A stretch of 64,000 nt of DNA from contig NZ_JAKCFI010000009.1 in assembly GCF_021412625.1 (NCBI RefSeq), forward strand, positions 186,001 to 250,000, written 5' to 3'. The translations under genes and the position numbers were made by a program. The notes beneath the pieces were generated by a model, which saw only the letters and a list, made by a program, of their open reading frames with translations, was not told where the DNA came from and did not search any database. Positions 1 through 64,000 of the stretch are shown here, one piece after another (position 1 is the first letter of the stretch; each line of letters begins with the position of its first letter). The DNA comes from Myxococcus stipitatus. Lineage in GTDB: Bacteria; Myxococcota; Myxococcia; Myxococcales; Myxococcaceae.

Positions 1-55
1 ACGCATCGTCTCCACGCCCGCCGCGCTCAGCATCACCGAGGCCGTGGCGGCCTGA
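1..55 (+). CDS. C-terminal end of an unidentified protein (partial)
   Basis: An open frame enters from the left edge and ends at a TGA at 53-55. It encodes only RIVSTPAALSITEAVAA. Codon choice is GC3-rich like the neighbouring genes, and it converges on the minus-strand hydrolase that ends at 130. Seventeen residues are too few to assign a family. It could also be a chance open frame. Confidence 0.4.
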   Translation, partial: RIVSTPAALSITEAVAA

Positions 56-129
56 CGACCGCTTCACGACGATGGCCGCGCGGACGGCCGAGCGCCCGCG
101 CGACCAGGACTCGCACTCACCAGGGGCGC

Positions 130-987
130 TCAGCCCCCGCGGATGAACGACAGCAGGTCCTCGTTGATGGCTTCCTTGATGGTCGAGCACATGCCGTGGG
201 ACTGGCCCGGGTAGACCTTGAGCCTGGCGCCCTTGACCAGGGTGGCGGTGAGCTTCCCCGCGCCCTCGAAGGGGACGATCTGGTCCGCGTCGCCGTGCAT
301 CACCAGGGTGGGCACGTCGAACTTGGCCAGGTCCGCGCGGAAGTCCGTCTCGGAGAACGCCTTGACGGTGTCGTACTCGGCCTTGATGGAGCCCATGAGC
401 CCCTGGAGCACGAAGCTCTCGCGCAGCCCCTCGGAGACCTTCGCGCCCGGCTTGTTGAAGCCATAGAAGGCCATGCTGAGGTTCTTGAAGAAGCTCGCCC
501 GGTCGTTGCGCACGCCCGCGCGGATGTCGTCGAAGACCTTCATCGGCAGCCCGTTGGGATGCCAGTCGGTCTTGATCATGATGGGCGGCACCGCGCCGAT
601 GAGCACCGCCTTCGCGACGCGCGACGTGCCATGGCGACCGATGTAGCGAGCCACCTCGCCGCCGCCCGTCGAGTGGCCGACGTGGATGGCCTTCTTGAGG
701 TCCAGCGCCTCCGTCAGCTCCGCGAGGTCGTCCGCGAAGTGGTCCATGTCGTGCCCGTCCCAGACCTGCGTCGAGCGGCCATTGCCACGGCGGTCATGCG
801 CGATGGTGCGGAAGCCGCGCTCGGACAGGTACAGCATCTGGTCCTCGAAGGCATCCGCCGTCAGCGGCCAGCCATGCGAGAAGACGACGGGCTGACCGTC
901 CTTGGGGCCCCAGTCCTTGAAGTAGATCTTCGTGCCGTCCTTGGTCGACAGATAGCTGCCATGGATCTTCCCGTTCGAAGTCGCCAT
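130..987 (-). CDS. alpha/beta hydrolase, cofactor-free chloroperoxidase family
   Basis: A 285-aa alpha/beta hydrolase of the non-haem chloroperoxidase/perhydrolase group. The nucleophile elbow GHSTGG carries Ser106, the acid is the Asp in HGDAD, and the base is the His in GQSHGM. The SHGWPL segment before the elbow forms the oxyanion-hole strand. I start at the ATG at 987 because GAGGA lies about 7 nt upstream. A GTG-type extension to 1047 would add 20 poorly conserved residues. No signal peptide is visible, so it is probably cytoplasmic. Members catalyse ester hydrolysis and, with peroxide and an organic acid, peracid formation. The physiological substrate cannot be read from sequence. It is a single-gene unit. 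Confidence 0.9.
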
Positions 988-1150
988 TCCCGGTCCTCGC
1001 TGTGAGGGTGTCTGCAACACAGCGAAGATGGGGGCAGGGTTCGGCACCGACCAGTGTCCAGGGACTCGTGTGCCTCATCCCCACGTCGGGGCCGGCCGAC
1101 CTCGCGGCCCCATGAGGGCCCGCGCGCTCGGACCGAACCCGCCCCGCGAC

Positions 1151-2863
1151 TCAGGCACCCGGGGCCGCGGCGGGCTCCACGCTCCGGGGCATCAGCGCCT
1201 GGAGCACCAGCCCGAGCGCGACGACGAACACGCAGCCGATGACGTTGTACCAGAGGAAGCCGATGTCGCTGAGCATGAAGAGGGCAATCACCGCGGACTG
1301 GGAGACGACGGCCGCGGTGAAGACGGCGTGCCCCTTCACGTGCTTGAGGAAGAAGGCGACCAGGAAGATGCCGAGCACGGTGCCGTAGAAGATGGAGCCG
1401 AGGATGTTCACCGCCTGGATGAGGTTGTCGAGCAGGGACGCGAACGTCGCGAACCCCACCGCCACCAGCCCCCAGAACACCGTGAACACCTTCGAGGCGA
1501 CGAGCACGTGCCGGTCCGACGCGTCCGGCCGGAACACGCGCCGGTAGAAGTCCACCGTCGTCGTGGCGCCCAGCGCGTTCAGCTCGCTGGCGATGGAGCT
1601 CATCGCCGCCGAGAGGATGACCGCGATGAGCAGGCCGAAGAGGCCGCTGGGGAGCCAGCGCTTCACGAAGCCGATGAAGATGTAGTCGGAGTCCTTGGTC
1701 TCCGCGCCCGGCAGCGCGCGCGACACCATGGCCTTGGCGTCCTTACGGACCGCGCTCGCCTCCTTCGCGGCGGCGCCCAGGGCCTCCTTCGCCGCGGACA
1801 CGGAGGCCGCGTCCCCCGCGTCACGCGCGGCGAGATAGCGCTCCACCTCCGCGCGCTTGTGGGTCTGCACCTCCTCCCACCTCGACTCCAGCGCCGAGTA
1901 TTCCGCCGCGTGCTCCGTGGCGCGCACGCGCTCGGACAGCGTCTGGTTGAACAGCAGCGGGGGCGTGCTGAACTGGTAGAAGACGAAGACGAGGATTCCG
2001 ACGAACAGGATGAGGAACTGCATCGGAATCTTCAGGACGCCGTTGAACAGGAGCCCCAGGCGGCTCTCGGAGATGGAGCGCCCCGTCAGGTAGCGGCCCA
2101 CCTGCGACTGGTCCGTGCCGAAGTAGGAGAGCGACAGGAAGAGGCCGCCGGTGATGCCCGACCAGAAGTTGTAGCGGTCCTGCATGTCGAAGTCGAAGCT
2201 CACCACGTTCATCCGGCCGAAGGCGCCCGCGACGTCCACCGCCTTGACGAAGGACACGTGCTCGGGCAGTCGCCAGATGATGACCAGCGCGGCCACCACC
2301 ATGCCGCCCATCATCACCACCATCTGCTGCTTCTGCGTCTGGCTGACCGCGTTGGAGCCGCCCGTCACCGTGTAGAGGATGACCAGCGCGCCCATGGCCA
2401 CCACGGTGGGCTCCAGCGGCCAACCCAGGATGGCGGAGAGGATGATGGCGGGCGCGTAGATGGTGATGCCCGCCGCGAGCCCGCGCTGGACGAGGAAGAG
2501 GAACGCGCCCAACAGACGCGTCTTCAGGTCGAAGCGCGACTCCAGGTACTGGTACGCGGTGATGACGTTCAGCCGGTAGTAGATGGGGACGAAGACCGCG
2601 CTGATGATGACCATCGCGATGGGCAGTCCGAAATAGAACTGCACGAAGCGCATGCCATCTTCGTACGCCTGCCCCGGCACGGAGAGGAACGTGATGGCGC
2701 TGGCCTGCGTGGCCATTACGCCCAGGCCGATGGTGGGCCACTTCAGCTCGCGCGCGCCCCGCAGGTAGTCCTCGGACGTCTTCGCGCCGCGCGACTTCCA
2801 CAGGCCCCACACCACGATGAACGCCGTCGTCCCGACGAGCACCAACCAGTCGAGCAGGGTCAC
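1151..2863 (-). CDS. sodium:solute symporter (SSS family)
   Basis: A polytopic inner-membrane protein of 570 aa with about 13 hydrophobic segments and the SSS signature regions: the early SVPGQAYEDG segment, the GGSNAV loop, and the late ILSAAMSSIASELNALG helix. It should couple Na+ influx to uptake of an organic solute such as a sugar, sialic acid or amino acid; the substrate is not deducible. A hydrophilic Ala/Glu/Lys-rich insert of about 90 residues (around residues 280-370) splits the membrane core. The start is the GTG at 2863, which overlaps the stop of the small membrane gene by 4 bp, indicating translational coupling. It is the last gene of a three-gene operon behind a secreted PIG-L deacetylase, so it may import a sugar released outside. 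Confidence 0.9.
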   Translation of the reverse strand: MTLLDWLVLVGTTAFIVVWGLWKSRGAKTSEDYLRGARELKWPTIGLGVMATQASAITFLSVPGQAYEDGMRFVQFYFGLPIAMVIISAVFVPIYYRLNVITAYQYLESRFDLKTRLLGAFLFLVQRGLAAGITIYAPAIILSAILGWPLEPTVVAMGALVILYTVTGGSNAVSQTQKQQMVVMMGGMVVAALVIIWRLPEHVSFVKAVDVAGAFGRMNVVSFDFDMQDRYNFWSGITGGLFLSLSYFGTDQSQVGRYLTGRSISESRLGLLFNGVLKIPMQFLILFVGILVFVFYQFSTPPLLFNQTLSERVRATEHAAEYSALESRWEEVQTHKRAEVERYLAARDAGDAASVSAAKEALGAAAKEASAVRKDAKAMVSRALPGAETKDSDYIFIGFVKRWLPSGLFGLLIAVILSAAMSSIASELNALGATTTVDFYRRVFRPDASDRHVLVASKVFTVFWGLVAVGFATFASLLDNLIQAVNILGSIFYGTVLGIFLVAFFLKHVKGHAVFTAAVVSQSAVIALFMLSDIGFLWYNVIGCVFVVALGLVLQALMPRSVEPAAAPGA

Positions 2864-3048
2864 GCGTAGACCTCGGTGAGCACCCAGGAGAGGGCGACGA
2901 ACAGGACGAAGGTGCCGAGCACCAGGAAGTAGATGTTGCGCCACGAGCCCAGCAGGGGTGGCGCGTCATCCAGCTCCGGCCGGGGCGCGACGGGCGCGAC
3001 CGGCGCGGAGGCAGGCTGCCGCGAGGACGAGGTGGGAGCGGTGCTCAT
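2860..3048 (-). CDS. small single-pass membrane protein coupled to the symporter
   Basis: A 62-aa protein. Residues 1-35 are a Ser/Pro/Ala-rich hydrophilic stretch, and residues about 38-60 form one hydrophobic helix (NIYFLVLGTFVLFVALSWVL) ending near the C-terminus. Its ATG at 3048 overlaps the stop of the upstream deacetylase by 4 bp (ATGA), and its own TGA overlaps the symporter GTG by 4 bp. Translation of all three is therefore probably linked. I infer an accessory subunit of the symporter, comparable to the small partner proteins of some Na+ symporters. No family was recognised. Confidence 0.75.
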   Translation of the reverse strand: MSTAPTSSSRQPASAPVAPVAPRPELDDAPPLLGSWRNIYFLVLGTFVLFVALSWVLTEVYA

Positions 3049-5531
3049 TGCGCGAGGAGGTTCGCCAACAGGCGGTAGGCGCCGGGGACCCCGGCGGGGA
3101 GCTGACGGAAGAAGGCGAGGCCGGTGTAGACGAACACGCCCTTGCCATGACGCGCGACGAGCAGCCCCCCTGCGAGCGGGGCTTCGCCCGCGTCGTTCAT
3201 CGTGAACACGGGGCGGTAGTGGTCGTCCCACTTCGACGCGAAGTAGAGGCCCCGCTCCTGCACCCAGCCCTCGAAGTCCACGGCGGACAGCGCGTTGGGC
3301 GCGCGCAGGAGCGGCTCATCCGGCTTCACGGGCGTCATCACCGCCGTCTCGTCCGTCACCCGGTCACGGCCGATCTCCAGCGGGTACGGCCCGACGAACG
3401 CGGCCAGCGGGCCCACGCGGCTGTTGGTGTTGTACTGCACCACCAACCGCCCTCCCTTCTTCACGTAGTCGAGCAGGCGCTCGCGGTGCACGGCGAGCCG
3501 CGGGTTCGCGTTGAAGGCGCGCACGCCCACGAGGATGGCCTCGAAGCGCTCCAGCTTCTCCCCCGCCAGCCGCTCCTCCGGGAGCACCGTCACCTCGTAG
3601 CCCACCGCCGCCAGGCTCTCCGCCACCCGGTCGCCCGGGCCGGGGATGTAGCCGATGCGCTTCACCTTCGTCGCCAGCGAGAAGGGCACCAGCGTCGCCT
3701 CGGAGGCCTGCCGCACCGCCAGGGGCGGGATGTGCGGATGGGCCACGGAGCGCACGCGCCAGGACTCGGTGCGCCCGCCGCTCTCCACCACCACGCGCAG
3801 CCGGCCCTTCTGGGAGGCTCCCTTGGGCGGCGTCACCTTGAACTGGACGGTGCGCTCGTCACCGCGCGCCGCGAGCTGGAATGGAAGCTCCGAGGGCTCC
3901 GAGCGCCAGCCCTCCGGCAGCTCCAGCCGCACCTTGCCGGCGGCCTCCGCCCTGCCCGCCGCGAGCACCACGTCCACCGGCTGGGGCGAGCCATTGGGGA
4001 ACATCACCCGGTCGCGCTCCAGCGTCGCGGTGACGGCGGGCACCACCTCGAACGCGCGGTACAGCTCGCCGCGCACCGGGTCCGTCCACACGTAGACCAC
4101 GGGACGCGTCACGGAGAAGCGCCGGCCGCCCACCTCGTAGGTGAAGCCCACCGACAACGCGGGAGGCCCTTCCGGCATCCCGGTGAGCCCCCGGTCCCGG
4201 TCCTCCAGCGCGTAGAGCCCTCCGCTCACGGGGTGACGCAGCCAGTACGGCGTGGTGATGGCCGCGTCCGCGGGCAACGTCACCTTGCGCGCGAGCTTGA
4301 AGGGCGCGTGCTCCGCCAACGCCGCGTCCACGGTCACGGCCTCGCCGCCGGGCAGCGTCACGCCCACCAGCTTCACCTGGGCCGAGGAGCGGTTGAGCGC
4401 GAACAGGCTCAGCTCCACGGGCGAGCCCGGCACCGCCGTGGCCTCGGCCGCCCTCGCCTCCAGGAAGAGGCCGGCGCACGCGGCCACCAGCGACTCCGTC
4501 TCCCGCAGCTTGTACGCCTTCCACGGGTGGTCGTCCGGCAGGGCGGACAGCGCGGCGTGGACCCGCAGCAGCGCGGGCACCGAGCGCCACGGCGCGCGCG
4601 AGTCGAAGCCCTTCACCGCCTCGTCCACCGCGGCGGACACCGCCTCCGTGCCCTTCCAGCGGCGCCACGTGAGGTCCAATCCCTCGAAGACGTCCTTCGT
4701 CGGGCGCGCCCCTTCGAGCGGCGTGAAGTACTCGAGCAGCGGCCCGCGCTCGGCGGGGACGCCGAAGCCCTGGCTCTTGTGCTGGCTGCGGCTCTCCGCG
4801 GAGACCTCGCCCCACGAGCGCCCCAGCAGCGGGTCGAAGCCGCCGACGTCCACCTTCAGGTACCCGGACATGTCCGCGTCGGGCCCGAGGCTCCAGGTGG
4901 AGACGTTGTGCAGCAGCCGGTCCGCCTTCCAGGGCTTCACCTGGGTGAGCTGCTCGGGGAAGCGCTTCGGGTCCGCGGCGGCGGCGAAGGCCTCGGCGGC
5001 GAGCAGCGCGGAGGCGGTGTGGTGCCCGTGGTTGGGCGGCTTCGTGTTGAAGCGCGTGACGATGACGTCGGGCTGGAAGCGACGGATGGCGAGCACCACG
5101 TCGGCCAGCACCGCGTCGTGGCCCCAGATGCGCAGCGCCTCGTCGGCGGACTTCGTGTAGCCGAAGTCGCGCGCGCGGGTGAAGAGCTGCTCGGCGCCGT
5201 CCACGCGGCGCGCGGCCAGCAGCTCGTGGGTGCGGATGAGCCCGAGCAGCTCGTCCTGCTCGGTGCCGATGAGGTTCTGTCCGCCGTCGCCGCGCGTCAG
5301 CGACAGGTACCCCGCGCGCAGGCCCTTCTCGCCGACGAGCCACGCGAGGAAGCGCGTGTTCTCGTCGTCCGGGTGCGCCGCGACGTAGAGGACGCTGCCC
5401 GTCACGCCGAGCCGCCGCAGCCCCGCCGCGATTTCACCGGCGTGGGGTTGTCGTGGGGCCTGCGCGAAGGCCGAGGTCCCGAAGCCAAGACTCATGACGA
5501 GCGTCATGCCAAAGGAGAGCAGGTTCCGCAT
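3045..5531 (-). CDS. secreted PIG-L (LmbE-like) deacetylase with C-terminal amidotransferase-like domain
   Basis: An 828-aa protein with a Sec signal peptide (residues 1-24, ending AFA-Q). A PIG-L N-acetyl-sugar deacetylase domain follows, with the zinc motif AHPDDE at residues 52-57 and the second histidine cluster NHGHH at 167-171. The middle is beta-rich with NEW3/Ig-like character. The last 220 residues resemble a class-I glutamine amidotransferase/ThuA fold ([11 protein letters not shown], then [17 protein letters not shown]). Enzymes of this type remove acetyl from N-acetylglucosamine-like groups; here the reaction is presumably periplasmic or extracellular. I start at the ATG at 5531 because it begins the signal peptide. 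It heads the operon with the small membrane protein and the SSS symporter, which suggests deacetylate-then-import. Confidence 0.88.
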
Positions 5532-5715
5532 CCGCGACGACCTATACCAGCCCCTCCCCGCCCGCGCGCGGACCAACGTCGCGCATGACGCGGTCCGCCA
5601 CGTGGCCGCGCCGCGCGAGCGCGAAATCCGCACGCATCGAAGCCGACCGGGAATGCTTGCGGAGGCTCGGCGTTCTGGGTGCCCCACCCGGAGTGACCTG
5701 TTATCACCGCGACCC

Positions 5716-7341
5716 GTGACGTCCTCGTTCCCAGCGGCGTGGCTCAAGGCAGACCCACGCGCGCTCGCCTTCCTGCCTGATCGATTCCGCCACCGCTCCG
5801 CGCGCGCCGAGGCCGTCGCCCAGGCCGCGACACGCACCATCTCCCCCGCCCTGCTCGAGGTGTTGCGGGCCCGCAACGCGCACCTCGCCCCGAGCTCGGC
5901 CCGGGAGCGGAACCTGGAGCTGCTCGCCCGCCCTGGCACCGTCGCCGTGGTGACGGGGCAGCAGATGGGGTTGTTCCTCGGGCCCCTCTTCACGCTCTAC
6001 AAGGCCGCGGCGGCCATCGTCACCGCGCGCGCGCTCCAGGAGGAGACCGGCCGCCCCTGCGTCCCCGTCTTCTGGCTCCAGACCGAGGACCACGACCTGC
6101 CGGAGGTGGACCACTGCTTCGTGGCGAACGCCACGGGCACGCCTTGCCGCGTGGCGCTGGACCACGCCGACGCGGCCACCTCCCGCGTGCCCATCGCGCA
6201 TCGCCAGTTGGGGCAAGGTGTCCTCGCCGCGCTGGGGACGCTGCGCGGTGAGGTCGGCAAGGAGCCCCAGGCCGAGGAGCACCTGTCGCTGCTGGAGCGG
6301 GCCTATCGTCCGGAGGCGACGCTCGCCCAGGCGTTCACCGAGGTGCTCGCCGCCGTCTTCGCCGAAGAGGGGCTCGTGTTCCTCGACCCGAGGGACGAGC
6401 GCCTCGCGCCGCTGGCCGCGCCGGTCCATCGGCTCGCGCTCCGCGACGCGGCGACGCTGTCCTCCGCGCTCGCGCGTCACGTGGACGCGCTGACACAGGC
6501 GGGCTTCTCCGAGCAGGTCCACATCCGCCCCGGCTCGCCGCTCTGCTTCTATTCGCCGGACGGCGTCGACGGCGCGCGCTACCGGCTGGACCCGGCGGGC
6601 CCTGACACGTGGAGCCTGGTGGGCCATCCTCGCGGGGCCACCGTCACGACGCGCGAGCTGATGGAGTGGCTGGAGCGGGAGCCGCTGCGCTTCACCACAT
6701 CCGCGCTGCTGCGTCCGCTGCTCCAGGACACCTGGCTGCCCACGGCCGCGTATATCGGCGGGCCCGGCGAGGTCTCCTACTTCGCGCAGCTGGCGCCGCT
6801 GTATGCGCACGCGGGGCTGCCCATGCCGCTGGTCATCCCGCGCGCCCGCTTCCGCGTCATCGACGACCGGGCGCGCCGGCTGCTCCACAAGCTGGGCCTC
6901 ACCCCGGACGAGGCGGGCATGGAGCGCGAGGCGCTGCTCACGCGCCTGGCGACGCGCGACGAGAGCCACACCTACGAGTCCGCGGGCGCGCTGGAGGCGC
7001 GGCTGTTCGGCCCGTTCGCCGCGGTGCTCGACACGCTCGGCGAGTCGATGTCGCGGCTGGACCCCATGCTCCTGGACGCGCTCAAGCGCACCCGGGGCAC
7101 GGTGCGCGCCGCCGTGTCCCGCCTCGCCGCGCGCTATGGCCGGGCGCTGGCGCTGCGCGACCAGGTCACCACCGAGCGCGTGGACCGGCTGCGCGCCATG
7201 CTCGTCCCGGAGGGCGCGCCCCAGGAGCGCGTCCATGGAATGGCCTACTATGCCTGCCGCTTCGGGACGCGGGCCTTCACCCGACAGGTGCTCGAGGCCT
7301 GTGTCCCCTTCTCCGGTGACCTCCAGGACCTGACCCCATGA
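5716..7341 (+). CDS. bshC: bacillithiol biosynthesis cysteine-adding enzyme BshC
   Basis: A 541-aa protein, the usual BshC length. It has the Rossmann core motif [18 protein letters not shown] near residue 80 and the [15 protein letters not shown] segment, both hallmarks of BshC. It is thought to ligate cysteine to glucosaminyl-malate, the last step of bacillithiol synthesis. The start is taken as the GTG at 5716, giving the typical N-terminus [19 protein letters not shown]. In-frame extension upstream runs into the promoter region shared with the divergent PIG-L operon. It is the first gene of a bshC-bshB-bshA operon and overlaps bshB by 4 bp. Confidence 0.93.
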
Positions 7342-8147
7342 GCCCGAGCGGCACGACGACCTTCGGACTGGAAGTCCTCGCCTTCGGCCCGCACCCCGAC
7401 GACGTGGAGCTGTTCTGCGGCGGTCTGCTCGCCCGCATGGCGGAGGTGGGGCACCGCACGGGCATCGTCGACCTGTCGCGGGGGGAGAAGAGCTCGCGCG
7501 GCACGGTGGAGTCGCGCGCGGCGGAGACGGAGGCCGCGTCGCGGGAGCTGGGGTTGAGCGTCCGGGAGAACCTGGGCCTGGCCGACGGCTGGCTCAACCC
7601 ATGGGAGGGCTTCGAGGCGCCAGAGGCCGAGCGCGTCCGCGCCTCCGCCGTGGCCCGGGTGGTGGAGGTGCTGCGCCGCCTGCGGCCGGAGCTGGTCATC
7701 GTCCCGTGGGAGGAGGAGCGGCACCCGGACCACGAGGCGGCCAGCGCCCTGGTGACGCGCGCGCTCTTCTTCGCGGGCGTGCGCCGCTTCGAGACCGAGC
7801 CCCCCGGCGCGCCCTTCACGCCGCGGCAGGTCCTCTATTATCCGCTCCGGCATCTGGCGGAGCCGAGCTTCGTCGTCGACGTCTCCCAGGTCCACGCACG
7901 GAAGATGGCGGCGGTGCGCTGCTACGCGAGCCAGGTGGAGCCCCGGCCAGACGCGCCGCCGACGCTGGTGGGCTCGGCGCTGTCGCTCTCCTCGCTGGAG
8001 GCACGCGACCGGTTCTATGGGGCGCGCATCGGCGTGGCGCATGGCGAGCCGTATGTCGCTCGCGAGACGCTGGGGCTGGTCGACCCGGTGGAGCACTTCC
8101 GGCGGAATAGCTTCGAGAAGCCCCTGTTCTTCCCTCACCGACGATGA
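7338..8147 (+). CDS. bshB: bacillithiol biosynthesis deacetylase BshB1
   Basis: A 269-aa zinc-dependent PIG-L deacetylase. GPHPDDVE at residues 17-24 supplies metal ligands and catalytic Asp, and the HPDHEAA motif the third ligand. In context it removes the acetyl group from N-acetylglucosaminyl-malate to give glucosaminyl-malate. There is no signal peptide, unlike the paralogous deacetylase at 3045-5531, which fits a cytosolic step. Its ATG overlaps the bshC stop (ATGA), and its own stop overlaps the bshA ATG in the same way. Confidence 0.93.
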
Positions 8148-9307
8148 GCCCCCCCCTCCACCTCGCCATCACCTGCTTCCCCACCTTCGGAGGCAGCGGC
8201 ATGGTCGCCACCGGCATCGGCCTGGCGATGGCGGAGCGCGGGCACCGCGTGCACTTCATCGCGCGGGAGCTGCCCTTCCAGCGCGCGAGCATGCCCCGGG
8301 GCGTGACGTTCCACGAGGTGACGGAGAGCGACTATCCGGCGCTCCAGCGCACGGGGACGTACCCCATCGCGCTGGCGTCGAAGATGATCGAGGTCGCCAC
8401 CGCGGAGCCCCTGGACGTGTTGCACGTCCACTATGCGGTGCCGCACGCCACGGCGGCGTGGATGGCGCGCGAGGTGCTGGGGGAGAAGGGGCCGCGCGTC
8501 GTCACCACGTTGCACGGGACGGACACGACGCTGGTGGGCATCCACCCCAGCTACCTGCCGATGACGCGCTTCTCGATTCTGCGCAGCGACGCGGTGACGA
8601 CGCCGTCGGAGTTCCTGCGGAGCGCGACGTGGAGCGGCTTCTCGTTGCCGCGCAGCATCCCCATCGACGTCATCCCCAACTTCGTGGACACGGAGCGTTA
8701 TGCGCCGGGCCGCGAGCGCGCGGCGTTGCGGGCGCTCTTCCCGGACCTGGAGGAGCACGAGCCCGTCCTCATCCACGTCTCCAACTTCCGGCCCGTCAAG
8801 CGCATCACCGACGTGGTGGGTGTCTTCGCGGAGGTCCACCGGCAGCGGCCGTGCCGGCTGGTGCTGGTGGGTGACGGTCCGGAGCGCGAGCCCGCCGAGC
8901 GGATGCTGCGCGAACTGGGGCTGGCGAGCCGGGTGGCGTTCCCCGGGCGGAGGGACGACTTCGTGGCGCTGCTGGCGGCGTCGGACGTGTTCCTGCTGCC
9001 CAGCGAGCAGGAGAGCTTCGGGCTCGCCGCGCTGGAGGCGCTCAGCTGCGGCGTCCCGGTGGTGGCCAGCGACATCGGCGGAATCCCGGAGGTGGTGCGC
9101 CATGGGGAGACGGGGCTGCTGGCGCCGCTGGGGGACGTGCGCGCCATGGCGGACCATGTCCTGTCGCTGGTGCGGGACGCGGGCCGGTGGCGGAGCTTCT
9201 CCCAGCGGGCGCGGGCGGACGTGATGGAGCGCTTCCGCATGGAGCCCGCCATCGACCGCTACGAGGCCCTCTACCGACGCCTCGCAGCCCACGCTCCGGC
9301 ACGGTAG
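8144..9307 (+). CDS. bshA: N-acetyl-alpha-D-glucosaminyl L-malate synthase BshA
   Basis: A 387-aa GT4-family glycosyltransferase. The N-terminus CFPTFGGSGMVATGIGLAMA forms the glycine-rich acceptor loop. The C-terminal domain carries the retaining-GT motif SEQESFGLAALEAL. BshA transfers GlcNAc from UDP-GlcNAc to L-malate, the first committed step of bacillithiol synthesis. It closes an operon containing all three dedicated enzymes, so the pathway looks complete. No clear terminator follows; the next gene begins 340 bp downstream. Confidence 0.93.
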   Translation: MSPPLHLAITCFPTFGGSGMVATGIGLAMAERGHRVHFIARELPFQRASMPRGVTFHEVTESDYPALQRTGTYPIALASKMIEVATAEPLDVLHVHYAVPHATAAWMAREVLGEKGPRVVTTLHGTDTTLVGIHPSYLPMTRFSILRSDAVTTPSEFLRSATWSGFSLPRSIPIDVIPNFVDTERYAPGRERAALRALFPDLEEHEPVLIHVSNFRPVKRITDVVGVFAEVHRQRPCRLVLVGDGPEREPAERMLRELGLASRVAFPGRRDDFVALLAASDVFLLPSEQESFGLAALEALSCGVPVVASDIGGIPEVVRHGETGLLAPLGDVRAMADHVLSLVRDAGRWRSFSQRARADVMERFRMEPAIDRYEALYRRLAAHAPAR

Positions 9308-9646
9308 CGCGCGGGTGGCGAGGAATCGTCGGGCCTGGCTCAAGCCGTTCTCCGTGCCTGGACCGATTCCACGTCACGCCGCGCGTGGCCTATCCACGAC
9401 GTAAGCTCCATTTAGAGTCACCATTGGCTTGGCGAGCAGCCCGCTCTCGCGAGCAGTTCGGCCGCGTCGTGGTGGAAGCAGAGGCGGTGCCAGATGGAGA
9501 CGTTCCCGTAGACACGCAGCCAGCCTCGCGCGCGCCCCGGCGCCGATGCAGCCTGGAGAGCCTCTGTCGGCTCTATCTGGTATTGCTCGACCTTGCGTCG
9601 ACAATGGACTCCCGCCGACAGGGGGTCAGCGCCAGGAGGGCTCCGC
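9308..9646. other. intergenic region upstream of the SitAI-like cassette
   Basis: 339 bp without a convincing gene. Short open frames here lack ribosome sites and family resemblance. A slightly AT-richer patch around 9395-9430 may contain promoter elements, but I could not find a clean -35/-10 pair or a sigma-54 motif. At its right end is the strong ribosome-binding site AGGAGGG (9635-9640 region), which sets the start of the next gene. Confidence 0.5.
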
Positions 9647-10999
9647 GTGCTGCCGCGATGGTCGATTCCCCTACTGCTCGTGATGCTGGCCGGATGCAGC
9701 GACACCTCGAAGTCCGTGCGCCTACACACGGGCCACGGCGAGCCCATCGTCCTCGCCCCAGGCGGCAATGCCGCACCAGTGGAGCTGGACGAAGACGACT
9801 TCGTCGAAGCCGTAGAAGCGCTCGCCGAGAACGTGCGGCTGTCCACGCATCCCCAGGAAACGGCCCGGCGGTTGTTCGAGGTGGATTCGCGCAGCGGCTC
9901 GTCTCTGTACGAGCCGCGCAGCCACCGTGTCATCCCGCTGGGACCGGGCGAACACCTGACGGGCGAACAACCCGCGACGGAGGTGGAGCTGACGCGCGCC
10001 TATCTTCGCTGGTGCGAGCGCACGAACAAGCCCGGCGATTGCCTGCGCATCCTCGAGGAGAACGCCACCGTCACCGGGGATGGGCGTTACGCCCTGGCCA
10101 TGGCCCTGGCCCAGGGCGTCGTGTGGCACGAGATGAGGGACGCCTTCAAGGACATGGCCGACCCCCAGGCCATGATGACGGCGGTTCTCTGGACGTGGAC
10201 CACGTACATGCTCTTGCTCGCGGTGCCCGAACCGTTCTCGAAGGGCGTGGCCGCCGTGATGACCGCCTCGCTCATTGCCTACGTGGGGGTCGATACGTTC
10301 TGGAGCCTCATCGTGGGCTTCAAGGCCCTGGTGGAGGAGTCGGAGCGGGCCACCACGTTCGACGAACTGCGCGAGGCGGGTGAGCGCTACGGCAAGGTCA
10401 TGGGCCGCAACGCGGCGCGTGCTTTCGCCATGTTGGCCACGGCCGCCATTGGGAACACGGCAGCGGGGCTGGGGTCGAAAGTGCCAACGCTCCCGGCTGC
10501 AGCGCAGGCGGCGGTGCAGACCGAAGCGCAGCTGGGCATCAGGCTCGCGGCGGTCGCGGACGTGGGAACGGTGACCATGAGTGCCGACACCGTGACCATC
10601 GCCCTCGCGCCCGGTGCGGTGGCCATGGCGGCCAAGGGCGCGGGCAGCGGAGCCTCCTCCAAGGCGCGTCCCTCGGGCTACAGGGCCTGGGGCTCGTTCA
10701 GTGGATTCAAGAAGGCCATGGGCCCAGCGGGCAAGAACAAGGAGTGGCACCACATCGTGGAGCAGACCCCGGGCAACGTGAAGCACTTCGGCCCCCAGGC
10801 CCTCCACAACACCGAGAACATCATCCCGCTGGACAAGGTCCTGCACACCAGCGTCAGCGCTCTCTACTCGTCGATCCGGCGTAGTATCACGGGCTCCAGC
10901 ACCTTGACCGTGAGGCAATGGTTGAGCACGCAATCCTACGAGGTCCAGCGTGACTTCGGGCTGCGGGCCATTGAGAACGTGGCGAAGGGATTCTGGTGA
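9647..10999 (+). CDS. SitA-like lipoprotein toxin (TIGR02269-type), HNH/WHH-like C-terminus
   Basis: A 450-aa outer-membrane lipoprotein candidate. A short signal peptide ends in the lipobox LAGC-S. The GTG start at 9647 is chosen because AGGAGGG sits 7 nt upstream. Residues about 170-235 contain two hydrophobic helices. The last 100 residues look like a polymorphic-toxin nuclease-type module: WHHIVEQ at 367-373, then HNTENIIPL and a conserved KVLHTSVSALYSS segment. This layout, plus a DUF2019 gene overlapping its stop by one base, matches the Myxococcus SitA toxins that move between kin by outer-membrane exchange. The family assignment is from memory. That the C-terminus is a nuclease is inferred from the HH motif. 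Confidence 0.75.
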   Translation: MLPRWSIPLLLVMLAGCSDTSKSVRLHTGHGEPIVLAPGGNAAPVELDEDDFVEAVEALAENVRLSTHPQETARRLFEVDSRSGSSLYEPRSHRVIPLGPGEHLTGEQPATEVELTRAYLRWCERTNKPGDCLRILEENATVTGDGRYALAMALAQGVVWHEMRDAFKDMADPQAMMTAVLWTWTTYMLLLAVPEPFSKGVAAVMTASLIAYVGVDTFWSLIVGFKALVEESERATTFDELREAGERYGKVMGRNAARAFAMLATAAIGNTAAGLGSKVPTLPAAAQAAVQTEAQLGIRLAAVADVGTVTMSADTVTIALAPGAVAMAAKGAGSGASSKARPSGYRAWGSFSGFKKAMGPAGKNKEWHHIVEQTPGNVKHFGPQALHNTENIIPLDKVLHTSVSALYSSIRRSITGSSTLTVRQWLSTQSYEVQRDFGLRAIENVAKGFW

Positions 11000-11349
11000 T
11001 GAAGTTGGAGAAGCTGGTCGAGCAGTTCGCGCTGAACGTGGCGGCACAGACAGAGGCCATCTTCCGGGGAGATGCCAAGACCGGGAACAAGCACGCCAGG
11101 AAGTACGGTGCCGCCGTCGATCAGCTCCTGGCCCATGGAAACGCGGGGCGTGATGCCCTCCTCGTTCTGCTCGAGCATGAGCGCATGGATGTGCGCGTCA
11201 TGGCCGCCGCCCATCTGCTCCGCTACCGGACGGCCGAGGCGAAGGCGGTTCTGGAGGAAGCCGCCAAGGGAACGGGGCTCGTGCCCTTCGAGGCCGGACA
11301 GGCATTGAAGCGCTGGGAGGAAGGGACCTGGGCGCTCGATCCTGGGTAG
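10999..11349 (+). CDS. SitI-like immunity protein, DUF2019 (HEAT-like helices)
   Basis: A 116-aa, all-helical, acidic cytoplasmic protein. The segment LLEHERMDVRVMAAAHLLRY resembles a HEAT repeat, and the whole fits the DUF2019 family commonly encoded next to WHH-type toxins. The ATG at 10999 shares one base with the toxin stop (TGATG); a GTG three bases earlier is an alternative. Tight coupling and small size indicate that it neutralises the adjacent toxin. The specificity of the pair is inferred from position only. Confidence 0.75.
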   Translation: MKLEKLVEQFALNVAAQTEAIFRGDAKTGNKHARKYGAAVDQLLAHGNAGRDALLVLLEHERMDVRVMAAAHLLRYRTAEAKAVLEEAAKGTGLVPFEAGQALKRWEEGTWALDPG

Positions 11350-11433
11350 CGGAGCCCTCGTGCCCGCCTTTCCCCGTCACGCCTCCGCCCCTGTCCGGGA
11401 TGCGGCTACACTCCCGGGCGACGGGGGCAGAGC

Positions 11434-12315
11434 ATGGACCTGGAAGAGCTGCGCGCGTTTCTCGACGTCGTGGAGACGGGGTCATTCCTGGCCGCCGCGG
11501 ATTCCCTGGGCGTGTCGCGCACGACGCTGCGCCGGCGGGTGGAGGCGCTGGAGGCGCGCACCGGCGTGCCGCTGCTCAAGAGCACCACCACCGGCATCGT
11601 CCTCACGGAGGCCGGCACGGTGCTCGCGCGGCGCGGCCGCATCATGATGCAGGAGACGAACGCGCTGCTGACCTCCATCCGCGAGGTGGGCCGCGCGCCG
11701 TCGGGCGTGCTGCGCGTCGTGCTCCCCGTGGGCCTGCCCCCGCACCTGCTCGCGCCCCTCTTCACCCTGCTGCGCTCCAGCTACCCGCTGCTGCGCGTCC
11801 ACGCCCGCTTCAGCGACGACCCGCTGGGCGAATCGCTGGAGGACGTGGACATGGCCTTCCAGTTCGGGGAGAGCCCACCCAAGGGCCCCTGGCTCACGTA
11901 CGTGCTGCTCAGGGTGAGGGAGCGGCTGTTCGCCAGCCCCGAGTACCTGCGCCAGCACGGCACGCCCACCTCCGTGGAGGCCCTGCGCGAACACGAGCTG
12001 CTCACCTGGGAAGCCCCCGGCGAGGACCCGCGGACCTGGCCCCGGGTGGGCGGCTCGCGCTTCACCGTGGAGCCCACCCTCGTCGCCACCGACGTCCACC
12101 TGGTGCGCACCTGCTGCCTCGCCGGTCAGGGCATCGCGCTGATTCCCAGCGTCGAGCTCGCCGACCCCGACACCCCGGAGCCCCTGGTGCCCGTGCTCCC
12201 GGACCAGGTGGGCCGCGACCGCCCGGTGAGCATCAGCATCCCCGAGGCCCTGTCCGAGATACCCAAGATTCGCGAGGTGCTCGGCCACATCCGCCGCTTC
12301 CTGGCCCCGCTGTGA
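11434..12315 (+). CDS. LysR-family transcriptional regulator
   Basis: A 293-aa protein with an N-terminal winged helix-turn-helix (residues 1-60: LRAFLDVVETGSFLAAADSL, then VSRTTLRRRVEALE) and a periplasmic-binding-like effector domain from about residue 90. Members bind a small ligand and activate or repress a nearby gene and themselves. Neither neighbour (the immunity gene upstream, a convergent DUF2911 gene downstream) is an obvious metabolic target, so the regulon is unknown. It is a stand-alone gene. Confidence 0.92.
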   Translation: MDLEELRAFLDVVETGSFLAAADSLGVSRTTLRRRVEALEARTGVPLLKSTTTGIVLTEAGTVLARRGRIMMQETNALLTSIREVGRAPSGVLRVVLPVGLPPHLLAPLFTLLRSSYPLLRVHARFSDDPLGESLEDVDMAFQFGESPPKGPWLTYVLLRVRERLFASPEYLRQHGTPTSVEALREHELLTWEAPGEDPRTWPRVGGSRFTVEPTLVATDVHLVRTCCLAGQGIALIPSVELADPDTPEPLVPVLPDQVGRDRPVSISIPEALSEIPKIREVLGHIRRFLAPL

Positions 12316-12330
12316 GCCAGGGCGACGACA

Positions 12331-12363
12331 CCGGGCGGCCCCTCGCGACAGGGGGCCACCCGG
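12331..12363. terminator. bidirectional stem-loop between convergent genes
   Basis: CCGGG-C-GGCCCC (12331-12342) pairs with GGGGCC-A-CCCGG (12352-12363) around a 9-nt loop. That makes 11 base pairs with one internal mismatch. It lies between the LysR stop (12315) and the stop of the minus-strand DUF2911 gene (12380). There is no T-run, which is common in high-GC genomes. Confidence 0.6.
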
Positions 12364-12379
12364 CACACGTCACCGACGA

Positions 12380-13225
12380 CTACTTCGTCTTCCAGTCCGC
12401 CAGGGCCTTGGAGACCTGGTTGCGGAAGAAGAAGCCCGGGTCCTTCTCACCCAGGTCCCACGCGGCCTGCGCGGCCTTGCGGGCCTCCGCGTAGTTGCCG
12501 GAGCGCGCGAGGATGTCCGCGCGGATCCACTGGTTGAACCAGGTGGGCTGGATGGCCACGGACGCATCCGCGTACTTCAGCGCCGTGGGGTAGTCCTTCA
12601 GCGTGTCCGCCACGTAGCGCGCGGCGTTGGCGTTCACCCGCCACGAACCCTCGACGGCCTTCTCGATGTTGGCCTTGGCCAGCGCGGCGGTGTCCACCTT
12701 GATGGGCACCGACACCTTCAGCTTCTCCCACTCCAGGTCCAGCGAGGTGGAGTCATCCGTGGTGTTGCTGAACACGAACGCCAGCCGCTCGCGCGCGGGA
12801 ATCGCGGAGGTGGTGCCGGTGACGGTGGCCACGTCGTTGGCCGGCGTGTACGGCGCCGGCGTCGCCCACAGCCCCAGCTCCTTGTTCAACATCACCTTCC
12901 AGCCCTTCTGGGACGGAAGCGTGACGATGGAGTAGGTGCCCGCGGGCACCGCCTTGCCACCGAACGTCACGTCGTGGCTGAACGTAATCTTGGTGGCCGC
13001 GTTCGCGCCGGTGCGCCACGGCTTGTCCCAGGGCACCAGGTCGCCCCAGACCTTCCGGCCCTTCACTGCCGGGCTGGAATATTCGAGGGAGATTTCGGTG
13101 ACACCCACTTCCTGCGTGACCTTCGCGGCGGGGCTCGCGGCGGGCAGCTCCAGCTGGGCGGCGGCGGGGGTGGCCACCAGGGCCACGAGCGCGGACAGCA
13201 GACATCCGAGGGCAGCTTTCTTCAT
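12380..13225 (-). CDS. DUF2911 family secreted protein with TPR-like C-terminus
   Basis: A 281-aa protein with a clear Sec signal peptide (residues 1-24, ending PAAAQ). It is followed by a DUF2911 domain (SPAAKVTQEVGVTEISLEYSSP, then KVWGDLVPWDKPWRTGANAATKI and PAGTYSIVTLPSQKGWKVMLN). The last 80 residues are helical with TPR character. The biochemical role of DUF2911 is not known. It is exported, probably periplasmic. The start ATG at 13225 follows GAGG and begins the signal sequence. Single gene. Confidence 0.88.
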   Translation of the reverse strand: MKKAALGCLLSALVALVATPAAAQLELPAASPAAKVTQEVGVTEISLEYSSPAVKGRKVWGDLVPWDKPWRTGANAATKITFSHDVTFGGKAVPAGTYSIVTLPSQKGWKVMLNKELGLWATPAPYTPANDVATVTGTTSAIPARERLAFVFSNTTDDSTSLDLEWEKLKVSVPIKVDTAALAKANIEKAVEGSWRVNANAARYVADTLKDYPTALKYADASVAIQPTWFNQWIRADILARSGNYAEARKAAQAAWDLGEKDPGFFFRNQVSKALADWKTK

Positions 13226-13420
13226 CGTCCTCACTTCTTCCTTTCTCTCAGGCTTCGAAGGGGGTGGGAAAAGGCGGGCGGAGTGTATAGACGCGACGGG
13301 GCCCCACCAAACGCTTCGCGATGACGCCCGCATGACGCGGGAGGCAAACAGGACACTCCAGCGACGCGGGTATTCCCGCCCACCGCGCGGGAGGCCAGGC
13401 TGGCGAGCGAGGACCGCGAC

Positions 13421-14710
13421 ATGAAGCTCACCCGCCTCACCGTCCACCACTACCGCGACATCGTCCCCGGCACGGAGCTGACCCCGGGCCCGGGCCTCAA
13501 CCTGGTGCTGGGCGAGAACGGCAGCGGGCGGACGACGCTGCTGGAGCTGTGCTCGCGGGTCCTCGCGTCTGACTTCTCCGGCCTCATCGAGGAGCCGTTC
13601 GCCCTGGAGTACACGCTGGACTTCCCGGGCATGAAGCTGCGCGTCTACGTGCGCAACGACTCGGACACCACGCCGGGGCCGGAGGCGGCCGAGCGTCAGG
13701 GCGCGGCGCTGCTGCCGCTGCGTCCCTCGGGCCCGCCCCCGCTGCTGCGCCCCCTCGTCGAGCTGGAGCTGCGGTGGACCTCGCCCGCGGCGCACCTGGT
13801 GATGCGCGCGGACGACGAGGGGCTCGACTGCAAGGTGGACGGCGAGCGCGTCTGGTCGCGCGCCATGCACTGGTCGCTGCTGGACCGCTCCGTGTGGACG
13901 CTGCTGTTCATGACGGCGCAGTACATCGACGTGGGCGTGAAGGAGCGGCTCAAGGCGCTGCTGCGCCAGACGTTCCTCCTGGCGCCCCAGCGCTTCGACG
14001 AAGCGCTGGGCATGTTCGAGCGCATCGGCGCCATCCGCTACGCCATGGAGGCGCACGACGGCGACGTCTTCCCCCTGGGGCTGATGGCCCTGCCCTCGTG
14101 GATGCCCGCCTGGCTGCGCGAGCGCGTGGAGCAGGAGACGCCAACGGGCACGCTGGAGCTGCGCCACGACGCCATGGAGGAGAGCTTCCTCGCGCGCTTC
14201 GTCCGGCTCGCGGGGTTCGAGGCGGGCCGCTTCCGCGTCGAGGTGCTCGAGAAGCAGTCCTTCGAGAACGGCGGCAGGGTGGGCTTCGGCGGCTTCGGCT
14301 TCCACTTCACCCGGCGCGACGGGCGCACGCTGACGCACGAGGCGCTGGGCTTCGGCCACAAGCGGCTTTTGTCCCTGCTCTACTACCTGGACGTCAACGG
14401 CGACTTCGCCATCCTCGACGAGCCCGCCAACGGCCTGCACCCGCGCCTGGTGGAGGCGTGCCTGCGCGAGCTGGGCACGCGCCAGGTGTTCCTCGCCAGC
14501 CACAACCCGCTGGCCCTCGAGCCCCCACCCTTCGACTCCGAGGAGGCGCTGCGCGCCGCGCTCGTCGTCTGCCGCCTGGAGCGCCACGCGGGCCGCGAGC
14601 GCGTCGCGTGGGGCCACCCGTCGCGCGAGCTGACGCGGACCCTCTTCGAGGCGCACCGCCAGGGCGCCCGTCCGTTGGCCACGCTCCTGCGCGAACACGG
14701 CCTGTGGTGA
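13421..14710 (+). CDS. AAA/ABC-type ATPase, RecF/OLD-like
   Basis: A 429-aa cytoplasmic ATPase. Walker A is GENGSGRTTLL at residues 31-41, and Walker B is FAILDEPANGLHP near residue 335. ASHNPLAL supplies the switch histidine. A helical middle region separates the two halves of the fold, and the usual ABC signature is replaced by GFGHKRLLSLL. The layout resembles AAA_21/AAA_15 proteins related to RecF, SMC heads and OLD nucleases, but there is no TOPRIM nuclease domain. These proteins are often part of defence or DNA-repair modules. No partner gene is adjacent, so its role is open. Confidence 0.85.
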   Translation: MKLTRLTVHHYRDIVPGTELTPGPGLNLVLGENGSGRTTLLELCSRVLASDFSGLIEEPFALEYTLDFPGMKLRVYVRNDSDTTPGPEAAERQGAALLPLRPSGPPPLLRPLVELELRWTSPAAHLVMRADDEGLDCKVDGERVWSRAMHWSLLDRSVWTLLFMTAQYIDVGVKERLKALLRQTFLLAPQRFDEALGMFERIGAIRYAMEAHDGDVFPLGLMALPSWMPAWLRERVEQETPTGTLELRHDAMEESFLARFVRLAGFEAGRFRVEVLEKQSFENGGRVGFGGFGFHFTRRDGRTLTHEALGFGHKRLLSLLYYLDVNGDFAILDEPANGLHPRLVEACLRELGTRQVFLASHNPLALEPPPFDSEEALRAALVVCRLERHAGRERVAWGHPSRELTRTLFEAHRQGARPLATLLREHGLW

Positions 14711-14848
14711 CGCGAACGCGCGGAACCGGACACGTCAAGGGCCCCTGAAGACAACCCTCCACGCGACGCTGCGGCATTTGGCCGCATCGGTGCCGCGCGG
14801 CGCGTCTGCTACGTGGCCCTGGACACGATTCCTCCAGGAGGTCCCTGC

Positions 14849-15562
14849 ATGAAGTTGTCCGTTCCGACGCTGCTCGCGCTCGCGGGCGCCCTCGCCGCCC
14901 CGGTCGCCCAGGCCCACATCGCCGCCTCCGGCCCCGCCTACGTGAACACCACCGCCGACATCCAGTTCACCGTGGGCCACGGCTGCTCGGGTTCGGACAC
15001 CTACCGGCTGAAGGTCAGCATCCCCGAGACGCTCACCGGCGTGCGCCCGCTGGACTCCGTCTTCGGCAAGGCCACCGTGGAGAAGGACGCCAACGGCACC
15101 GTGACGGCCATCATCTGGACGCGCGCCTCCACCGCCGACGTGCTGCCCTCCGACACGCACGCCCACCGCGTGGGGCTGCGCGCCCGGCTGCCGGACGCGC
15201 CCTTCACCACGCTCTACTTCCCCACCACGCAGACCTGCATCGACGCGACGGGCAAGGAGCTGACGGTGGACTGGGTGGGCACCTCGTCCGGACACGACCA
15301 CGGGACGGACTCCGGCACCCCGGACGCGCCCGAGCCCGCGCCCGCGCTGTTCCTGCTCCCGGCGCGCAAGCCGGGGTGGAACAAGTACACGGTCAACGAG
15401 CACGTCCACGACCTGAGCGTCTTCGATGACGCGCTCATCGTCTGGTCCGGCAACAAGGCCTACAGCGCCAACCCGGTGACCCAGGGCCTCATCGCCGAGG
15501 AGAAGGACGCAGCGGCGCTGACGGAGATCCACCCGGGCACCGAAATCTGGGTCAAGTACTGA
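14849..15562 (+). CDS. YcnI-like (DUF1775) copper-binding secreted protein
   Basis: A 237-aa protein. Signal peptidase cleavage after residue 22 (AQA) would leave His as the mature N-terminus, as in the copper-binding YcnI family where that histidine coordinates Cu(II). A beta-sandwich DUF1775 domain follows (KVSIPETLTGVRPLDSVFG and VGLRARLPDAPFTTLYFPT). A Gly/His/Asp linker (SSGHDHGTDSG, residues 150-160) could add metal ligands. There is no C-terminal membrane anchor, unlike Bacillus YcnI. The ATG at 14849 is preceded by AGGAGG at about 8 nt. A small lipoprotein gene starts 15 nt downstream. Confidence 0.87.
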   Translation: MKLSVPTLLALAGALAAPVAQAHIAASGPAYVNTTADIQFTVGHGCSGSDTYRLKVSIPETLTGVRPLDSVFGKATVEKDANGTVTAIIWTRASTADVLPSDTHAHRVGLRARLPDAPFTTLYFPTTQTCIDATGKELTVDWVGTSSGHDHGTDSGTPDAPEPAPALFLLPARKPGWNKYTVNEHVHDLSVFDDALIVWSGNKAYSANPVTQGLIAEEKDAAALTEIHPGTEIWVKY

Positions 15563-15576
15563 GCCCGGGAGGCACC

Positions 15577-15756
15577 ATGTTCCGCTACGTCATCGCGCTC
15601 GTGGGCGCCCTGTCGCTGGGCGCGTGCTCGGAGAAGTCCCCCCCGCCGCTCGCGCCGGACGCCGGGAGCACCTCCGCGCTCGAGCGGCCCGGCGCGCTGG
15701 AGCGCCCACCCACGGGGGGCGGGCTCCCCGCGGACCTCAAGCCCCCGGGCCGCTGA
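15577..15756 (+). CDS. small lipoprotein downstream of the YcnI-like gene
   Basis: A 59-aa protein beginning MFRYVIALVGALSLGACSEK, a compact lipoprotein signal with lipobox LGAC and Cys17 as lipid site. The mature part is Pro/Gly/Ala-rich and probably unstructured. GGGAGG about 5 nt before the ATG serves as ribosome-binding site. The 14-nt spacing from the YcnI-like gene implies cotranscription and perhaps a shared role in copper handling. No family recognised. The lipobox, codon bias and ribosome site make it a credible gene. Confidence 0.7.
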   Translation: MFRYVIALVGALSLGACSEKSPPPLAPDAGSTSALERPGALERPPTGGGLPADLKPPGR

Positions 15757-15780
15757 GCCGGACCCGGGGACTCGCGCCGG

Positions 15781-16716
15781 CTAGAACCTGCCGGCGCGCG
15801 CGTCGTCGAAGGACACGCGGTGCTTGAGGTACAGCGTGTCCAGCATGTGGTTGGCGACGGGGTTCAGCCCGCCGTCGGTGAAGCGGTGCACCACCGCGCC
15901 CTTGCCCGCGTCCTTGGCGAAGGCGAGCGGGTCGAAGCTGCCGCCCAGGCCCGTGAGCGTGGGCACCAGGTCCGCGTTGTTGATGTAGTGCACGTACTTC
16001 GGACCATCCGGGTAGCGGGTGGAGGCCGCGCCGAACGTCTCCACGCTCAGCTTGCCCATCAGCTTCTCCACCTGCGCGGCGGACATGCCGTCCTCCACGC
16101 GCAGGCGGCGCTGCACGTCGTTCAGCGCCCGAGCGGTGATGAGGCCGCCCTGGCTGTAGCCCATCAGGTGCACCTCGCGGCCCGCCTTCAGCTCGTCGTA
16201 GACGGTGTCCGCCAGCGTGTCGACCGCGGGGTTCTTGCCCTTGTCCAGCTTGTCCCCCAGGCACTGCGCCAGGTCCGCCACCGCGCCCTGCGTCGCGTTG
16301 TGGATGCCCACCACGCGCGCGCCGGACTTGTCCGCCACCGCCTGCATCTCGTGCTGCTGCGTGGCCAGCGGCGTGAGGATGCCGTTGACGTAGAGGATGG
16401 TCTTCGACGGGTTCGGGTTGTTGGCGGGCGTGACGCCCGGGATGTCCTTCAGCGGCGTGCCCGGCGGGAAGGTCTGCCCCTTGGCCCCCACGAACTGGCC
16501 GTCGTGCGTCCGGTCCGGCTTCGTGTCACCGCCGAAGAGCTTCTTGATTTCCGCCAGGTGGGTGGCCTGGAAGACGTCCTTGCCCATCTCCAGGATGCGC
16601 GAGCCGCCCGACAGCGTGTTCTGCGCCTCGCTCACGGGGCTCTTCGACGAGGCCGTCGAGGTGGCGCGCGTCGGGGTCGGAGCAACGGCGGTGCGGCTGC
16701 GGTCGATGGTGCTCAT
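15781..16716 (-). CDS. lipase/esterase-like alpha/beta hydrolase without signal peptide
   Basis: A 311-aa protein. Residues 1-35 are a Ser/Thr/Pro/Ala-rich disordered leader with no export signal. Residues 105-300 form an alpha/beta hydrolase domain: oxyanion region ILYVNGILTPL, nucleophile elbow GYSQGG with Ser188, a probable Asp in NNADLVPTL and His in ANHMLDTL. The elbow is typical of lipases and phospholipases. The disordered N-terminus without a signal is a layout seen in myxobacterial proteins suspected of non-classical secretion, so an effector role is possible but unproven. It is convergent with the YcnI/lipoprotein pair. Confidence 0.75.
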   Translation of the reverse strand: MSTIDRSRTAVAPTPTRATSTASSKSPVSEAQNTLSGGSRILEMGKDVFQATHLAEIKKLFGGDTKPDRTHDGQFVGAKGQTFPPGTPLKDIPGVTPANNPNPSKTILYVNGILTPLATQQHEMQAVADKSGARVVGIHNATQGAVADLAQCLGDKLDKGKNPAVDTLADTVYDELKAGREVHLMGYSQGGLITARALNDVQRRLRVEDGMSAAQVEKLMGKLSVETFGAASTRYPDGPKYVHYINNADLVPTLTGLGGSFDPLAFAKDAGKGAVVHRFTDGGLNPVANHMLDTLYLKHRVSFDDARAGRF

Positions 16717-16911
16717 GTGGAGGGCTCCCGCCCATGGGGGTGCTGGGCGTTTGCCTCCATTTTCTCAGGGGCTGGGCGAAAGTTGCGTCCCAGGTGAGCG
16801 GATGTGCGTTTTTCATTCCACCGGGAGTCCCGAAGCACGGGAAGAAGGCTGGAACCTCCTGGAATGACGGGTGTCTGTGGGCCGGCGCCGCGACATCTGG
16901 CGGGAGGGATG

Positions 16912-18261
16912 ATGACGCACCGATACCTGGCGGGGCTGTTGTTGCTGTGGCTGTGGGGCTGCGCGACGACCCGCGCGCCGGCACGGGAGGGGCTGGAGTT
17001 CATCGAGGACGACCTGGAGACGGCGCTCCGGGTGGCGCGGGAGACGGGGCGGCCCGTGTTCGTCGACGCGTGGGCCCCCTGGTGCCAGTCCTGTCGGGCC
17101 ATGCGCTCGACGGTGTTGACGGACCCGAGGGTGACGGCCCACGGCCCGCGCTTCGTCTGGCTGACCGTCAACACGGACGCGCCGGCGAACGCGGACTTCC
17201 TGCGGCGCTTCCCGGTGGACACGTGGCCCACGCTGCTCGTCCTCGCGCCGGAGGGCCCGGACGTGCTCGCGCGCTCGCTGGGCGCCCTCTCCGCGCCCCA
17301 GCTCGTCGCCTTCCTCCAGTCCGCGGAGCGCGACCTGCTCGCGCGCCGCGCGCCGCCGTCCGCCGGGAAGGGGGCCTCGGATGCCCTCCGGCGGGCGGAC
17401 GCGCTGGCGCTGGCGAAGACGCACGCGGAGGCGGCCGCGGCCTATCAACGGGTCCTGGACCAGCTCGCGCCGGACGACGCGCGCCGCGCGGGCGTGGTCG
17501 TCTCCACGCTCAAGTCCCAGCTGTCCACGGGCGCCTCGGAGGACTGCATGCGGCTGGTGGCGCGCGAGCTGCCAGCGCTGGCCCGGGTGGAGGACCGCGC
17601 GCGCCTCTTGTACGTGGGCCTGGGATGCGCGCTGGACCTGGACACGCCGGAGGCCCTCGAGCTGCGCGCGCGCCTGCTGGAGGCGACGCGCCAGGCGCTC
17701 GATGAGCCCGCGGACGCGCTGGCCCCCGTGCTGCGCTCGGCCCTCTACGACGCAGGCTGCGAGGTCCACCAATCCGCCGACGACGCGGCGGGCCTCCACG
17801 CGCTCGCCGCACGCTGGTGGCGCTTCCTGGAGGAGGACGCCCGCGAGGCGACCTCCGCCGAGGCCCGCGCCGCGCTCGACGCCCACCGGCTGATGGCCAG
17901 CGTGCACCTGGAGCAGCCCGGGCGCGCCATCCCCTTCCTCCAGCGCAGCGAGCGCGAGCTCCCCCAGGACTACGCCCCGGCCGCGCGGCTCGCCACGCTG
18001 TACCTGATGACGGGCAGGCTGGACGAGGCGCTCCAGGCCAGCCAGCGCGCGCTGGCGCGCGTGAGGGACGCGGGCCGGGGCATGGTGCTCTCGGGGCACG
18101 CGCGCATCCTCCACGCGCGCGGAGAGCGCGCCCAGGCGGAGCAGCTCCTCACGCGGGCCCTGCGCGAGCTGGAGCAGGCCCCCGACGCGCCGAACACGCC
18201 CCAGCAGCGCAGGCTCCTGACGATGACGCTCGAGCAGCTGCGCCCGGGCTCAGTGAGGTGA
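16912..18261 (+). CDS. lipoprotein with thioredoxin-like domain and TPR repeats
   Basis: A 449-aa protein with the short lipoprotein signal MTHRYLAGLLLLWLWGC, giving Cys17 as lipid site. A thioredoxin fold follows with active site WCQSC (DAWAPWCQSCRAM) and the cis-Pro loop TWPTLLVL, as in DsbD-gamma/thioredoxin_7 domains. Residues about 170-440 are helical TPR repeats. The likely role is periplasmic disulfide reduction or exchange within a TPR-scaffolded complex. Two ATGs (16909, 16912) are possible; the purine-rich site at 16902-16908 favours the second. Its stop lies 12 bp inside the convergent DUF1360 gene. Confidence 0.85.
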   Translation: MTHRYLAGLLLLWLWGCATTRAPAREGLEFIEDDLETALRVARETGRPVFVDAWAPWCQSCRAMRSTVLTDPRVTAHGPRFVWLTVNTDAPANADFLRRFPVDTWPTLLVLAPEGPDVLARSLGALSAPQLVAFLQSAERDLLARRAPPSAGKGASDALRRADALALAKTHAEAAAAYQRVLDQLAPDDARRAGVVVSTLKSQLSTGASEDCMRLVARELPALARVEDRARLLYVGLGCALDLDTPEALELRARLLEATRQALDEPADALAPVLRSALYDAGCEVHQSADDAAGLHALAARWWRFLEEDAREATSAEARAALDAHRLMASVHLEQPGRAIPFLQRSERELPQDYAPAARLATLYLMTGRLDEALQASQRALARVRDAGRGMVLSGHARILHARGERAQAEQLLTRALRELEQAPDAPNTPQQRRLLTMTLEQLRPGSVR

Positions 18262-18696
18262 CGGCGGCGCGGGCGCGTCCTCCCCCGTGGCGGCCTCGCG
18301 CTCCACCTGCCGCCGCACCAGCCGCCGGGTCGCCACCTCCTCGTCCTCCGTCCGCTGCCGCCGCCGCACCAGCCCCTGGCTCTCGTCCACGAACCAGAAG
18401 AGCACGCGGAAGAAGGCGGCCACGACGGTGACCAGCAGCGACGACAGGAACCACCGCAGCAGCAGACCCGTCCTGCCGCCCACCACCACGTCGATGCCGT
18501 ACGTCCCCGTCAGCGGCACCAGGAGGAAGGCCACGTAGTGGGAGACGCAGTAGGGGCACGACACCAGATAGCCCCACCACGTCTCCCGCCCTCCCAGCCG
18601 CTCGCGCAGCGGCGCGAAGATGCGCTCGCGGGCGATGGTCTGCGACACCCCCATCACCACCGCCGACACGGCCAGCAGCTGGAACAAGCTCACCAT
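18250..18696 (-). CDS. DUF1360-like inner-membrane protein
   Basis: A 148-aa protein with three to four hydrophobic helices. The DUF1360-type signature SCPYCVSHYVAFLL at about residues 46-59 includes a CPYC pair. The C-terminal 45 residues are charged and cytoplasmic (Arg/Glu-rich). Its function is unknown; the family is best known from Bacillus sporulation genes such as yngL. AGGAGAG lies 6 nt before the ATG at 18696. Its 3' end overlaps the convergent thioredoxin/TPR gene by 12 bp. Confidence 0.75.
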   Translation of the reverse strand: MVSLFQLLAVSAVVMGVSQTIARERIFAPLRERLGGRETWWGYLVSCPYCVSHYVAFLLVPLTGTYGIDVVVGGRTGLLLRWFLSSLLVTVVAAFFRVLFWFVDESQGLVRRRQRTEDEEVATRRLVRRQVEREAATGEDAPAPPSPH

Positions 18697-19020
18697 CGCG
18701 CGCTCTCCTCGCCCGGAGGTCCAGGTCCACCAAGGTGGGCTCCAGGCGCGCATCAGGGGAGGTGGGCATACAGCCAGGGGCCCGTCCGCTCGCGCGCGCC
18801 AGGCGTCCCAGGGGGCATCTCCTTCCGGACAGCCGGAAGAGACTGCGGAGAGCCCCCTGTAAAAAGGAAAGGGCTGCCCCCATAAGCACCCCGCCCCTGC
18901 GATGCAAATGCGCGCATTCACTTGGGAACGCATCAGGCGCCACGTGGCATGCGCATTGCGAAGGAGCCTGCCGTGCCGCGACGAGGCGGCTCCCAACGTC
19001 CCCCTTCCCCGAGAGACGCC
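18697..19020. other. intergenic region between DUF1360 gene and sigma factor gene
   Basis: 324 bp of divergent control region. It contains a 7-bp hairpin (CTTCCGG 18822-18828 with CCGGAAG 18833-18839), an A-rich patch near 18859, and the sigma-54-like promoter described separately. I see no further gene. Confidence 0.6.
18945..18959 (+). promoter_or_regulatory. candidate sigma-54 promoter upstream of the sigma-32-type gene
   Basis: TGGCATG-CGCA-TTGC keeps the invariant GG (-24) and GC (-12) with the exact 10-bp spacing and differs from the TGGCACG-N4-TTGC consensus at one base. Predicted transcription would begin near 18971, 50 nt before the ATG at 19021. Sigma-54 control of alternative sigma genes is plausible in myxobacteria, which have many sigma-54 activators. 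This is a motif match only. Confidence 0.5.
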
Positions 19021-19905
19021 ATGCAGGACTCCTCCCACACCTCTTCCCCGGACTCCCTCTCCACGTACCTCTCGGAGATCAACCAGTACCCGTTGCTGAC
19101 GCAGCCGGCGGAGCAGGAGCTGTCGCGCCGCTACCGCAAGGGCGACCTGATGGCGGGCCACCAGCTGGTGACGTCCAACCTGCGCTTCGTGGTGAAGGTG
19201 GCCTACGAGTACCGCTCCTACGGCCTGAAGATGTCGGACCTCATCCAGGAGGCGAACATCGGCCTGATGAAGGCCGTGCAGAAGTTCGACCCGGACAAGG
19301 GCATCCGCCTCATCTCCTACGCGGTGTGGTGGATTCGCGCGTACATCCAGAACTGCATCCTGCGCAACTGGAGCCTGGTGAAGCTGGGCACGACGCAGGC
19401 GCAGCGCCGGCTGTTCTTCAGCCTGGCCCGAACGCGCCGCGAGCTGGAGCGCATGGGCGCCGGTGACGCCAGCCTCGTCAACGCGGAGGAGATTGCCCGG
19501 AAGCTCAACGTGAAGGCCTCCGAGGTGCGCGAGATGGAGCAGCGCATGGGCGGCAGGGACCTGTCGCTCGACGCGCCCGTGGGCGAGGACGGCGACGCCA
19601 CCCACCTGGACTTCGTCGAGTCCTCCTCCGCCTCCCACGAGGACGAGGTCGCGGACCGGCAGCAGGCGGGCCTCACCCGCGACCTGGTGCAGCGCGCCCT
19701 GCGCCGGCTGGACCCGCGCGAGCGCTTCATCATCGAGCACCGGGTGATGGGCGACTCGGAGATGACGCTCAGCGAGCTGGGTGACCACTTCGGCTTCTCC
19801 CGCGAGCGCGCCCGTCAGCTCGAGATTCGCGCCAAGGACAAGCTCAAGGCCGAGCTGACCCTGCTCATGTCCGACGCGGGCCTGGACGCCGCCGCGCTCT
19901 CCTGA
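19021..19905 (+). CDS. RNA polymerase sigma factor, sigma-32 (RpoH/SigB/SigC) group
   Basis: A 294-aa group 3 sigma factor. Region 1.2 is [15 protein letters not shown]. Region 2 holds [17 protein letters not shown] and the core-binding/-10 segment [18 protein letters not shown], then [20 protein letters not shown]. Region 4 ends in the helix-turn-helix [19 protein letters not shown]. The RpoH-box-like segment [15 protein letters not shown] is present. Myxococcus has several paralogues (SigB and SigC in development, RpoH in heat shock); I cannot tell which one this is. The ATG at 19021 opens the conserved N-terminus. A sigma-54-like promoter lies upstream and a strong terminator downstream. 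Confidence 0.93.
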
Positions 19906-19934
19906 CGCGCCTCCACCTCCCCCGCAGTGCCCGA

Positions 19935-19961
19935 AGCCACCGAGTCCCTCGGTGGCTTTCG
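19935..19961 (+). terminator. rho-independent-like terminator after the sigma factor gene
   Basis: AGCCACCGAG (19935-19944) pairs with CTCGGTGGCT (19948-19957) around a 3-nt loop, followed by a short TTTC tract. The 10-bp perfect stem is 30 nt past the stop codon of the sigma gene and separates it from the injection-system operon. Confidence 0.8.
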
Positions 19962-20467
19962 TCGTTCCAGGCGCCCGCAGAATCGCGCCCGCGGCCGAGA
20001 ATCCGGCCCGCGCGGTGTCGGCGCCTCGCGCACCCGCCCGCTCCACGCGCCCGACCTCCAGGGCCCTGCGCCCCGGAGCACGCCGCCGCCACCCCACCGG
20101 GTCGCTCGCGCGCGTGAGCGCTCGGGCGCCCGCCGCCCCTCGCGGAGGAGGACCCGACACATCCGCGGGCACGCCGGTCGCGAACCCCTCCCGGCCCCGC
20201 ATCCCCGTCGCGAGACAAAGACAGACGTCTCGAGTTCCAAAAGACATCCTCCCCAATAAGTCATACAAACCAGGCCCGGTTGACACACCCGGAGTCCCTG
20301 TTACTGTTTGATCATCCCAAGCGTCACACGACTCGACTGGGATTGAATGCGGCAAGGGCGGAGGATCCTCGGGATTCTCGCCCGCGAAGCCATCCCGGCG
20401 GCCCTCCGGGTCTCACTCCACGACGAACGAGACACGCGTCATACGGACGCGACTGCGAGGTCATGTC
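19962..20467 (+). promoter_or_regulatory. control region and leader of the eCIS operon
   Basis: About 500 bp with no credible gene. At 20280-20285 lies a perfect -35 hexamer TTGACA and, 16 bp further, TACTGT (20302-20307) as -10, a good sigma-A-type promoter. Predicted transcription starts near 20314, leaving a leader of about 150 nt before the first gene. The segment 20221-20340 is noticeably more AT-rich than its surroundings. The leader has GC-rich inverted repeats but no riboswitch that I recognise. Confidence 0.6.
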
Positions 20468-21070
20468 TTGGGAAAGCTTGGGTCCACCCTGGAGCTCATC
20501 CGCCAGCGTCTGGATGAGTTCATCCGCAACGCGGAGCCGACCCCACGCAACGAGCCGTGGGTCGTGCTGTCCAACCTCGAGGACAACCAGGGCAACCCCG
20601 CGACGACGGCGCGCAACGCGGTGGTGATGTTCCTGGCGAACCTGCAGCACGAGACCATCATCAGCACCTACAACCGCAACGTCCCCGTCTCGCCCGACGC
20701 GTACGGCATCATCGCGCCGCCGCTCTACATCGACCTGTACGTCCTCTTCTACGCCAACTTCATGGACCAGGCGTACCCGGTCGCGCTGGAGACCATCTCC
20801 CTGGTCATCAGCTACTTCCAGCAGACGCCGTGGTTCACCCAGCAGACCCTGCCGGGCCTGGACCCGGACATCGACAAGCTCACCTTCGAGTTCACCAACC
20901 TCGACCTGTTGGGCCTCAACCACCTGATGGGACTGGCCGGGGTGAAGTACCTGCCCTCCGTTCTCTACAAGGTCCGGATGATTCCCTACCGCGGCTCGGC
21001 CCAGCAGGCCCAGGTGCCGGCCGCCAAGGGCGTGGAGACCCCCGGCGAACCCAAGGGGGTGAAGTCATGA
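20468..21070 (+). CDS. eCIS tail terminator/cap, DUF4255 (Afp16/Pvc16-like)
   Basis: A 200-aa DUF4255 protein. The helix GSTLELIRQRLDEFIRN, then WVVLSNLED and the core PPLYIDLYVLFYANF plus SLVISYFQQTPWFT, are typical of the family. It caps the tube and sheath at the membrane-distal end and terminates length growth. I accept the TTG at 20468 because GAGG lies 7 nt upstream and the N-terminus aligns with family members; the ATG at 20463 is in another frame. It is the first gene of the injection-system operon and overlaps the next gene by 4 bp. Confidence 0.85.
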   Translation: MGKLGSTLELIRQRLDEFIRNAEPTPRNEPWVVLSNLEDNQGNPATTARNAVVMFLANLQHETIISTYNRNVPVSPDAYGIIAPPLYIDLYVLFYANFMDQAYPVALETISLVISYFQQTPWFTQQTLPGLDPDIDKLTFEFTNLDLLGLNHLMGLAGVKYLPSVLYKVRMIPYRGSAQQAQVPAAKGVETPGEPKGVKS

Positions 21071-22521
21071 AGCTCCCCCGGCGCGCCCACGAGCGGCTCC
21101 TCCAGGGCCCCACGCAGCTGCGTCGCTCGGACCTGCCGCGGCCCCTGGGCACCGAACCCGCCGCCGCGACGACGAACGAGGAGCAGCGTCCCCGCCGCTA
21201 TACCTACGAGCGGCTGGTGACGGTGGACCTGCGCCACACGTACTTCAACGCCTCCGACGGCCAGTGCCGCGGGCTCGTGCCCGCCCCCACCGCCGCGACC
21301 CGGGAGTGGATGCGGGATCTGGGGCTGCTCTTCCTCCAGGACGGCGCCAGCTTCTCGGTGCTGTACGACTTCAACCGCCGCGAACAGCTCCTCGCCGCGC
21401 TCGCGCGTCGACAGGGCGAGCGCCAGTGGTCCTGGCTGTCGTTCGTGCTCGTCCCCGACACGCCCTACTTCGTCAACTTCACGGACCTGCCCAGCGACTT
21501 CCAGCCGCTCGAGACGAACCTCTACTTCGACAACACCCAGGCGCACTTCGAGGGCTTTCCACCCGAGCCCTCGGACCAGGGGCTGCACTGCGCGGGCACC
21601 CCGCCCTCCGTCGCGCTGCTCAACCCCGGCGCGCAGGTGACGGCCGCCAGCGGCCTGGAGGTGGTGAAGGCCCAGCTCCAGGTGGTGCTCGTCAGCGACC
21701 AGGTCGACCGCGTCGTCGTCGACGATCTCGCGGGCGACCGGGTGCTCTGCAAGCCCTGCAGCATCCCCGTCGGCCTCCTCGCCGAACAGGCGCCCTACCT
21801 CATCACCTGCGGCCAGGTCCTCGACTACCGCGCGCACCACGAGCCGCCCGAACTGGAGGAGCGCCTGGGCCGGGTGGCCTACCTGGACCTGGTCTCCCTG
21901 CCGGAGGGCCGCTACGTCGTCCGCCAGCAGGACCGCGAGGGCCACACGCTGCACTCGGACACCGTCCTCTACACCCAGGCCTATCCGACGCCGCTGTGCT
22001 TCGTGAACCTGCTGCTGGTCAAGCCCGACGACTCTCTTTGCGGCCTGTATCCCGTGTGCGACCTAGAGCACGGGCCCGCCCTGGCGCGCATCGTCCCGCT
22101 CCAGCTCCAGCTGCGCTTCGAGCGACGCCAGACGCGCTGGGTCTACTACGCCATCCCTCCCAAGGGCGTGCGCTACGCCACGCTCGACCTCGCCGACACG
22201 GCGACGTCCGGCGCCGTCACCTTCTCCGGCCCCACCCCCGTGCGCGTGGCCGGCGCGGGCGAGGCCTACTGCTTCATCGCCGACTCGCGCCTCCCCCTCG
22301 AGGAGGTCTCCACCTTCCGCTTCGAGCTGAAGGGAGCGCGGGAGGCCGGCGCTCCGGAGCGCACGCTGATGGCCCGCGTGCCCGTGGCCAGCCCCGCGCT
22401 CGTGCTCCCGCGCGAGGGCGCGCCGCCAGGGCACCCCATCGCCACCCGCCCCCGTCCGGGGCCCCCGACAGACGGCCCCGCCGAGCAGCACGACTACTCG
22501 GACATCTACCTCAACCTCTGA
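21067..22521 (+). CDS. eCIS-associated protein of unknown function
   Basis: A 484-aa soluble protein without signal or membrane helix. The N-terminal segment RYTYERLVTVDLRHTYFNASDGQCRGLVPAPT and repeated beta-strand patterns suggest a multi-domain beta-sandwich. The last 40 residues are Pro/Gly-rich, ending HDYSDIYLNL. Its ATG lies in the 4-bp overlap with the cap gene and the sheath gene follows 32 nt later, so it is very likely made with the particle. I do not recognise an Afp/PVC counterpart. Candidates are an assembly factor, a tail-cap accessory or an unrecognised fibre-like part. Confidence 0.8.
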   Translation: MKLPRRAHERLLQGPTQLRRSDLPRPLGTEPAAATTNEEQRPRRYTYERLVTVDLRHTYFNASDGQCRGLVPAPTAATREWMRDLGLLFLQDGASFSVLYDFNRREQLLAALARRQGERQWSWLSFVLVPDTPYFVNFTDLPSDFQPLETNLYFDNTQAHFEGFPPEPSDQGLHCAGTPPSVALLNPGAQVTAASGLEVVKAQLQVVLVSDQVDRVVVDDLAGDRVLCKPCSIPVGLLAEQAPYLITCGQVLDYRAHHEPPELEERLGRVAYLDLVSLPEGRYVVRQQDREGHTLHSDTVLYTQAYPTPLCFVNLLLVKPDDSLCGLYPVCDLEHGPALARIVPLQLQLRFERRQTRWVYYAIPPKGVRYATLDLADTATSGAVTFSGPTPVRVAGAGEAYCFIADSRLPLEEVSTFRFELKGAREAGAPERTLMARVPVASPALVLPREGAPPGHPIATRPRPGPPTDGPAEQHDYSDIYLNL

Positions 22522-22553
22522 ACCCCGCAGCCCACCCGGAAGAGAGAAGCCCG

Positions 22554-24104
22554 ATGCCCATCAGACCCGCTCGAAAGACCCCTGGCGTCTATGTCACGGA
22601 GTTGGACGCCTTCCCGCCCTCCATCGTCGGTATCCAGACCGCCGTTCCCGCCTTCATCGGCTACACCCAGACGGCCACGCTCAGCGGCAAGCCCATCCTC
22701 AACAAGCCGGTGCGCATCAGCTCGCTGGCGGACTACGAGCAGATCTTCGGCGGCGCGCCGGACCCCAAGTTCATCCTCACGGAGGTCACCGACACCAACA
22801 AGCAGCAGTCCGGCGACTACGACTTCAAGATCTTCGACACCGCCGCCGCCGTCTGGAAGTACTACGACCTGGTGCCCGCGACGGGCACGAAGTTCGTCCT
22901 CTACAACAGCCTGCGGCTGTTCTACGCGAACGGCGGCGGCACCGCGTACATCGTCTCCGTGGGCGACTACAGCGGCTCGCTGGACGCCGCCAAGCTGGAG
23001 GAGGGCCTGACCATCATCTCCGAGCAGGTGGGCCCCACCATGCTCGTCGTGCCGGACGCGGTGAACCTGCCCACGTCCTCCGACTACGGGAAGATCGCCA
23101 CCGCCATGCTCAACCAGTGCGGCACGCTCAAGGACCGCGTCGCGGTGCTGGACGTGTACGGCGGCGGCACCGTCACCCAGGCCACCCTGGAGACCGTGGA
23201 GACGGACTTCCGCACCCTGGTGGGCAGCAAGAACCTCAACTACGGCATGGCCTACCTGCCCTTCCTGCACACCACGGTGCAGGAGGTGAGCGACTTCGAC
23301 TACACCAACATCGAGACGACGCAGCAGCTCCAGGACATCCTCAAGCTGGAGAGCGCCAACCTCTACGCGACCAACACCGCGCGCAAGAGCGCCGTGGACG
23401 CGGACATCATGAAGATTGGCACGCTCACCGACCCGGCGGAAATCCAGGCGCTCAACCAGAACCTGACCGCCGCGCTGCCGCTGCTGACGGACATGCTGCG
23501 CATCATCTCCCGCAAGGACGACGTGCTGCCCGCCAGCGGCGCCATGGCGGGCGTCTACACGTGGAACGACTCCAACCGGGGCGTGTGGAACGCGCCGGCC
23601 AACGTCAGCCTCGCCAGCGTCACCAGCACCACGCTCAAGCTCAACAACACGCAGCAGGAGAACCTCAACGTCCCGGTGGACGGCAAGGCCATCAACGCCC
23701 TGCGCGAATTCGTGGGCCGGGGCACCGTGGTCTGGGGCGCGCGCACGCTCGACGGCAACAGCAACGACTGGCGCTACATCCAGGTGCGCCGCACGCTCGT
23801 CTACGTGGAGCAGTCCATCAAGAGCGCGCTGGACCGCTTCGTGTTCGCCGCCAACGACGGCAACACCTGGGCGTCCGTGGTCTCCATGGTGTCCAGCTTC
23901 CTCCAGGGGCTGTGGTCCCAGGGGGGCCTGCTGGGCGCCACCGCGTCGGACGCGTTCAGCGTGGAGTGCGGCCTGGGCAGCACCATGACGGCCCAGGACG
24001 TGCTGGAGGGCTACATGGTCGTGCAGGTCACCCTGCAGATGATCCGCCCGGCCGAATTCATCGAGCTGACCTTCAAGCAGAAGATGGAAGGCGCCAGCGC
24101 CTGA
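22554..24104 (+). CDS. eCIS contractile sheath protein (Afp2-4/Pvc2-4-like)
   Basis: A 516-aa phage-tail-sheath family protein. It begins with the conserved RKTPGVYVTELDAFPPSIVGI arm followed by TAVPAFIGYT, and ends with the C-terminal domain WRYIQVRRTLVYVEQSIK, then LRPxE-like MIRPAEFIELTFKQK. These subunits form the outer cylinder whose contraction drives the inner tube through the target membrane. Only one sheath gene is present, whereas Afp and PVC have three. The ATG at 22554 follows a GAGAG ribosome site. Confidence 0.95.
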   Translation: MPIRPARKTPGVYVTELDAFPPSIVGIQTAVPAFIGYTQTATLSGKPILNKPVRISSLADYEQIFGGAPDPKFILTEVTDTNKQQSGDYDFKIFDTAAAVWKYYDLVPATGTKFVLYNSLRLFYANGGGTAYIVSVGDYSGSLDAAKLEEGLTIISEQVGPTMLVVPDAVNLPTSSDYGKIATAMLNQCGTLKDRVAVLDVYGGGTVTQATLETVETDFRTLVGSKNLNYGMAYLPFLHTTVQEVSDFDYTNIETTQQLQDILKLESANLYATNTARKSAVDADIMKIGTLTDPAEIQALNQNLTAALPLLTDMLRIISRKDDVLPASGAMAGVYTWNDSNRGVWNAPANVSLASVTSTTLKLNNTQQENLNVPVDGKAINALREFVGRGTVVWGARTLDGNSNDWRYIQVRRTLVYVEQSIKSALDRFVFAANDGNTWASVVSMVSSFLQGLWSQGGLLGATASDAFSVECGLGSTMTAQDVLEGYMVVQVTLQMIRPAEFIELTFKQKMEGASA

Positions 24105-24169
24105 TTCATCCATCCGCTCGCGTCCCCTTCAAACCCAAACACGTCACTATCTGAGCGAGGAACACCACC

Positions 24170-24622
24170 ATGGCAGGAGAAGTCCAGAACGACATCTGGC
24201 CGTTGCCGAAATTCTATTTCTCCGTCCAACTGGGAGACGACACGTCCGTCAGCTTCCAGGAGGTCGACGGGCTGGAGACCGAAACGCAGGTCATCGAATA
24301 CCGCCACGGCAACAGCCCCAGCTTCTATCCCATCAAGATGCCCGGCCTGGGGAAGGTGGGCAACGTGCGGCTGCGCAAGGGCATCTTCGTCAACGATGCG
24401 CGCTTCTGGGATTGGTACAACGAAATCAAGATGAACACCATCGCCCGGCGCACGGTCATCATCAGCCTGCTGGACGAGCAGGGCGCGCCGAAGATGACGT
24501 GGACGCTGAACAACGCGTGGCCCACGAAGCTGTCCGGCACGGACCTGAAGTCCGAGGGCAACGAGGTCGCGGTGGAGACGCTCGAGGTCGCCTTCGAGAC
24601 GCTGGTCGTCGCCGCGCCGTAA
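24170..24622 (+). CDS. eCIS inner tube protein (T4 gp19-like, Afp1/5-like)
   Basis: A 150-aa tube protein. The pattern WPLPKFYFSVQLGDDTSVSFQEVDGLETE, then YRHGNSP and LRKGIFVNDARFWDWYNEI, is diagnostic of the gp19/CIS tube family. Hexamers stack to form the rigid inner tube. It follows the sheath gene by 65 bp with AGGAACACC as ribosome site. The second copy at 24648 is divergent in sequence and probably sits at the baseplate end. Confidence 0.95.
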   Translation: MAGEVQNDIWPLPKFYFSVQLGDDTSVSFQEVDGLETETQVIEYRHGNSPSFYPIKMPGLGKVGNVRLRKGIFVNDARFWDWYNEIKMNTIARRTVIISLLDEQGAPKMTWTLNNAWPTKLSGTDLKSEGNEVAVETLEVAFETLVVAAP

Positions 24623-24647
24623 GTCGCCTCGAGCCCCGAGCTCCGCC

Positions 24648-25178
24648 ATGTCCGAACCGTACTATCCGCCTCCGGCGTTCTACTTCAGCGTGTCCCTGCT
24701 CGGCTCCGCGACGCTGCTCGCGGCGGCGAGCGACCTGGACGCCTCCTTCCAGGAGGTCTCCGGCATCGAGGCGCACTGGGAGACGGAGGACGTCGCCGAG
24801 GGGGGAGAGAACCGCTTCACCCACAAGCTGCCCAAGCCCGCGAAGTACTCCAACCTGGTGCTCAAGCGGGGCGTGGTGACGCGGGACTCGTTCCTGGCGG
24901 AGTGGTTCGGCCAGAGCGTGGGCTCGGGGCTGTCGCTGCCGTTGTTGCCACAGAACATCCTCGTCCTGCTGCTCAACGAGGAGGGGCTGCCGCTGGTGGC
25001 CTGGGGCTTCGTCAACGCCTGGCCCCTGAAGTGGGAGGTGTCCCCCATGCGCTCGCAGGAGAACCGCATCCTCACCGAGTCGCTGGAGCTGTCCTACAAC
25101 TACTTCGAGCGCGTGAACCTGGGCAGCCCGGCCTCCGTGGCCGTGAAGCTGGCCCAGCTCACCGCCCGGCTGACGTGA
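24648..25178 (+). CDS. second eCIS tube protein, baseplate-proximal initiator
   Basis: A 176-aa paralogue of the tube protein: PPAFYFSVSLLG, FQEVSGIEAHWETEDVAEGG, KLPKPAKYSNLVLKRGVV and WPLKWEVSPM. In Afp and PVC the divergent extra tube copies form the layer between hub and main tube, so this is probably the initiator ring. The C-terminus has an extra 20-residue helix (SPASVAVKLAQLTARL). It lies 25 bp after the first tube gene in the same operon. Confidence 0.9.
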   Translation: MSEPYYPPPAFYFSVSLLGSATLLAAASDLDASFQEVSGIEAHWETEDVAEGGENRFTHKLPKPAKYSNLVLKRGVVTRDSFLAEWFGQSVGSGLSLPLLPQNILVLLLNEEGLPLVAWGFVNAWPLKWEVSPMRSQENRILTESLELSYNYFERVNLGSPASVAVKLAQLTARLT

Positions 25179-25191
25179 GGCGAAGCGTCCC

Positions 25192-25383
25192 ATGCCCCTG
25201 GAGGTGAACGAGATTGGCATCCAGCTGCGCGTGCGCGACGGCGCGGACGCGTCCTCGTCCGACAAGCCGAGCACGCCCGTGGGTGACTGCGGCTGCTCCG
25301 ACGAGAAGAAGGAGCGCCAGGCGATGGTGGAGGAGTGCCTGCGCCGCGTCCTCCAGGTCCTCAGGGCCCGACAGGAGCGCTAG
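25192..25383 (+). CDS. small eCIS protein, DUF5908 (Afp6/Pvc6-like)
   Basis: A 63-aa protein starting MPLEVNEIGIQLRV, the N-terminal signature of DUF5908 found in most eCIS clusters. A central CGCSDEKKE segment is followed by a basic helix (ECLRRVLQVLRARQE). Its structural role is not settled; the family always lies between tube and LysM hub genes. There are 13 nt to the preceding gene and 2 nt to the next. Confidence 0.8.
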   Translation: MPLEVNEIGIQLRVRDGADASSSDKPSTPVGDCGCSDEKKERQAMVEECLRRVLQVLRARQER

Positions 25384-25385
25384 CG

Positions 25386-26087
25386 ATGGGGTTCTCCGGC
25401 AGCCTCGAGAAGATGATGGTCATCGCCTACCAGAAGCCGGACTTCACGTCGGAGGTGGGCCGCTACGTCGTGTACATCAATCCGGCGTCGTACTCGCACA
25501 CGTTCTGCGTGAAGTACAACGACGTGCAGGCGCAGGGCAGCAGCGGCGGCTCGTCGGAGTTCAACCGCATCCCCCCCGACACCGTGGAGCTGGAGCTGGT
25601 GTTCGACGGCACCGGCGTGGTGCCCAGCCCGCTGCCCGGGCTGATGCCCTTCACCGAGGACGGCATCGCCGACCAGGTGGCGAAGTTCAAGACCCTGGTC
25701 TTCACCTACAACGGCAACATCCACAGCCCCAACTACCTCAAGCTGTCGTGGGGCTCGTTCCTGTTCAAGTGCAAGCTGCAGAAGCTGAGCATGAACTACA
25801 CGCTCTTCAAGCCGGACGGCACGCCGCTGCGCGCCCGGGCCAAGGGCACGTTCCTCGGCTACAACGACGAGGTGGAGCTGGCGCTCAAGGCGCGCATGAG
25901 CTCCCCGGACCTGACGCACGTGCGCACGGTGCAGGCCGGGGACACGCTGCCGCTCATGTGCTACCGCATCTACGGCACCAGCGCGCCCTACCTCGACGTG
26001 GCCCGGGTGAACGAGCTGGCTGACTTCCGGCAGCTCGCCGTGGGCACGCGGCTGTTGTTCCCGCCGCTGCGGGAGACGCTGGGATGA
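25386..26087 (+). CDS. eCIS hub/LysM protein (Afp7/Pvc7-like)
   Basis: A 233-aa protein. Residues 1-175 are a tube-like beta domain (SSEFNRIPPDTVELELVFDGTG and FKTLVFTYNGNIHSPNYLKLSWG). Residues 180-230 are a LysM domain (HVRTVQAGDTLPLMCYRIYG, ending VGTRLLFPP). Homologues link the inner tube to the spike, equivalent to T4 gp53/gp48 roles. It overlaps the spike gene by 4 bp. Confidence 0.92.
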   Translation: MGFSGSLEKMMVIAYQKPDFTSEVGRYVVYINPASYSHTFCVKYNDVQAQGSSGGSSEFNRIPPDTVELELVFDGTGVVPSPLPGLMPFTEDGIADQVAKFKTLVFTYNGNIHSPNYLKLSWGSFLFKCKLQKLSMNYTLFKPDGTPLRARAKGTFLGYNDEVELALKARMSSPDLTHVRTVQAGDTLPLMCYRIYGTSAPYLDVARVNELADFRQLAVGTRLLFPPLRETLG

Positions 26088-27883
26088 CGACGCCCTCGCC
26101 GCTGACGAACGAGGGGGCGCTGACCACCTTCGTCATCAAGTCCAACGGGGAGCGCATCCCCACCACGTGTCAGGTCGTCTCCGTGGACACGTGGCTCTCG
26201 GTCAACAAGCTGCCGCGCGCGCGCCTCGTCCTCTTCGACGGGCAGGCGTCCACCGGCACCTTCCCGCTCAGCGCCGCCGACACGTTCCTGCCCGGGGCGA
26301 AGGTGAGCATCGCCGCCGGCTACGACGGCGAGAACACCGTCGTCTTCGAGGGCGTGGTGTGCCGGCAGGGCCTGGAGATCGACACCTCGTCGGGGTCGAA
26401 GCTGGTGGTGGAGCTGACCGACGCGGCGCTGAAGATGACGCTGGAGCGCAAGAGCGGCTTCTTCGAGAAGCTGAAGGACAGCGAGCTCATCGCGAAGCTG
26501 CTGTCGCGCAACGGGCTGTCGGGCGACGTGGAGGCCACCACCGTCGTCCACGAGGAGATCCTCCAGTACTACGCCACCGACTGGGACCTGATGGTGACGC
26601 GCGCGCAGCTCAACGGCCTGCTGGTGATGGCGAACGGTGGCCGGGTGGTGGTGGCGAAGCCGGACACCTCGAAGGCGCCGGTGCTGGCGGTGAAGTACGG
26701 CGAGTCCATCCTCGACCTGCAGACGGAGATGGACGCCACCACGCAGCTGGCGTCCTCGGCCATCAAGGGCGTGAGCTGGGACGCGGAGACCCAGAAGCTG
26801 CTGGAGGCGGGGCCGGGTTCGGTCCCCGTCCAGGAGCAGGGCAACGTGACGTCCGCCAGGCTGGCGGAGGTCTTCGGCGCGAAGAAGGTCGCGCTCCAGA
26901 CGGGCGCGGAGCTCCAGACGGGCGACCTCCAGACGTGGGCGTCCGCGGAGCTGCTCAAGTCGAAGCTGTCGAAGATTCGCGGCACGGTGCGGTTCCATGG
27001 CAGCGCGCTGGCGCGCGTGGGCGCCATGCTCGAGCTGGGCGGGCTGGGGCCGCGCTTCAACGGCGTGGCCTTCATGAGCGGCGTGCACCACCACATCGAG
27101 GACGGGGTGTGGTTGACGTCCGTGGACTTCGGCCTGTCCGCGCGCTGGTACACCGCCGAGACGCAGGACATCGCCGCGCCGGACGCCTCCGGGCAGCTGC
27201 CCCCCATCAAGGGCCTGCAGACGGGCATCGTGAAGCAGGTGGCGAAGGACCCGGATGGCGAGTTCCGGGTGCTGGTGGGGCTGCCGCTGTTCCAGGAGCC
27301 GAGCCAGGGCGTCTGGGCGCGGCTGGGGACCTTCTACGCCTCCAGCGGCGTGGGCGCGTTGTTCTACCCGGAGGTGGACGACGAGGTGGTGGTGGGCTTC
27401 ATGAACGAGGACCCGCGCGCCCCCGTCATCCTCGGCGCGGTGTACGGCAAGAAGCACGCGACGCCATCTCCGCCCGCCCCTGAGAACACCCGCAAGGCCA
27501 TCGTCACCCGCAGCAAGCTGGAGCTGTCCTTCGACGACGAGAAGAAGGTCGTCTCCGTGAAAACCCCTGGTGGCCACCTGTTGGAGCTGGATGACGCCTC
27601 CGGCGCCATCACCGTCAAGGACAGCAACGGCAACAGCCTGGTGCTGGGCAAGAGCGGCGTCACGCTGGACAGCGCCAAGGACCTGAAGGTGAGCGCCAAG
27701 GGGAACGTGTCGGTGGCCGCGGGCGGGAACCTGTCGCTGGAGGCCACCGGCAACGTGACGGTGAAGGGCGTGCAGGTGACGCAGACCGCGTCGATGAAGT
27801 TCTCCGCCAGCGGAAGCACGCAGGCCGAGCTGACCTCCAGCGGCGTGCTCACCGTGCGCGGCTCGCTGGTGAAGATCAACTGA
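26084..27883 (+). CDS. eCIS spike protein, VgrG-like (Afp8/Pvc8)
   Basis: A 599-aa spike. The N-terminal gp27-like hub occupies residues 1-360. An OB-fold (GIVKQVAKDPDGEFRVLVGLP, then WARLGTFYASSGVGALFYPEVDDEVVVGF) follows at 380-470. The C-terminal triple-stranded beta-helix has short repeats such as SAKGNVSVAAGGNLSLEA up to residue 599. The trimer carries the PAAR tip encoded next. It starts in a 4-bp overlap with the LysM gene. Confidence 0.95.
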   Translation: MTTPSPLTNEGALTTFVIKSNGERIPTTCQVVSVDTWLSVNKLPRARLVLFDGQASTGTFPLSAADTFLPGAKVSIAAGYDGENTVVFEGVVCRQGLEIDTSSGSKLVVELTDAALKMTLERKSGFFEKLKDSELIAKLLSRNGLSGDVEATTVVHEEILQYYATDWDLMVTRAQLNGLLVMANGGRVVVAKPDTSKAPVLAVKYGESILDLQTEMDATTQLASSAIKGVSWDAETQKLLEAGPGSVPVQEQGNVTSARLAEVFGAKKVALQTGAELQTGDLQTWASAELLKSKLSKIRGTVRFHGSALARVGAMLELGGLGPRFNGVAFMSGVHHHIEDGVWLTSVDFGLSARWYTAETQDIAAPDASGQLPPIKGLQTGIVKQVAKDPDGEFRVLVGLPLFQEPSQGVWARLGTFYASSGVGALFYPEVDDEVVVGFMNEDPRAPVILGAVYGKKHATPSPPAPENTRKAIVTRSKLELSFDDEKKVVSVKTPGGHLLELDDASGAITVKDSNGNSLVLGKSGVTLDSAKDLKVSAKGNVSVAAGGNLSLEATGNVTVKGVQVTQTASMKFSASGSTQAELTSSGVLTVRGSLVKIN

Positions 27884-27909
27884 GCGCCGTCCCGAGGAAA
27901 GGACGTCCC

Positions 27910-28212
27910 ATGCCTCCCGCCGCACGCCTCACCGACTTCCACCAGTGTCCGCTGTCCACGCCCGCGGTGCCCGCGCCCATCCCCCACGTCGGAGGGCCCA
28001 TCGCGGGGCCGGGCGCCCCCACCGTCCTCATCGGCGGGCTGCCGGCCGCCAAGGTCGGCGACGTGGCCGTCTGCGTGGGCCCTCCCGACGCCATCGCCAA
28101 GGGCTCCACCACCGTGCAGGTGATGGGGCTGCCGGCCGCGCGGCTGGGGGACAAGACGGTGCACGGCGGCACCATCCTCATGGGTCTGCCCACCGTGCAG
28201 ATTGGAGGCTGA
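27910..28212 (+). CDS. PAAR-type spike tip (Afp10/Pvc10-like)
   Basis: A 100-aa PAAR-like protein: MPPAARLTDFHQCPL at the start, repeated GLPAAKVGDVAVC and GLPAARLGDKTVHGG turns, and Cys/His ligands suited to a bound metal at the cone tip. It sharpens the VgrG-like spike and can carry fused or non-covalent effectors, though no toxin extension is fused here. It sits 26 bp after the spike gene. Confidence 0.93.
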   Translation: MPPAARLTDFHQCPLSTPAVPAPIPHVGGPIAGPGAPTVLIGGLPAAKVGDVAVCVGPPDAIAKGSTTVQVMGLPAARLGDKTVHGGTILMGLPTVQIGG

Positions 28213-28217
28213 GCCCC

Positions 28218-28643
28218 ATGGCCTCTCGGACGCCTTCATTCCTCGGGACCGGCTGGAGCTTTCCTCCCACGTTCTCCCGCGCCCTGGGCGGCGTGGCCAT
28301 GGTCAGCGACGACGTGGACATCCGCGAGAGCCTGTGGGTGCTGCTGTCCACGTCGCTCGGCGAGCGCGTCATGCTCCCCACCTACGGGTGCGAGCTGCGG
28401 CAGATGGTGTTCCGCGGCATCAACACCACGCTGACTCGGCAGCTCCAGGACTACGTCCAGCAGGCCATCCTCTACTGGGAGCCGCGCATCACCGTGGAGT
28501 CGGTGACGGTGCAACAGACGGCCTCGTTGGAGGGGCAGCTCACCATCGACATCGCCTACGTCATCACCCAGACCAACACGCGCAGCAACCTCGTCTACCC
28601 CTTCTATCTCGACCAGGGGAGCATCCCCGTCCAGGGGCCCTGA
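28218..28643 (+). CDS. baseplate protein, GPW/gp25 family (Afp9/Pvc9)
   Basis: A 141-aa gp25-like wedge protein. SFPPTFSRALGGVAMVSDDVDIRESLWVLLSTSLGERVMLPTYGC carries the family core, with the EPR-like motif ILYWEPRITVESV. It anchors the first sheath ring and links it to the wedge proteins. The ATG is 6 bp after the PAAR stop, and the next gene starts 4 bp after its stop. Confidence 0.95.
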   Translation: MASRTPSFLGTGWSFPPTFSRALGGVAMVSDDVDIRESLWVLLSTSLGERVMLPTYGCELRQMVFRGINTTLTRQLQDYVQQAILYWEPRITVESVTVQQTASLEGQLTIDIAYVITQTNTRSNLVYPFYLDQGSIPVQGP

Positions 28644-28646
28644 GCC

Positions 28647-31600
28647 ATGGCCGCTCGCGACACGAAGGTCGCCATCAACGGCGCCCCCAGCCAGTACGAC
28701 CGCTGGCTCCGCGCCCTGGAAGAAGGCCATGCGCCGGTGGATGGGCGCACGCGCTCGGAGCTGCTCGACTTCGCGCCCCGCTTCGGCGCCCTCGTCTATT
28801 TCTACGACCTGAAGGACACGCGCGACGGCGACTGGTCGGAGTTCTTCCTCGCCGACCCCCTCATGGTGCTGGCCTCCATCGACGCGCTGTCGGCCCAGGC
28901 CGTGGAGGAGCGCTTCCTGCGCGCTTCCCGCGACATGGACGCGGCGCGCACGCCCGACGCCGCCTTCCGCGCGCTGTCGGATGGCGTGGACGTCATCACC
29001 GGGCTCGCTCGTCGCTTCGACCTGTGGCTGCGTGGCGTGGGGCTGGGCGCCCAGGGCGAGGCGGGGCGGCGGCTCGGGGCGCTGCTCGCGGACTCCATCG
29101 AGGGCGCGCTGTCCATCGCGCTGCGCGCCGTGGGGAGCCTCGCGCTGGGCGCGGGGCTCCCGCAGGCCCTGGGGCGTCCCGTGAAGCTGGACCTGTCCGG
29201 GATGCTCCCGCTCTGGGGCGTGGAGCAGCTCGTGCCGGAGGCGGGGGCCTACCGGGGGACGACGAAGGAGGCGCGGGCGCGGGCGGCGTTCGGTCAGCTC
29301 GACGCCCGGATGGAGGTGTTCCTCGACGTGCTCTCCCAGGCGCAGGGGCTGACGCGCGCCATCCTCCCGGACGCGCTGGCGTCCGGGAACCACCCACCGC
29401 ACCTGGCCCTCTACATGGCCTTCGTGCAGTTGTTCCGCACCGCGCAGGACACGGTGAACACGGTGTCGGGCCGCTACGCGGACTTCTACCACCGGCGGGT
29501 GCTGCGCCTGGGTCCCGGGGGCGCCCTGCCCGACAGCACGTACCTCACGTTCGAGCTGGCCGACGACGAGGCGGTCGCGGCGTCGAGCGTGCCCCGCGAC
29601 ACCCTCTTCCCCGCGGGCAAGCGGCCGGACGGCGAGGACATCCTGTTCAGCGCGGACGGCGCGGTGGGCGTCACGCGCGCGGCGGTGGAGAGGCGGCTCG
29701 CGCTGCGCGTGCTGCGGGGCCCCCTGTACGACGCGGGCGAGGTCCCTCCTCCGAGCGACGTGCCGGTGGTGACGCGGGAGGTGCTCGCGTCGGAGATGCC
29801 GCTGGAGCCCATCGAGACGAACGCCGAGGGTGAACAGCCGCCGGATAGCGCGCGTCCGGGCTGGGCCACCTTCGGCGCGAGCGCGGTGGGCGTGACCACC
29901 ACCACCCGCACCGCCCCCGCGAGCCTGGGGTTCGCCGTCGCCTCCCGCTACCTGTTGCTGACGGGGGGCACGCGCACGGTGACGCTGAGCGTCCAGCTCT
30001 CCGCGGAGTCCTCCCAACGGCTGGCGACGCTGCTGCAAGCGCTGTCCACGGCCACGGGCGAGGATGCGCGGACGCTCTTCCTCCAGGTGCTGCGGGCGGC
30101 CTTCACGCTCCAGGTCACCCAGTCCGAGGGCTGGCTCACGGTGGAGCGCTACGACGTGCTCCTCCCCGCGCTCGCGGAAGGCGACGCGCCGGAGGTGCCC
30201 GGCTTCTCGCTGCGCTTCGAGCTGACGCCTACCGCCCCCGCCGTCGTCGCCTCGGGCGCGGGCCCCGCGCCGACGCTGCCGACCCTGCGGGCCCTCGTGA
30301 AGTCCGAGCCCGTGGAGCTGGGTGACGGTGTGACGGTGCGCCCGGTGTCGCTGCTCGACGCGGTGGACTTCGCCACGCTGGAGTTGCAGACGGACGTCTC
30401 CGACCTGACGGGCCTGCGGCTGGACAACACCGAGGGAGACATCGACCCGAGCACCCCGTGGCTGCTGTTCGGTGGCACGCCCGTGGTCGGCTCCTATCTG
30501 CGCATCCGCCACGCGGAGCTGTTCATCAAGAAGCCGGACACGCTGTGCCTCACCCTCGACTGGTTCGGGCTTCCCCAGGACGAGACGGGCTTCAGCGGCT
30601 ACTACGCGGACTACGTCATCGGCCCGGATGGGCTCCCCGCCCCCAGCCTCTTCGACAACCAGAGCTTCATGGCGGACCTGAGCGTGCTCCAGCCTGGCTC
30701 CTGGACACTCCAGCCCCTCGACTCCCAATCCTCGACGGGGACACCCACGGACGGGGGCGTCGTGAGCAGCTACCTCTTCCGCACGGATACGGACTCGACG
30801 CCCGAGCCGAAAGGCAAGCTCCTCGACAGCACGACGCTGGAGAACTTCACCCTCCAATCCAACTCACCGCCGCCCTACTACGACCCCAACGCCAGCGCGT
30901 TGGAGCTGCGGCTGACCACGCCGCCCTACGCCTTCGGCGACTCGCTCTACACCATCAACGTGCTCAACGCCGTGCTGGCGGACCTCCCCGATACCGAGGG
31001 GTGCCAGGCGAAGTGCGCGGAGGAGTGCGCCGGCAAGGAGGGTGACGATCACACGAATTGCATGAAGGAGTGTCTGGCGAAGTGCATGCAGCCGCTCACG
31101 CCGCTCAAGTACCCCAACCCGCCCTGGATGCCGCGACTCCAGAAGCTCGGCATCGACTACACGGCGAGCTGCGCGCGCGAGGAGTTGCGCTACTTCCACC
31201 TGCTGCCCTTCGACGGATACCACTGCGTCTCGCTCGACAACGCCCAACCCGTCTCGCTGCTGCCGCGATTCAAGGCCCCGGCCAATCTCTACCTGGGCTT
31301 CTCCGGTCTGGACGCCGCGCAGTCGCTCACGCTGCTGATGCGGATGAGCGGCACCTATGAAGGTTCGGGCGAACCGCCGACCGTCCGCTACGACCTGCTC
31401 ACGAGGACGGGCTGGAACGCGCTGCCCGCCACCCAGGTCCTCTCCGATTCGACGCGGGGACTCCAGGGGACCGGCATCCTCGAGCTGGGACTGCCCGCGT
31501 TCAGTTCGGCCGGCACCACCCTGTTGCCGGACACGTACCAGTGGCTGCGAGCCTCCGTCGACCGGGACGCCGACGCGTTCCCGAGGACACTCGACATCAC

Positions 31601-32393
31601 CCCGCATGCGCTGGTGGCGACGCGCCGCTCTCCCGGCGTGGACGTGGACACGCCGGTGCCCGCGGGCACCATCACCCTCTCCGTGCAGGAGCTGCCGGAC
31701 ATCGGCACCATCACCCAGCCCCTGCCTTCCTTCGGAGGCCGGCCCCCCGAGACGCCGCGCACCTTCCAGGTGCGCGCCGGAGAGCGGCTGCGCCACAAGG
31801 CCCGCGCGGTCCTGCCGTGGGACTACGAGCGGCTGGTGTTGGAGCGCTTCCCCTCCATCTGGAAGGTGTGCGCGCTGCCCGCGCAGTCGTCCGCGCCGGG
31901 CTCGGTGCTCGTCGTCGTGGTGCCCGACCGCGCGGGTACGGCGTCCTCGGACCCCACCGTGCCCCAGGTGACGTCGGACGTCCTGGAACGCATCCAGCAG
32001 TACCTCCAGGAGCGCGCCAGTCCCTTTGTCCAGTTCCAGGTCGTCAACCCCATCTACGTCCGCGTCACGGTGACGGCGCGCGTGCGCTTCCGCGACGGCG
32101 CGCAGCCGGGCGAGAACCTGGAGCGGCTCGACCGGGACCTCGTGGAGTACCTGTCCCCGTGGTACTACGACGCCGAGCGCGCCACGCGGAGCGGGCAATA
32201 CGCGTCGGAGGCGGACATCTCCGAGTTCATCCAGACGCGCCCCTACGTGTCGCTGCTGTCCTCGCTGGAGCTCCGCCATTCGCCCGAGCCGGCGGCGCTG
32301 GACTCCGACTGGTACTTCCTGACCTCCGCCCCCCACCACGACCTCGAGGACGCGAACGCACCCGCGCCGGTGTCGGTGGCCGAGGGCTACTGA
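28647..32393 (+). CDS. large baseplate wedge protein, baseplate-J-like (Afp11/Pvc11)
   Basis: A 1248-aa protein. The N-terminus has the eCIS Afp11 pattern (SELLDFAPRFGALVYFYDLKDTRDGDWSEFFLADP). The last 250 residues resemble T4 gp6/baseplate J, including WDYERLVLERFPSIWKVCALP and FVQFQVVNPIYVRVTVTARVRF. It forms the inner wedge with the next gene product. Residues 786-813 hold an unusual Cys-rich helical-hairpin segment, with two CX3CX3C blocks ten residues apart, inside an otherwise Cys-poor protein. Confidence 0.9.
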   Translation: MAARDTKVAINGAPSQYDRWLRALEEGHAPVDGRTRSELLDFAPRFGALVYFYDLKDTRDGDWSEFFLADPLMVLASIDALSAQAVEERFLRASRDMDAARTPDAAFRALSDGVDVITGLARRFDLWLRGVGLGAQGEAGRRLGALLADSIEGALSIALRAVGSLALGAGLPQALGRPVKLDLSGMLPLWGVEQLVPEAGAYRGTTKEARARAAFGQLDARMEVFLDVLSQAQGLTRAILPDALASGNHPPHLALYMAFVQLFRTAQDTVNTVSGRYADFYHRRVLRLGPGGALPDSTYLTFELADDEAVAASSVPRDTLFPAGKRPDGEDILFSADGAVGVTRAAVERRLALRVLRGPLYDAGEVPPPSDVPVVTREVLASEMPLEPIETNAEGEQPPDSARPGWATFGASAVGVTTTTRTAPASLGFAVASRYLLLTGGTRTVTLSVQLSAESSQRLATLLQALSTATGEDARTLFLQVLRAAFTLQVTQSEGWLTVERYDVLLPALAEGDAPEVPGFSLRFELTPTAPAVVASGAGPAPTLPTLRALVKSEPVELGDGVTVRPVSLLDAVDFATLELQTDVSDLTGLRLDNTEGDIDPSTPWLLFGGTPVVGSYLRIRHAELFIKKPDTLCLTLDWFGLPQDETGFSGYYADYVIGPDGLPAPSLFDNQSFMADLSVLQPGSWTLQPLDSQSSTGTPTDGGVVSSYLFRTDTDSTPEPKGKLLDSTTLENFTLQSNSPPPYYDPNASALELRLTTPPYAFGDSLYTINVLNAVLADLPDTEGCQAKCAEECAGKEGDDHTNCMKECLAKCMQPLTPLKYPNPPWMPRLQKLGIDYTASCAREELRYFHLLPFDGYHCVSLDNAQPVSLLPRFKAPANLYLGFSGLDAAQSLTLLMRMSGTYEGSGEPPTVRYDLLTRTGWNALPATQVLSDSTRGLQGTGILELGLPAFSSAGTTLLPDTYQWLRASVDRDADAFPRTLDITPHALVATRRSPGVDVDTPVPAGTITLSVQELPDIGTITQPLPSFGGRPPETPRTFQVRAGERLRHKARAVLPWDYERLVLERFPSIWKVCALPAQSSAPGSVLVVVVPDRAGTASSDPTVPQVTSDVLERIQQYLQERASPFVQFQVVNPIYVRVTVTARVRFRDGAQPGENLERLDRDLVEYLSPWYYDAERATRSGQYASEADISEFIQTRPYVSLLSSLELRHSPEPAALDSDWYFLTSAPHHDLEDANAPAPVSVAEGY

Positions 32394-32417
32394 CGACGCG
32401 CCTCCGAGGAGAACCCC

Positions 32418-34886
32418 ATGGCCGAGCCCGTCACCGTCACCGCCGCGCCCCCCGCGAACAAGGGCATGGACTACCTGGCCCTCAAGGAGGAGGGCACGCG
32501 GCTCATCCAGCAGCTCGCGGGCGACATCTGGACGGACTACAACGAGCACGACCCGGGCGTCACCACGCTGGAGCAGCTCTGCTACGCGCTCACGGAGCTG
32601 TCCTACCGCGCGCAGTTCCCGCTGGAGGACCTGCTGCTAGACCCGGTCACCGGCGACATCGAGCCGGAGCGGCAGGCGCTGTTCCCCGCGCTCGACATCC
32701 TCCCCTGCAACCCGGTGACGGAGCGTGACTACCGCAAGCTCCTGGTGGACCGCGTTCCCGGCGTCGCCAACGCCTGGCTGACGCCCGTGCCCCCCAGCGA
32801 GGCGGACCCGGTTCCCGGCCTCTACGACATCTGGCTCTACGCGCCCGGCGCCGACTGCTGCGCCACCGACGGGGGTTCGCCGGAGGACCTCGTCGAGGCG
32901 GCCCGGCGTGTGTATTCCCGACACCGCGCGCTGTGCGAGGACCTCCGGGACATCCGCCTGCTGGCGCCCGTCACCGCCACCGTCACCGCGGAGGTGAGCA
33001 TCGACGAGCGCCTCACCTCCGAGAGCATCCTCGCGGGGCTGTTCTTCCGTCTGGGCAACTTCCTCGCGCCCGAGCCCCGCCGCGAGTCGCTCACCGCCTT
33101 GCTCGCGGAGGGCCAGCGCACCGAGGACATCTTCGAGGGGCCGCTGATGTCCGACGGCTTCATCGCGGACGCGGAGCTGCAACCGAAGGCGACCTCCGTG
33201 TCGATTCCAGACCTCCTCCAGGTGATGGTGGAGTCCCCGGGTGTCACCAGCGCCCGCCGGGTGAGTCTGCGTCTCGGGGAGTCGGTCGCCGTCCAGCCCG
33301 ACGGGGTCGTCAACGTGCCCGTGGACCAGGTGCCCGCGCTGGACACGCGCGCGGACACGCGACGGGGCGGCTTCTCCATCCGCCTCTTCCGCAACGGCGT
33401 CGAGGTCAAGCCCAACGCCGCGCGCGTGCGGCGGGAGCTGGAGCGCCTGTGGGCCGAGCAGCGCAGGACGTACCCGCTGGGGCCGCAGTACGCCGAGATG
33501 CTCCCCATGCCGAAGGGGCAACGCCACGACTTCCGTCGCTACACGTCCATCCAGAACCAGTATCCGCTCGTCTACGGCATCAGCGCGGCGGGGCTGCCCG
33601 ACGTGGCCAACCCCATGCGAATGGCGCAGGCCCGGCAGCTCAAGGGCTACCTGCTCGTCTTCGAGCAGCTCCTCGCGGACTTCTTCGCGCAGCTCGCGCG
33701 GGTCCGCGACCTGTTCTCCACGGACCCGGCGCTGCGGCACACCTACTTCTTCCAACTGCTCACGGGGGACGTGCCGGACATCGAGCCCCTGCTCAAGCAC
33801 GCCGACGAGGGTTCACCCGGCTACGCGGCGGGCCTCGCCCAGCTCGTCGCCAGCCAGGACCCGGCCACCGAGCGACGCAACCGCTTCCTCGAGGTCCTGC
33901 TGGCGTTGTTCGCGGAGCGGCTCGACACGGATTCCATCGCCGGTGGCGCCTGGAATGGAGGCACGGAGCCGTCCGAGGAGGAGCGCCTGTTGGAGGCCAG
34001 GCTCGCGCTGCTGCAACACCTCGTGCGGGCCACGCACGACCGGGGCCGCGGCATCGACTACCTCGAGCGGCCCGGGGGCGGAAACATGGCGGGCATGGCC
34101 ATCAAGAGCCGCATCCAGCTCGGGATGGACGTGGGCGCCGCGGCGCCGCTCATCGACGTGTTGGACGAGCTGTTCATCGACATCTCCGATACGGGCACGC
34201 CCGCGCCGGAGAGTCGGGCCCTGGCCCGACACGTGGACACGCTGGAGGAGCGATTCACCGCCGTCGCGTCGCTCCCCGCGCCCGAGTCCATTCCCCCCGA
34301 GGCCTCCGTGCCCCTGCGAGCGCGCTCGGTGAGCGCCGAGTTCCTGGGGGCGGCCGGCGCGCTGGAGAACTTCCGCGTGGGCACGCTCCCGGGCGAGTCC
34401 TCCGTGTCCCTGGTGTGCAGGGCCCCCGCCACGCGCGGCTGGCACCTCGTGGGGAAGTTCTCCGGCACGGCAGGCGCGGTCGCCCGGGCCCACGCGCTCG
34501 TGGAGCAGGTACGACAGCTCAACCGCCGCCGCTCGCAGCTCTACATCGTGGAGCATGTCCTGCTGCGCTCCGCGCGCCGCCCGGGAGACGAGACCTTCCC
34601 CTACGGCTTCACGCTGACCGCGGTCATCTCCACGGCGACGAGCCAATGGAGCACAGCGGAGTATCAGTCCTTCGCGCGCGAGGTCATCCGGAGCAACGCG
34701 CCCGCCCACGTGGTGGCGGACTGTCTCTTCCTCGGCCCCACCCGCATGGCCAGCTTCGAGCGGCTCTATTGGGCCTGGCGCAACGCCCTGCGGGAGCAGG
34801 ACGAGTCGAGGATCGCCACCGCCTCCGCGCGGCTGCGGGACTTCCTCGAGGTCGCCGCGCAAGAGCCCGAGGCGGCCGACGCATGA
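32418..34886 (+). CDS. second baseplate wedge protein (Afp12/Pvc12-like)
   Basis: An 822-aa protein. The N-terminus MDYLALKEEGTRLIQQLAGDIWTDYNEHDPGVTTLEQLCYALTELSYR is characteristic of eCIS Afp12. A gp6-like VTERDYRKLLVDRVPGVANAWL segment and helical C-terminal half follow. It pairs with the Afp11-like protein in the hexagonal baseplate. AGGAGAA stands 8 nt before the ATG. The gene overlaps the tape measure by 4 bp. Confidence 0.9.
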   Translation: MAEPVTVTAAPPANKGMDYLALKEEGTRLIQQLAGDIWTDYNEHDPGVTTLEQLCYALTELSYRAQFPLEDLLLDPVTGDIEPERQALFPALDILPCNPVTERDYRKLLVDRVPGVANAWLTPVPPSEADPVPGLYDIWLYAPGADCCATDGGSPEDLVEAARRVYSRHRALCEDLRDIRLLAPVTATVTAEVSIDERLTSESILAGLFFRLGNFLAPEPRRESLTALLAEGQRTEDIFEGPLMSDGFIADAELQPKATSVSIPDLLQVMVESPGVTSARRVSLRLGESVAVQPDGVVNVPVDQVPALDTRADTRRGGFSIRLFRNGVEVKPNAARVRRELERLWAEQRRTYPLGPQYAEMLPMPKGQRHDFRRYTSIQNQYPLVYGISAAGLPDVANPMRMAQARQLKGYLLVFEQLLADFFAQLARVRDLFSTDPALRHTYFFQLLTGDVPDIEPLLKHADEGSPGYAAGLAQLVASQDPATERRNRFLEVLLALFAERLDTDSIAGGAWNGGTEPSEEERLLEARLALLQHLVRATHDRGRGIDYLERPGGGNMAGMAIKSRIQLGMDVGAAAPLIDVLDELFIDISDTGTPAPESRALARHVDTLEERFTAVASLPAPESIPPEASVPLRARSVSAEFLGAAGALENFRVGTLPGESSVSLVCRAPATRGWHLVGKFSGTAGAVARAHALVEQVRQLNRRRSQLYIVEHVLLRSARRPGDETFPYGFTLTAVISTATSQWSTAEYQSFAREVIRSNAPAHVVADCLFLGPTRMASFERLYWAWRNALREQDESRIATASARLRDFLEVAAQEPEAADA

Positions 34887-37800
34887 GCCGCTCGCATCAC
34901 CGCATCCGAAAACAGTCCCTGGTCCTGGACGTCGAGACCGAGGCCCAGGCGCGCGCGCTCCAGCCCCGGCTGAGCAGCTTCAATCGCCAGCGGCTGCTGG
35001 CCATCATCGAGCAGGTGTTCGACGCGCTGGACGTCCCCGACCTCCACGTGCGCATCGACCGGCTGGACGTGGACCTGGGGACGGTGTCATCGCACGACTT
35101 CGAGGCGGTGGTGGCGGAGCGACTGAGCCTCCGGCTGAGGGAGGTCGTGGAGCAGGCCGTGAGGGAGCGACGCGAGACGGCGGCTCACGGGGAACAGCCT
35201 CGGACCGAGGCCCAGTTCCAGTTGGAGCTGTTGGAGTACTACCTGCTCCATGGGACGCTCCCCTTCTGGGCTCCGAACGGGACGCACTTCTCCTTCGGCG
35301 CGCTGTTCGCCAGCGTGGCGCGTAGCAACCCGGAGGCGCTGGTCCGGCTGGTGGGTCGGAACGCGCGGATGGCGCAGGTCATCGAGCGACTGGTGCTCCA
35401 GCTCGACCAGACCTTGCTGGAGCGGCTCATCACGCTGCTCGAGCCCAAGCACGCCGCGCTCCTCATCGACTACATCGTCAGCCTCCAGGCCCTGCATCGC
35501 GTGGAGCCCGTGCTCCCGCTGAGCGACCAGAAGCTGTCGCGGCTGTTGTGGTCCCTGACGCTCACGTACCTGGTGCGAGACGCGGGCTCGCAGTTCAATC
35601 GCAAGAGCGCGCTCCGTCAGCTCCTGGAGGGCGTGTCGGAGAGCCAGGGCCTGGACTACACGGAGCTGGTCACCACGCTCGCGCTCGGCCTCGACCAGGT
35701 CCGTCACCAGCACCCCATCCTCTCGTCGCTGGCCGCCGTCATCGGAGAGCTGGTGCGCGAGCTGCCACCCGAGGTCTCGGAGGTGGTGGACTCCGCCCGG
35801 GAGGAGTCGCGCGAAGAGGGTTGGGACGACGAGCCCGCGAGGATGGCGGCCACCGTCCGCTATGCGTTGACCGAGGCGCTTCGCTACTACCTCCAACACG
35901 GCGTGCTGCCATGGGCGACGTCGGTTCGCACGCCCGAGTTGACGGTGGAGCGGGCGCTGTCGGTCCTGCCCGAGCTGCCGCGTTCGATGCTGCGCAGGGC
36001 GTTGTCCTGGGAGTCCACCGAGGGGTCGATGGGGGCCCTCGTCCGCGCGGTGCGGCGGATGCCAGACGCGGTGCGGACACGGCTGCTGGTGCGCTTGATG
36101 CCGCCATCGGGCGAAGCAGGGAGTCCACTGCGCTCCGCGCTCCCCGTGTTCATCGCGAGGGCCCACGACAAGCCCCTGTTCTTCGCTCGGGTCATCGCGG
36201 CCCTGTTGGACGGCGAGCCGGTGGTCCTCGATGCGCTGGCGTCCTCATCGGGTGTCACGGACTCCGAAGAGCATGCCCCCGTGTCTCCCCTGCTCGGGGA
36301 GTGGGATGCCCATGCCTTGAAGTCGCAGCTCGCGCAGCGGCTTCGCGACGAGCGGGGTCTGGGCGAGAGCCCTTCCGCGCTCGAGCTCCTGGAGGCGCTG
36401 CTGTCGCACCATCCGGAGGATGCGCGGCTGTTCCTGCTGTCGCTTCGAGGCGTGGACCGGCTGAGGACCGCGCTGGTCGACCTGAGCTCTCCCGCGTTGT
36501 TGGCGAGGATGATGGAGGTGCTACGTCCTCGCGAAGCGGGGACGATGGGCGCGCTGCGCACCGTGCTGGAGCAGCTTCCCGAGCAGGCGCTTCCCGGAGG
36601 ACGGTCGGAAGTGCGCCAGGTGCTCTTCTCCGAGTTGCTCCAGTTGGGAGAGGCGCGTCCGCTGACGTCCGCGACGTTCAGGCAGGTCCTGGCCCGCCTC
36701 TTCGGGCGCGGCGTGCCCCGGGAGGTGTGGTCCACGCTCACCGACGCCGCTTCCGAGTGGAGTCGCGTGGCCCACTTCCCCGCGAAGCACCTCGCCGCGT
36801 TCCGGGACGCGCTGGAGTCCTTCGGGCCGCGCGAGGACACCGAGCCCCCGCCCGGCCCGCAGCCGGACGGCGGGGACATGGGGGAAGGCCCGGAACAGGG
36901 TGCCGCATCTGGCGGGGCTCCGAGGGAACCGACGAGCGTCCACGAGGGACTCCTCGCAGAGGCGGGGTCTCGGCGGGCGTCGTCATGGGTCGAGGAACGA
37001 GCCGAGTTCGAACCCGGGAGCTACGGGACGACAACGAACGAAGGTGATGAGCCGGGTGCGGACACGACCGCGTCGCCCATGGACGTGGGAGTGGCGCGCG
37101 TGCCCACGACCGTGGCCTCCGTCGCTCATGAGTCCGCCGATGTGCCATCCCCGGCACAGGGGCTCTCCGCGATGCTGGGCGCGCCTCTCGCGACAACTCC
37201 GTCGAGCAACGAGACGGCCGTCACGGGTGAGGCGCGACAGCGGAAGCAGATGACTGGCTCTGTCACTGTCGACTCGAGTCGGGTGAGCCAGAATGACCTG
37301 GAGGGCATCGGCGGAGCGGCCGCCAGGGACTCGTCGACGAAGGACGTGCCTCCTAGTGAAGCGCTCCGGATGGTCTCCTCGACGCCGGTCTCCGTGCCGA
37401 GCGCCCTGACGGAGCCACGGGCCACGAGGGAGGCTCCGTCAACCACGCTGGGGCTGGGCCTCGACCAGACATCGCCGCTCGCCGCACGACCGATGGGGCC
37501 CGTGGCGTCGCCGGTCCCTGGCGAGTTCCCAAGCCCTGTAGCGGCACCGCCCGGCGATGCGAGTTCGTCGGCCATTGGCGGCGTCGGAGTGTCGCGAGCA
37601 CAGGCAGCGGATGCTGATGCGAAGCTGGGAATGATTGCGCCGTTTGCACTGCCGGGCTCCCCGGAGGACGGGGGAGGCACGTTCGGCCACACGCCGCTCC
37701 AGGGGCCTGAGCATCAGGGCACACGCGAGGCATCCGCGGGCGAGCCCTCCACACCGCGTTTCGGCCACCCCCATGTTGGAGCGGTCGAGGGCGCGCCTCG

Positions 37801-40513
37801 GGGCGAGGACCCAAGCATCCGCGACGCGTCATCCGCATCGAGGACCATCAGGGAATCGCTGCCAGATGGCGGCTCCGCATCCACGGCAGCTCCTTCGCGC
37901 ATCAGCGAAGCCCCCTCGTCATCGAACTCCGCGAGGACATCACGGCACGATGCAACCTCTGAAGCCTGGCCCCAGCACCTGAATGAGCGAGAGGCACCAT
38001 CTCCATCCAACTCGTTCGAGGCTTCACCGCCTGGTGACTCCTCTACAACTGGCATCGCACGCTCGCATGAGCACACGGACCCCTCTCCACGCAGGTCCCC
38101 GGAGAAGCCGCCTCCTGCTGATTCCTCCGCAGCACATATCGCGCACGCTCACGAGTTCGCCGGCCCCCTTCCACGCAAGTCCCCGGAGCAGTCCCCTCGT
38201 GCTGATTCCTCCTCGGATCCCGGCACACACTCGCACGAGCATGCGGGCCCATTTCCGCGCAGGTCCCCGGAGCAGTCTCCTCGTGCCGATTCATCCACGG
38301 TTCCCGCCACACACTCGCACGAGCATGCGACCTCATCTCCACGCATATCCCCGAAGCAGTCCCCTCGTGCCGATTCCTCCGCGGCTCCCGCCACGCACTC
38401 GCACGAGCAGGCGGGCCCATCTCCACGCCGGTCCCCAGAGCAGTCTCCTCGTGCTGATTCCTCTGCGGCTCCCACCACACACTCGCGCGAGCAGGCGGGC
38501 CCATCTCAAGTGGAGCGCTCAGAGCGGCCGCCTGCCGAGCCCTTCACCTCTCCCGGTGCGCACTCGCACGAGCATACCGCCCCCTCTCCGCTGGAGTCCT
38601 CGGAGAGACTGTCGCCCGCCGACTCCTACGTAACTCCCGTCGCGCGCGTGCGTGAGCGCACAGAGCCCTCTCGAATGGAGTCCTGGGAGAGGCCGTCTGC
38701 CGAATCCTTCGCCACGCCCGATGCATTCGCCCACGAACGCACCGACCCCTCTCGAATGGGGCCTTCGGAGAAGCCGCCCCCTGCCGATTCCTCCGCAACT
38801 CCCGTCACGCATGTGCGTGAGCGCACGGAACCCTCTCCGGCGAGGCGCTCAGCGCAGTCGCCTGCTGACGCCTCCACATCTCCTGGCGCGCACGTCCATG
38901 GACGCACGGGGCCCTCTCGAATGGAGTCGACGGGAGAGGCGGCATCTGCCGACTCGCCCACAGCACATATCGCGCGCGCTCACGTGCACTCGGGCTCCTC
39001 GTCAATGGAGGCCGTGGAGGAGCCACCATCCGCCGACTCCTCCGCAGCGCATGTCGCGCATGCCCGCGAGCCCTCGGGCCCCTCTCCAATGGAGTCCACG
39101 GAGAGGCCACCCGACATCGACGAGACGTCATCCCATCCCGTCTCGACAGCGCCTGCGCACCGCCCGAACCAAGACACTCCCTGGACGCCTGGTCCAGCAC
39201 ATGCCGACGCGCCACCGTCCCATGCCCCCAGGCTGAGCACCCGCCAATCAGAGACTCCCCGCACCCTCCCAGAGTCCTCCACCTTCGCGGCGCCCCTCCC
39301 CTCCCACCACGCGTCGTCCCTCACGGACGAACTGCGTGACGCGCTCTTCGCCTTCCTCCTCGGCCATCATGCGGACCGCTACGCCGGTCTCTCCGATGAC
39401 GCCCTGCTGGGCCTCGTCCAGCAGACCTTGGACGAGACACCTGAACTCCTGCTCGGCTTCTTCCGCCAGCACCTGCCCCGTGCCCACCTCCACGAGCACT
39501 GGGCGCGCGTGCTCCCCGAATCCCTGCTCGCGCGGCTCATGTCCCTGCTCGCCCCTCGGATGCACGCCTCGATGCTCACGACCCTCGAGCTGCTCTCCGA
39601 GGCGTGGCTCGACGTCGCGCGAGCCCATGGCACCCCGGGGCCCGACCGCGCCTCGCTCTGGCAATTCATCCTCGAACTGCTCGCGCGGCACCCCGGAGCC
39701 CTGCTCACCCTCGAACACGTCGTGTCGCGATTCCTCCGGCACTTCGCCCCCAGGCTCCGCGCCACTCCGAGCGACGCCGCGGACCCACTCGACCTCCGCG
39801 CCCGACTCCTGGACCGGGCCACCGAGCTGGCCCGCGCCGACGCCTCACACCGACTGGAGGCCCTCCTGCGCCGTCGACGCGAAGCCCTCCTCAACCCCCG
39901 GCCCCCCACGCCACGCCCCCGTCCTCGGACCTCACGCCCCACCGCGCCGAAGGCGGGACGCACCGCCTTCCAGCTCGGCGCCGAGTCCTCCCACGCCTCG
40001 GACGTCGCCCCCATCTACATCGGCAACGCGGGGCTCGTGCTCACCAGCCCATTCCTCCCCCACCTGCTGCGAGAGGCGGGCCTGCTGCGCGTCGAGGACG
40101 GGAAGACCTTCCTGGACCCGGAGCCCGCCACGCGCGCCGTCCACCTGCTCCAGTACCTCGTCGACGGCAGCACCTCCACGCCCGAGCCACTGCTCGTCCT
40201 CAACAAGATTCTCTGCGGCCTGCCCATCTCCACGCCCGTCCCCAGCGAAATCCAGCTCACCGACCAGGAGCGGACGCTCTGCGAGCGCCTGCTGCGCGCC
40301 CTCATCGCCCACTGGAAGATCATCTCCAACACCTCCATCGCCGGCCTGCGCGAGACGTTCCTCCAACGCGAGGGACGCCTGGAGCACCTCGAGGACCGCT
40401 GGAAGCTCCAGGTCCAACGCAAGACGCTGGATGTGCTCGTGGACCAGGTGCCCTGGAGCATCTCCATCCTCACCCACCCGTGGATGCCACAGCCCCTCTA
40501 TGTCTCCTGGTAG
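34883..40513 (+). CDS. eCIS tape measure protein (Afp14/Pvc14-like) with long repeat region
   Basis: A 1876-aa protein that sets particle length. Residues 1-650 are the conserved helical N-terminal part (HRIRKQSLVLDVETEAQARAL, then ELLEYYLLHGTLPFWAP repeated as ALRYYLQHGVLPWATS). Residues 655-1477 are low-complexity, rich in Ser, Pro, His, Glu and Arg. Within them, 1044-1404 contain about 13 copies of a 28-residue repeat. Residues 1478-1876 are the conserved end with PIYIGNAGLVLTSPFLPHLLREAG. The ATG at 34883 is in a 4-bp overlap with the wedge gene. Its 3' end overlaps the ATPase gene by 14 bp. Longer or shorter repeat arrays could alter particle length. Confidence 0.9.
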   Translation: MSRSHHRIRKQSLVLDVETEAQARALQPRLSSFNRQRLLAIIEQVFDALDVPDLHVRIDRLDVDLGTVSSHDFEAVVAERLSLRLREVVEQAVRERRETAAHGEQPRTEAQFQLELLEYYLLHGTLPFWAPNGTHFSFGALFASVARSNPEALVRLVGRNARMAQVIERLVLQLDQTLLERLITLLEPKHAALLIDYIVSLQALHRVEPVLPLSDQKLSRLLWSLTLTYLVRDAGSQFNRKSALRQLLEGVSESQGLDYTELVTTLALGLDQVRHQHPILSSLAAVIGELVRELPPEVSEVVDSAREESREEGWDDEPARMAATVRYALTEALRYYLQHGVLPWATSVRTPELTVERALSVLPELPRSMLRRALSWESTEGSMGALVRAVRRMPDAVRTRLLVRLMPPSGEAGSPLRSALPVFIARAHDKPLFFARVIAALLDGEPVVLDALASSSGVTDSEEHAPVSPLLGEWDAHALKSQLAQRLRDERGLGESPSALELLEALLSHHPEDARLFLLSLRGVDRLRTALVDLSSPALLARMMEVLRPREAGTMGALRTVLEQLPEQALPGGRSEVRQVLFSELLQLGEARPLTSATFRQVLARLFGRGVPREVWSTLTDAASEWSRVAHFPAKHLAAFRDALESFGPREDTEPPPGPQPDGGDMGEGPEQGAASGGAPREPTSVHEGLLAEAGSRRASSWVEERAEFEPGSYGTTTNEGDEPGADTTASPMDVGVARVPTTVASVAHESADVPSPAQGLSAMLGAPLATTPSSNETAVTGEARQRKQMTGSVTVDSSRVSQNDLEGIGGAAARDSSTKDVPPSEALRMVSSTPVSVPSALTEPRATREAPSTTLGLGLDQTSPLAARPMGPVASPVPGEFPSPVAAPPGDASSSAIGGVGVSRAQAADADAKLGMIAPFALPGSPEDGGGTFGHTPLQGPEHQGTREASAGEPSTPRFGHPHVGAVEGAPRGEDPSIRDASSASRTIRESLPDGGSASTAAPSRISEAPSSSNSARTSRHDATSEAWPQHLNEREAPSPSNSFEASPPGDSSTTGIARSHEHTDPSPRRSPEKPPPADSSAAHIAHAHEFAGPLPRKSPEQSPRADSSSDPGTHSHEHAGPFPRRSPEQSPRADSSTVPATHSHEHATSSPRISPKQSPRADSSAAPATHSHEQAGPSPRRSPEQSPRADSSAAPTTHSREQAGPSQVERSERPPAEPFTSPGAHSHEHTAPSPLESSERLSPADSYVTPVARVRERTEPSRMESWERPSAESFATPDAFAHERTDPSRMGPSEKPPPADSSATPVTHVRERTEPSPARRSAQSPADASTSPGAHVHGRTGPSRMESTGEAASADSPTAHIARAHVHSGSSSMEAVEEPPSADSSAAHVAHAREPSGPSPMESTERPPDIDETSSHPVSTAPAHRPNQDTPWTPGPAHADAPPSHAPRLSTRQSETPRTLPESSTFAAPLPSHHASSLTDELRDALFAFLLGHHADRYAGLSDDALLGLVQQTLDETPELLLGFFRQHLPRAHLHEHWARVLPESLLARLMSLLAPRMHASMLTTLELLSEAWLDVARAHGTPGPDRASLWQFILELLARHPGALLTLEHVVSRFLRHFAPRLRATPSDAADPLDLRARLLDRATELARADASHRLEALLRRRREALLNPRPPTPRPRPRTSRPTAPKAGRTAFQLGAESSHASDVAPIYIGNAGLVLTSPFLPHLLREAGLLRVEDGKTFLDPEPATRAVHLLQYLVDGSTSTPEPLLVLNKILCGLPISTPVPSEIQLTDQERTLCERLLRALIAHWKIISNTSIAGLRETFLQREGRLEHLEDRWKLQVQRKTLDVLVDQVPWSISILTHPWMPQPLYVSW
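38012..39094 (+). repeat. tandem 84-bp (28-residue) repeats inside the tape measure gene
   Basis: About 13 in-frame units of 28 residues (three are 27), plus a degenerate 14th. Consensus: SPEQSPRADSSAAPATHSHE, then QAGPSPRR. Units 3 to 6 are nearly identical, and outer units have drifted, with variants such as RVRERTEPSRME. DNA conservation is highest at 38180-38500, so recent unit duplication there is likely. The His pairs (THSHE) recur in most of the units. Confidence 0.85.
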
Positions 40514-41885
40514 CGACCAGCCCCGCCCAGCGCTGTCGTCCAACGCCGCGTTCCTCCACGAGGAGCTCGCCTGGTTCGGCCAGATGCTCGACCTGCGCCT
40601 GCGACAACACGCCGGCGAGGCCCTCCCCCGACCGTTCCTCGACGTCCACCCGCCGCCGCCACTCGCCCCGCCGGGCACGCCCTACGCGGACGTCCTGCGA
40701 GACTTCAGCCTGCGCCCCGCTGAACGGCTGCTGCTCGCCCTCGCCTTCGTTCCCCACGTCCGGCCCGAGGCGCTCGACGCCTTCTTCATCCGCAACCAGG
40801 CCCTGGACCGGCGCTTCACCGAGTTCGGAGGGCTGGTCGGCGCCTCCCACGGGGGCTTCATCCCCACCGGCGAGACGGCGCTGTTCCTCCTCGCGGGAGA
40901 CGACCTCCACGCGCGCCTCGCCCACCGGCCCCTGCTCCATCCCGACCATCCGCTGTTCGCCCACCGGGTGCTTCGGCTCGAGCGACGCCACCCGGACGAG
41001 CCCGCCCTGAGCGCCGCGCTCCAGCTCACGCCCGAGTACCTGGAGCGACTGACCACCGGCGGAACCTATCACCCGTCCTTCGGCCCGGAGTTCCCGGCCC
41101 AGCGCATCACCACCCTCCTCGAATGGGACGACCTCGTGCTCGACCGCGCCGTGCGCGACGAGCTCGAGGACATCATCACCTGGAGCCGCCACCAGCGGAC
41201 GCTGATGGACGACTGGGGCCTGAAGAAGCAGCTCAAGCCCGGCTACCGCAGCCTCTTCCACGGCCCCCCGGGCACCGGCAAGACGCTCACCGCGGCCCTG
41301 CTCGGCAAGGCCACCGGGATGCCCGTCTTCCGCGTCGACCTCTCCAAGGTCGTGTCCAAGTACATCGGCGAGACGGAGAAGAACCTCGCCAGCCTCTTCG
41401 ACCACGCCCAGCTCCAGCGGTGGATCCTCTTCTTCGACGAGGCCGACTCCCTCTTCGGCAAGCGCACCGAGTCCCACAACGCCAACGACCACGCCGCCAA
41501 CCAGCAAATCTCCTACCTGCTCCAGCGCATCGAGGACTTCCCCGGCATCGCCCTGCTCGCCAGCAACCTGCGCTCCAACTTCGACGAGGCCTTCGCGCGG
41601 CGCTTCCAGTCCACCATCCACTTCCCCATGCCCGGCCCCGCGCAACGGCTGAGGCTCTGGGAGGCTTGTCTGCGCGACAAACCCTTCCAGCTCGCCCCCG
41701 ACGTGGACCTCCCCCAACTCGCCAGGGATTACGAGCTGGCCGGCGGCGCCATCATCAATGCGTTGCGGCACGCGGCGCTCAAGGCCGTGCTCCGGACACC
41801 GCCGGAAGTCCGTCTCCAGGACCTGCGCCAGGGCATCTCCCGAGAGCTGCAGAAGGAGGGGCGCTACGTCCTGTCCGGCAGATGA
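40500..41885 (+). CDS. eCIS AAA+ ATPase (Afp15/Pvc15-like)
   Basis: A 461-aa protein. The N-terminal 200 residues are winged-helix-like (LLLALAFVPHVRPEALDAFF). An AAA+ domain follows with Walker A GPPGTGKT at 255-262, Walker B FFDEAD (Asp313/Glu314), sensor-1 LLASNLRSN and arginine finger AFARRFQ. In related systems it is needed for particle assembly and is not in the final structure. The ATG at 40500 overlaps the tape measure stop by 14 bp. It is the last gene of the injection operon, and a stem-loop follows at 41972. Confidence 0.93.
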   Translation: MSPGSDQPRPALSSNAAFLHEELAWFGQMLDLRLRQHAGEALPRPFLDVHPPPPLAPPGTPYADVLRDFSLRPAERLLLALAFVPHVRPEALDAFFIRNQALDRRFTEFGGLVGASHGGFIPTGETALFLLAGDDLHARLAHRPLLHPDHPLFAHRVLRLERRHPDEPALSAALQLTPEYLERLTTGGTYHPSFGPEFPAQRITTLLEWDDLVLDRAVRDELEDIITWSRHQRTLMDDWGLKKQLKPGYRSLFHGPPGTGKTLTAALLGKATGMPVFRVDLSKVVSKYIGETEKNLASLFDHAQLQRWILFFDEADSLFGKRTESHNANDHAANQQISYLLQRIEDFPGIALLASNLRSNFDEAFARRFQSTIHFPMPGPAQRLRLWEACLRDKPFQLAPDVDLPQLARDYELAGGAIINALRHAALKAVLRTPPEVRLQDLRQGISRELQKEGRYVLSGR

Positions 41886-41971
41886 AGCGCCATCGCGCGC
41901 TGTCGGCGTTCCCTGAGTCACGAATCCACGCGCCGCTGGACCTGCCCCCGCGCGAGTCGCAGCGACTGAGA

Positions 41972-41999
41972 GAGGGCGGGTATCCCGACACCCGCCCTC
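41972..41999 (+). terminator. stem-loop terminator after the eCIS operon
   Basis: GAGGGCGGGT (41972-41981) pairs perfectly with ACCCGCCCTC (41990-41999) around an 8-nt loop. It lies 87 nt past the ATPase stop. There is no T-run, but the stem is strong and isolated. Confidence 0.65.
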
Positions 42000-42005
42000 C
42001 ACGCC

Positions 42006-42061
42006 CCTGACGCGTCAGGCTCCAACCCCGCCGCGTCGGGGGCGTGGCTGACGCGTCAGGC
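42006..42061. promoter_or_regulatory. paired palindromes, candidate operators
   Basis: The dyad CCTGACGCGTCAGG occurs at 42006-42019, and its 12-bp core CTGACGCGTCAG again at 42048-42059. The centres are 41 bp apart, about four helical turns. They stand 125-180 bp before the OmpA-like gene and are not part of the preceding terminator stem. Two identical dyads in phase suggest binding of a dimeric regulator pair, though the regulator is unknown. The whole 41886-42184 gap holds only these dyads, the terminator and a small C-rich hairpin between them. Confidence 0.5.
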
Positions 42062-42184
42062 GGTCCTCCTCGCGCCGCCAGGTGCCTCTCCACGACAAAG
42101 TGGCCCGCGACGTGCAACCGTGCGCGCCGTCCATCAGACGTGGGAGACCGCGCGCCAAGGATGCGCGCGGTCGTGGAGGAACCC

Positions 42185-44035
42185 TTGAATTCGAGAAGGC
42201 ATCATCGCTGGCTTGGAGGACTCGCCGTCCTCTGGGCCATGTCCGCCCAGGCCCAATCGCAGAGCGTGCCCGGCCTGGAGCTGGAGCGGCTCCAGCTCAA
42301 CCCTGGAGCGAAGGACAGCCTGGTGCTGTCCACCGGCGACCTATTGGAGCAGGGCGGCTACCGCCTGGGCCTGACGGCCCACTACGAGAGCGAGCCGCTG
42401 GTCCTGCTGCGCAACGACGAGCGCCAGGGCGTCATCATCTCCAACCGCGTGACGGTGCACCTGAGCGGCGCCTACGCAATCACGGACTGGTTGGAGTTGG
42501 GCGCGCAGGTGCCCATCGTCTCGCAGTGGGGACCGGAGACGCAGCAGCTGGGGCTGAGCGCGCCGGAGTCGAGCGCGCTGGGCACCCCGTGGGTCCAGGC
42601 GCGCGCGGGCCTGTTGTCGGAGGGCCGCGGCGGTCCGCTCGACGTGGGCCTGCACCTGGGCGTGGCGCTGCCGCTGGGCAGCAAGGAGGCCCTCACCCGC
42701 GACGACGGCTTCGTGTTCTCGCCCCGGCTGGGCCTGGGCAAGCAGCTGGGTGACGGCTGGCGCGTGGGCGCGGACCTGGGCGCGCTGGTGCGCACCAAGA
42801 AGTACGCGCTCACCCCGGGCGCGGACCCGCTGCGCGACGAGCTGGGCGTGGAGCTCAACGGCGGCGTCAACGTGACGGCGAACCTGTTCGGCCTGCGCGA
42901 GGAGTTGGTGGTGCGCGGCACGCTGCCCGTGGCGGACTCGCCCGAGTCCCTCGAGGTGCTGCTCGGCCTGCGCTCGCCGCCCCTGGCCAGCGGCACGGAG
43001 CTGTACGTCATGGGCGGCCCCGGCTTCGGCCAGACGCCCGGCACCCCCGAGTTCCGCGTGCTCGCGGGCGTCAGCTTCGGCGCCGACCCGCGCACGGCGG
43101 CCGCATGTACCCCGGGCCAGCCGCACGAGCCCGCCCGCTGTCCCGAGCTGGACGCGGATGGCGACGGCGTGAGCAACCTGATGGACCGCTGCCCCGTCAC
43201 GCCGGGCCTCGCCCAGCTCCACGGCTGCGCGGACGGCGACGACGACCAGGACGGCCTGGCCAACCTCGTCGACCGCTGCCCCACCCAGGCGGAGAACCTC
43301 AACGGCTTCGAGGACACGGACGGCTGCCCGGACGACCCGGACTCCGACAACGACGGAGTCGCCGATTCGAAGGACGCCTGCCCGAAGAACGCCGAGGACG
43401 TGGACGGCTTCGAGGACACCGACGGCTGCCCGGACCCGGACAACGACGGCGACGGCGTGGCCGACGCGCGCGACGCCTGCATGAACGAGGCGGGCCCCCG
43501 TGAGAACCGCGGCTGCCCGGACAAGGACCGCGACGGCGACGGCCTCGTGGACCGGCTGGACAACTGCCCCGACGAGGCGGGCCCCGCGCAGAACAAGGGC
43601 TGCAAGCAGAAGCAGCTCGCGCAGATCGAGGTGGGACAGATTCGCATCCTCGAGTCCGTCTTCTTCGAGGCGGGCAAGGACGCCATCAGCGCGCGCAGCC
43701 ACAAGCTGCTCGACACCGTGGCCTCCATCCTCGCCACGCACCCGGAGATCGAGAAGCTGCGCGTCGAGGGCCACACGGACAGCACGGGCGACGCCGCCTT
43801 CAACCTGGACCTGTCCCAGCGCCGCGCGGCGGCGGTGGTCAAGTACCTGGTGAGCAAGTCCGTGGCGCCGGAGCGGCTGCAGGCCCAGGGCTACGGCCTC
43901 GAGAAGCCCATCGCCGACAACAGCACCAAGCCCGGACGCGCGAAGAACCGGCGCGTCGAGTTCAAGATCATCGGCGCCGCCGAGGGCGTGGAGACCCAGC
44001 AGGGCGCTCCGCAGTCCGACACCATCGAGAAGTGA
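42185..44035 (+). CDS. OmpA-family outer-membrane protein with TSP3 repeats (TraB-like)
   Basis: A 616-aa protein with a Sec signal (ending SAQAQS). A beta-barrel-like domain spans residues about 25-310. Thrombospondin type-3 calcium-binding repeats follow at about 315-475 (DADGDGVSN, DNDGDGVADARDAC and similar). The C-terminal OmpA peptidoglycan-binding domain is at 490-600 (VEGHTDSTGDAAFNLDLSQRRA, then AKNRRVEFKI). I chose the TTG at 42185 since GGAGGA is 5 nt upstream and the signal peptide starts there; the ATG at 42161 is an alternative. It is followed by a DUF4215 MYXO-CTERM gene 12 bp later, the same two-part layout as the Myxococcus TraB/TraA surface pair. Confidence 0.88.
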   Translation: MNSRRHHRWLGGLAVLWAMSAQAQSQSVPGLELERLQLNPGAKDSLVLSTGDLLEQGGYRLGLTAHYESEPLVLLRNDERQGVIISNRVTVHLSGAYAITDWLELGAQVPIVSQWGPETQQLGLSAPESSALGTPWVQARAGLLSEGRGGPLDVGLHLGVALPLGSKEALTRDDGFVFSPRLGLGKQLGDGWRVGADLGALVRTKKYALTPGADPLRDELGVELNGGVNVTANLFGLREELVVRGTLPVADSPESLEVLLGLRSPPLASGTELYVMGGPGFGQTPGTPEFRVLAGVSFGADPRTAAACTPGQPHEPARCPELDADGDGVSNLMDRCPVTPGLAQLHGCADGDDDQDGLANLVDRCPTQAENLNGFEDTDGCPDDPDSDNDGVADSKDACPKNAEDVDGFEDTDGCPDPDNDGDGVADARDACMNEAGPRENRGCPDKDRDGDGLVDRLDNCPDEAGPAQNKGCKQKQLAQIEVGQIRILESVFFEAGKDAISARSHKLLDTVASILATHPEIEKLRVEGHTDSTGDAAFNLDLSQRRAAAVVKYLVSKSVAPERLQAQGYGLEKPIADNSTKPGRAKNRRVEFKIIGAAEGVETQQGAPQSDTIEK

Positions 44036-44047
44036 GGCCTTCGAACC

Positions 44048-47000
44048 ATGAATACGCGTGTCATTGAATCCCCCTGTCGGGTGCCCCCGGGCCCCACGGG
44101 CTCGAGGACGGCCCGCCCCCTGGCGGCGCTCGCGCTCGCGCTCCTCACCGTGCTCACCGGCTGCGAACGGGACGCGGCCCCCGCGTCCCTCCAGGAGGAG
44201 GTGCTGGTGAGCCAGTCCGCCTCGCTGGTGGGCGACGGTCGCCTCCAGGTGGGCGAGCAGTGCGACGACGGCAACACGGTGAGCGGCGACGGCTGTAGCG
44301 CCACCGGCGCCATCGAGGCCGGCTACCTGTGTCACGTGCCCGGACGGGCGTGCTCGCTGGCGTCGCTGTGCGGCAACAACGTCATCAACCTCGGCGAGGC
44401 GTGCGACGATGGCAACACCGTCGCCGGTACCAACGGCTGCACCGCGGACTGCGACCTGTCGCTGTGCGGCAACGGCCTCTTCAACAACCGGCAGTATCCC
44501 AACTTCGACCAGGAGATCTGCGACGACGGCAACCGCGTCGAGGGTGACGGCTGCAGCCGCCTGTGCGAAGTGGAGCCCGGCTTCGCGTGCGCGGGGAATC
44601 CCAGCCGCTGCGTGCGCGCGGGCGTGGTGTTCTTCAACACCGGCGTGGACCAGAACAACCGTCGCCTGGAGTCCGGCGTGGACCCGCACTGGTTCTACGT
44701 GGAGGACGGCGTGGGCGCGACCCCGGGCGTGCGCGACGCCAACGACTGGCCGCAGGAGCTGCAGACGGCCCGCTACATGGGAGAGCGCGGGGCGTCCACC
44801 TGCGTCTACCAGGACTTCCTCATCCCCTCGACGACCAAGGTCGCCAACTTCCGCATGCGGCTGGCGACCTTCAACGACAACGATTTCGCGGGCGCGCGGG
44901 TGAACGGCACGTCCATCACGCCCGTGGTGGTCAGCTCGCCCGGGGGCCAGCCGTGGCAGAAGAACATCATCCGCGAGCTGGGCACGAACGCGCCGTGGCA
45001 CACGGGTCTCAACCGCGTGGAGCTGTGCAACGAGAACGAAGAAAACCCGCCCAACGCGTTCCGCTACCTGTTCGTGGACGCCTTCGACGACCGCTGCGGC
45101 GACGGCGCGGTCTCCGTGCGCGAGGACTGCGACGACGGCAACACCACCAACGGCGACGGCTGCAGCGCCACGTGCGGCATCGAGCCGGGCTACGGCTGCG
45201 CCGGCGCGCCCAGCTCCTGCGCGCTGACGTGCGGCAACGGTTCGCTCAACCCCGGCGAGCAGTGCGACGACGGCAACCCCACCGTGGGCGACGGCTGCGA
45301 CGCCAGCTGCCGCGTGGAGGCCGGATACGCCTGCCCCACGCCGGGCCAGGCCTGCGTCGCGACGTGCGGCAACGGCGTCATCAACCCCGGTGAGCAGTGC
45401 GATGACGGCAACGTCGTGAACTCGGACGGCTGCTCCGCCGCGTGCCGCGTGGAGCGAGGGTACGAGTGCTCCGGCGCACCCTCCGATTGCGCCCCGCTGT
45501 GCGGCAACGGCGTCCTCAACCCCGGAGAGCTGTGCGACGACGGCAACACCGTCGCGAACGACGGCTGCTCCATCGCCTGCACCCTGGAGCTGGGCTACGC
45601 GTGCCCCGTGCCGGGCCAGGCCTGTGCCCAGACGTGCGGCAACGGCACGGTGAACCCGGGCGAGCAGTGCGACGACGGCAACCTGACCTCCGGCGACGGC
45701 TGCGCCACCGAGTGCAGCGTGGAGCCGGGCTATGCCTGCAGCCGGCCCGAAAGCGGCCCGTCCGCGTGCGCGAAGACCTGTGGCGACGGGCGGACCGAAG
45801 GCAACGAGTCCTGCGACGACGGCAACACCACTCCGGGCGATGGCTGCTCGCAGGGCTGCGCCGTCGAGACGGGCTACCAGTGCAACTCGAGCGCGCCCAG
45901 CGCTTGCAGCGCCATCTGTGGCGACGGCATCCGCGTCGGCGGCGAGACGTGCGATGACGGCAACACCGCGGCCGGCGATGGCTGCGACGACACCTGCGCC
46001 GTCGAGTCCGGCTGGAGCTGCCCTGTCCCCGGCAGCGCGTGCGCCAAGACCTGCGGCAACGGCACGGTGAATGCCGGCGAGGCGTGCGACGACGGCGACA
46101 CCGAGAACGGCGACGGCTGCAGCAACACCTGCACCGTGGAGCCCGGCTATTCGTGCAGCGGCACGCCCACCACGTGCAGCACCACGTGCGGTGACGGCGT
46201 CGTGGCCGGCGCCGAGGTCTGCGACGACGGCAACCTGGAGAGCGGCGACACCTGCTCGCCGCGCTGCCTGTGGGAGCTGGGCCAGCCGTGCAACGCGTCC
46301 GGCGTCTGCGACAGCGGCCTCTGCAACCCCAACACCGACCGGTGCATCCTGGCCAACGTCTGCGGCAACGGGATGCTCGACGAGGGCGAGCAGTGCGACG
46401 ACGCCAACACCACGGCGGGTGACGGCTGCGGCACCACCTGCGCCATCGAGGCGGGCTACACCTGCGTCGGCAATCCCTCCACGTGCGCGGTGACGTGCGG
46501 TGACGGCGTCAGGGCGGCCTCCGAGGCGTGCGACGACGGCAACACCACGCCGGGCGACGGCTGCGACGCCGCCTGCGCGGTGGAGGCGGGCTCGGCGTGC
46601 CAGAACCCCGGCATCCACGAGTTCTACTCCCGCAACGGGCGCAACCAGTGCACCCAGGCGGGGAACCTCACCGAGCCGACCCTGCCGGAGAGCACCGCCC
46701 AGGCGGCGCTGACGGTGCCGGGCCGCTACCGGGCCAGCTACGTCGCGGGCGCGGTGTCCTACTCCGACGGCGTCAAGTGGTACCCGGGCGTCTTCGGGTT
46801 CAACCACGCGACGGCGGCCGGCGAGCAGCGCTTCTCGCTCGGCCACGTCCCCGCGGGCAGCGGGGGCAGCGCCACCCGGGACGAGGCCATGGCGGAGGGC
46901 TTCACCCAGCGCCGCGACTTCGACGCGGTGACGGGCGACGTGCGCGTGGCGCTCGTGGACACCGACTGCGCCAACGGCAACAACTCCGACACGGCGTCCA

Positions 47001-48196
47001 TCTACCGCGTCGACTCGCTGTCCATCTGCCAGCTCATCCCCGTGCTGACCGACCCGACGCCGGGCGGCACGTCCGACCCGACCATCGGCGGCAACGGCAC
47101 GCCGGGCGCCACCATCCAGGTCTACGTCGACGGTGGCACCACGCCCGCGTGCACCGCCGTCGTCGACGCCAACGGACACTGGACGTGCAGCCTGGGGGAC
47201 ATCCCCGAGGGACCGCACGACGTGGTGCTCACCACCACCGTGATTGGCGTGACGGAGACGGCGCCGGAGGTGAGCATCGTCATCGACCGCGCGCCGCCCA
47301 CCACGCCCGTCATCACCGGCCCCGTCTCCGGCTCCGTCCTGTCCACGCGGACGCCGCCCATCAGCGGCACGGCGGACCCGGGCGCCACGGTGACGGTGAG
47401 CGAGAACGGCGCCGTGCTGTGCACCGCGGTGGCGGACGCCACCGGACACTGGACCTGCACGCCGTCCTCGCCCCTGAGCGAGGGGCCGCACGAGGTGGTG
47501 GCCGTCGCCACCAACGACTTCGGCACCCAGAGCACGCCCTCCACCGCCGTGCCCTTCACGGTGGACGTGACGGCGCCCGTCGCGCCCGTCATCACCGGCC
47601 CCGCGCCCGGCTCGCTGCTGAACACCAACACCCCGGACATCAGCGGCACGGGGACGCCCGGCACCACGGTGGCGGTGCGCGAGGGCGGCACCCTGGTATG
47701 CACCGCCACCGTCCAGGACGACGGCCGCTGGAGCTGCGCGCCCGCCACGCCGCTGGCGGACGGCACGCACACCGTCACGGCCACGGCCACCGACGCCGCG
47801 GGCAACGTCAGCCCCCGGTCCAACGAGGACACCTTCCGCTTGGACACCGTGGCGCCGGACACGTCGTTCAGCCGCAGCCCGCCGGCCCGCTCCGACGTGG
47901 ACGAGGCGCCGTTCGCCTACTCCGCCACCGAGCAGGGCGTGACGTACGAGTGCAGCCTGGATGGTCGGCCCTTCGGCCCCTGCCAGGACACCTACAACGT
48001 CAGCCGGGGTGAGCATGTCCTGCGGGTCCGCGCCACGGACGAGGCGGGCAACGTGGACGCCACGCCCGCCGAGTACCGCTGGACGGTGCTGGAGACGCGC
48101 GCCTTCGCGGGCGGCGGCTGCAGCGCGGCGCCGGCTCCGGCCGCCTGGCTCGCCCTGCTGGGTCTGCTGGGCCTGCGCCGCCGCAAGCAGCGCTAG
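44048..48196 (+). CDS. giant DUF4215 Cys-rich surface lipoprotein with Ig-like domains and MYXO-CTERM
   Basis: A 1382-aa protein. The N-terminal signal ends in lipobox LTGC. Fourteen DUF4215 repeats (CDDGN-x5-DGC type) follow, interrupted near residues 195-345 by a beta-rich insert (FFNTGVDQNNRRLE to YLFVDAF). After the repeats come a globular segment, three or four bacterial Ig-like domains (GTPGATVTV, then GHWTC) and the C-terminal MYXO-CTERM tail (Cys, small residues, WLALLGLLGL, RRR). It is presumably displayed on the cell surface and processed by a myxosortase. Having both an N-terminal lipobox and a C-terminal sorting tail is unusual. It is coupled to the OmpA-like gene. An adhesin or recognition role is inferred. 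Confidence 0.88.
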   Translation: MNTRVIESPCRVPPGPTGSRTARPLAALALALLTVLTGCERDAAPASLQEEVLVSQSASLVGDGRLQVGEQCDDGNTVSGDGCSATGAIEAGYLCHVPGRACSLASLCGNNVINLGEACDDGNTVAGTNGCTADCDLSLCGNGLFNNRQYPNFDQEICDDGNRVEGDGCSRLCEVEPGFACAGNPSRCVRAGVVFFNTGVDQNNRRLESGVDPHWFYVEDGVGATPGVRDANDWPQELQTARYMGERGASTCVYQDFLIPSTTKVANFRMRLATFNDNDFAGARVNGTSITPVVVSSPGGQPWQKNIIRELGTNAPWHTGLNRVELCNENEENPPNAFRYLFVDAFDDRCGDGAVSVREDCDDGNTTNGDGCSATCGIEPGYGCAGAPSSCALTCGNGSLNPGEQCDDGNPTVGDGCDASCRVEAGYACPTPGQACVATCGNGVINPGEQCDDGNVVNSDGCSAACRVERGYECSGAPSDCAPLCGNGVLNPGELCDDGNTVANDGCSIACTLELGYACPVPGQACAQTCGNGTVNPGEQCDDGNLTSGDGCATECSVEPGYACSRPESGPSACAKTCGDGRTEGNESCDDGNTTPGDGCSQGCAVETGYQCNSSAPSACSAICGDGIRVGGETCDDGNTAAGDGCDDTCAVESGWSCPVPGSACAKTCGNGTVNAGEACDDGDTENGDGCSNTCTVEPGYSCSGTPTTCSTTCGDGVVAGAEVCDDGNLESGDTCSPRCLWELGQPCNASGVCDSGLCNPNTDRCILANVCGNGMLDEGEQCDDANTTAGDGCGTTCAIEAGYTCVGNPSTCAVTCGDGVRAASEACDDGNTTPGDGCDAACAVEAGSACQNPGIHEFYSRNGRNQCTQAGNLTEPTLPESTAQAALTVPGRYRASYVAGAVSYSDGVKWYPGVFGFNHATAAGEQRFSLGHVPAGSGGSATRDEAMAEGFTQRRDFDAVTGDVRVALVDTDCANGNNSDTASIYRVDSLSICQLIPVLTDPTPGGTSDPTIGGNGTPGATIQVYVDGGTTPACTAVVDANGHWTCSLGDIPEGPHDVVLTTTVIGVTETAPEVSIVIDRAPPTTPVITGPVSGSVLSTRTPPISGTADPGATVTVSENGAVLCTAVADATGHWTCTPSSPLSEGPHEVVAVATNDFGTQSTPSTAVPFTVDVTAPVAPVITGPAPGSLLNTNTPDISGTGTPGTTVAVREGGTLVCTATVQDDGRWSCAPATPLADGTHTVTATATDAAGNVSPRSNEDTFRLDTVAPDTSFSRSPPARSDVDEAPFAYSATEQGVTYECSLDGRPFGPCQDTYNVSRGEHVLRVRATDEAGNVDATPAEYRWTVLETRAFAGGGCSAAPAPAAWLALLGLLGLRRRKQR
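44230..46610 (+). repeat. fourteen DUF4215 Cys-rich coding repeats
   Basis: In-frame units of about 40-50 residues, each holding CGNG, GEQCDDGN, GDGC and a GYxC element. The first three units lie before an inserted domain, and eleven follow it. This is a protein repeat with diverged DNA, not a CRISPR or mobile element. Confidence 0.85.
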
Positions 48197-48207
48197 TCGC
48201 ACCTTCT

Positions 48208-48274
48208 CCGCCGGGAGGTCCACGCCCCTTCCCCCATTGTTCCCCCTCTGGGGACAACGTGGGCCTCCCGGCGG
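48208..48274. terminator. long stem-loop between the surface-protein gene and the kinase gene
   Basis: CCGCCGGGAGG (48208-48218) pairs with CCTCCCGGCGG (48264-48274). The stem continues inward with one wobble pair (TCCAC with GTGGG) to about 16 bp. A second small hairpin of C-run/G-run type (TTCCCCC, GGGGACAA) sits in the loop. It starts 12 nt after the DUF4215 stop and probably terminates that operon. Confidence 0.65.
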
Positions 48275-48304
48275 TCCTCTCCCCGCCGCCCCGGCGCACC
48301 CCGT

Positions 48305-51300
48305 ATGCTGGGGGGCGTGGACACGGTGGGGAAGAAGCAGGAGACGTACGAGGAGGAGCTGCTCCTCGCGCTGGACGAGGGGTTGATCTCCGCCACGGAG
48401 TCGGCCGCCCTGCGCGAGGAGGCGCTCGGCCTGGGGCGCAGCCCCCTGGAGCTGCTCCACGAGCAGGGCCGCCTCAGCGAACACACGCTGATGGCCCTGC
48501 GGGAGGAGCTCACGCGGGAGCACGCGGCCCCCGCGGGCGCGACGCCCCTGGAGGCCGCGACGCTCGACCCCGGGACGCCCGCCACGCCCGGGGTGGCGCC
48601 GCCCGTGGCGCCGGCCACCGAGCCGGACTTCCCCGTGCCGGACTGGAACCGCTACCAGCCGGTGCGCTTCCTGGGTCAGGGCGGCATGGGGCAGGTGTTC
48701 CTCGCGTACGACCCGCTCCTGCGCCGCAACGTCGCGCTCAAGTTCGTCAAGGGAGGCGACCCGGAGCTGGCCCGGCGCTTCCTCTCCGAGGCCCGCGCCC
48801 AGGCCCGCGTGCGCCACGAGCGCGTGTGCGAGGTGTACGAGGTCGGCGAGGTGCAGGGCCGCGGCTACATCGCCATGCGGTACGTGGCCGGCCAGCCCCT
48901 GGGGCAGCTGGCGGGCTCGCTGACGCTGGAGCAGAAGGTGTTGCTCCTGCGCCAGGCCGCCGAAGGCGTCCACGCCGCCCACCGCGCGGGGCTGGTCCAC
49001 CGCGACATCAAGCCCGGCAACATCCTGGTGGAGCGCACGGAGGACGGCGGCTTCACGCCCTTCGTCATGGACTTCGGCCTGGCGCGGGACTGGCGCGAGG
49101 AGGGCGGCGCTTCCCACCTGGTGATGGGGACCCCGCACTACATGGCGCCCGAGCAGGCGCTGGGCGACGTGTCGCGGCTGGACCGGCGCGTGGACGTGTA
49201 CGCGCTCGGGGCGACGCTCTACCGCCTGCTCACCGGCACCACGCCGCTGCCGGGCGACCAGGACCTGCTCACCCGCCTCCAGACGGAGGAGCCCCGCCCG
49301 CCGCGCGCGCTGGACCGGGACATCCCCCAGGACCTGGAAGCCATCGTCCTCAAGTGCCTGGAGAAGGAGCGCTCGGCCCGGTACGACTCGGCGCGCGCGC
49401 TCGCGGAGGACCTGGAGCGCTTCCTCGCCGGCGAACCGGTGCAGGCGCGGCGCGGCGCGGGCTACTGGCTGCGCCGCAAGGCGCGCAAGCACCGCGTCGC
49501 GCTGGTGGCGGGCCTGACGGCGCTCACGGTGGTGGGGCTGGCGTTGGGACAGGCGGTGCGCGCCCGGGGCGAGGTGGCCGAGAGGGAGCGGCTCACCCGC
49601 AGCTTCACGGAGCGGGTGGAGCGCATCGAGGCGGCGGCGCGCTACTCGGCGCTGTCGCGCCTGCACGACACGCGCGAGGACCGCCGGGGGCTGCGCGCCA
49701 GCATGGAGGCGCTGGAGGTGGAGGTGCGGGAAGCGGGCCCCCAGGCCCTGGGCCCGGGGCACTACGCGCTGGGGCGCGCGCTGCTGGCGCTGGGGGACGT
49801 GGAGGGCGCCCGCGCGCGGCTCGAGTCCGCCTGGGCCCACGGCTACCGCGAGCCTCGCGCCGCGTGGGCGCTGGCCCTGGTGCTGGGAGACCAGTACCGC
49901 GAGAAGCTCCTGCTGGACGTGGAGCGGCGCAACCCCGAGCAACGCGAGGCGCGCCGGCGCGAGCTGGAGCAGCGCTACCGCGACCCCGCGCTCGCGTACC
50001 TGCGCCAGGCGGAGGGGCCCGACGTGCCCGCGCCGCCCCTGTACGTGAAGGCCCTGTTCGCCTTCCACGAGGGCCGCCTCGAGGAGGCCCTGGGGCACCT
50101 GGATGCCATGGGCAACACCCAGCCCTGGTTCCACGAGGCGCCGCTCCTGCGCGGCGACGTGTACCTGGCGCGCGGCACCCAGCGCTGGACCCAAGGCGAC
50201 AGCGCCGGCGCGCAGGCGGACCTGGAGGCCGGACGCAAGGCGTACGCCGCCGCCATCGCCACGGCGGAGAGCCAGCCCGCCGGCCACTACGCCCTGGGGC
50301 GGCTGGAGCTGGCCGCGCTCGCCATGGAGATCGACGGCGCGGGCAACATGCAGCAGCCCTATCAGCGGGGGCTGGAGTCCCTGACGTACGCGCTCGCCGC
50401 CGCGCCGGACCACCACCGCTCCATGGTGGCGCTGTCGCGGCTGCACCGTCGCCTCGCGGAGCTCCGCTCGCTCCAGGGCGCGTCGGACGCGGAGCCGCTG
50501 CTGCGCCAGGCCATCGACACGGCGCGCGCCGCGCTCGCGCTCGCGCCCGCCAGCGACCGCGTCCCGCTGGAGCTGGCCATCACCTACCGCGTGTGGGCGC
50601 GCCACCGGCAGCGCCTTGGACAGGACCCGCGCGAGCAGCTGCGCCTGGCCATCGAGGCCTGCGAGCGCATGGCCCCGGAGGAGCGCGACTACGCCTTCTT
50701 CGCCAACCTCGGCGTCGCATACCAGGTGTGGGCGGACTACGAGGGCGAGCACGGCGAGGACCCCCGGGCCCACCAGGACAAGGCCATCGAGGCCTACCTC
50801 GCGGCCATCCGCCTGCGCGAGTCACAGGCGGACGCGTGGATCAACCTGGGCAACGCATACCGCTCCCGCGCCGCCGGACCGCACGCCCCGGACGCGGCGG
50901 GAGACCTGACGCGCGCGCTCGACGCCATCCAGCGCGCGCTCGCGCTCAACCCGCGCAGCATCGCCGCGTGCTTCCAGGGCGCGGACGTCGGCGAGCAGCT
51001 CGCGCGCTGGCGGCTGGAGCACGGCGAGGACCCCACGGCCGACGTGGAGAAGGCGCTCGCCCTCTACCGGCAGGCGCTCGCCATCAACCCCCGCCTGCCC
51101 CAGCTGCACAACGGCCTGGGCGCGGTGCTGCTGTGGCGGGCCGAGCAGCGGTGGGAGGAAGGCGCGGACCCGGAGCCCCTGCTCGCCGAGGCGCGCGCGG
51201 CCTTCGAGCAGGCGCGCGCGGTCGCCCCCCAACAGGCCTTCGCCTACAACAACCTGGGCGAGGTGGAGGCGGTGCGCGCGGGCTTCCTGCTCGCGCGCGG

Positions 51301-51988
51301 CGCGGACGTCAGCCGCGCCCTCCAGACGGCCCTGGTGGACTACCGCAAGGCGCTGGAGCTGCTGGCCGGCGACGCCGACCTGTGGACCAACGTCGCCCGC
51401 GTCCACGTGCTGCGCGCCACCGACGCGTTGGAGCGCGAACGGGACCCGGCCCCGGAGCTCGCCCGCGCCCAGGAGGCGCTCGACGAGGCCCGCAAGCTCA
51501 ACCCCCGCCTGGGCTATGCGTGGCGCTACCAGGCCGGCGCGCTCGACGTGCGAGCCCGCGAGCGCGCCGCGAAGGGCGCGGCGACGGATGACGACTTCGC
51601 CCGCGCCGCGGAGGCCTTCACGCAGGCGGTGGCGCTGGCGCCCCGTCGACACGAGTACCTGCTGGCGGCGGGCGAGCTGCAGCTCGCCTGGGGTCGCTGG
51701 AAGCTGGGCCGGGGCGAGGACGCGACCCAGGCCCTGACGCGGGGCCTGGAGCACGTCGAACAGGTGCTCTCCGCGCGGCCCCGCTGGGCGCGCGCGCTGC
51801 TGCTGCGCGCGGGACTGGGCCTGGCGCGCTCGGAGATACCCGGGCCCGCCGACGAACAACAGCGCCTGCGGGCCCAGGCCCGCGAGGACGCCGAGCGCGC
51901 GCTCGCGGGCAACCCCCACCTGACGCGAGCCTGGAAGGCCCGCTCACCCGCCCACGCGGAGCTGGTGACGACACCCTCCAGGCCCTGA
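48305..51988 (+). CDS. membrane Ser/Thr protein kinase with TPR sensor domain (PknB-like)
   Basis: A 1227-aa Hanks-type kinase. Gly loop GQGGMGQVF at about 123, ATP Lys in VALKFVK at about 146, catalytic HRDIKPGN near 232, DFG at 256 and APE near 281. One transmembrane helix at about 398-420 (VALVAGLTALTVVGLALG) is followed by 800 residues of TPR-type helical repeats, presumably periplasmic. All catalytic residues are present. The ATG at 48305 lacks a ribosome site; a GTG at 48317 follows GGGGGG and may be the real start. The target is unknown, and the adjacent 52003 gene is divergent in strand. Confidence 0.92.
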   Translation: MLGGVDTVGKKQETYEEELLLALDEGLISATESAALREEALGLGRSPLELLHEQGRLSEHTLMALREELTREHAAPAGATPLEAATLDPGTPATPGVAPPVAPATEPDFPVPDWNRYQPVRFLGQGGMGQVFLAYDPLLRRNVALKFVKGGDPELARRFLSEARAQARVRHERVCEVYEVGEVQGRGYIAMRYVAGQPLGQLAGSLTLEQKVLLLRQAAEGVHAAHRAGLVHRDIKPGNILVERTEDGGFTPFVMDFGLARDWREEGGASHLVMGTPHYMAPEQALGDVSRLDRRVDVYALGATLYRLLTGTTPLPGDQDLLTRLQTEEPRPPRALDRDIPQDLEAIVLKCLEKERSARYDSARALAEDLERFLAGEPVQARRGAGYWLRRKARKHRVALVAGLTALTVVGLALGQAVRARGEVAERERLTRSFTERVERIEAAARYSALSRLHDTREDRRGLRASMEALEVEVREAGPQALGPGHYALGRALLALGDVEGARARLESAWAHGYREPRAAWALALVLGDQYREKLLLDVERRNPEQREARRRELEQRYRDPALAYLRQAEGPDVPAPPLYVKALFAFHEGRLEEALGHLDAMGNTQPWFHEAPLLRGDVYLARGTQRWTQGDSAGAQADLEAGRKAYAAAIATAESQPAGHYALGRLELAALAMEIDGAGNMQQPYQRGLESLTYALAAAPDHHRSMVALSRLHRRLAELRSLQGASDAEPLLRQAIDTARAALALAPASDRVPLELAITYRVWARHRQRLGQDPREQLRLAIEACERMAPEERDYAFFANLGVAYQVWADYEGEHGEDPRAHQDKAIEAYLAAIRLRESQADAWINLGNAYRSRAAGPHAPDAAGDLTRALDAIQRALALNPRSIAACFQGADVGEQLARWRLEHGEDPTADVEKALALYRQALAINPRLPQLHNGLGAVLLWRAEQRWEEGADPEPLLAEARAAFEQARAVAPQQAFAYNNLGEVEAVRAGFLLARGADVSRALQTALVDYRKALELLAGDADLWTNVARVHVLRATDALERERDPAPELARAQEALDEARKLNPRLGYAWRYQAGALDVRARERAAKGAATDDDFARAAEAFTQAVALAPRRHEYLLAAGELQLAWGRWKLGRGEDATQALTRGLEHVEQVLSARPRWARALLLRAGLGLARSEIPGPADEQQRLRAQAREDAERALAGNPHLTRAWKARSPAHAELVTTPSRP

Positions 51989-52002
51989 GGGGACCGGGAC
52001 GA

Positions 52003-52380
52003 CTACTTCTTCCGGTCCTCGGGCGGGTCGGTGGTCACGTCGATGCCGCCCTTCTTCGTCTCCAGCTCGCTGCCAATGCGGCTGGCCGTCGACGGCGCGG
52101 AGCCCGGGTCCACGTTCATCTGCACGGAGAACGGATAGTTCCGGGGGTCGGCCACCAGCTTCACGGAGTGCTCGCTCGTGGCGGCGGCCAGGGTGATGTT
52201 GCTGAGCGGGAACGGCCCCTGGGCGTCGAAGCAGCTCCCGTCATCGAACGTCACCGTCGCGTTGAGAACGCTCGGGCCCAGGCGGAAGGTGACCTCCGCG
52301 CCACGGGACACGCGCCCCGAGGGGGGGTCGTAGATGAGTTCGGGGTTCTGGATCCAGATGGTGAGATTGCCGTTGCCCAT
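52003..52380 (-). CDS. small unknown beta-rich protein
   Basis: A 125-aa protein beginning MGNGNLTIWIQNPELIYDPP, with alternating strands and a central Cys (DGSCFDAQGPFPLS). The C-terminus is charged (TDPPEDRKK). No signal peptide or membrane helix is seen. AAGGAG is 9 nt before the ATG at 52380. It is convergent with the kinase gene. I do not recognise a family. Confidence 0.7.
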   Translation of the reverse strand: MGNGNLTIWIQNPELIYDPPSGRVSRGAEVTFRLGPSVLNATVTFDDGSCFDAQGPFPLSNITLAAATSEHSVKLVADPRNYPFSVQMNVDPGSAPSTASRIGSELETKKGGIDVTTDPPEDRKK

Positions 52381-52508
52381 GGGCCGAGGCTCCTTCGCGG
52401 GGTGAAACAAGTGGACATCCGTGACGGTGATTAGCAGGGGACGTACCAGGGGCCCCTGACATGCAAGCCCCTGGAAGCAGGAGCGCAGGGTGGACGGATG
52501 CGACGGAT

Positions 52509-52549
52509 GGACGCGTCAACGGCCCGAGCGGGCCCGGCCTGACGCGTCC
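52509..52549 (-). terminator. stem-loop after the sigma-54 activator gene
   Basis: GGACGCGTCA (52509-52518) pairs with TGACGCGTCC (52540-52549). The loop contains a second 6-bp hairpin, GGCCCG with CGGGCC. It lies 15-55 nt past the minus-strand activator stop (52564). Its core shares the ACGCGT centre of the palindromes at 42006 and 42048. Confidence 0.5.
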
Positions 52550-52563
52550 GATTCCACCGCCCG

Positions 52564-54183
<1,620 letters not shown>

Positions 54184-54528
54184 GGGCTTGAACGGTTTCC
54201 GGTACTTCCGGTTGTTCAGCCTACACCGAGCAGCGCCGGAGGCGCGCTCCGTCCTTGCCCCACCGTCCGGGAGGGCACGTTCCCGGCGGACGGTTCCTCG
54301 CTCGCTGAGAAAGCGACGGCCTTCGTGGAGCGCCGGCGTCGCTCCGAGGTCCTGCTCCAGCGCCGCGTCCGCCACGCGGGGGCGCTCGAAGCCGGGGCGG
54401 CGTTGGCCGGTGATGCCCGGTGATGCCCGGTGGAAGGCCTTCTCTCCACCGGGCGGAACGACGACGGGGCCGAGCGGGCCCCCCTACGCGGTGGAGTCAG
54501 CCTCCACCGCGTCCGGGGGAGACGCGCA
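54184..54528. other. intergenic region between infC and the activator gene
   Basis: 345 bp with no credible gene. It includes two strong hairpins downstream of infC (annotated separately), a short direct repeat GGTGATGCCC at 54410-54429, and the activator promoter region. I found no -35/-10 pair that stands out. Confidence 0.5.
54425..54511 (-). terminator. double stem-loop downstream of infC
   Basis: Read on the minus strand after the infC stop at 54529. The first stem is CGCGGTGGAG (54487-54496) with CTCCACCGCG (54502-54511), 10 bp and a 5-nt loop. The second is GCCCGGTGGA (54425-54434) with TCCACCGGGC (54445-54454), 10 bp and a 10-nt loop. Both lack T-runs. Together they mark infC as the end of its transcript. 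Confidence 0.7.
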
Positions 54529-55233
<705 letters not shown>

Positions 55234-55562
55234 GTGACGCTCCTCTGAAAGTGGTGGGCCGGCCTGCACCCTGAAGGTTGGCAGGCCACTGCTTTACGGC
55301 ATCGGACGGGTCGACGGTGACGGCAGGCGGCCCGCCCCACTGACACCCACGCAAGGTACAGCCCCCCCCTGCGTGAGGGTGAAGTCGCTGGCCCCCCCGC
55401 CTGGTGGGAGAGGGAGCCCGGGGACAAATATATCGCTATCCGGGAGGACTAGCCCACCAGCGGAGATAACGCCAGGGCCGCCGCCTCGCCCTGGATTCCG
55501 CCCGGGGCGGAGTCCGGGGAGGTGTCGGGGACCGGACCCTGGGCCTGCCCGGGAGGGGGGGA
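55234..55562 (-). promoter_or_regulatory. infC leader and upstream region
   Basis: 329 bp without a gene. Just before the infC ribosome site is a 7-bp hairpin (GGCCTGC 55261-55267 with GCAGGCC 55281-55287) that could affect translation. At 55427-55440 is the only AT-rich island in this area; on the minus strand it reads TATATT, a possible -10 element, but no good -35 precedes it. That would give a leader near 190 nt. Confidence 0.45.
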
Positions 55563-56105
55563 CTACCGGCGGCGCGCCCGCCACTCCTCGCGGCTCTGGC
55601 CCCAGACTTCGACGGGAGAGGCCTCGAGGGGCGGCGGCAGCTTGCCGGGGCCCTTCAGGGGGGAGCCCAGCCTGCGGGCGACCTGCTGGGACGGGGTGTT
55701 CTGCGGGTCGATGGTGTGGATGACCTCCGTCCAGCCCAGGTGGTCGAAGGCCCAGTCGATGGCCACGGTGGCGGCCTCCACGGCATACCCCTTGCCGTGG
55801 GCCTCCTTGAGCAGGGCCCATCCCACCTCCGTGCCCGGCCAGCCCTCCGGCATCCACGGCCCCGCCCGGCCAATCCAGCGGCCCGTCGCCTTCTCCACGA
55901 TGGAGAACATGGCGAAGCCCTGGAGCGTCCAGGACCCCGCCATGGCGCACAGCGCCCGCCACACGATGGGACGGGATTGCACCCCACCGATGAAGCGCGC
56001 GGTCTCGGGGTCCGCCATCAGCGCGCAGAAGCCCTCGAAGTCCTCGCGCGCGGTGGGACGGAGGATGAGGCGTGGGGTCTCCAGTGTCGGTCCAGGGGCG
56101 ATCAT
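55563..56105 (-). CDS. GNAT acetyltransferase, RimJ/RimL type
   Basis: A 180-aa protein. LETPRLILRPTAREDFEGF is the usual opening of Acetyltransf_3 members. GTEVGWALLKEAHGKGYAVEA carries the acetyl-CoA pyrophosphate loop (R/Q-x-x-G-x-G/A variant), and VIHTIDPQNTPSQQVARRLG is the closing motif. The acceptor (protein N-terminus, amine or antibiotic) is unknown. AGGAGA is 7 nt before the ATG at 56105. It is divergent from the nitronate monooxygenase gene. Confidence 0.88.
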   Translation of the reverse strand: MIAPGPTLETPRLILRPTAREDFEGFCALMADPETARFIGGVQSRPIVWRALCAMAGSWTLQGFAMFSIVEKATGRWIGRAGPWMPEGWPGTEVGWALLKEAHGKGYAVEAATVAIDWAFDHLGWTEVIHTIDPQNTPSQQVARRLGSPLKGPGKLPPPLEASPVEVWGQSREEWRARRR

Positions 56106-56326
56106 CACCGGTCTCCTGCTCGGAAATCGACCGCGCGAGGCTCGCATCCGGAGCGGGGCGGGACAAGCCACGCCCCCGCGCGCCTCCCGGCCACGGCACA
56201 AGCCCTCCTTCTCCGCGCGGTTACCCGAAACGGGACGCGCGTGGAGCCCCGCCGCGGATTCCGGTCGCGCGGCCCCCCGCCGCTCACTACCCCATGGGCC
56301 ACGAACCGACCGACGAGGAAGGCCCC

Positions 56327-57412
56327 ATGTGGACTGAGACGCGCGTGGCACGGAAGCTCGGGACGCGGCTGCCCTTGATTCAAGGGCCCTTTGGCGGAGG
56401 CATGTCCTCCACGCGGCTGGCGGCCGCGGTCTCCAACGCGGGGGGCCTGGGCTCGTTCGGGGCCCACCACCTGCCCCCGGCCGACATCGCCGCCACCGTG
56501 AAGGAGCTGCGGGAGCGGACGTCCGCCCCCTTCGGCATCAACCTGTGGGTGCCCCTGGAGGGCGAGAAGGCCCTGCGGCCCACTCCGGAGGAGTTCGCCG
56601 CCGGCGTCGCCCGGCTGAAGCACTGGTACGACGAGCTGGGGGTGCCCCTGCCTCAGTACCCGGGCGCCTTCTCCCAGGACTACGAGGCGCAGGTGGAGGC
56701 GGTCCTGGCGCTCGCGCCTCCCGTGTTCAGCTTCATCTTCGGCATCCCGTCGCCCCAGGTCCTGGAGGCGTGCCGCCAGAAGGGCATCGTCACCGTCGGC
56801 ACCGCGACGAACGTGGACGAGGGCGTGGCGCTGGAGAAGGCGGGGGTGGACCTCATCGTCGCCTCCGGCAGCGAGGCCGGCGGCCACCGCGCCTCGTTCC
56901 TGCGTCCCGCGGAGGAGTCCCCCGCCACCACGGCGCTGGTGCCGCAGCTGGCGGACCGGGTGCGCACGCCCCTGGTCGCGTCCGGCGGCATCGCGGACGG
57001 GCGCACGGTGGCCACCGCGCTGGCGCTGGGCGCCGAGGGCGTCCAGGTGGGGACGGCCTTCCTCGCCTGCGAGGAGTCCAACGCCAGTGACGCGTACCGC
57101 CGCGCGCTGCGCCAGGAGTCCGCCCGCGCCACCGTCCTCACCCGCGTGTTCTCCGGCCGCTACGCGCGCGGCATCAAGAACCGCTTCCTCCAGGAGCTGA
57201 CGCCCCACGAGGAGGACGTGCCGCCCTACCCCATCCAGAACTGGCTCACCACGCCCCTGCGCAAGGCGGCGGCGGCGCGGGGCCGCGAGGACCTGCTGTC
57301 CCTGTGGGCCGGACAGAACGCTCCGCTCATCCGCCACACCCGGGCGCCGGAGCTGGTGGCCTTCCTCGAAGAGGACACCACGCGCGTGCTGGCGCGGCTG
57401 TCCGGACTCTGA
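56327..57412 (+). CDS. nitronate monooxygenase/2-nitropropane dioxygenase-like flavoprotein
   Basis: A 361-aa TIM-barrel FMN enzyme. The N-terminal LPLIQGPFGGGMSSTRLAAAVSNAGGLGSFG is the class signature. GSEAGGHRAS and GGIADGRTVATALALGAEGVQVGTAFL bind the FMN phosphate. Members oxidise alkyl nitronates to carbonyls and nitrite, and some act as quinone reductases. The ATG at 56327 follows GAGGAAGG; an ATG at 56294 is in frame but adds 11 residues. Single gene. Confidence 0.9.
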   Translation: MWTETRVARKLGTRLPLIQGPFGGGMSSTRLAAAVSNAGGLGSFGAHHLPPADIAATVKELRERTSAPFGINLWVPLEGEKALRPTPEEFAAGVARLKHWYDELGVPLPQYPGAFSQDYEAQVEAVLALAPPVFSFIFGIPSPQVLEACRQKGIVTVGTATNVDEGVALEKAGVDLIVASGSEAGGHRASFLRPAEESPATTALVPQLADRVRTPLVASGGIADGRTVATALALGAEGVQVGTAFLACEESNASDAYRRALRQESARATVLTRVFSGRYARGIKNRFLQELTPHEEDVPPYPIQNWLTTPLRKAAAARGREDLLSLWAGQNAPLIRHTRAPELVAFLEEDTTRVLARLSGL

Positions 57413-57435
57413 CGGGCCATCGGGACGCGCGGGGC

Positions 57436-58332
57436 TCAGGCCGCCGACGAGCCGCTCGACGGCACGGCCTCCACCGGCATCAGGGCGGAGAGGTTGCCGT
57501 GGATGGTGGAGCAGATCTGGTCCAGCGGCAGGTCGTTGTCGTCGGTGCCGAACGGGTCCTCGATTTCGACGCCAATCTCCTCGATGCCGAAGAAGACGTA
57601 CGCCACGATGAAGGTGGCGAGCACCGTCATCCAACCAAAGTCCCTCACCAGCGCGAAGGGCAGCGTGTAGCAGTAGACGAGCAGCGCCCGGCGCAGGTGC
57701 ATGACGTACGCGAAGGGGATGGGCGTCTTGCGGATGCGCTCACAGCCGCCCAGGTAGTCCACCAGCAGCTGGACGTTCTGGTCGAGCTGCATCTGCACGT
57801 ACTCGTTGAAGCGGCCCTCGCGGCGCGCGGCGTCCAGCACCGCGCTCATCCGGCGGGCCACCGCGAACGGGACGTGCTGGCTGCCCATCACCTGGGCCAC
57901 CGCGTCCGCCGGCAGCTCGCGCGAAAGCGGCCCCAGGTTGGCCCCGCCGCGCAGCGAGGCGGCGGCGGCGAAGGGGAAGGCGGCCGTCCAGCGCAGCAGC
58001 GCGGAGTACAGCTCCGGCGACTCGCGCAGGAAGATGCCGGCGCCGCGCGCCAGGTTGCGCGTCTCGTTGACGATGCCGCCCCACAGCTTCCGCCCCTCCC
58101 AGAACCGGTCGTAGGACGAGTTGGTCCGGAAGACGAGCAGCAGGCTCAACGACATGCCCGCCAGCGTGTGCACCGTGCCGGGGATGTCCATCGCGTGGAA
58201 GCGCTCGTGCATGAACACGACCGCCGCCGACCACACGACACACGCCATGACCCGGGCCACGATTTCGCGGACCATCGAGCCCTTGACGTAATGGAAGTAG
58301 CTCCACCAGCGATGCGGGTCGTAATCAACCAT
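57436..58332 (-). CDS. bestrophin-like anion channel (UPF0187)
   Basis: A 298-aa membrane protein. It begins VDYDPHRWWSYFHYVKGSMVREI. MSLSLLLVFRTNSSYDRFWEGRKLWGGIVNETRNLAR is the bestrophin signature, and the C-terminal segment GIEEIGVEIEDPFGTDDNDLPLD matches the calcium-clasp-like acidic cluster of the family. It has about four membrane helices. Bacterial bestrophins form pentameric channels; ion selectivity is not predictable from sequence. The ATG at 58332 is chosen to open the conserved region. It converges on the nitronate monooxygenase gene. Confidence 0.92.
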   Translation of the reverse strand: MVDYDPHRWWSYFHYVKGSMVREIVARVMACVVWSAAVVFMHERFHAMDIPGTVHTLAGMSLSLLLVFRTNSSYDRFWEGRKLWGGIVNETRNLARGAGIFLRESPELYSALLRWTAAFPFAAAASLRGGANLGPLSRELPADAVAQVMGSQHVPFAVARRMSAVLDAARREGRFNEYVQMQLDQNVQLLVDYLGGCERIRKTPIPFAYVMHLRRALLVYCYTLPFALVRDFGWMTVLATFIVAYVFFGIEEIGVEIEDPFGTDDNDLPLDQICSTIHGNLSALMPVEAVPSSGSSAA

Positions 58333-58470
58333 GGGAATCGAGCCGCGTAGGCTGCCGTGACACCTCCCCCCCAGGCAAGCGCCAACGCCTGGGGCGGACA
58401 CCTCCGGAAGCGGGCCCGCCTGCCCTCCTCATACGCCCGTGAGCAGCCCTGCCGCCCACCGCTCCGGACC

Positions 58471-59523
58471 TCACCGGGAGGAGAGCATCCGGGCGAGGAG
58501 CGCGAACCCGGGCTTCTCGAGCGGGCCACGTCCGCGCAGCGCGGCGAGGAAGGACCAGCCATGGTCGGAGAGCAGGGCGACACCCGCCTCCGCCTCCGGA
58601 GCGAGCGCGAGGAAACCCGTGTAGCCCCCCATCACGGACGAGCACCACGCCACGGTGTGCCCCCGCACCCGCGACAGCGACCAGCCGAGCCCCCAGCGCA
58701 GCGGGCCCGACTCCACGCGCGGCTCCAAGGTCTGCTTCAGCGCCCGCGTCACCTCGGGTGGGCCCATGCGCAGGTGCGCGTCGAGGAAGCGCAGCAGGTC
58801 GGGAACGGTGGAGTGGAGCGCGCCCGCGCCGGGCAGCGCGGGAAAGGTCCATGCGGGGACGGGCCGCCCCCTCGCGGTATGGCCGGGCAGGAGTCGGGGC
58901 GCCAGCTCCTCGGTGACCCGCGCGGAGGTGGAGGAGAGCCCCAGCGGCGTGAAGAGCTCGTCGCGCAGGGCATGGCCGTAGTTGACCCCCGCGCGGCGCG
59001 AGAGCGCGTGCCCCAACACGCCCATGCCGAGCAGCGAGTCCGCGTGCGGACGGGGCGACGGCGACGGCGGGCGATAGCCGCGCAGGAAGTCCCCGAAGAG
59101 GCCGGCGGAGTAGTGTCCGAACGGGTCCTCGGGGTTGCCGGGGGCCGCGTCGAGGTTCGGGGGCAGGTGCGGCATGCCGGAGGTGTGCGTGGCGAGCTGC
59201 TCCAGGGTGATGCGGCCCGCCTGCTCGTCGGGGAGCAGGGCCCGGGGAATCACTTCCGCCAGTGGCATGTCGAGCCGGGCGCGCCCCTTGTCCACGAGCA
59301 GCGCGAGCAACGCCCCCGTGAAGACCTGCGTGAGCCCGCCCAGGGCGAACAGCGCGTCTGGCGCTGGGGGAGTGCCCTTCTCTCGCAACGCCCGCACGTG
59401 GTGTGTTCCTCGCAAGGTGACACCCGCGCAGAGCGACGCGGAGCGATAGCCACGCACGTAGCGGCGGGTCTCCTGGACGAGCAGGTCGGGGAGGGAGGGG
59501 GGCGATGAACGGTCGTGACTCAC
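58471..59523 (-). CDS. beta-lactamase-fold serine hydrolase homologue lacking catalytic motifs
   Basis: A 350-aa protein of the class C beta-lactamase/esterase family. The fold is clear: ITLEQLATHTSGMPHLPP, LRDELFTPLGLSST and a C-terminal GGYTGFLAL. Yet the SxxK nucleophile motif (normally GSxTK) reads GGLTQ at residues 62-66, so both Ser and Lys are missing. The usual YSN near SLLGMGVLGHAL is gone, and the HxG motif is CSSVMGG. It is probably catalytically dead, perhaps a binding or regulatory protein. The GTG at 59523 is the best start, with a weak ribosome site. No signal peptide. Confidence 0.82.
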   Translation of the reverse strand: MSHDRSSPPSLPDLLVQETRRYVRGYRSASLCAGVTLRGTHHVRALREKGTPPAPDALFALGGLTQVFTGALLALLVDKGRARLDMPLAEVIPRALLPDEQAGRITLEQLATHTSGMPHLPPNLDAAPGNPEDPFGHYSAGLFGDFLRGYRPPSPSPRPHADSLLGMGVLGHALSRRAGVNYGHALRDELFTPLGLSSTSARVTEELAPRLLPGHTARGRPVPAWTFPALPGAGALHSTVPDLLRFLDAHLRMGPPEVTRALKQTLEPRVESGPLRWGLGWSLSRVRGHTVAWCSSVMGGYTGFLALAPEAEAGVALLSDHGWSFLAALRGRGPLEKPGFALLARMLSSR

Positions 59524-59665
59524 GCCGCCCCGTCTACACCAGGCGTGGCCGGAAGCACGCTCCGCGTCGATGGACGGACGGGGACGGCGTCTCCCTCCAC
59601 ACGCGGGTTGCGCGACTCCCACCGGGGCTGCATCGTGCGGCGCCCTGGACCCGAGCGAGGACCCG

Positions 59666-60361
59666 ATGCCTACTGGATTGACCACCGATGGGAGCTTCAA
59701 CGCCGGCGCGCGCCGCACCGTCGACATGACCGCGGAGGATGCCTGGAGGAACTGGGCACAGGGCCAGGGACTGGGGCGGTGGCTCGAACCGAGCGCCTCC
59801 ACGTTGACGGAAGGGCAGGAGGCCACGCTGAAGGACGGAACGTGGGTGTTGCCCGTCCGCGTGCGCCCGCCCCATCACCTGCGCGTGCGCCTGAGGCGCG
59901 CCCGACAGGCCAGGGCCTGGACCGCGCAGCTGCGCATCCTCCCCGCCGCCCGAGGCGTCACCATCGCCCTGCACGCCGAGGGGCTCCTCGACGCGGCCAC
60001 GCGCGCCGCGTTCATCGAACGGTGGACGAAGGAGCTGGAGGCCATTCCCAGCGCGAAGCCGACGGCGACGAAGCCCCCGGCCCGAAAGGCCCCTGCGGAC
60101 AAGGCCCAGGCACGAAAGCCCTCCGCCGCGCGGACAGAGGTGGTGGCCCCGGCGCGAAAGGCTCTCGGAAAGAAGCCGACGGCATCATCCCCCGCCACGA
60201 AGGCCGCGGCGACGGCCCTCGACAAGAAGTCGGCGACAAAGTCCCTCGCCAAGAAGACGGCGGCGACGGCCCTCGACAAGAAGTCGGCGACCCGCACCGC
60301 CAGGTCCGTGTCGCCCGAGCCCTCCGCTCGGGGCGCCGCTGCATCACCACGGAAGAAGTGA
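59666..60361 (+). CDS. SRPBCC/AHSA1-like protein with histone H1-like Lys/Ala tail
   Basis: A 231-aa protein. Residues 1-135 form an SRPBCC (activator of Hsp90 ATPase-like) domain: FNAGARRTVDMTAEDAWRNW, then LTIHAEG-like VTIALHAEGLLDA and AAFIERWTKELEAI. Residues 140-231 are Lys/Ala/Pro-rich with repeated KK-SAT-K elements, like eukaryotic H1 tails and bacterial HU-fusion tails, and may bind nucleic acid. The ATG at 59666 follows GAGGA. It is divergent from the inactive hydrolase. Confidence 0.8.
   Translation: MPTGLTTDGSFNAGARRTVDMTAEDAWRNWAQGQGLGRWLEPSASTLTEGQEATLKDGTWVLPVRVRPPHHLRVRLRRARQARAWTAQLRILPAARGVTIALHAEGLLDAATRAAFIERWTKELEAIPSAKPTATKPPARKAPADKAQARKPSAARTEVVAPARKALGKKPTASSPATKAAATALDKKSATKSLAKKTAATALDKKSATRTARSVSPEPSARGAAASPRKK
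60206..60291 (+). repeat. 32-bp direct repeat in the Lys-rich tail
   Basis: A 32-nt block at 60206-60237 recurs exactly at 60260-60291 (54-bp period). Both copies encode AATALDKKSAT in the same frame. It marks a recent 54-bp in-frame duplication that lengthened the basic tail. Confidence 0.8.
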
Positions 60362-60376
60362 ACCCCTGTCGGCCCC

Positions 60377-60476
60377 GCTACTCCACGCCGAACGTCTCGC
60401 CGTCCAGGCGTTGGCGGGCCCCTCGACTCCGCTACTCCTCGACGAACGTCTCGCCGTCCAGGCGGTAGCGGGCCCC
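60377..60476 (-). repeat. duplicated 3' end of the DUF2185 gene
   Basis: A 46-bp block at 60431-60476, covering the last 14 codons and stop of the DUF2185 gene, is repeated 54 bp further on (60377-60422) with 4 mismatches. The copy still reads RLDGETF followed by a stop in the minus frame. The copy lies in the 3' flank, just beyond the convergent SRPBCC gene stop. Confidence 0.8.
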
Positions 60477-60764
60477 CACCGGGGCATCCAGGATGGCGTC
60501 GAGCGCGGGGAAGCGCTCGACGAGCCGGGACAGCGTCACGACGGTATAGGACCTCGGGTCGCTCTCGGCGCCCTCGGGCTCCGCGCCGGAGGAGAAGGCC
60601 CAGCCACTGTCCCGCGCGTCGAGCGGCTCCATCCGCTCCGCGAACCGGACGGGCTGCGCGCCGCCGGCGATGACCCTGGAGACGATGGCCCCCTTGCCAC
60701 GCAGCAGGATGCGCTGCATGAGCTGCTGACGCTGCTCCGTGCCCAGCTCCACCCGGACGAGCAC
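60432..60764 (-). CDS. DUF2185-like small protein (possible immunity protein)
   Basis: A 110-aa protein. IVSRVIAGGAQPVRFAERMEP, then DSGWAFSSGAEPEGAE and VERFPALDAILDAPVGARYRLDGETFVEE, match DUF2185, a family frequent among immunity proteins of polymorphic toxin loci. The GTG at 60764 is 3 bp past the stop of the upstream gene, with GAGGG before it, so the two form an operon. The duplicated 3' end suggests past recombination. Confidence 0.75.
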   Translation of the reverse strand: MLVRVELGTEQRQQLMQRILLRGKGAIVSRVIAGGAQPVRFAERMEPLDARDSGWAFSSGAEPEGAESDPRSYTVVTLSRLVERFPALDAILDAPVGARYRLDGETFVEE

Positions 60765-60767
60765 GAC

Positions 60768-61730
60768 CTACCCTCGCGCGTCGAAGTGGCGGCTCACGGT
60801 GAAGACGCCGTCGCCCCAGCGATTCCCACAGCCCACGACCCTCGCGCTCCCCAGCCGCAGCGAGGCCGCGTCCTCCGGACTCTCGCGCAGCAAGGCATTG
60901 AGCTTCTCCAGGTTGCAGTGCGGCCGGTAGTCCACCGAAACCGCCAGGCGCTCCTGCGCGATGCGCTCCTGCACCGGCGTCGCCTTCTCGCCGACCGACT
61001 CCATGGGCACGTCCCGCCACCCGAACAGCCCCTCCCCCAGCACGCTCGCGCCCAGCGCCTCCGCGAGCCCCGGGGCGTCCTTCCCCCAGAACACGTAGTC
61101 CGCGAGCCCATCCTCCGGCTCCCACATCCGGAACAGCCCCAGCGGCCCCAGCCCCGCGAAGAGCAGCTGGCCATGGTCCACCATCACCCCCGTCACCGAC
61201 TCGGAGCGGACGGGCTCCCCCTTCTCGTCGACGACCAGGTCGATGGAGCGCCAACGCCCCTCGAACTCGCCGGGCGGCATGGGCAGGCCCCACACCGGGA
61301 GCGCGCGCTCCGTGGGCAATCCCCCCACCGCCACCGCCCACAGCCGGTTGTACGGCACCACGCCCAGCCCCGCGCCATGTTCGAGCGCGAGCCGGACCCG
61401 CTCCGTATGGGGAATCCTCGGCGTCACCACCTCCGCGCGCGCGTCGAGGCCCCGCTCCCGCGCGAACGCATCGAACTGAGGGGAGCCCGGCTCGGACACG
61501 TCGAAGAGGAAGCGCGGGTCGAACTCACGGTCATATGCCCTGCCCGCCTCGAGCGCGTCGCGCCCGACGAGGCGCAGGTCCCATTGCGCCGGGTCCTTCT
61601 TTCGAGGCGACGCCGGCGCCCCGTCGTGACGCCAGAAGCGCGCCATGCCCGGATCGAGGATGACGAGGACGCCCTCGGGCAGGTCGACCTCACCGAGCAA
61701 CACCCGCGGACCCTTCGCGATTCGCGCCAT
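60768..61730 (-). CDS. unknown 320-aa protein, operon with DUF2185 gene
   Basis: A soluble protein without signal. It starts MARIAKGPRVLLGEVDLPEG. A repeated theme GVLVILDPGMARFWRHDG / GVMVDHGQLLFAGLGPLGLFRMW suggests two related beta domains, and the C-terminus reads SRHFDARG. It contains paired residues such as GCGNRWGDGVFTVS. No family recognised. The link to DUF2185 could mean a toxin-immunity-like or regulatory pair, but no toxin motif is visible. Confidence 0.75.
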   Translation of the reverse strand: MARIAKGPRVLLGEVDLPEGVLVILDPGMARFWRHDGAPASPRKKDPAQWDLRLVGRDALEAGRAYDREFDPRFLFDVSEPGSPQFDAFARERGLDARAEVVTPRIPHTERVRLALEHGAGLGVVPYNRLWAVAVGGLPTERALPVWGLPMPPGEFEGRWRSIDLVVDEKGEPVRSESVTGVMVDHGQLLFAGLGPLGLFRMWEPEDGLADYVFWGKDAPGLAEALGASVLGEGLFGWRDVPMESVGEKATPVQERIAQERLAVSVDYRPHCNLEKLNALLRESPEDAASLRLGSARVVGCGNRWGDGVFTVSRHFDARG

Positions 61731-61853
61731 GCCCCCACTCTACTTCCCGGAGCGGGCGAACACCTCCAACTGGAAACACACCGCCTGCGACGGGTCCCTC
61801 GCCCCCAGACGACGACTCGCGCGGTCAACCCCCGCCACCTGAAACACCCCGAA

Positions 61854-61928
61854 TTGCAACAGACCATACAAAAGCAACACGTATCATGTTATCATCACCC
61901 CGCCTCACACACGAAAGGCTGACGACAC
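61854..61928 (+). promoter_or_regulatory. promoter/leader of the first six-Cys peptide gene
   Basis: This stretch is markedly AT-rich. It holds a -10-like TATCAT at 61882-61887 and a TTGCAA at 61854, but these are 22 bp apart, too far for a standard pair. The block CACGAAAGGCTG (61910-61921) recurs before the second peptide gene at 62274-62285 and includes the AAAGG ribosome site. Confidence 0.45.
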
Positions 61929-62177
61929 ATGAAGATGTGGCATGCGGTTGCGCTGAGCGCGGCGGTGGGATTCGGGGCCCTGGCGCCCGCGATGGCGATG
62001 GCGGGTTCCCACGGCGTGAGCACGTACGACGTCGAGGGCCCCTGTTACCTCCAGCTGGTCTGCCCCAATGGCTCGTCCATCAGCTGCTCGGGCACCTGGG
62101 CCTGCAGCTACTCCCCCGAGGCCGGGTGGATCAGCTGCGACGGCGCCGGCACGTCCTGCGGCGGCGACGAGTGGTAG
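61929..62177 (+). CDS. secreted six-Cys peptide 1
   Basis: An 82-aa precursor. A signal peptide ends near MAMAG-S (residue 25), leaving a mature peptide of about 55 residues: GPCYLQLVCPNGSSISCSG, then TWACSY, GWISCDGAG and TSCGGDEW. The six cysteines, in spacing 5-7-5-10-6, are typical of a disulfide-bonded secreted peptide. It is acidic, with four Trp in the full precursor. It is paralogous to the next gene. Function unknown; bacteriocin, inhibitor or signal are all possible. Confidence 0.75.
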   Translation: MKMWHAVALSAAVGFGALAPAMAMAGSHGVSTYDVEGPCYLQLVCPNGSSISCSGTWACSYSPEAGWISCDGAGTSCGGDEW

Positions 62178-62184
62178 CACCTGG

Positions 62185-62204
62185 CAGGCTCCCCCCGGAG
62201 CCTG
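62185..62204 (+). terminator. hairpin between the two peptide genes
   Basis: CAGGCTCC (62185-62192) pairs with GGAGCCTG (62197-62204) around CCCC, 8 nt after the first peptide stop. An attenuator or terminator is likely. Confidence 0.5.
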
Positions 62205-62293
62205 AGACACACACACTCCAACGCTGACGCTTCGTCACGCCTGGGAATCCTGCTAGCCTTTGCCCGTCTCTCTCACGAAAGGCTGGCTATCCC

Positions 62294-62554
62294 ATGAAGA
62301 CGTGGCTTGCGGTCACTCTGGGTGCTGTCGTGGGTCTTGGAGCAGTGGCTCCGCCGCTGGCGATGGCGGGTGCGTCGGAGCCCGGGGCGGCGGATGACGC
62401 CGGCCCGTGCTACCTCCAGCTCGTCTGCAACAACGGCGAGGTGTTGAGCTGTAACGGTGCCTGGTCCTGCACCTACGCGTCGGACGCTCCGGGCAGTCCG
62501 GGGTGGATCAACTGCGACGGTGCGTTCTGGGGCTGCGGCGGCATCAGCGGTTAG
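62294..62554 (+). CDS. secreted six-Cys peptide 2 (paralogue)
   Basis: An 86-aa precursor with a Sec signal (cleavage near AMAG-A). The mature part repeats the scaffold: GPCYLQLVCNNGEVLSCNG, AWSCTY, GWINCDGAF, WGCGG. Cys spacing is 5-7-5-14-6. Identity with peptide 1 is high in the Cys core and low elsewhere; both keep CYLQLVC. It shares the upstream 12-bp block with its partner, so they arose by tandem duplication and are probably co-regulated. Confidence 0.75.
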   Translation: MKTWLAVTLGAVVGLGAVAPPLAMAGASEPGAADDAGPCYLQLVCNNGEVLSCNGAWSCTYASDAPGSPGWINCDGAFWGCGGISG

Positions 62555-62571
62555 CCGGACCGTGGCGGCGC

Positions 62572-62607
62572 CACGTCCCGGTCCGCCCGCGTGGGGACCG
62601 GGACGTG
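62572..62607. terminator. 13-bp perfect stem between convergent genes
   Basis: CACGTCCCGGTCC (62572-62584) pairs exactly with GGACCGGGACGTG (62595-62607), with a 10-nt loop. It lies between peptide 2 (stop 62554) and the minus-strand gene ending at 62618, so it can serve both directions. Confidence 0.75.
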
Positions 62608-62617
62608 TGCGCCCCGG

Positions 62618-64000
62618 CTACTGCCGGTTGACGCGCTTGAGCCGGAAGGGCGAGGGCGACTCGCTCATCGTGAAGTAGGCGGCCCCGTCGGGCGCGTACT
62701 CGATGGCCTCGCCCTGGCCCTCGACGGTGTCCGTCAGGGTGACGGGCGCGGCGGCGAAGGCCGTCTCGAAGGCCGCGTTCTCCGCCGCGCGGAACTCATA
62801 CACGGTGCGGTAGGTGCGCAGGATGAAGCGGTTGCCGCACGGGTGGATGGCCGCGGCCGTGGCGCGGGAGAAGTTCGTGTCGCTGCTCGTCGGCAGTTGG
62901 AGGTCGGACACGAAGACGAGCGTGGAGACGACGCCCGGCGCCGGCAGCGGCCTGGGGAGTTTGTAGACCTTGCTCAGCCCGTTCGTGACGTTCTTCGTGA
63001 TGATGTAGATGTCCGCGGTGACGGGGTGCACCATGATGGACTCCGCGTCCTTCCCGCCATCCGGATACACGAACGGGAACTGCTCCGCGCTCAGGGTTCC
63101 GCTCGTCTGACCCGCGCCGATGTTCGGCTCCGGGATGCGGTAGACATAGAAGGTGTTGGGCGGAATCGGCAGGCTGGCGCTCGACCGGCCGATGTCTCCC
63201 ATGTAGATGCAGGAGCCCGTGGGGCACGGACCGCTCGCCACGTCCTCCCAGTCCTGTGGCGTCACGCCCGCCACCTGGTAGGTGCCCAGGGTGGACGCGT
63301 TCGCGGTGCTGATGGCCACGATGGCGGTGGTGTCCTCGTTGTGGACGTAGAGGGCGCCCGGGTTGATGCGGCTGGCCGCCAGCCCGGACGGCTCGACGAT
63401 GTCGGGCGAGCTCACCGACCCCACCACGGAGTACGTCGACGCGAAGGTGTCTCCCACGGTGCAGGTGGGCGCGTTCGCGGGCCGCAGCACGACCACCTGC
63501 GCGGTGTTGGTGTTGGGGAACGGCGACGTCCCGTTGAACGCGGGCTGGAGTCCCGCGGCGCCCAGCTCCTTCCAGGCCATGTCGAACAGGAAGCCCGTGG
63601 CGCTCGACAACAGGCACGCGTCGAACACCTCCGTGAAGTCCGCCGGGGGCACCAGCGGGCTGACCGGACACGCCGTGCCTCCCCACAGCTGCGTGCCGAA
63701 CCAGACGGCCAGCCCGTTGGCGACGGTGGTCGTCACCGCGGGCGAGTCGAGCGCGGTCGCGTTCCCGTTCTTCTGTCCGCTGTGCGTGTCGATGGGGTTC
63801 GCCGGGTCGGCGCCGGAGAACGCGGAGACGCTGCCGCTCATGTTGTACGCGGCGCTGAGGGTGAAGGTGTAGCTCGCCGGCTCGGTCGAGGAGACCACCT
63901 TGTAGAAGACCCAGGACTTCAGCAGCGCCGCGCTCTGGTCCGAGCGCAGCAACGTCCAGCCCGCGGGCGCCGTCAGCGTCGCGGTGACGCTCTCCCGGTT
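62618..64000 (-). CDS. large secreted protein, C-terminal 461 codons (5' end outside window)
   Basis: The frame is open to the right edge, so the true start is missing. The visible N-terminal part is a beta-sandwich with VTATLTAPAGWTLLRSD, then SWVFYKVVSSTEPASYTFT and PIDTHSG, like domains found on myxobacterial exoproteins. The C-terminal 280 residues look like a beta-propeller (repeated VEPSGLAASRINPGALYVHNED, YVYRIPEP, DAESIMVHPVTADIYIITKN). Cysteine pairs suggest export. It could be a surface or secreted binding protein; no enzyme motif is seen. Confidence 0.8.
   Translation of the reverse strand, partial: NRESVTATLTAPAGWTLLRSDQSAALLKSWVFYKVVSSTEPASYTFTLSAAYNMSGSVSAFSGADPANPIDTHSGQKNGNATALDSPAVTTTVANGLAVWFGTQLWGGTACPVSPLVPPADFTEVFDACLLSSATGFLFDMAWKELGAAGLQPAFNGTSPFPNTNTAQVVVLRPANAPTCTVGDTFASTYSVVGSVSSPDIVEPSGLAASRINPGALYVHNEDTTAIVAISTANASTLGTYQVAGVTPQDWEDVASGPCPTGSCIYMGDIGRSSASLPIPPNTFYVYRIPEPNIGAGQTSGTLSAEQFPFVYPDGGKDAESIMVHPVTADIYIITKNVTNGLSKVYKLPRPLPAPGVVSTLVFVSDLQLPTSSDTNFSRATAAAIHPCGNRFILRTYRTVYEFRAAENAAFETAFAAAPVTLTDTVEGQGEAIEYAPDGAAYFTMSESPSPFRLKRVNRQ

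Follow-up and report, generated by a model that had tools for sequence, protein, structure and literature searches.

The baseplate J protein of an eCIS cluster in Myxococcus stipitatus carries a 28-residue insert with six cysteines, which is predicted to form a helical hairpin at the tip of the spike cage. Computation supports the motif, the predicted hairpin, the domain that holds it, its place at the cage tip and the conservation of its cysteine frame, and the protein belongs to the caged, Alg11-type baseplate proteins, its tip being probably stapled. As to what the insert does, we give about an even chance to the reading that it is a disulfide-stapled, alpha-hairpinin-like hairpin, present in six copies at the cage mouth, fixed by oxidation once the particle has left the cell and serving as a rigid contact element. 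The window, meaning the whole stretch of DNA that was analyzed, comprises 64,000 nt (GCF_021412625.1, NZ_JAKCFI010000009.1, positions 186,001-250,000, forward strand; genome G000).

The motif, CX3CX3C-X10-CX3CX3C, spans residues 786-813 (CQAKCAEECAGKEGDDHTNCMKECLAKC) in the translation of ORF 28647-32393, with PDTEG before it and MQP after it. On the plus strand, the codon of residue 786 begins at 31002 and that of residue 813 finishes at 31085, so the coordinates given in the first-pass annotation were exact. The same annotation had described the protein as otherwise poor in cysteine, and its total is indeed 10, with four outside the insert. When these 10 cysteines were placed randomly, even a single CX3CX3C arose in just 85 of 200,000 trials; the real protein has two, spaced ten residues apart, and the motif is therefore not a chance arrangement. 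CX3CX3C was confined to the baseplate J protein among 38 probable ORFs of the window, a crude choice by codon composition that may include wrong ORFs. Scanned in all six frames, the window showed the full six-cysteine motif at this one site. The motif was also present at the equivalent position in two further Myxococcus genomes.

The host protein is an Alg11/Cis11/Afp11-like baseplate J protein of 1248 aa (28647..32393, plus strand). It matched PF04865 (Baseplate_J, gp6-like; E 2.3e-7, 30.8 bits versus a cut-off of 21.1); the NCBIfam model TIGR02243 stayed below its cut-off on the whole protein. Its nearest solved relatives by sequence were All3317 (7b5h), Alg11 (7aeb) and chain 9rce_A of 9rce, followed by 9qgl (PlPVC1), Afp11 (6rao), Pvc11 (6j0n) and, weakly, 9gtp. 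The gene sits in an eCIS cluster between the gp25 and Alg12 homologues, and all of the following features are on the plus strand. An ORF at 21264..24104 contains the sheath protein (PF17482, PF04984). In an alignment of seven orthologues the sheath starts at MPIRPARKTPGVYV, and the N-terminal part of the ORF is readthrough of upstream DNA; a sheath extension seemingly limited to insert holders was rejected because it is this readthrough. Then come two gp19-like tail tube proteins (24170..24622, PF06841, E 1.2e-44; 24648..25178, PF06841, E 9e-37), a CIS_tube protein (25335..26087; PF19266, E 6.5e-50), a VgrG-like central spike (26084..27883; PF04717, E 1.6e-20) and a PAAR spike tip (27910..28212; PF05488, E 2.1e-22). 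The ORF at 27945..28643 contains the gp25-like sheath initiator (PF04965, E 1.7e-25, residues 123-211), whose true start is probably downstream of 27945, given that the ORF as called begins inside the PAAR gene. On the other side of the baseplate J gene are an Alg12-like wedge protein (32418..34886), named from its position and lacking a Pfam match, with an orthologue in all six other clusters, and a tape measure protein (34883..40513; PF19268, CIS_TMP, E 1.3e-117). The cluster also encodes an AAA protein.

Several neighboring features were recorded as well. A gene for a sigma-70-type factor lies upstream of the sheath (18922-19905), as it does in all six other Myxococcus clusters (90-98% identical), and it is possible that this factor regulates the eCIS. 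Close to the cluster, 16804-18261 encodes a thioredoxin-fold protein with TPR repeats. A like gene occurs near two insert-lacking clusters (genomes G003 and G004), whereas the flanking sequences retrieved for the remaining four genomes, some possibly too short, showed none; the idea that it tracks with the insert was rejected on these grounds. The window further encodes, at 44048-48196, a 1382-aa protein with 97 cysteines, twelve DUF4215 matches and Ig-like domains. Elsewhere the same genome has a second, distant Alg11-like protein of ~1029 aa without the insert (L040 10176-13262; G000:C2).

The insert lies within a cage domain fragment with a carbohydrate-binding-module-like fold (residues 575-854; 30369..31208, plus strand). 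An AF2 model of this fragment, built from 13 rows, was good (mean pLDDT 82.9); for residues 540-1248 the model quality was mediocre (mean pLDDT 65.1). The fragment model matched Alg11 410-602 (VIA Z 13.3, rmsd 3.1, 191 residues aligned), 9qgl (Z 14.8) and All3317 (7b5h; Z 12.6); matches to CBM15, CBM86, CBM32 and other beta-sandwich domains had Z of ~6 and may reflect a mere common arrangement. In AlgoCIS, domain IV of Alg11 (278-643) is described as a hexagonal spike cage with two CBM-like modules, Lys572 as the cage tip and the PAAR-like Alg10 as filling the tip lumen (PMC8894135). The matched region 410-602 falls within domain IV, so on the predicted model the window protein has a CBM-like extra cage domain.

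Alignment of the flanks locates the insert more closely. P819, six residues past the insert end, aligns with Alg11 P576, and Y822, the first residue of the conserved YPNPPW stretch that follows the tip loop (residues 822-827; 31110..31127, plus strand), aligns with Alg11 L581. Together with Lys572 as the published tip, these alignments place the insert at the cage mouth and not in the wedge core; the earlier suggestion that it locks the baseplate was not supported. Modeling supports the conclusion that the tip loop of the cage is replaced or lengthened by the insert, a placement based on the flanks and the fold, with Alg11 about 499-575 lying outside every alignment printed. By analogy with the symmetry of AlgoCIS, six copies of the hairpin would stand round the cage mouth. 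For all their likeness in family, domain fold and tip-loop place, Alg11 (7AEB) has no tip hairpin in the accessible part of its description (PMC8894135). All3317 (7B5H), the best sequence match among solved chains, is the Cis11 of the Anabaena tCIS and is reported as a caged homologue (PMC8894136); it differs from the window protein in having a long tip loop with no cysteine in the printed alignment.

AF2 predicted two antiparallel helices, residues 783-793 and 800-813, in the 575-854 model (block pLDDT 93, 94 and 91), and the same two helices appeared in the larger, poorer 540-1248 model (block pLDDT 77, 89, 89 and 72). This prediction, which carries no oxidation state, bears out the first-pass proposal that this eCIS baseplate protein carries a helical hairpin with paired cysteine triads. 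Pairing of the six cysteines as 786-813, 790-809 and 794-805, one rung nested in the next, would fit an antiparallel hairpin. Across the three proteins that hold the insert, its 28 residues include 2 to 4 large hydrophobic residues, leaving little core without the cysteines; this argues for disulfides or bound metal and proves neither. We looked for a cysteine column confined to insert holders in seven other eCIS proteins (the two tubes, CIS_tube, VgrG, PAAR, gp25 and Alg12; the tape measure and ATPase were left out) and found none, which makes intramolecular disulfides the most economical pairing. The hairpin probably contains disulfides. Its net charge is not conserved among the three holders (-2, -2 and +3) and thus gives no sign of a constant surface for binding.

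The spacing of the cysteines agrees with that of six-Cys plant alpha-hairpinins, for which the reported rule is CX3CX3C-X4-20-CX3CX3C in a helix-loop-helix (PMC11591084): X is 10 in the insert, and the helix-loop-helix is predicted. Alpha-hairpinins are small peptides, however, whereas the insert is a loop of a 1248-aa protein, and it is therefore called hairpinin-like and not a hairpinin; no sequence relation was shown. A 50-aa insert peptide matched no solved chain up to E 10 and nothing in NCBIfam. In Pfam, searched with the three insert peptides, Furin-like, TIL, Tim10, C_tripleX, ArgJ and Ole_e_6 all remained below cut-off. A search at title and abstract level, with most subscription journals outside its coverage, found no account of such a cage-tip hairpin among the papers listed.

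Mitochondrial small Tims offer a second comparison and a different chemistry. They are helix-loop-helix proteins whose reduced twin-CX3C motifs are reported to bind Zn via all four cysteines (PMC3759932), and six thiols on a hairpin could do the same. The thiolates of the insert might thus hold Zn or Cu, either in the particle or just in a reduced cytoplasmic precursor. The insert has no conserved histidine, however, and in the same report the small Tims finish oxidised, with nested C1-C4 and C2-C3 bonds (PMC3759932). They also have four cysteines versus six, and the zf-Tim10_DDP profile scored the insert far below its cut-off (E 0.35; 10.9 bits versus 22.3), so that membership in that family is not indicated. 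We consider metal binding unlikely, although it fares best among the alternatives to a disulfide-stapled contact hairpin.

A search of 61 genomes with an insert profile returned the three holders and seven weak matches. Four of the seven (E 0.015-0.09) are tandem CX3C-X10-CX3C hairpin proteins; for the remaining three (G003, G006 and G075), a scan of their loci found no twin-CX3C motif. The tandem family consists of small, free-standing proteins with two four-Cys CX3C-X10-CX3C hairpins each. It was found at loci L078-L100 in 22 of the 61 genomes, namely, 21 of the 27 of the genus and 1 outside it, with L091 (G000:C3:763276-763500) the member in the window's own genome. To judge by eye, the N termini resemble signal peptides, and the proteins are apparently secreted. 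None of three members tested reached a Pfam cut-off and neither of two an NCBIfam cut-off, and no name for the family was found in these two collections.

The likeness between this family and the insert raises the possibility that the insert is a module captured from it, or sharing its ancestry, with a binding role retained. The CX3C-X10-CX3C spacing is identical, the family is common in the same genus, and hhalign, with cysteines included, aligned the two with a probability of 89% (E 2.3e-6). With cysteines excluded, column permutation gave p 0.002 for hairpin 1 but p 0.08 for hairpin 2, in a test that is weak because the family's own two hairpins give just p 0.02 against each other. The permutation used 18 of 23 loci and omitted L092, L095 and L099, which are near-copies, and L096 and L100, which are divergent and both come from G033. 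A sequence relation between insert and family is suggestive on these figures. Nevertheless, the insert has an additional outer rung, the profile matches were no better than E 0.015, and shared constraints on short stapled hairpins could yield such likeness by convergence. We regard capture with retained binding as unlikely as well, second among the alternatives. A fuller version, in which a bacterial counterpart of the alpha-hairpinins was captured from apparently secreted tandem hairpins and acts, in six oxidation-set copies at the cage mouth, as a secondary-receptor or gating element, seems to us distinctly improbable. Opening of the AlgoCIS cage is proposed to involve a second, uncharacterised receptor (PMC13314943), and if the captured-hairpinin reading were true, the hairpin would be the second contact proposed for that system.

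Close full-length orthologues were present in 7 of the 27 Myxococcus-genus genomes, the window's own included, at 65-82% identity to the window protein. The first-pass annotation had called for the six cysteines to be checked in other myxobacterial eCIS, and the outcome was divided: three of the seven (G000, G016 and G025) keep all six, and four (G003, G004, G005 and G012) have a short stretch without cysteine in the tip loop. The insert is thus dispensable for the machine as such. The holders do not form one clade on the protein tree, which needs at least two changes; its topology would fit either one early acquisition and two later losses or acquisition on two occasions. The six other close orthologues also have a CX11C pair, near residues 716-727, that the window protein lacks.

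Where the insert is present, its cysteine frame is fixed. All six cysteines are invariant in the three holders, and their codons differ synonymously only, twice (TGC/TGT). G000 and G025 have 6/6 cysteines and 7/22 other insert residues in common (P 0.005), and for G016 and G025 the latter figure is 8/22 (P 0.008); the closest pair, G000 and G016, share 14/22, which is not significant (P 0.10). For the two distant pairs, dN in the insert was 0.39-0.40, compared with 0.25 elsewhere in the protein and 0.30 in the neighboring domain (575-785). The corresponding values for G000 and G016 were 0.165, 0.118 and 0.179. A fixed cysteine frame with a changing surface, at small site numbers, is the pattern that would be expected of a stapled scaffold.

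The disulfides might instead act as a redox-controlled gate, closing the cage mouth within or between subunits and having to form or be reduced before firing. There is precedent in phage Milano (PMC10811340) and in AlgoCIS, where a wedge-protein disulfide is important for firing: C268-C1000 of Alg11 links cage to iris and is reported to be needed (PMC13314943). That functional pair, however, is missing from the window protein, in which G415 aligns with C268 and no cysteine lies beyond residue 1075. The even number of cysteines, the self-complementary hairpin and the lack of co-varying cysteines in the seven eCIS proteins compared favor pairing within the chain, and orthologues exist that have no hairpin. 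A gate therefore appears improbable, and it ranks third among the alternatives.

Wider homologues place the insert in a variable loop. Among 18 aligned homologues, which include 5 of the 48 plasmid records matched by the window protein (each <60% identical), the loop segment is 52 to 247 residues long and contains six cysteines in the three holders, four in Azospirillum, one in Bradyrhizobium and none in 13. The Azospirillum thermophilum homologue is encoded inside an eCIS cluster on plasmid NZ_CP029358.1 (L064 6001-10188), and its CAQRC (767, 771) and CLERC (945, 949) flank a 183-residue insert in the equivalent loop. Random placement of the seven cysteines of that protein gave at least two CX3C in 54 of 200,000 trials. 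The two outer rungs thus recur at the base of a much longer insert, through convergence or shared ancestry. When the Azospirillum protein was searched against plasmids, it returned itself and 15 distant records. Pattern-seeded scans with two queries found no relatives in IMG/VR, and none was found in phages. Least likely of the alternatives is that the insert is a tolerated insertion with no further role, since the length range of the loop, the four close orthologues without the insert and the fast non-cysteine change in distant pairs agree with it but the retention of 6/6 cysteines against 7 or 8 of 22 other residues and the twin CX3C of Azospirillum do not.

The preferred reading, a disulfide-stapled contact hairpin, suggests the following sequence of events. 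eCIS particles assemble in the cytoplasm, and oxidation would come after release. The insert would be a small autonomous helical hairpin, of six-Cys alpha-hairpinin-like or extended twin-CX3C type, in the cage tip loop, with its cysteines reduced during assembly. Upon lysis, the rungs would oxidise and staple a hairpin whose hydrophobic core is otherwise almost absent. Six hairpins, one per wedge, would then encircle the PAAR tip at the opening of the spike cage. We hypothesize that this ring is a rigid, protease-resistant contact surface toward the target envelope, and the hairpin may be a lineage-specific elaboration of the cage tip.

The spike cage has been described recently. A compact, optional and probably stapled module at the cage mouth, present in some species and missing in close sisters, constitutes a natural variant pair for testing the role of the tip. 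It also hints at a wider use, in such machines, of disulfides that form once the particle is released, beyond C268-C1000 of AlgoCIS and phage Milano.
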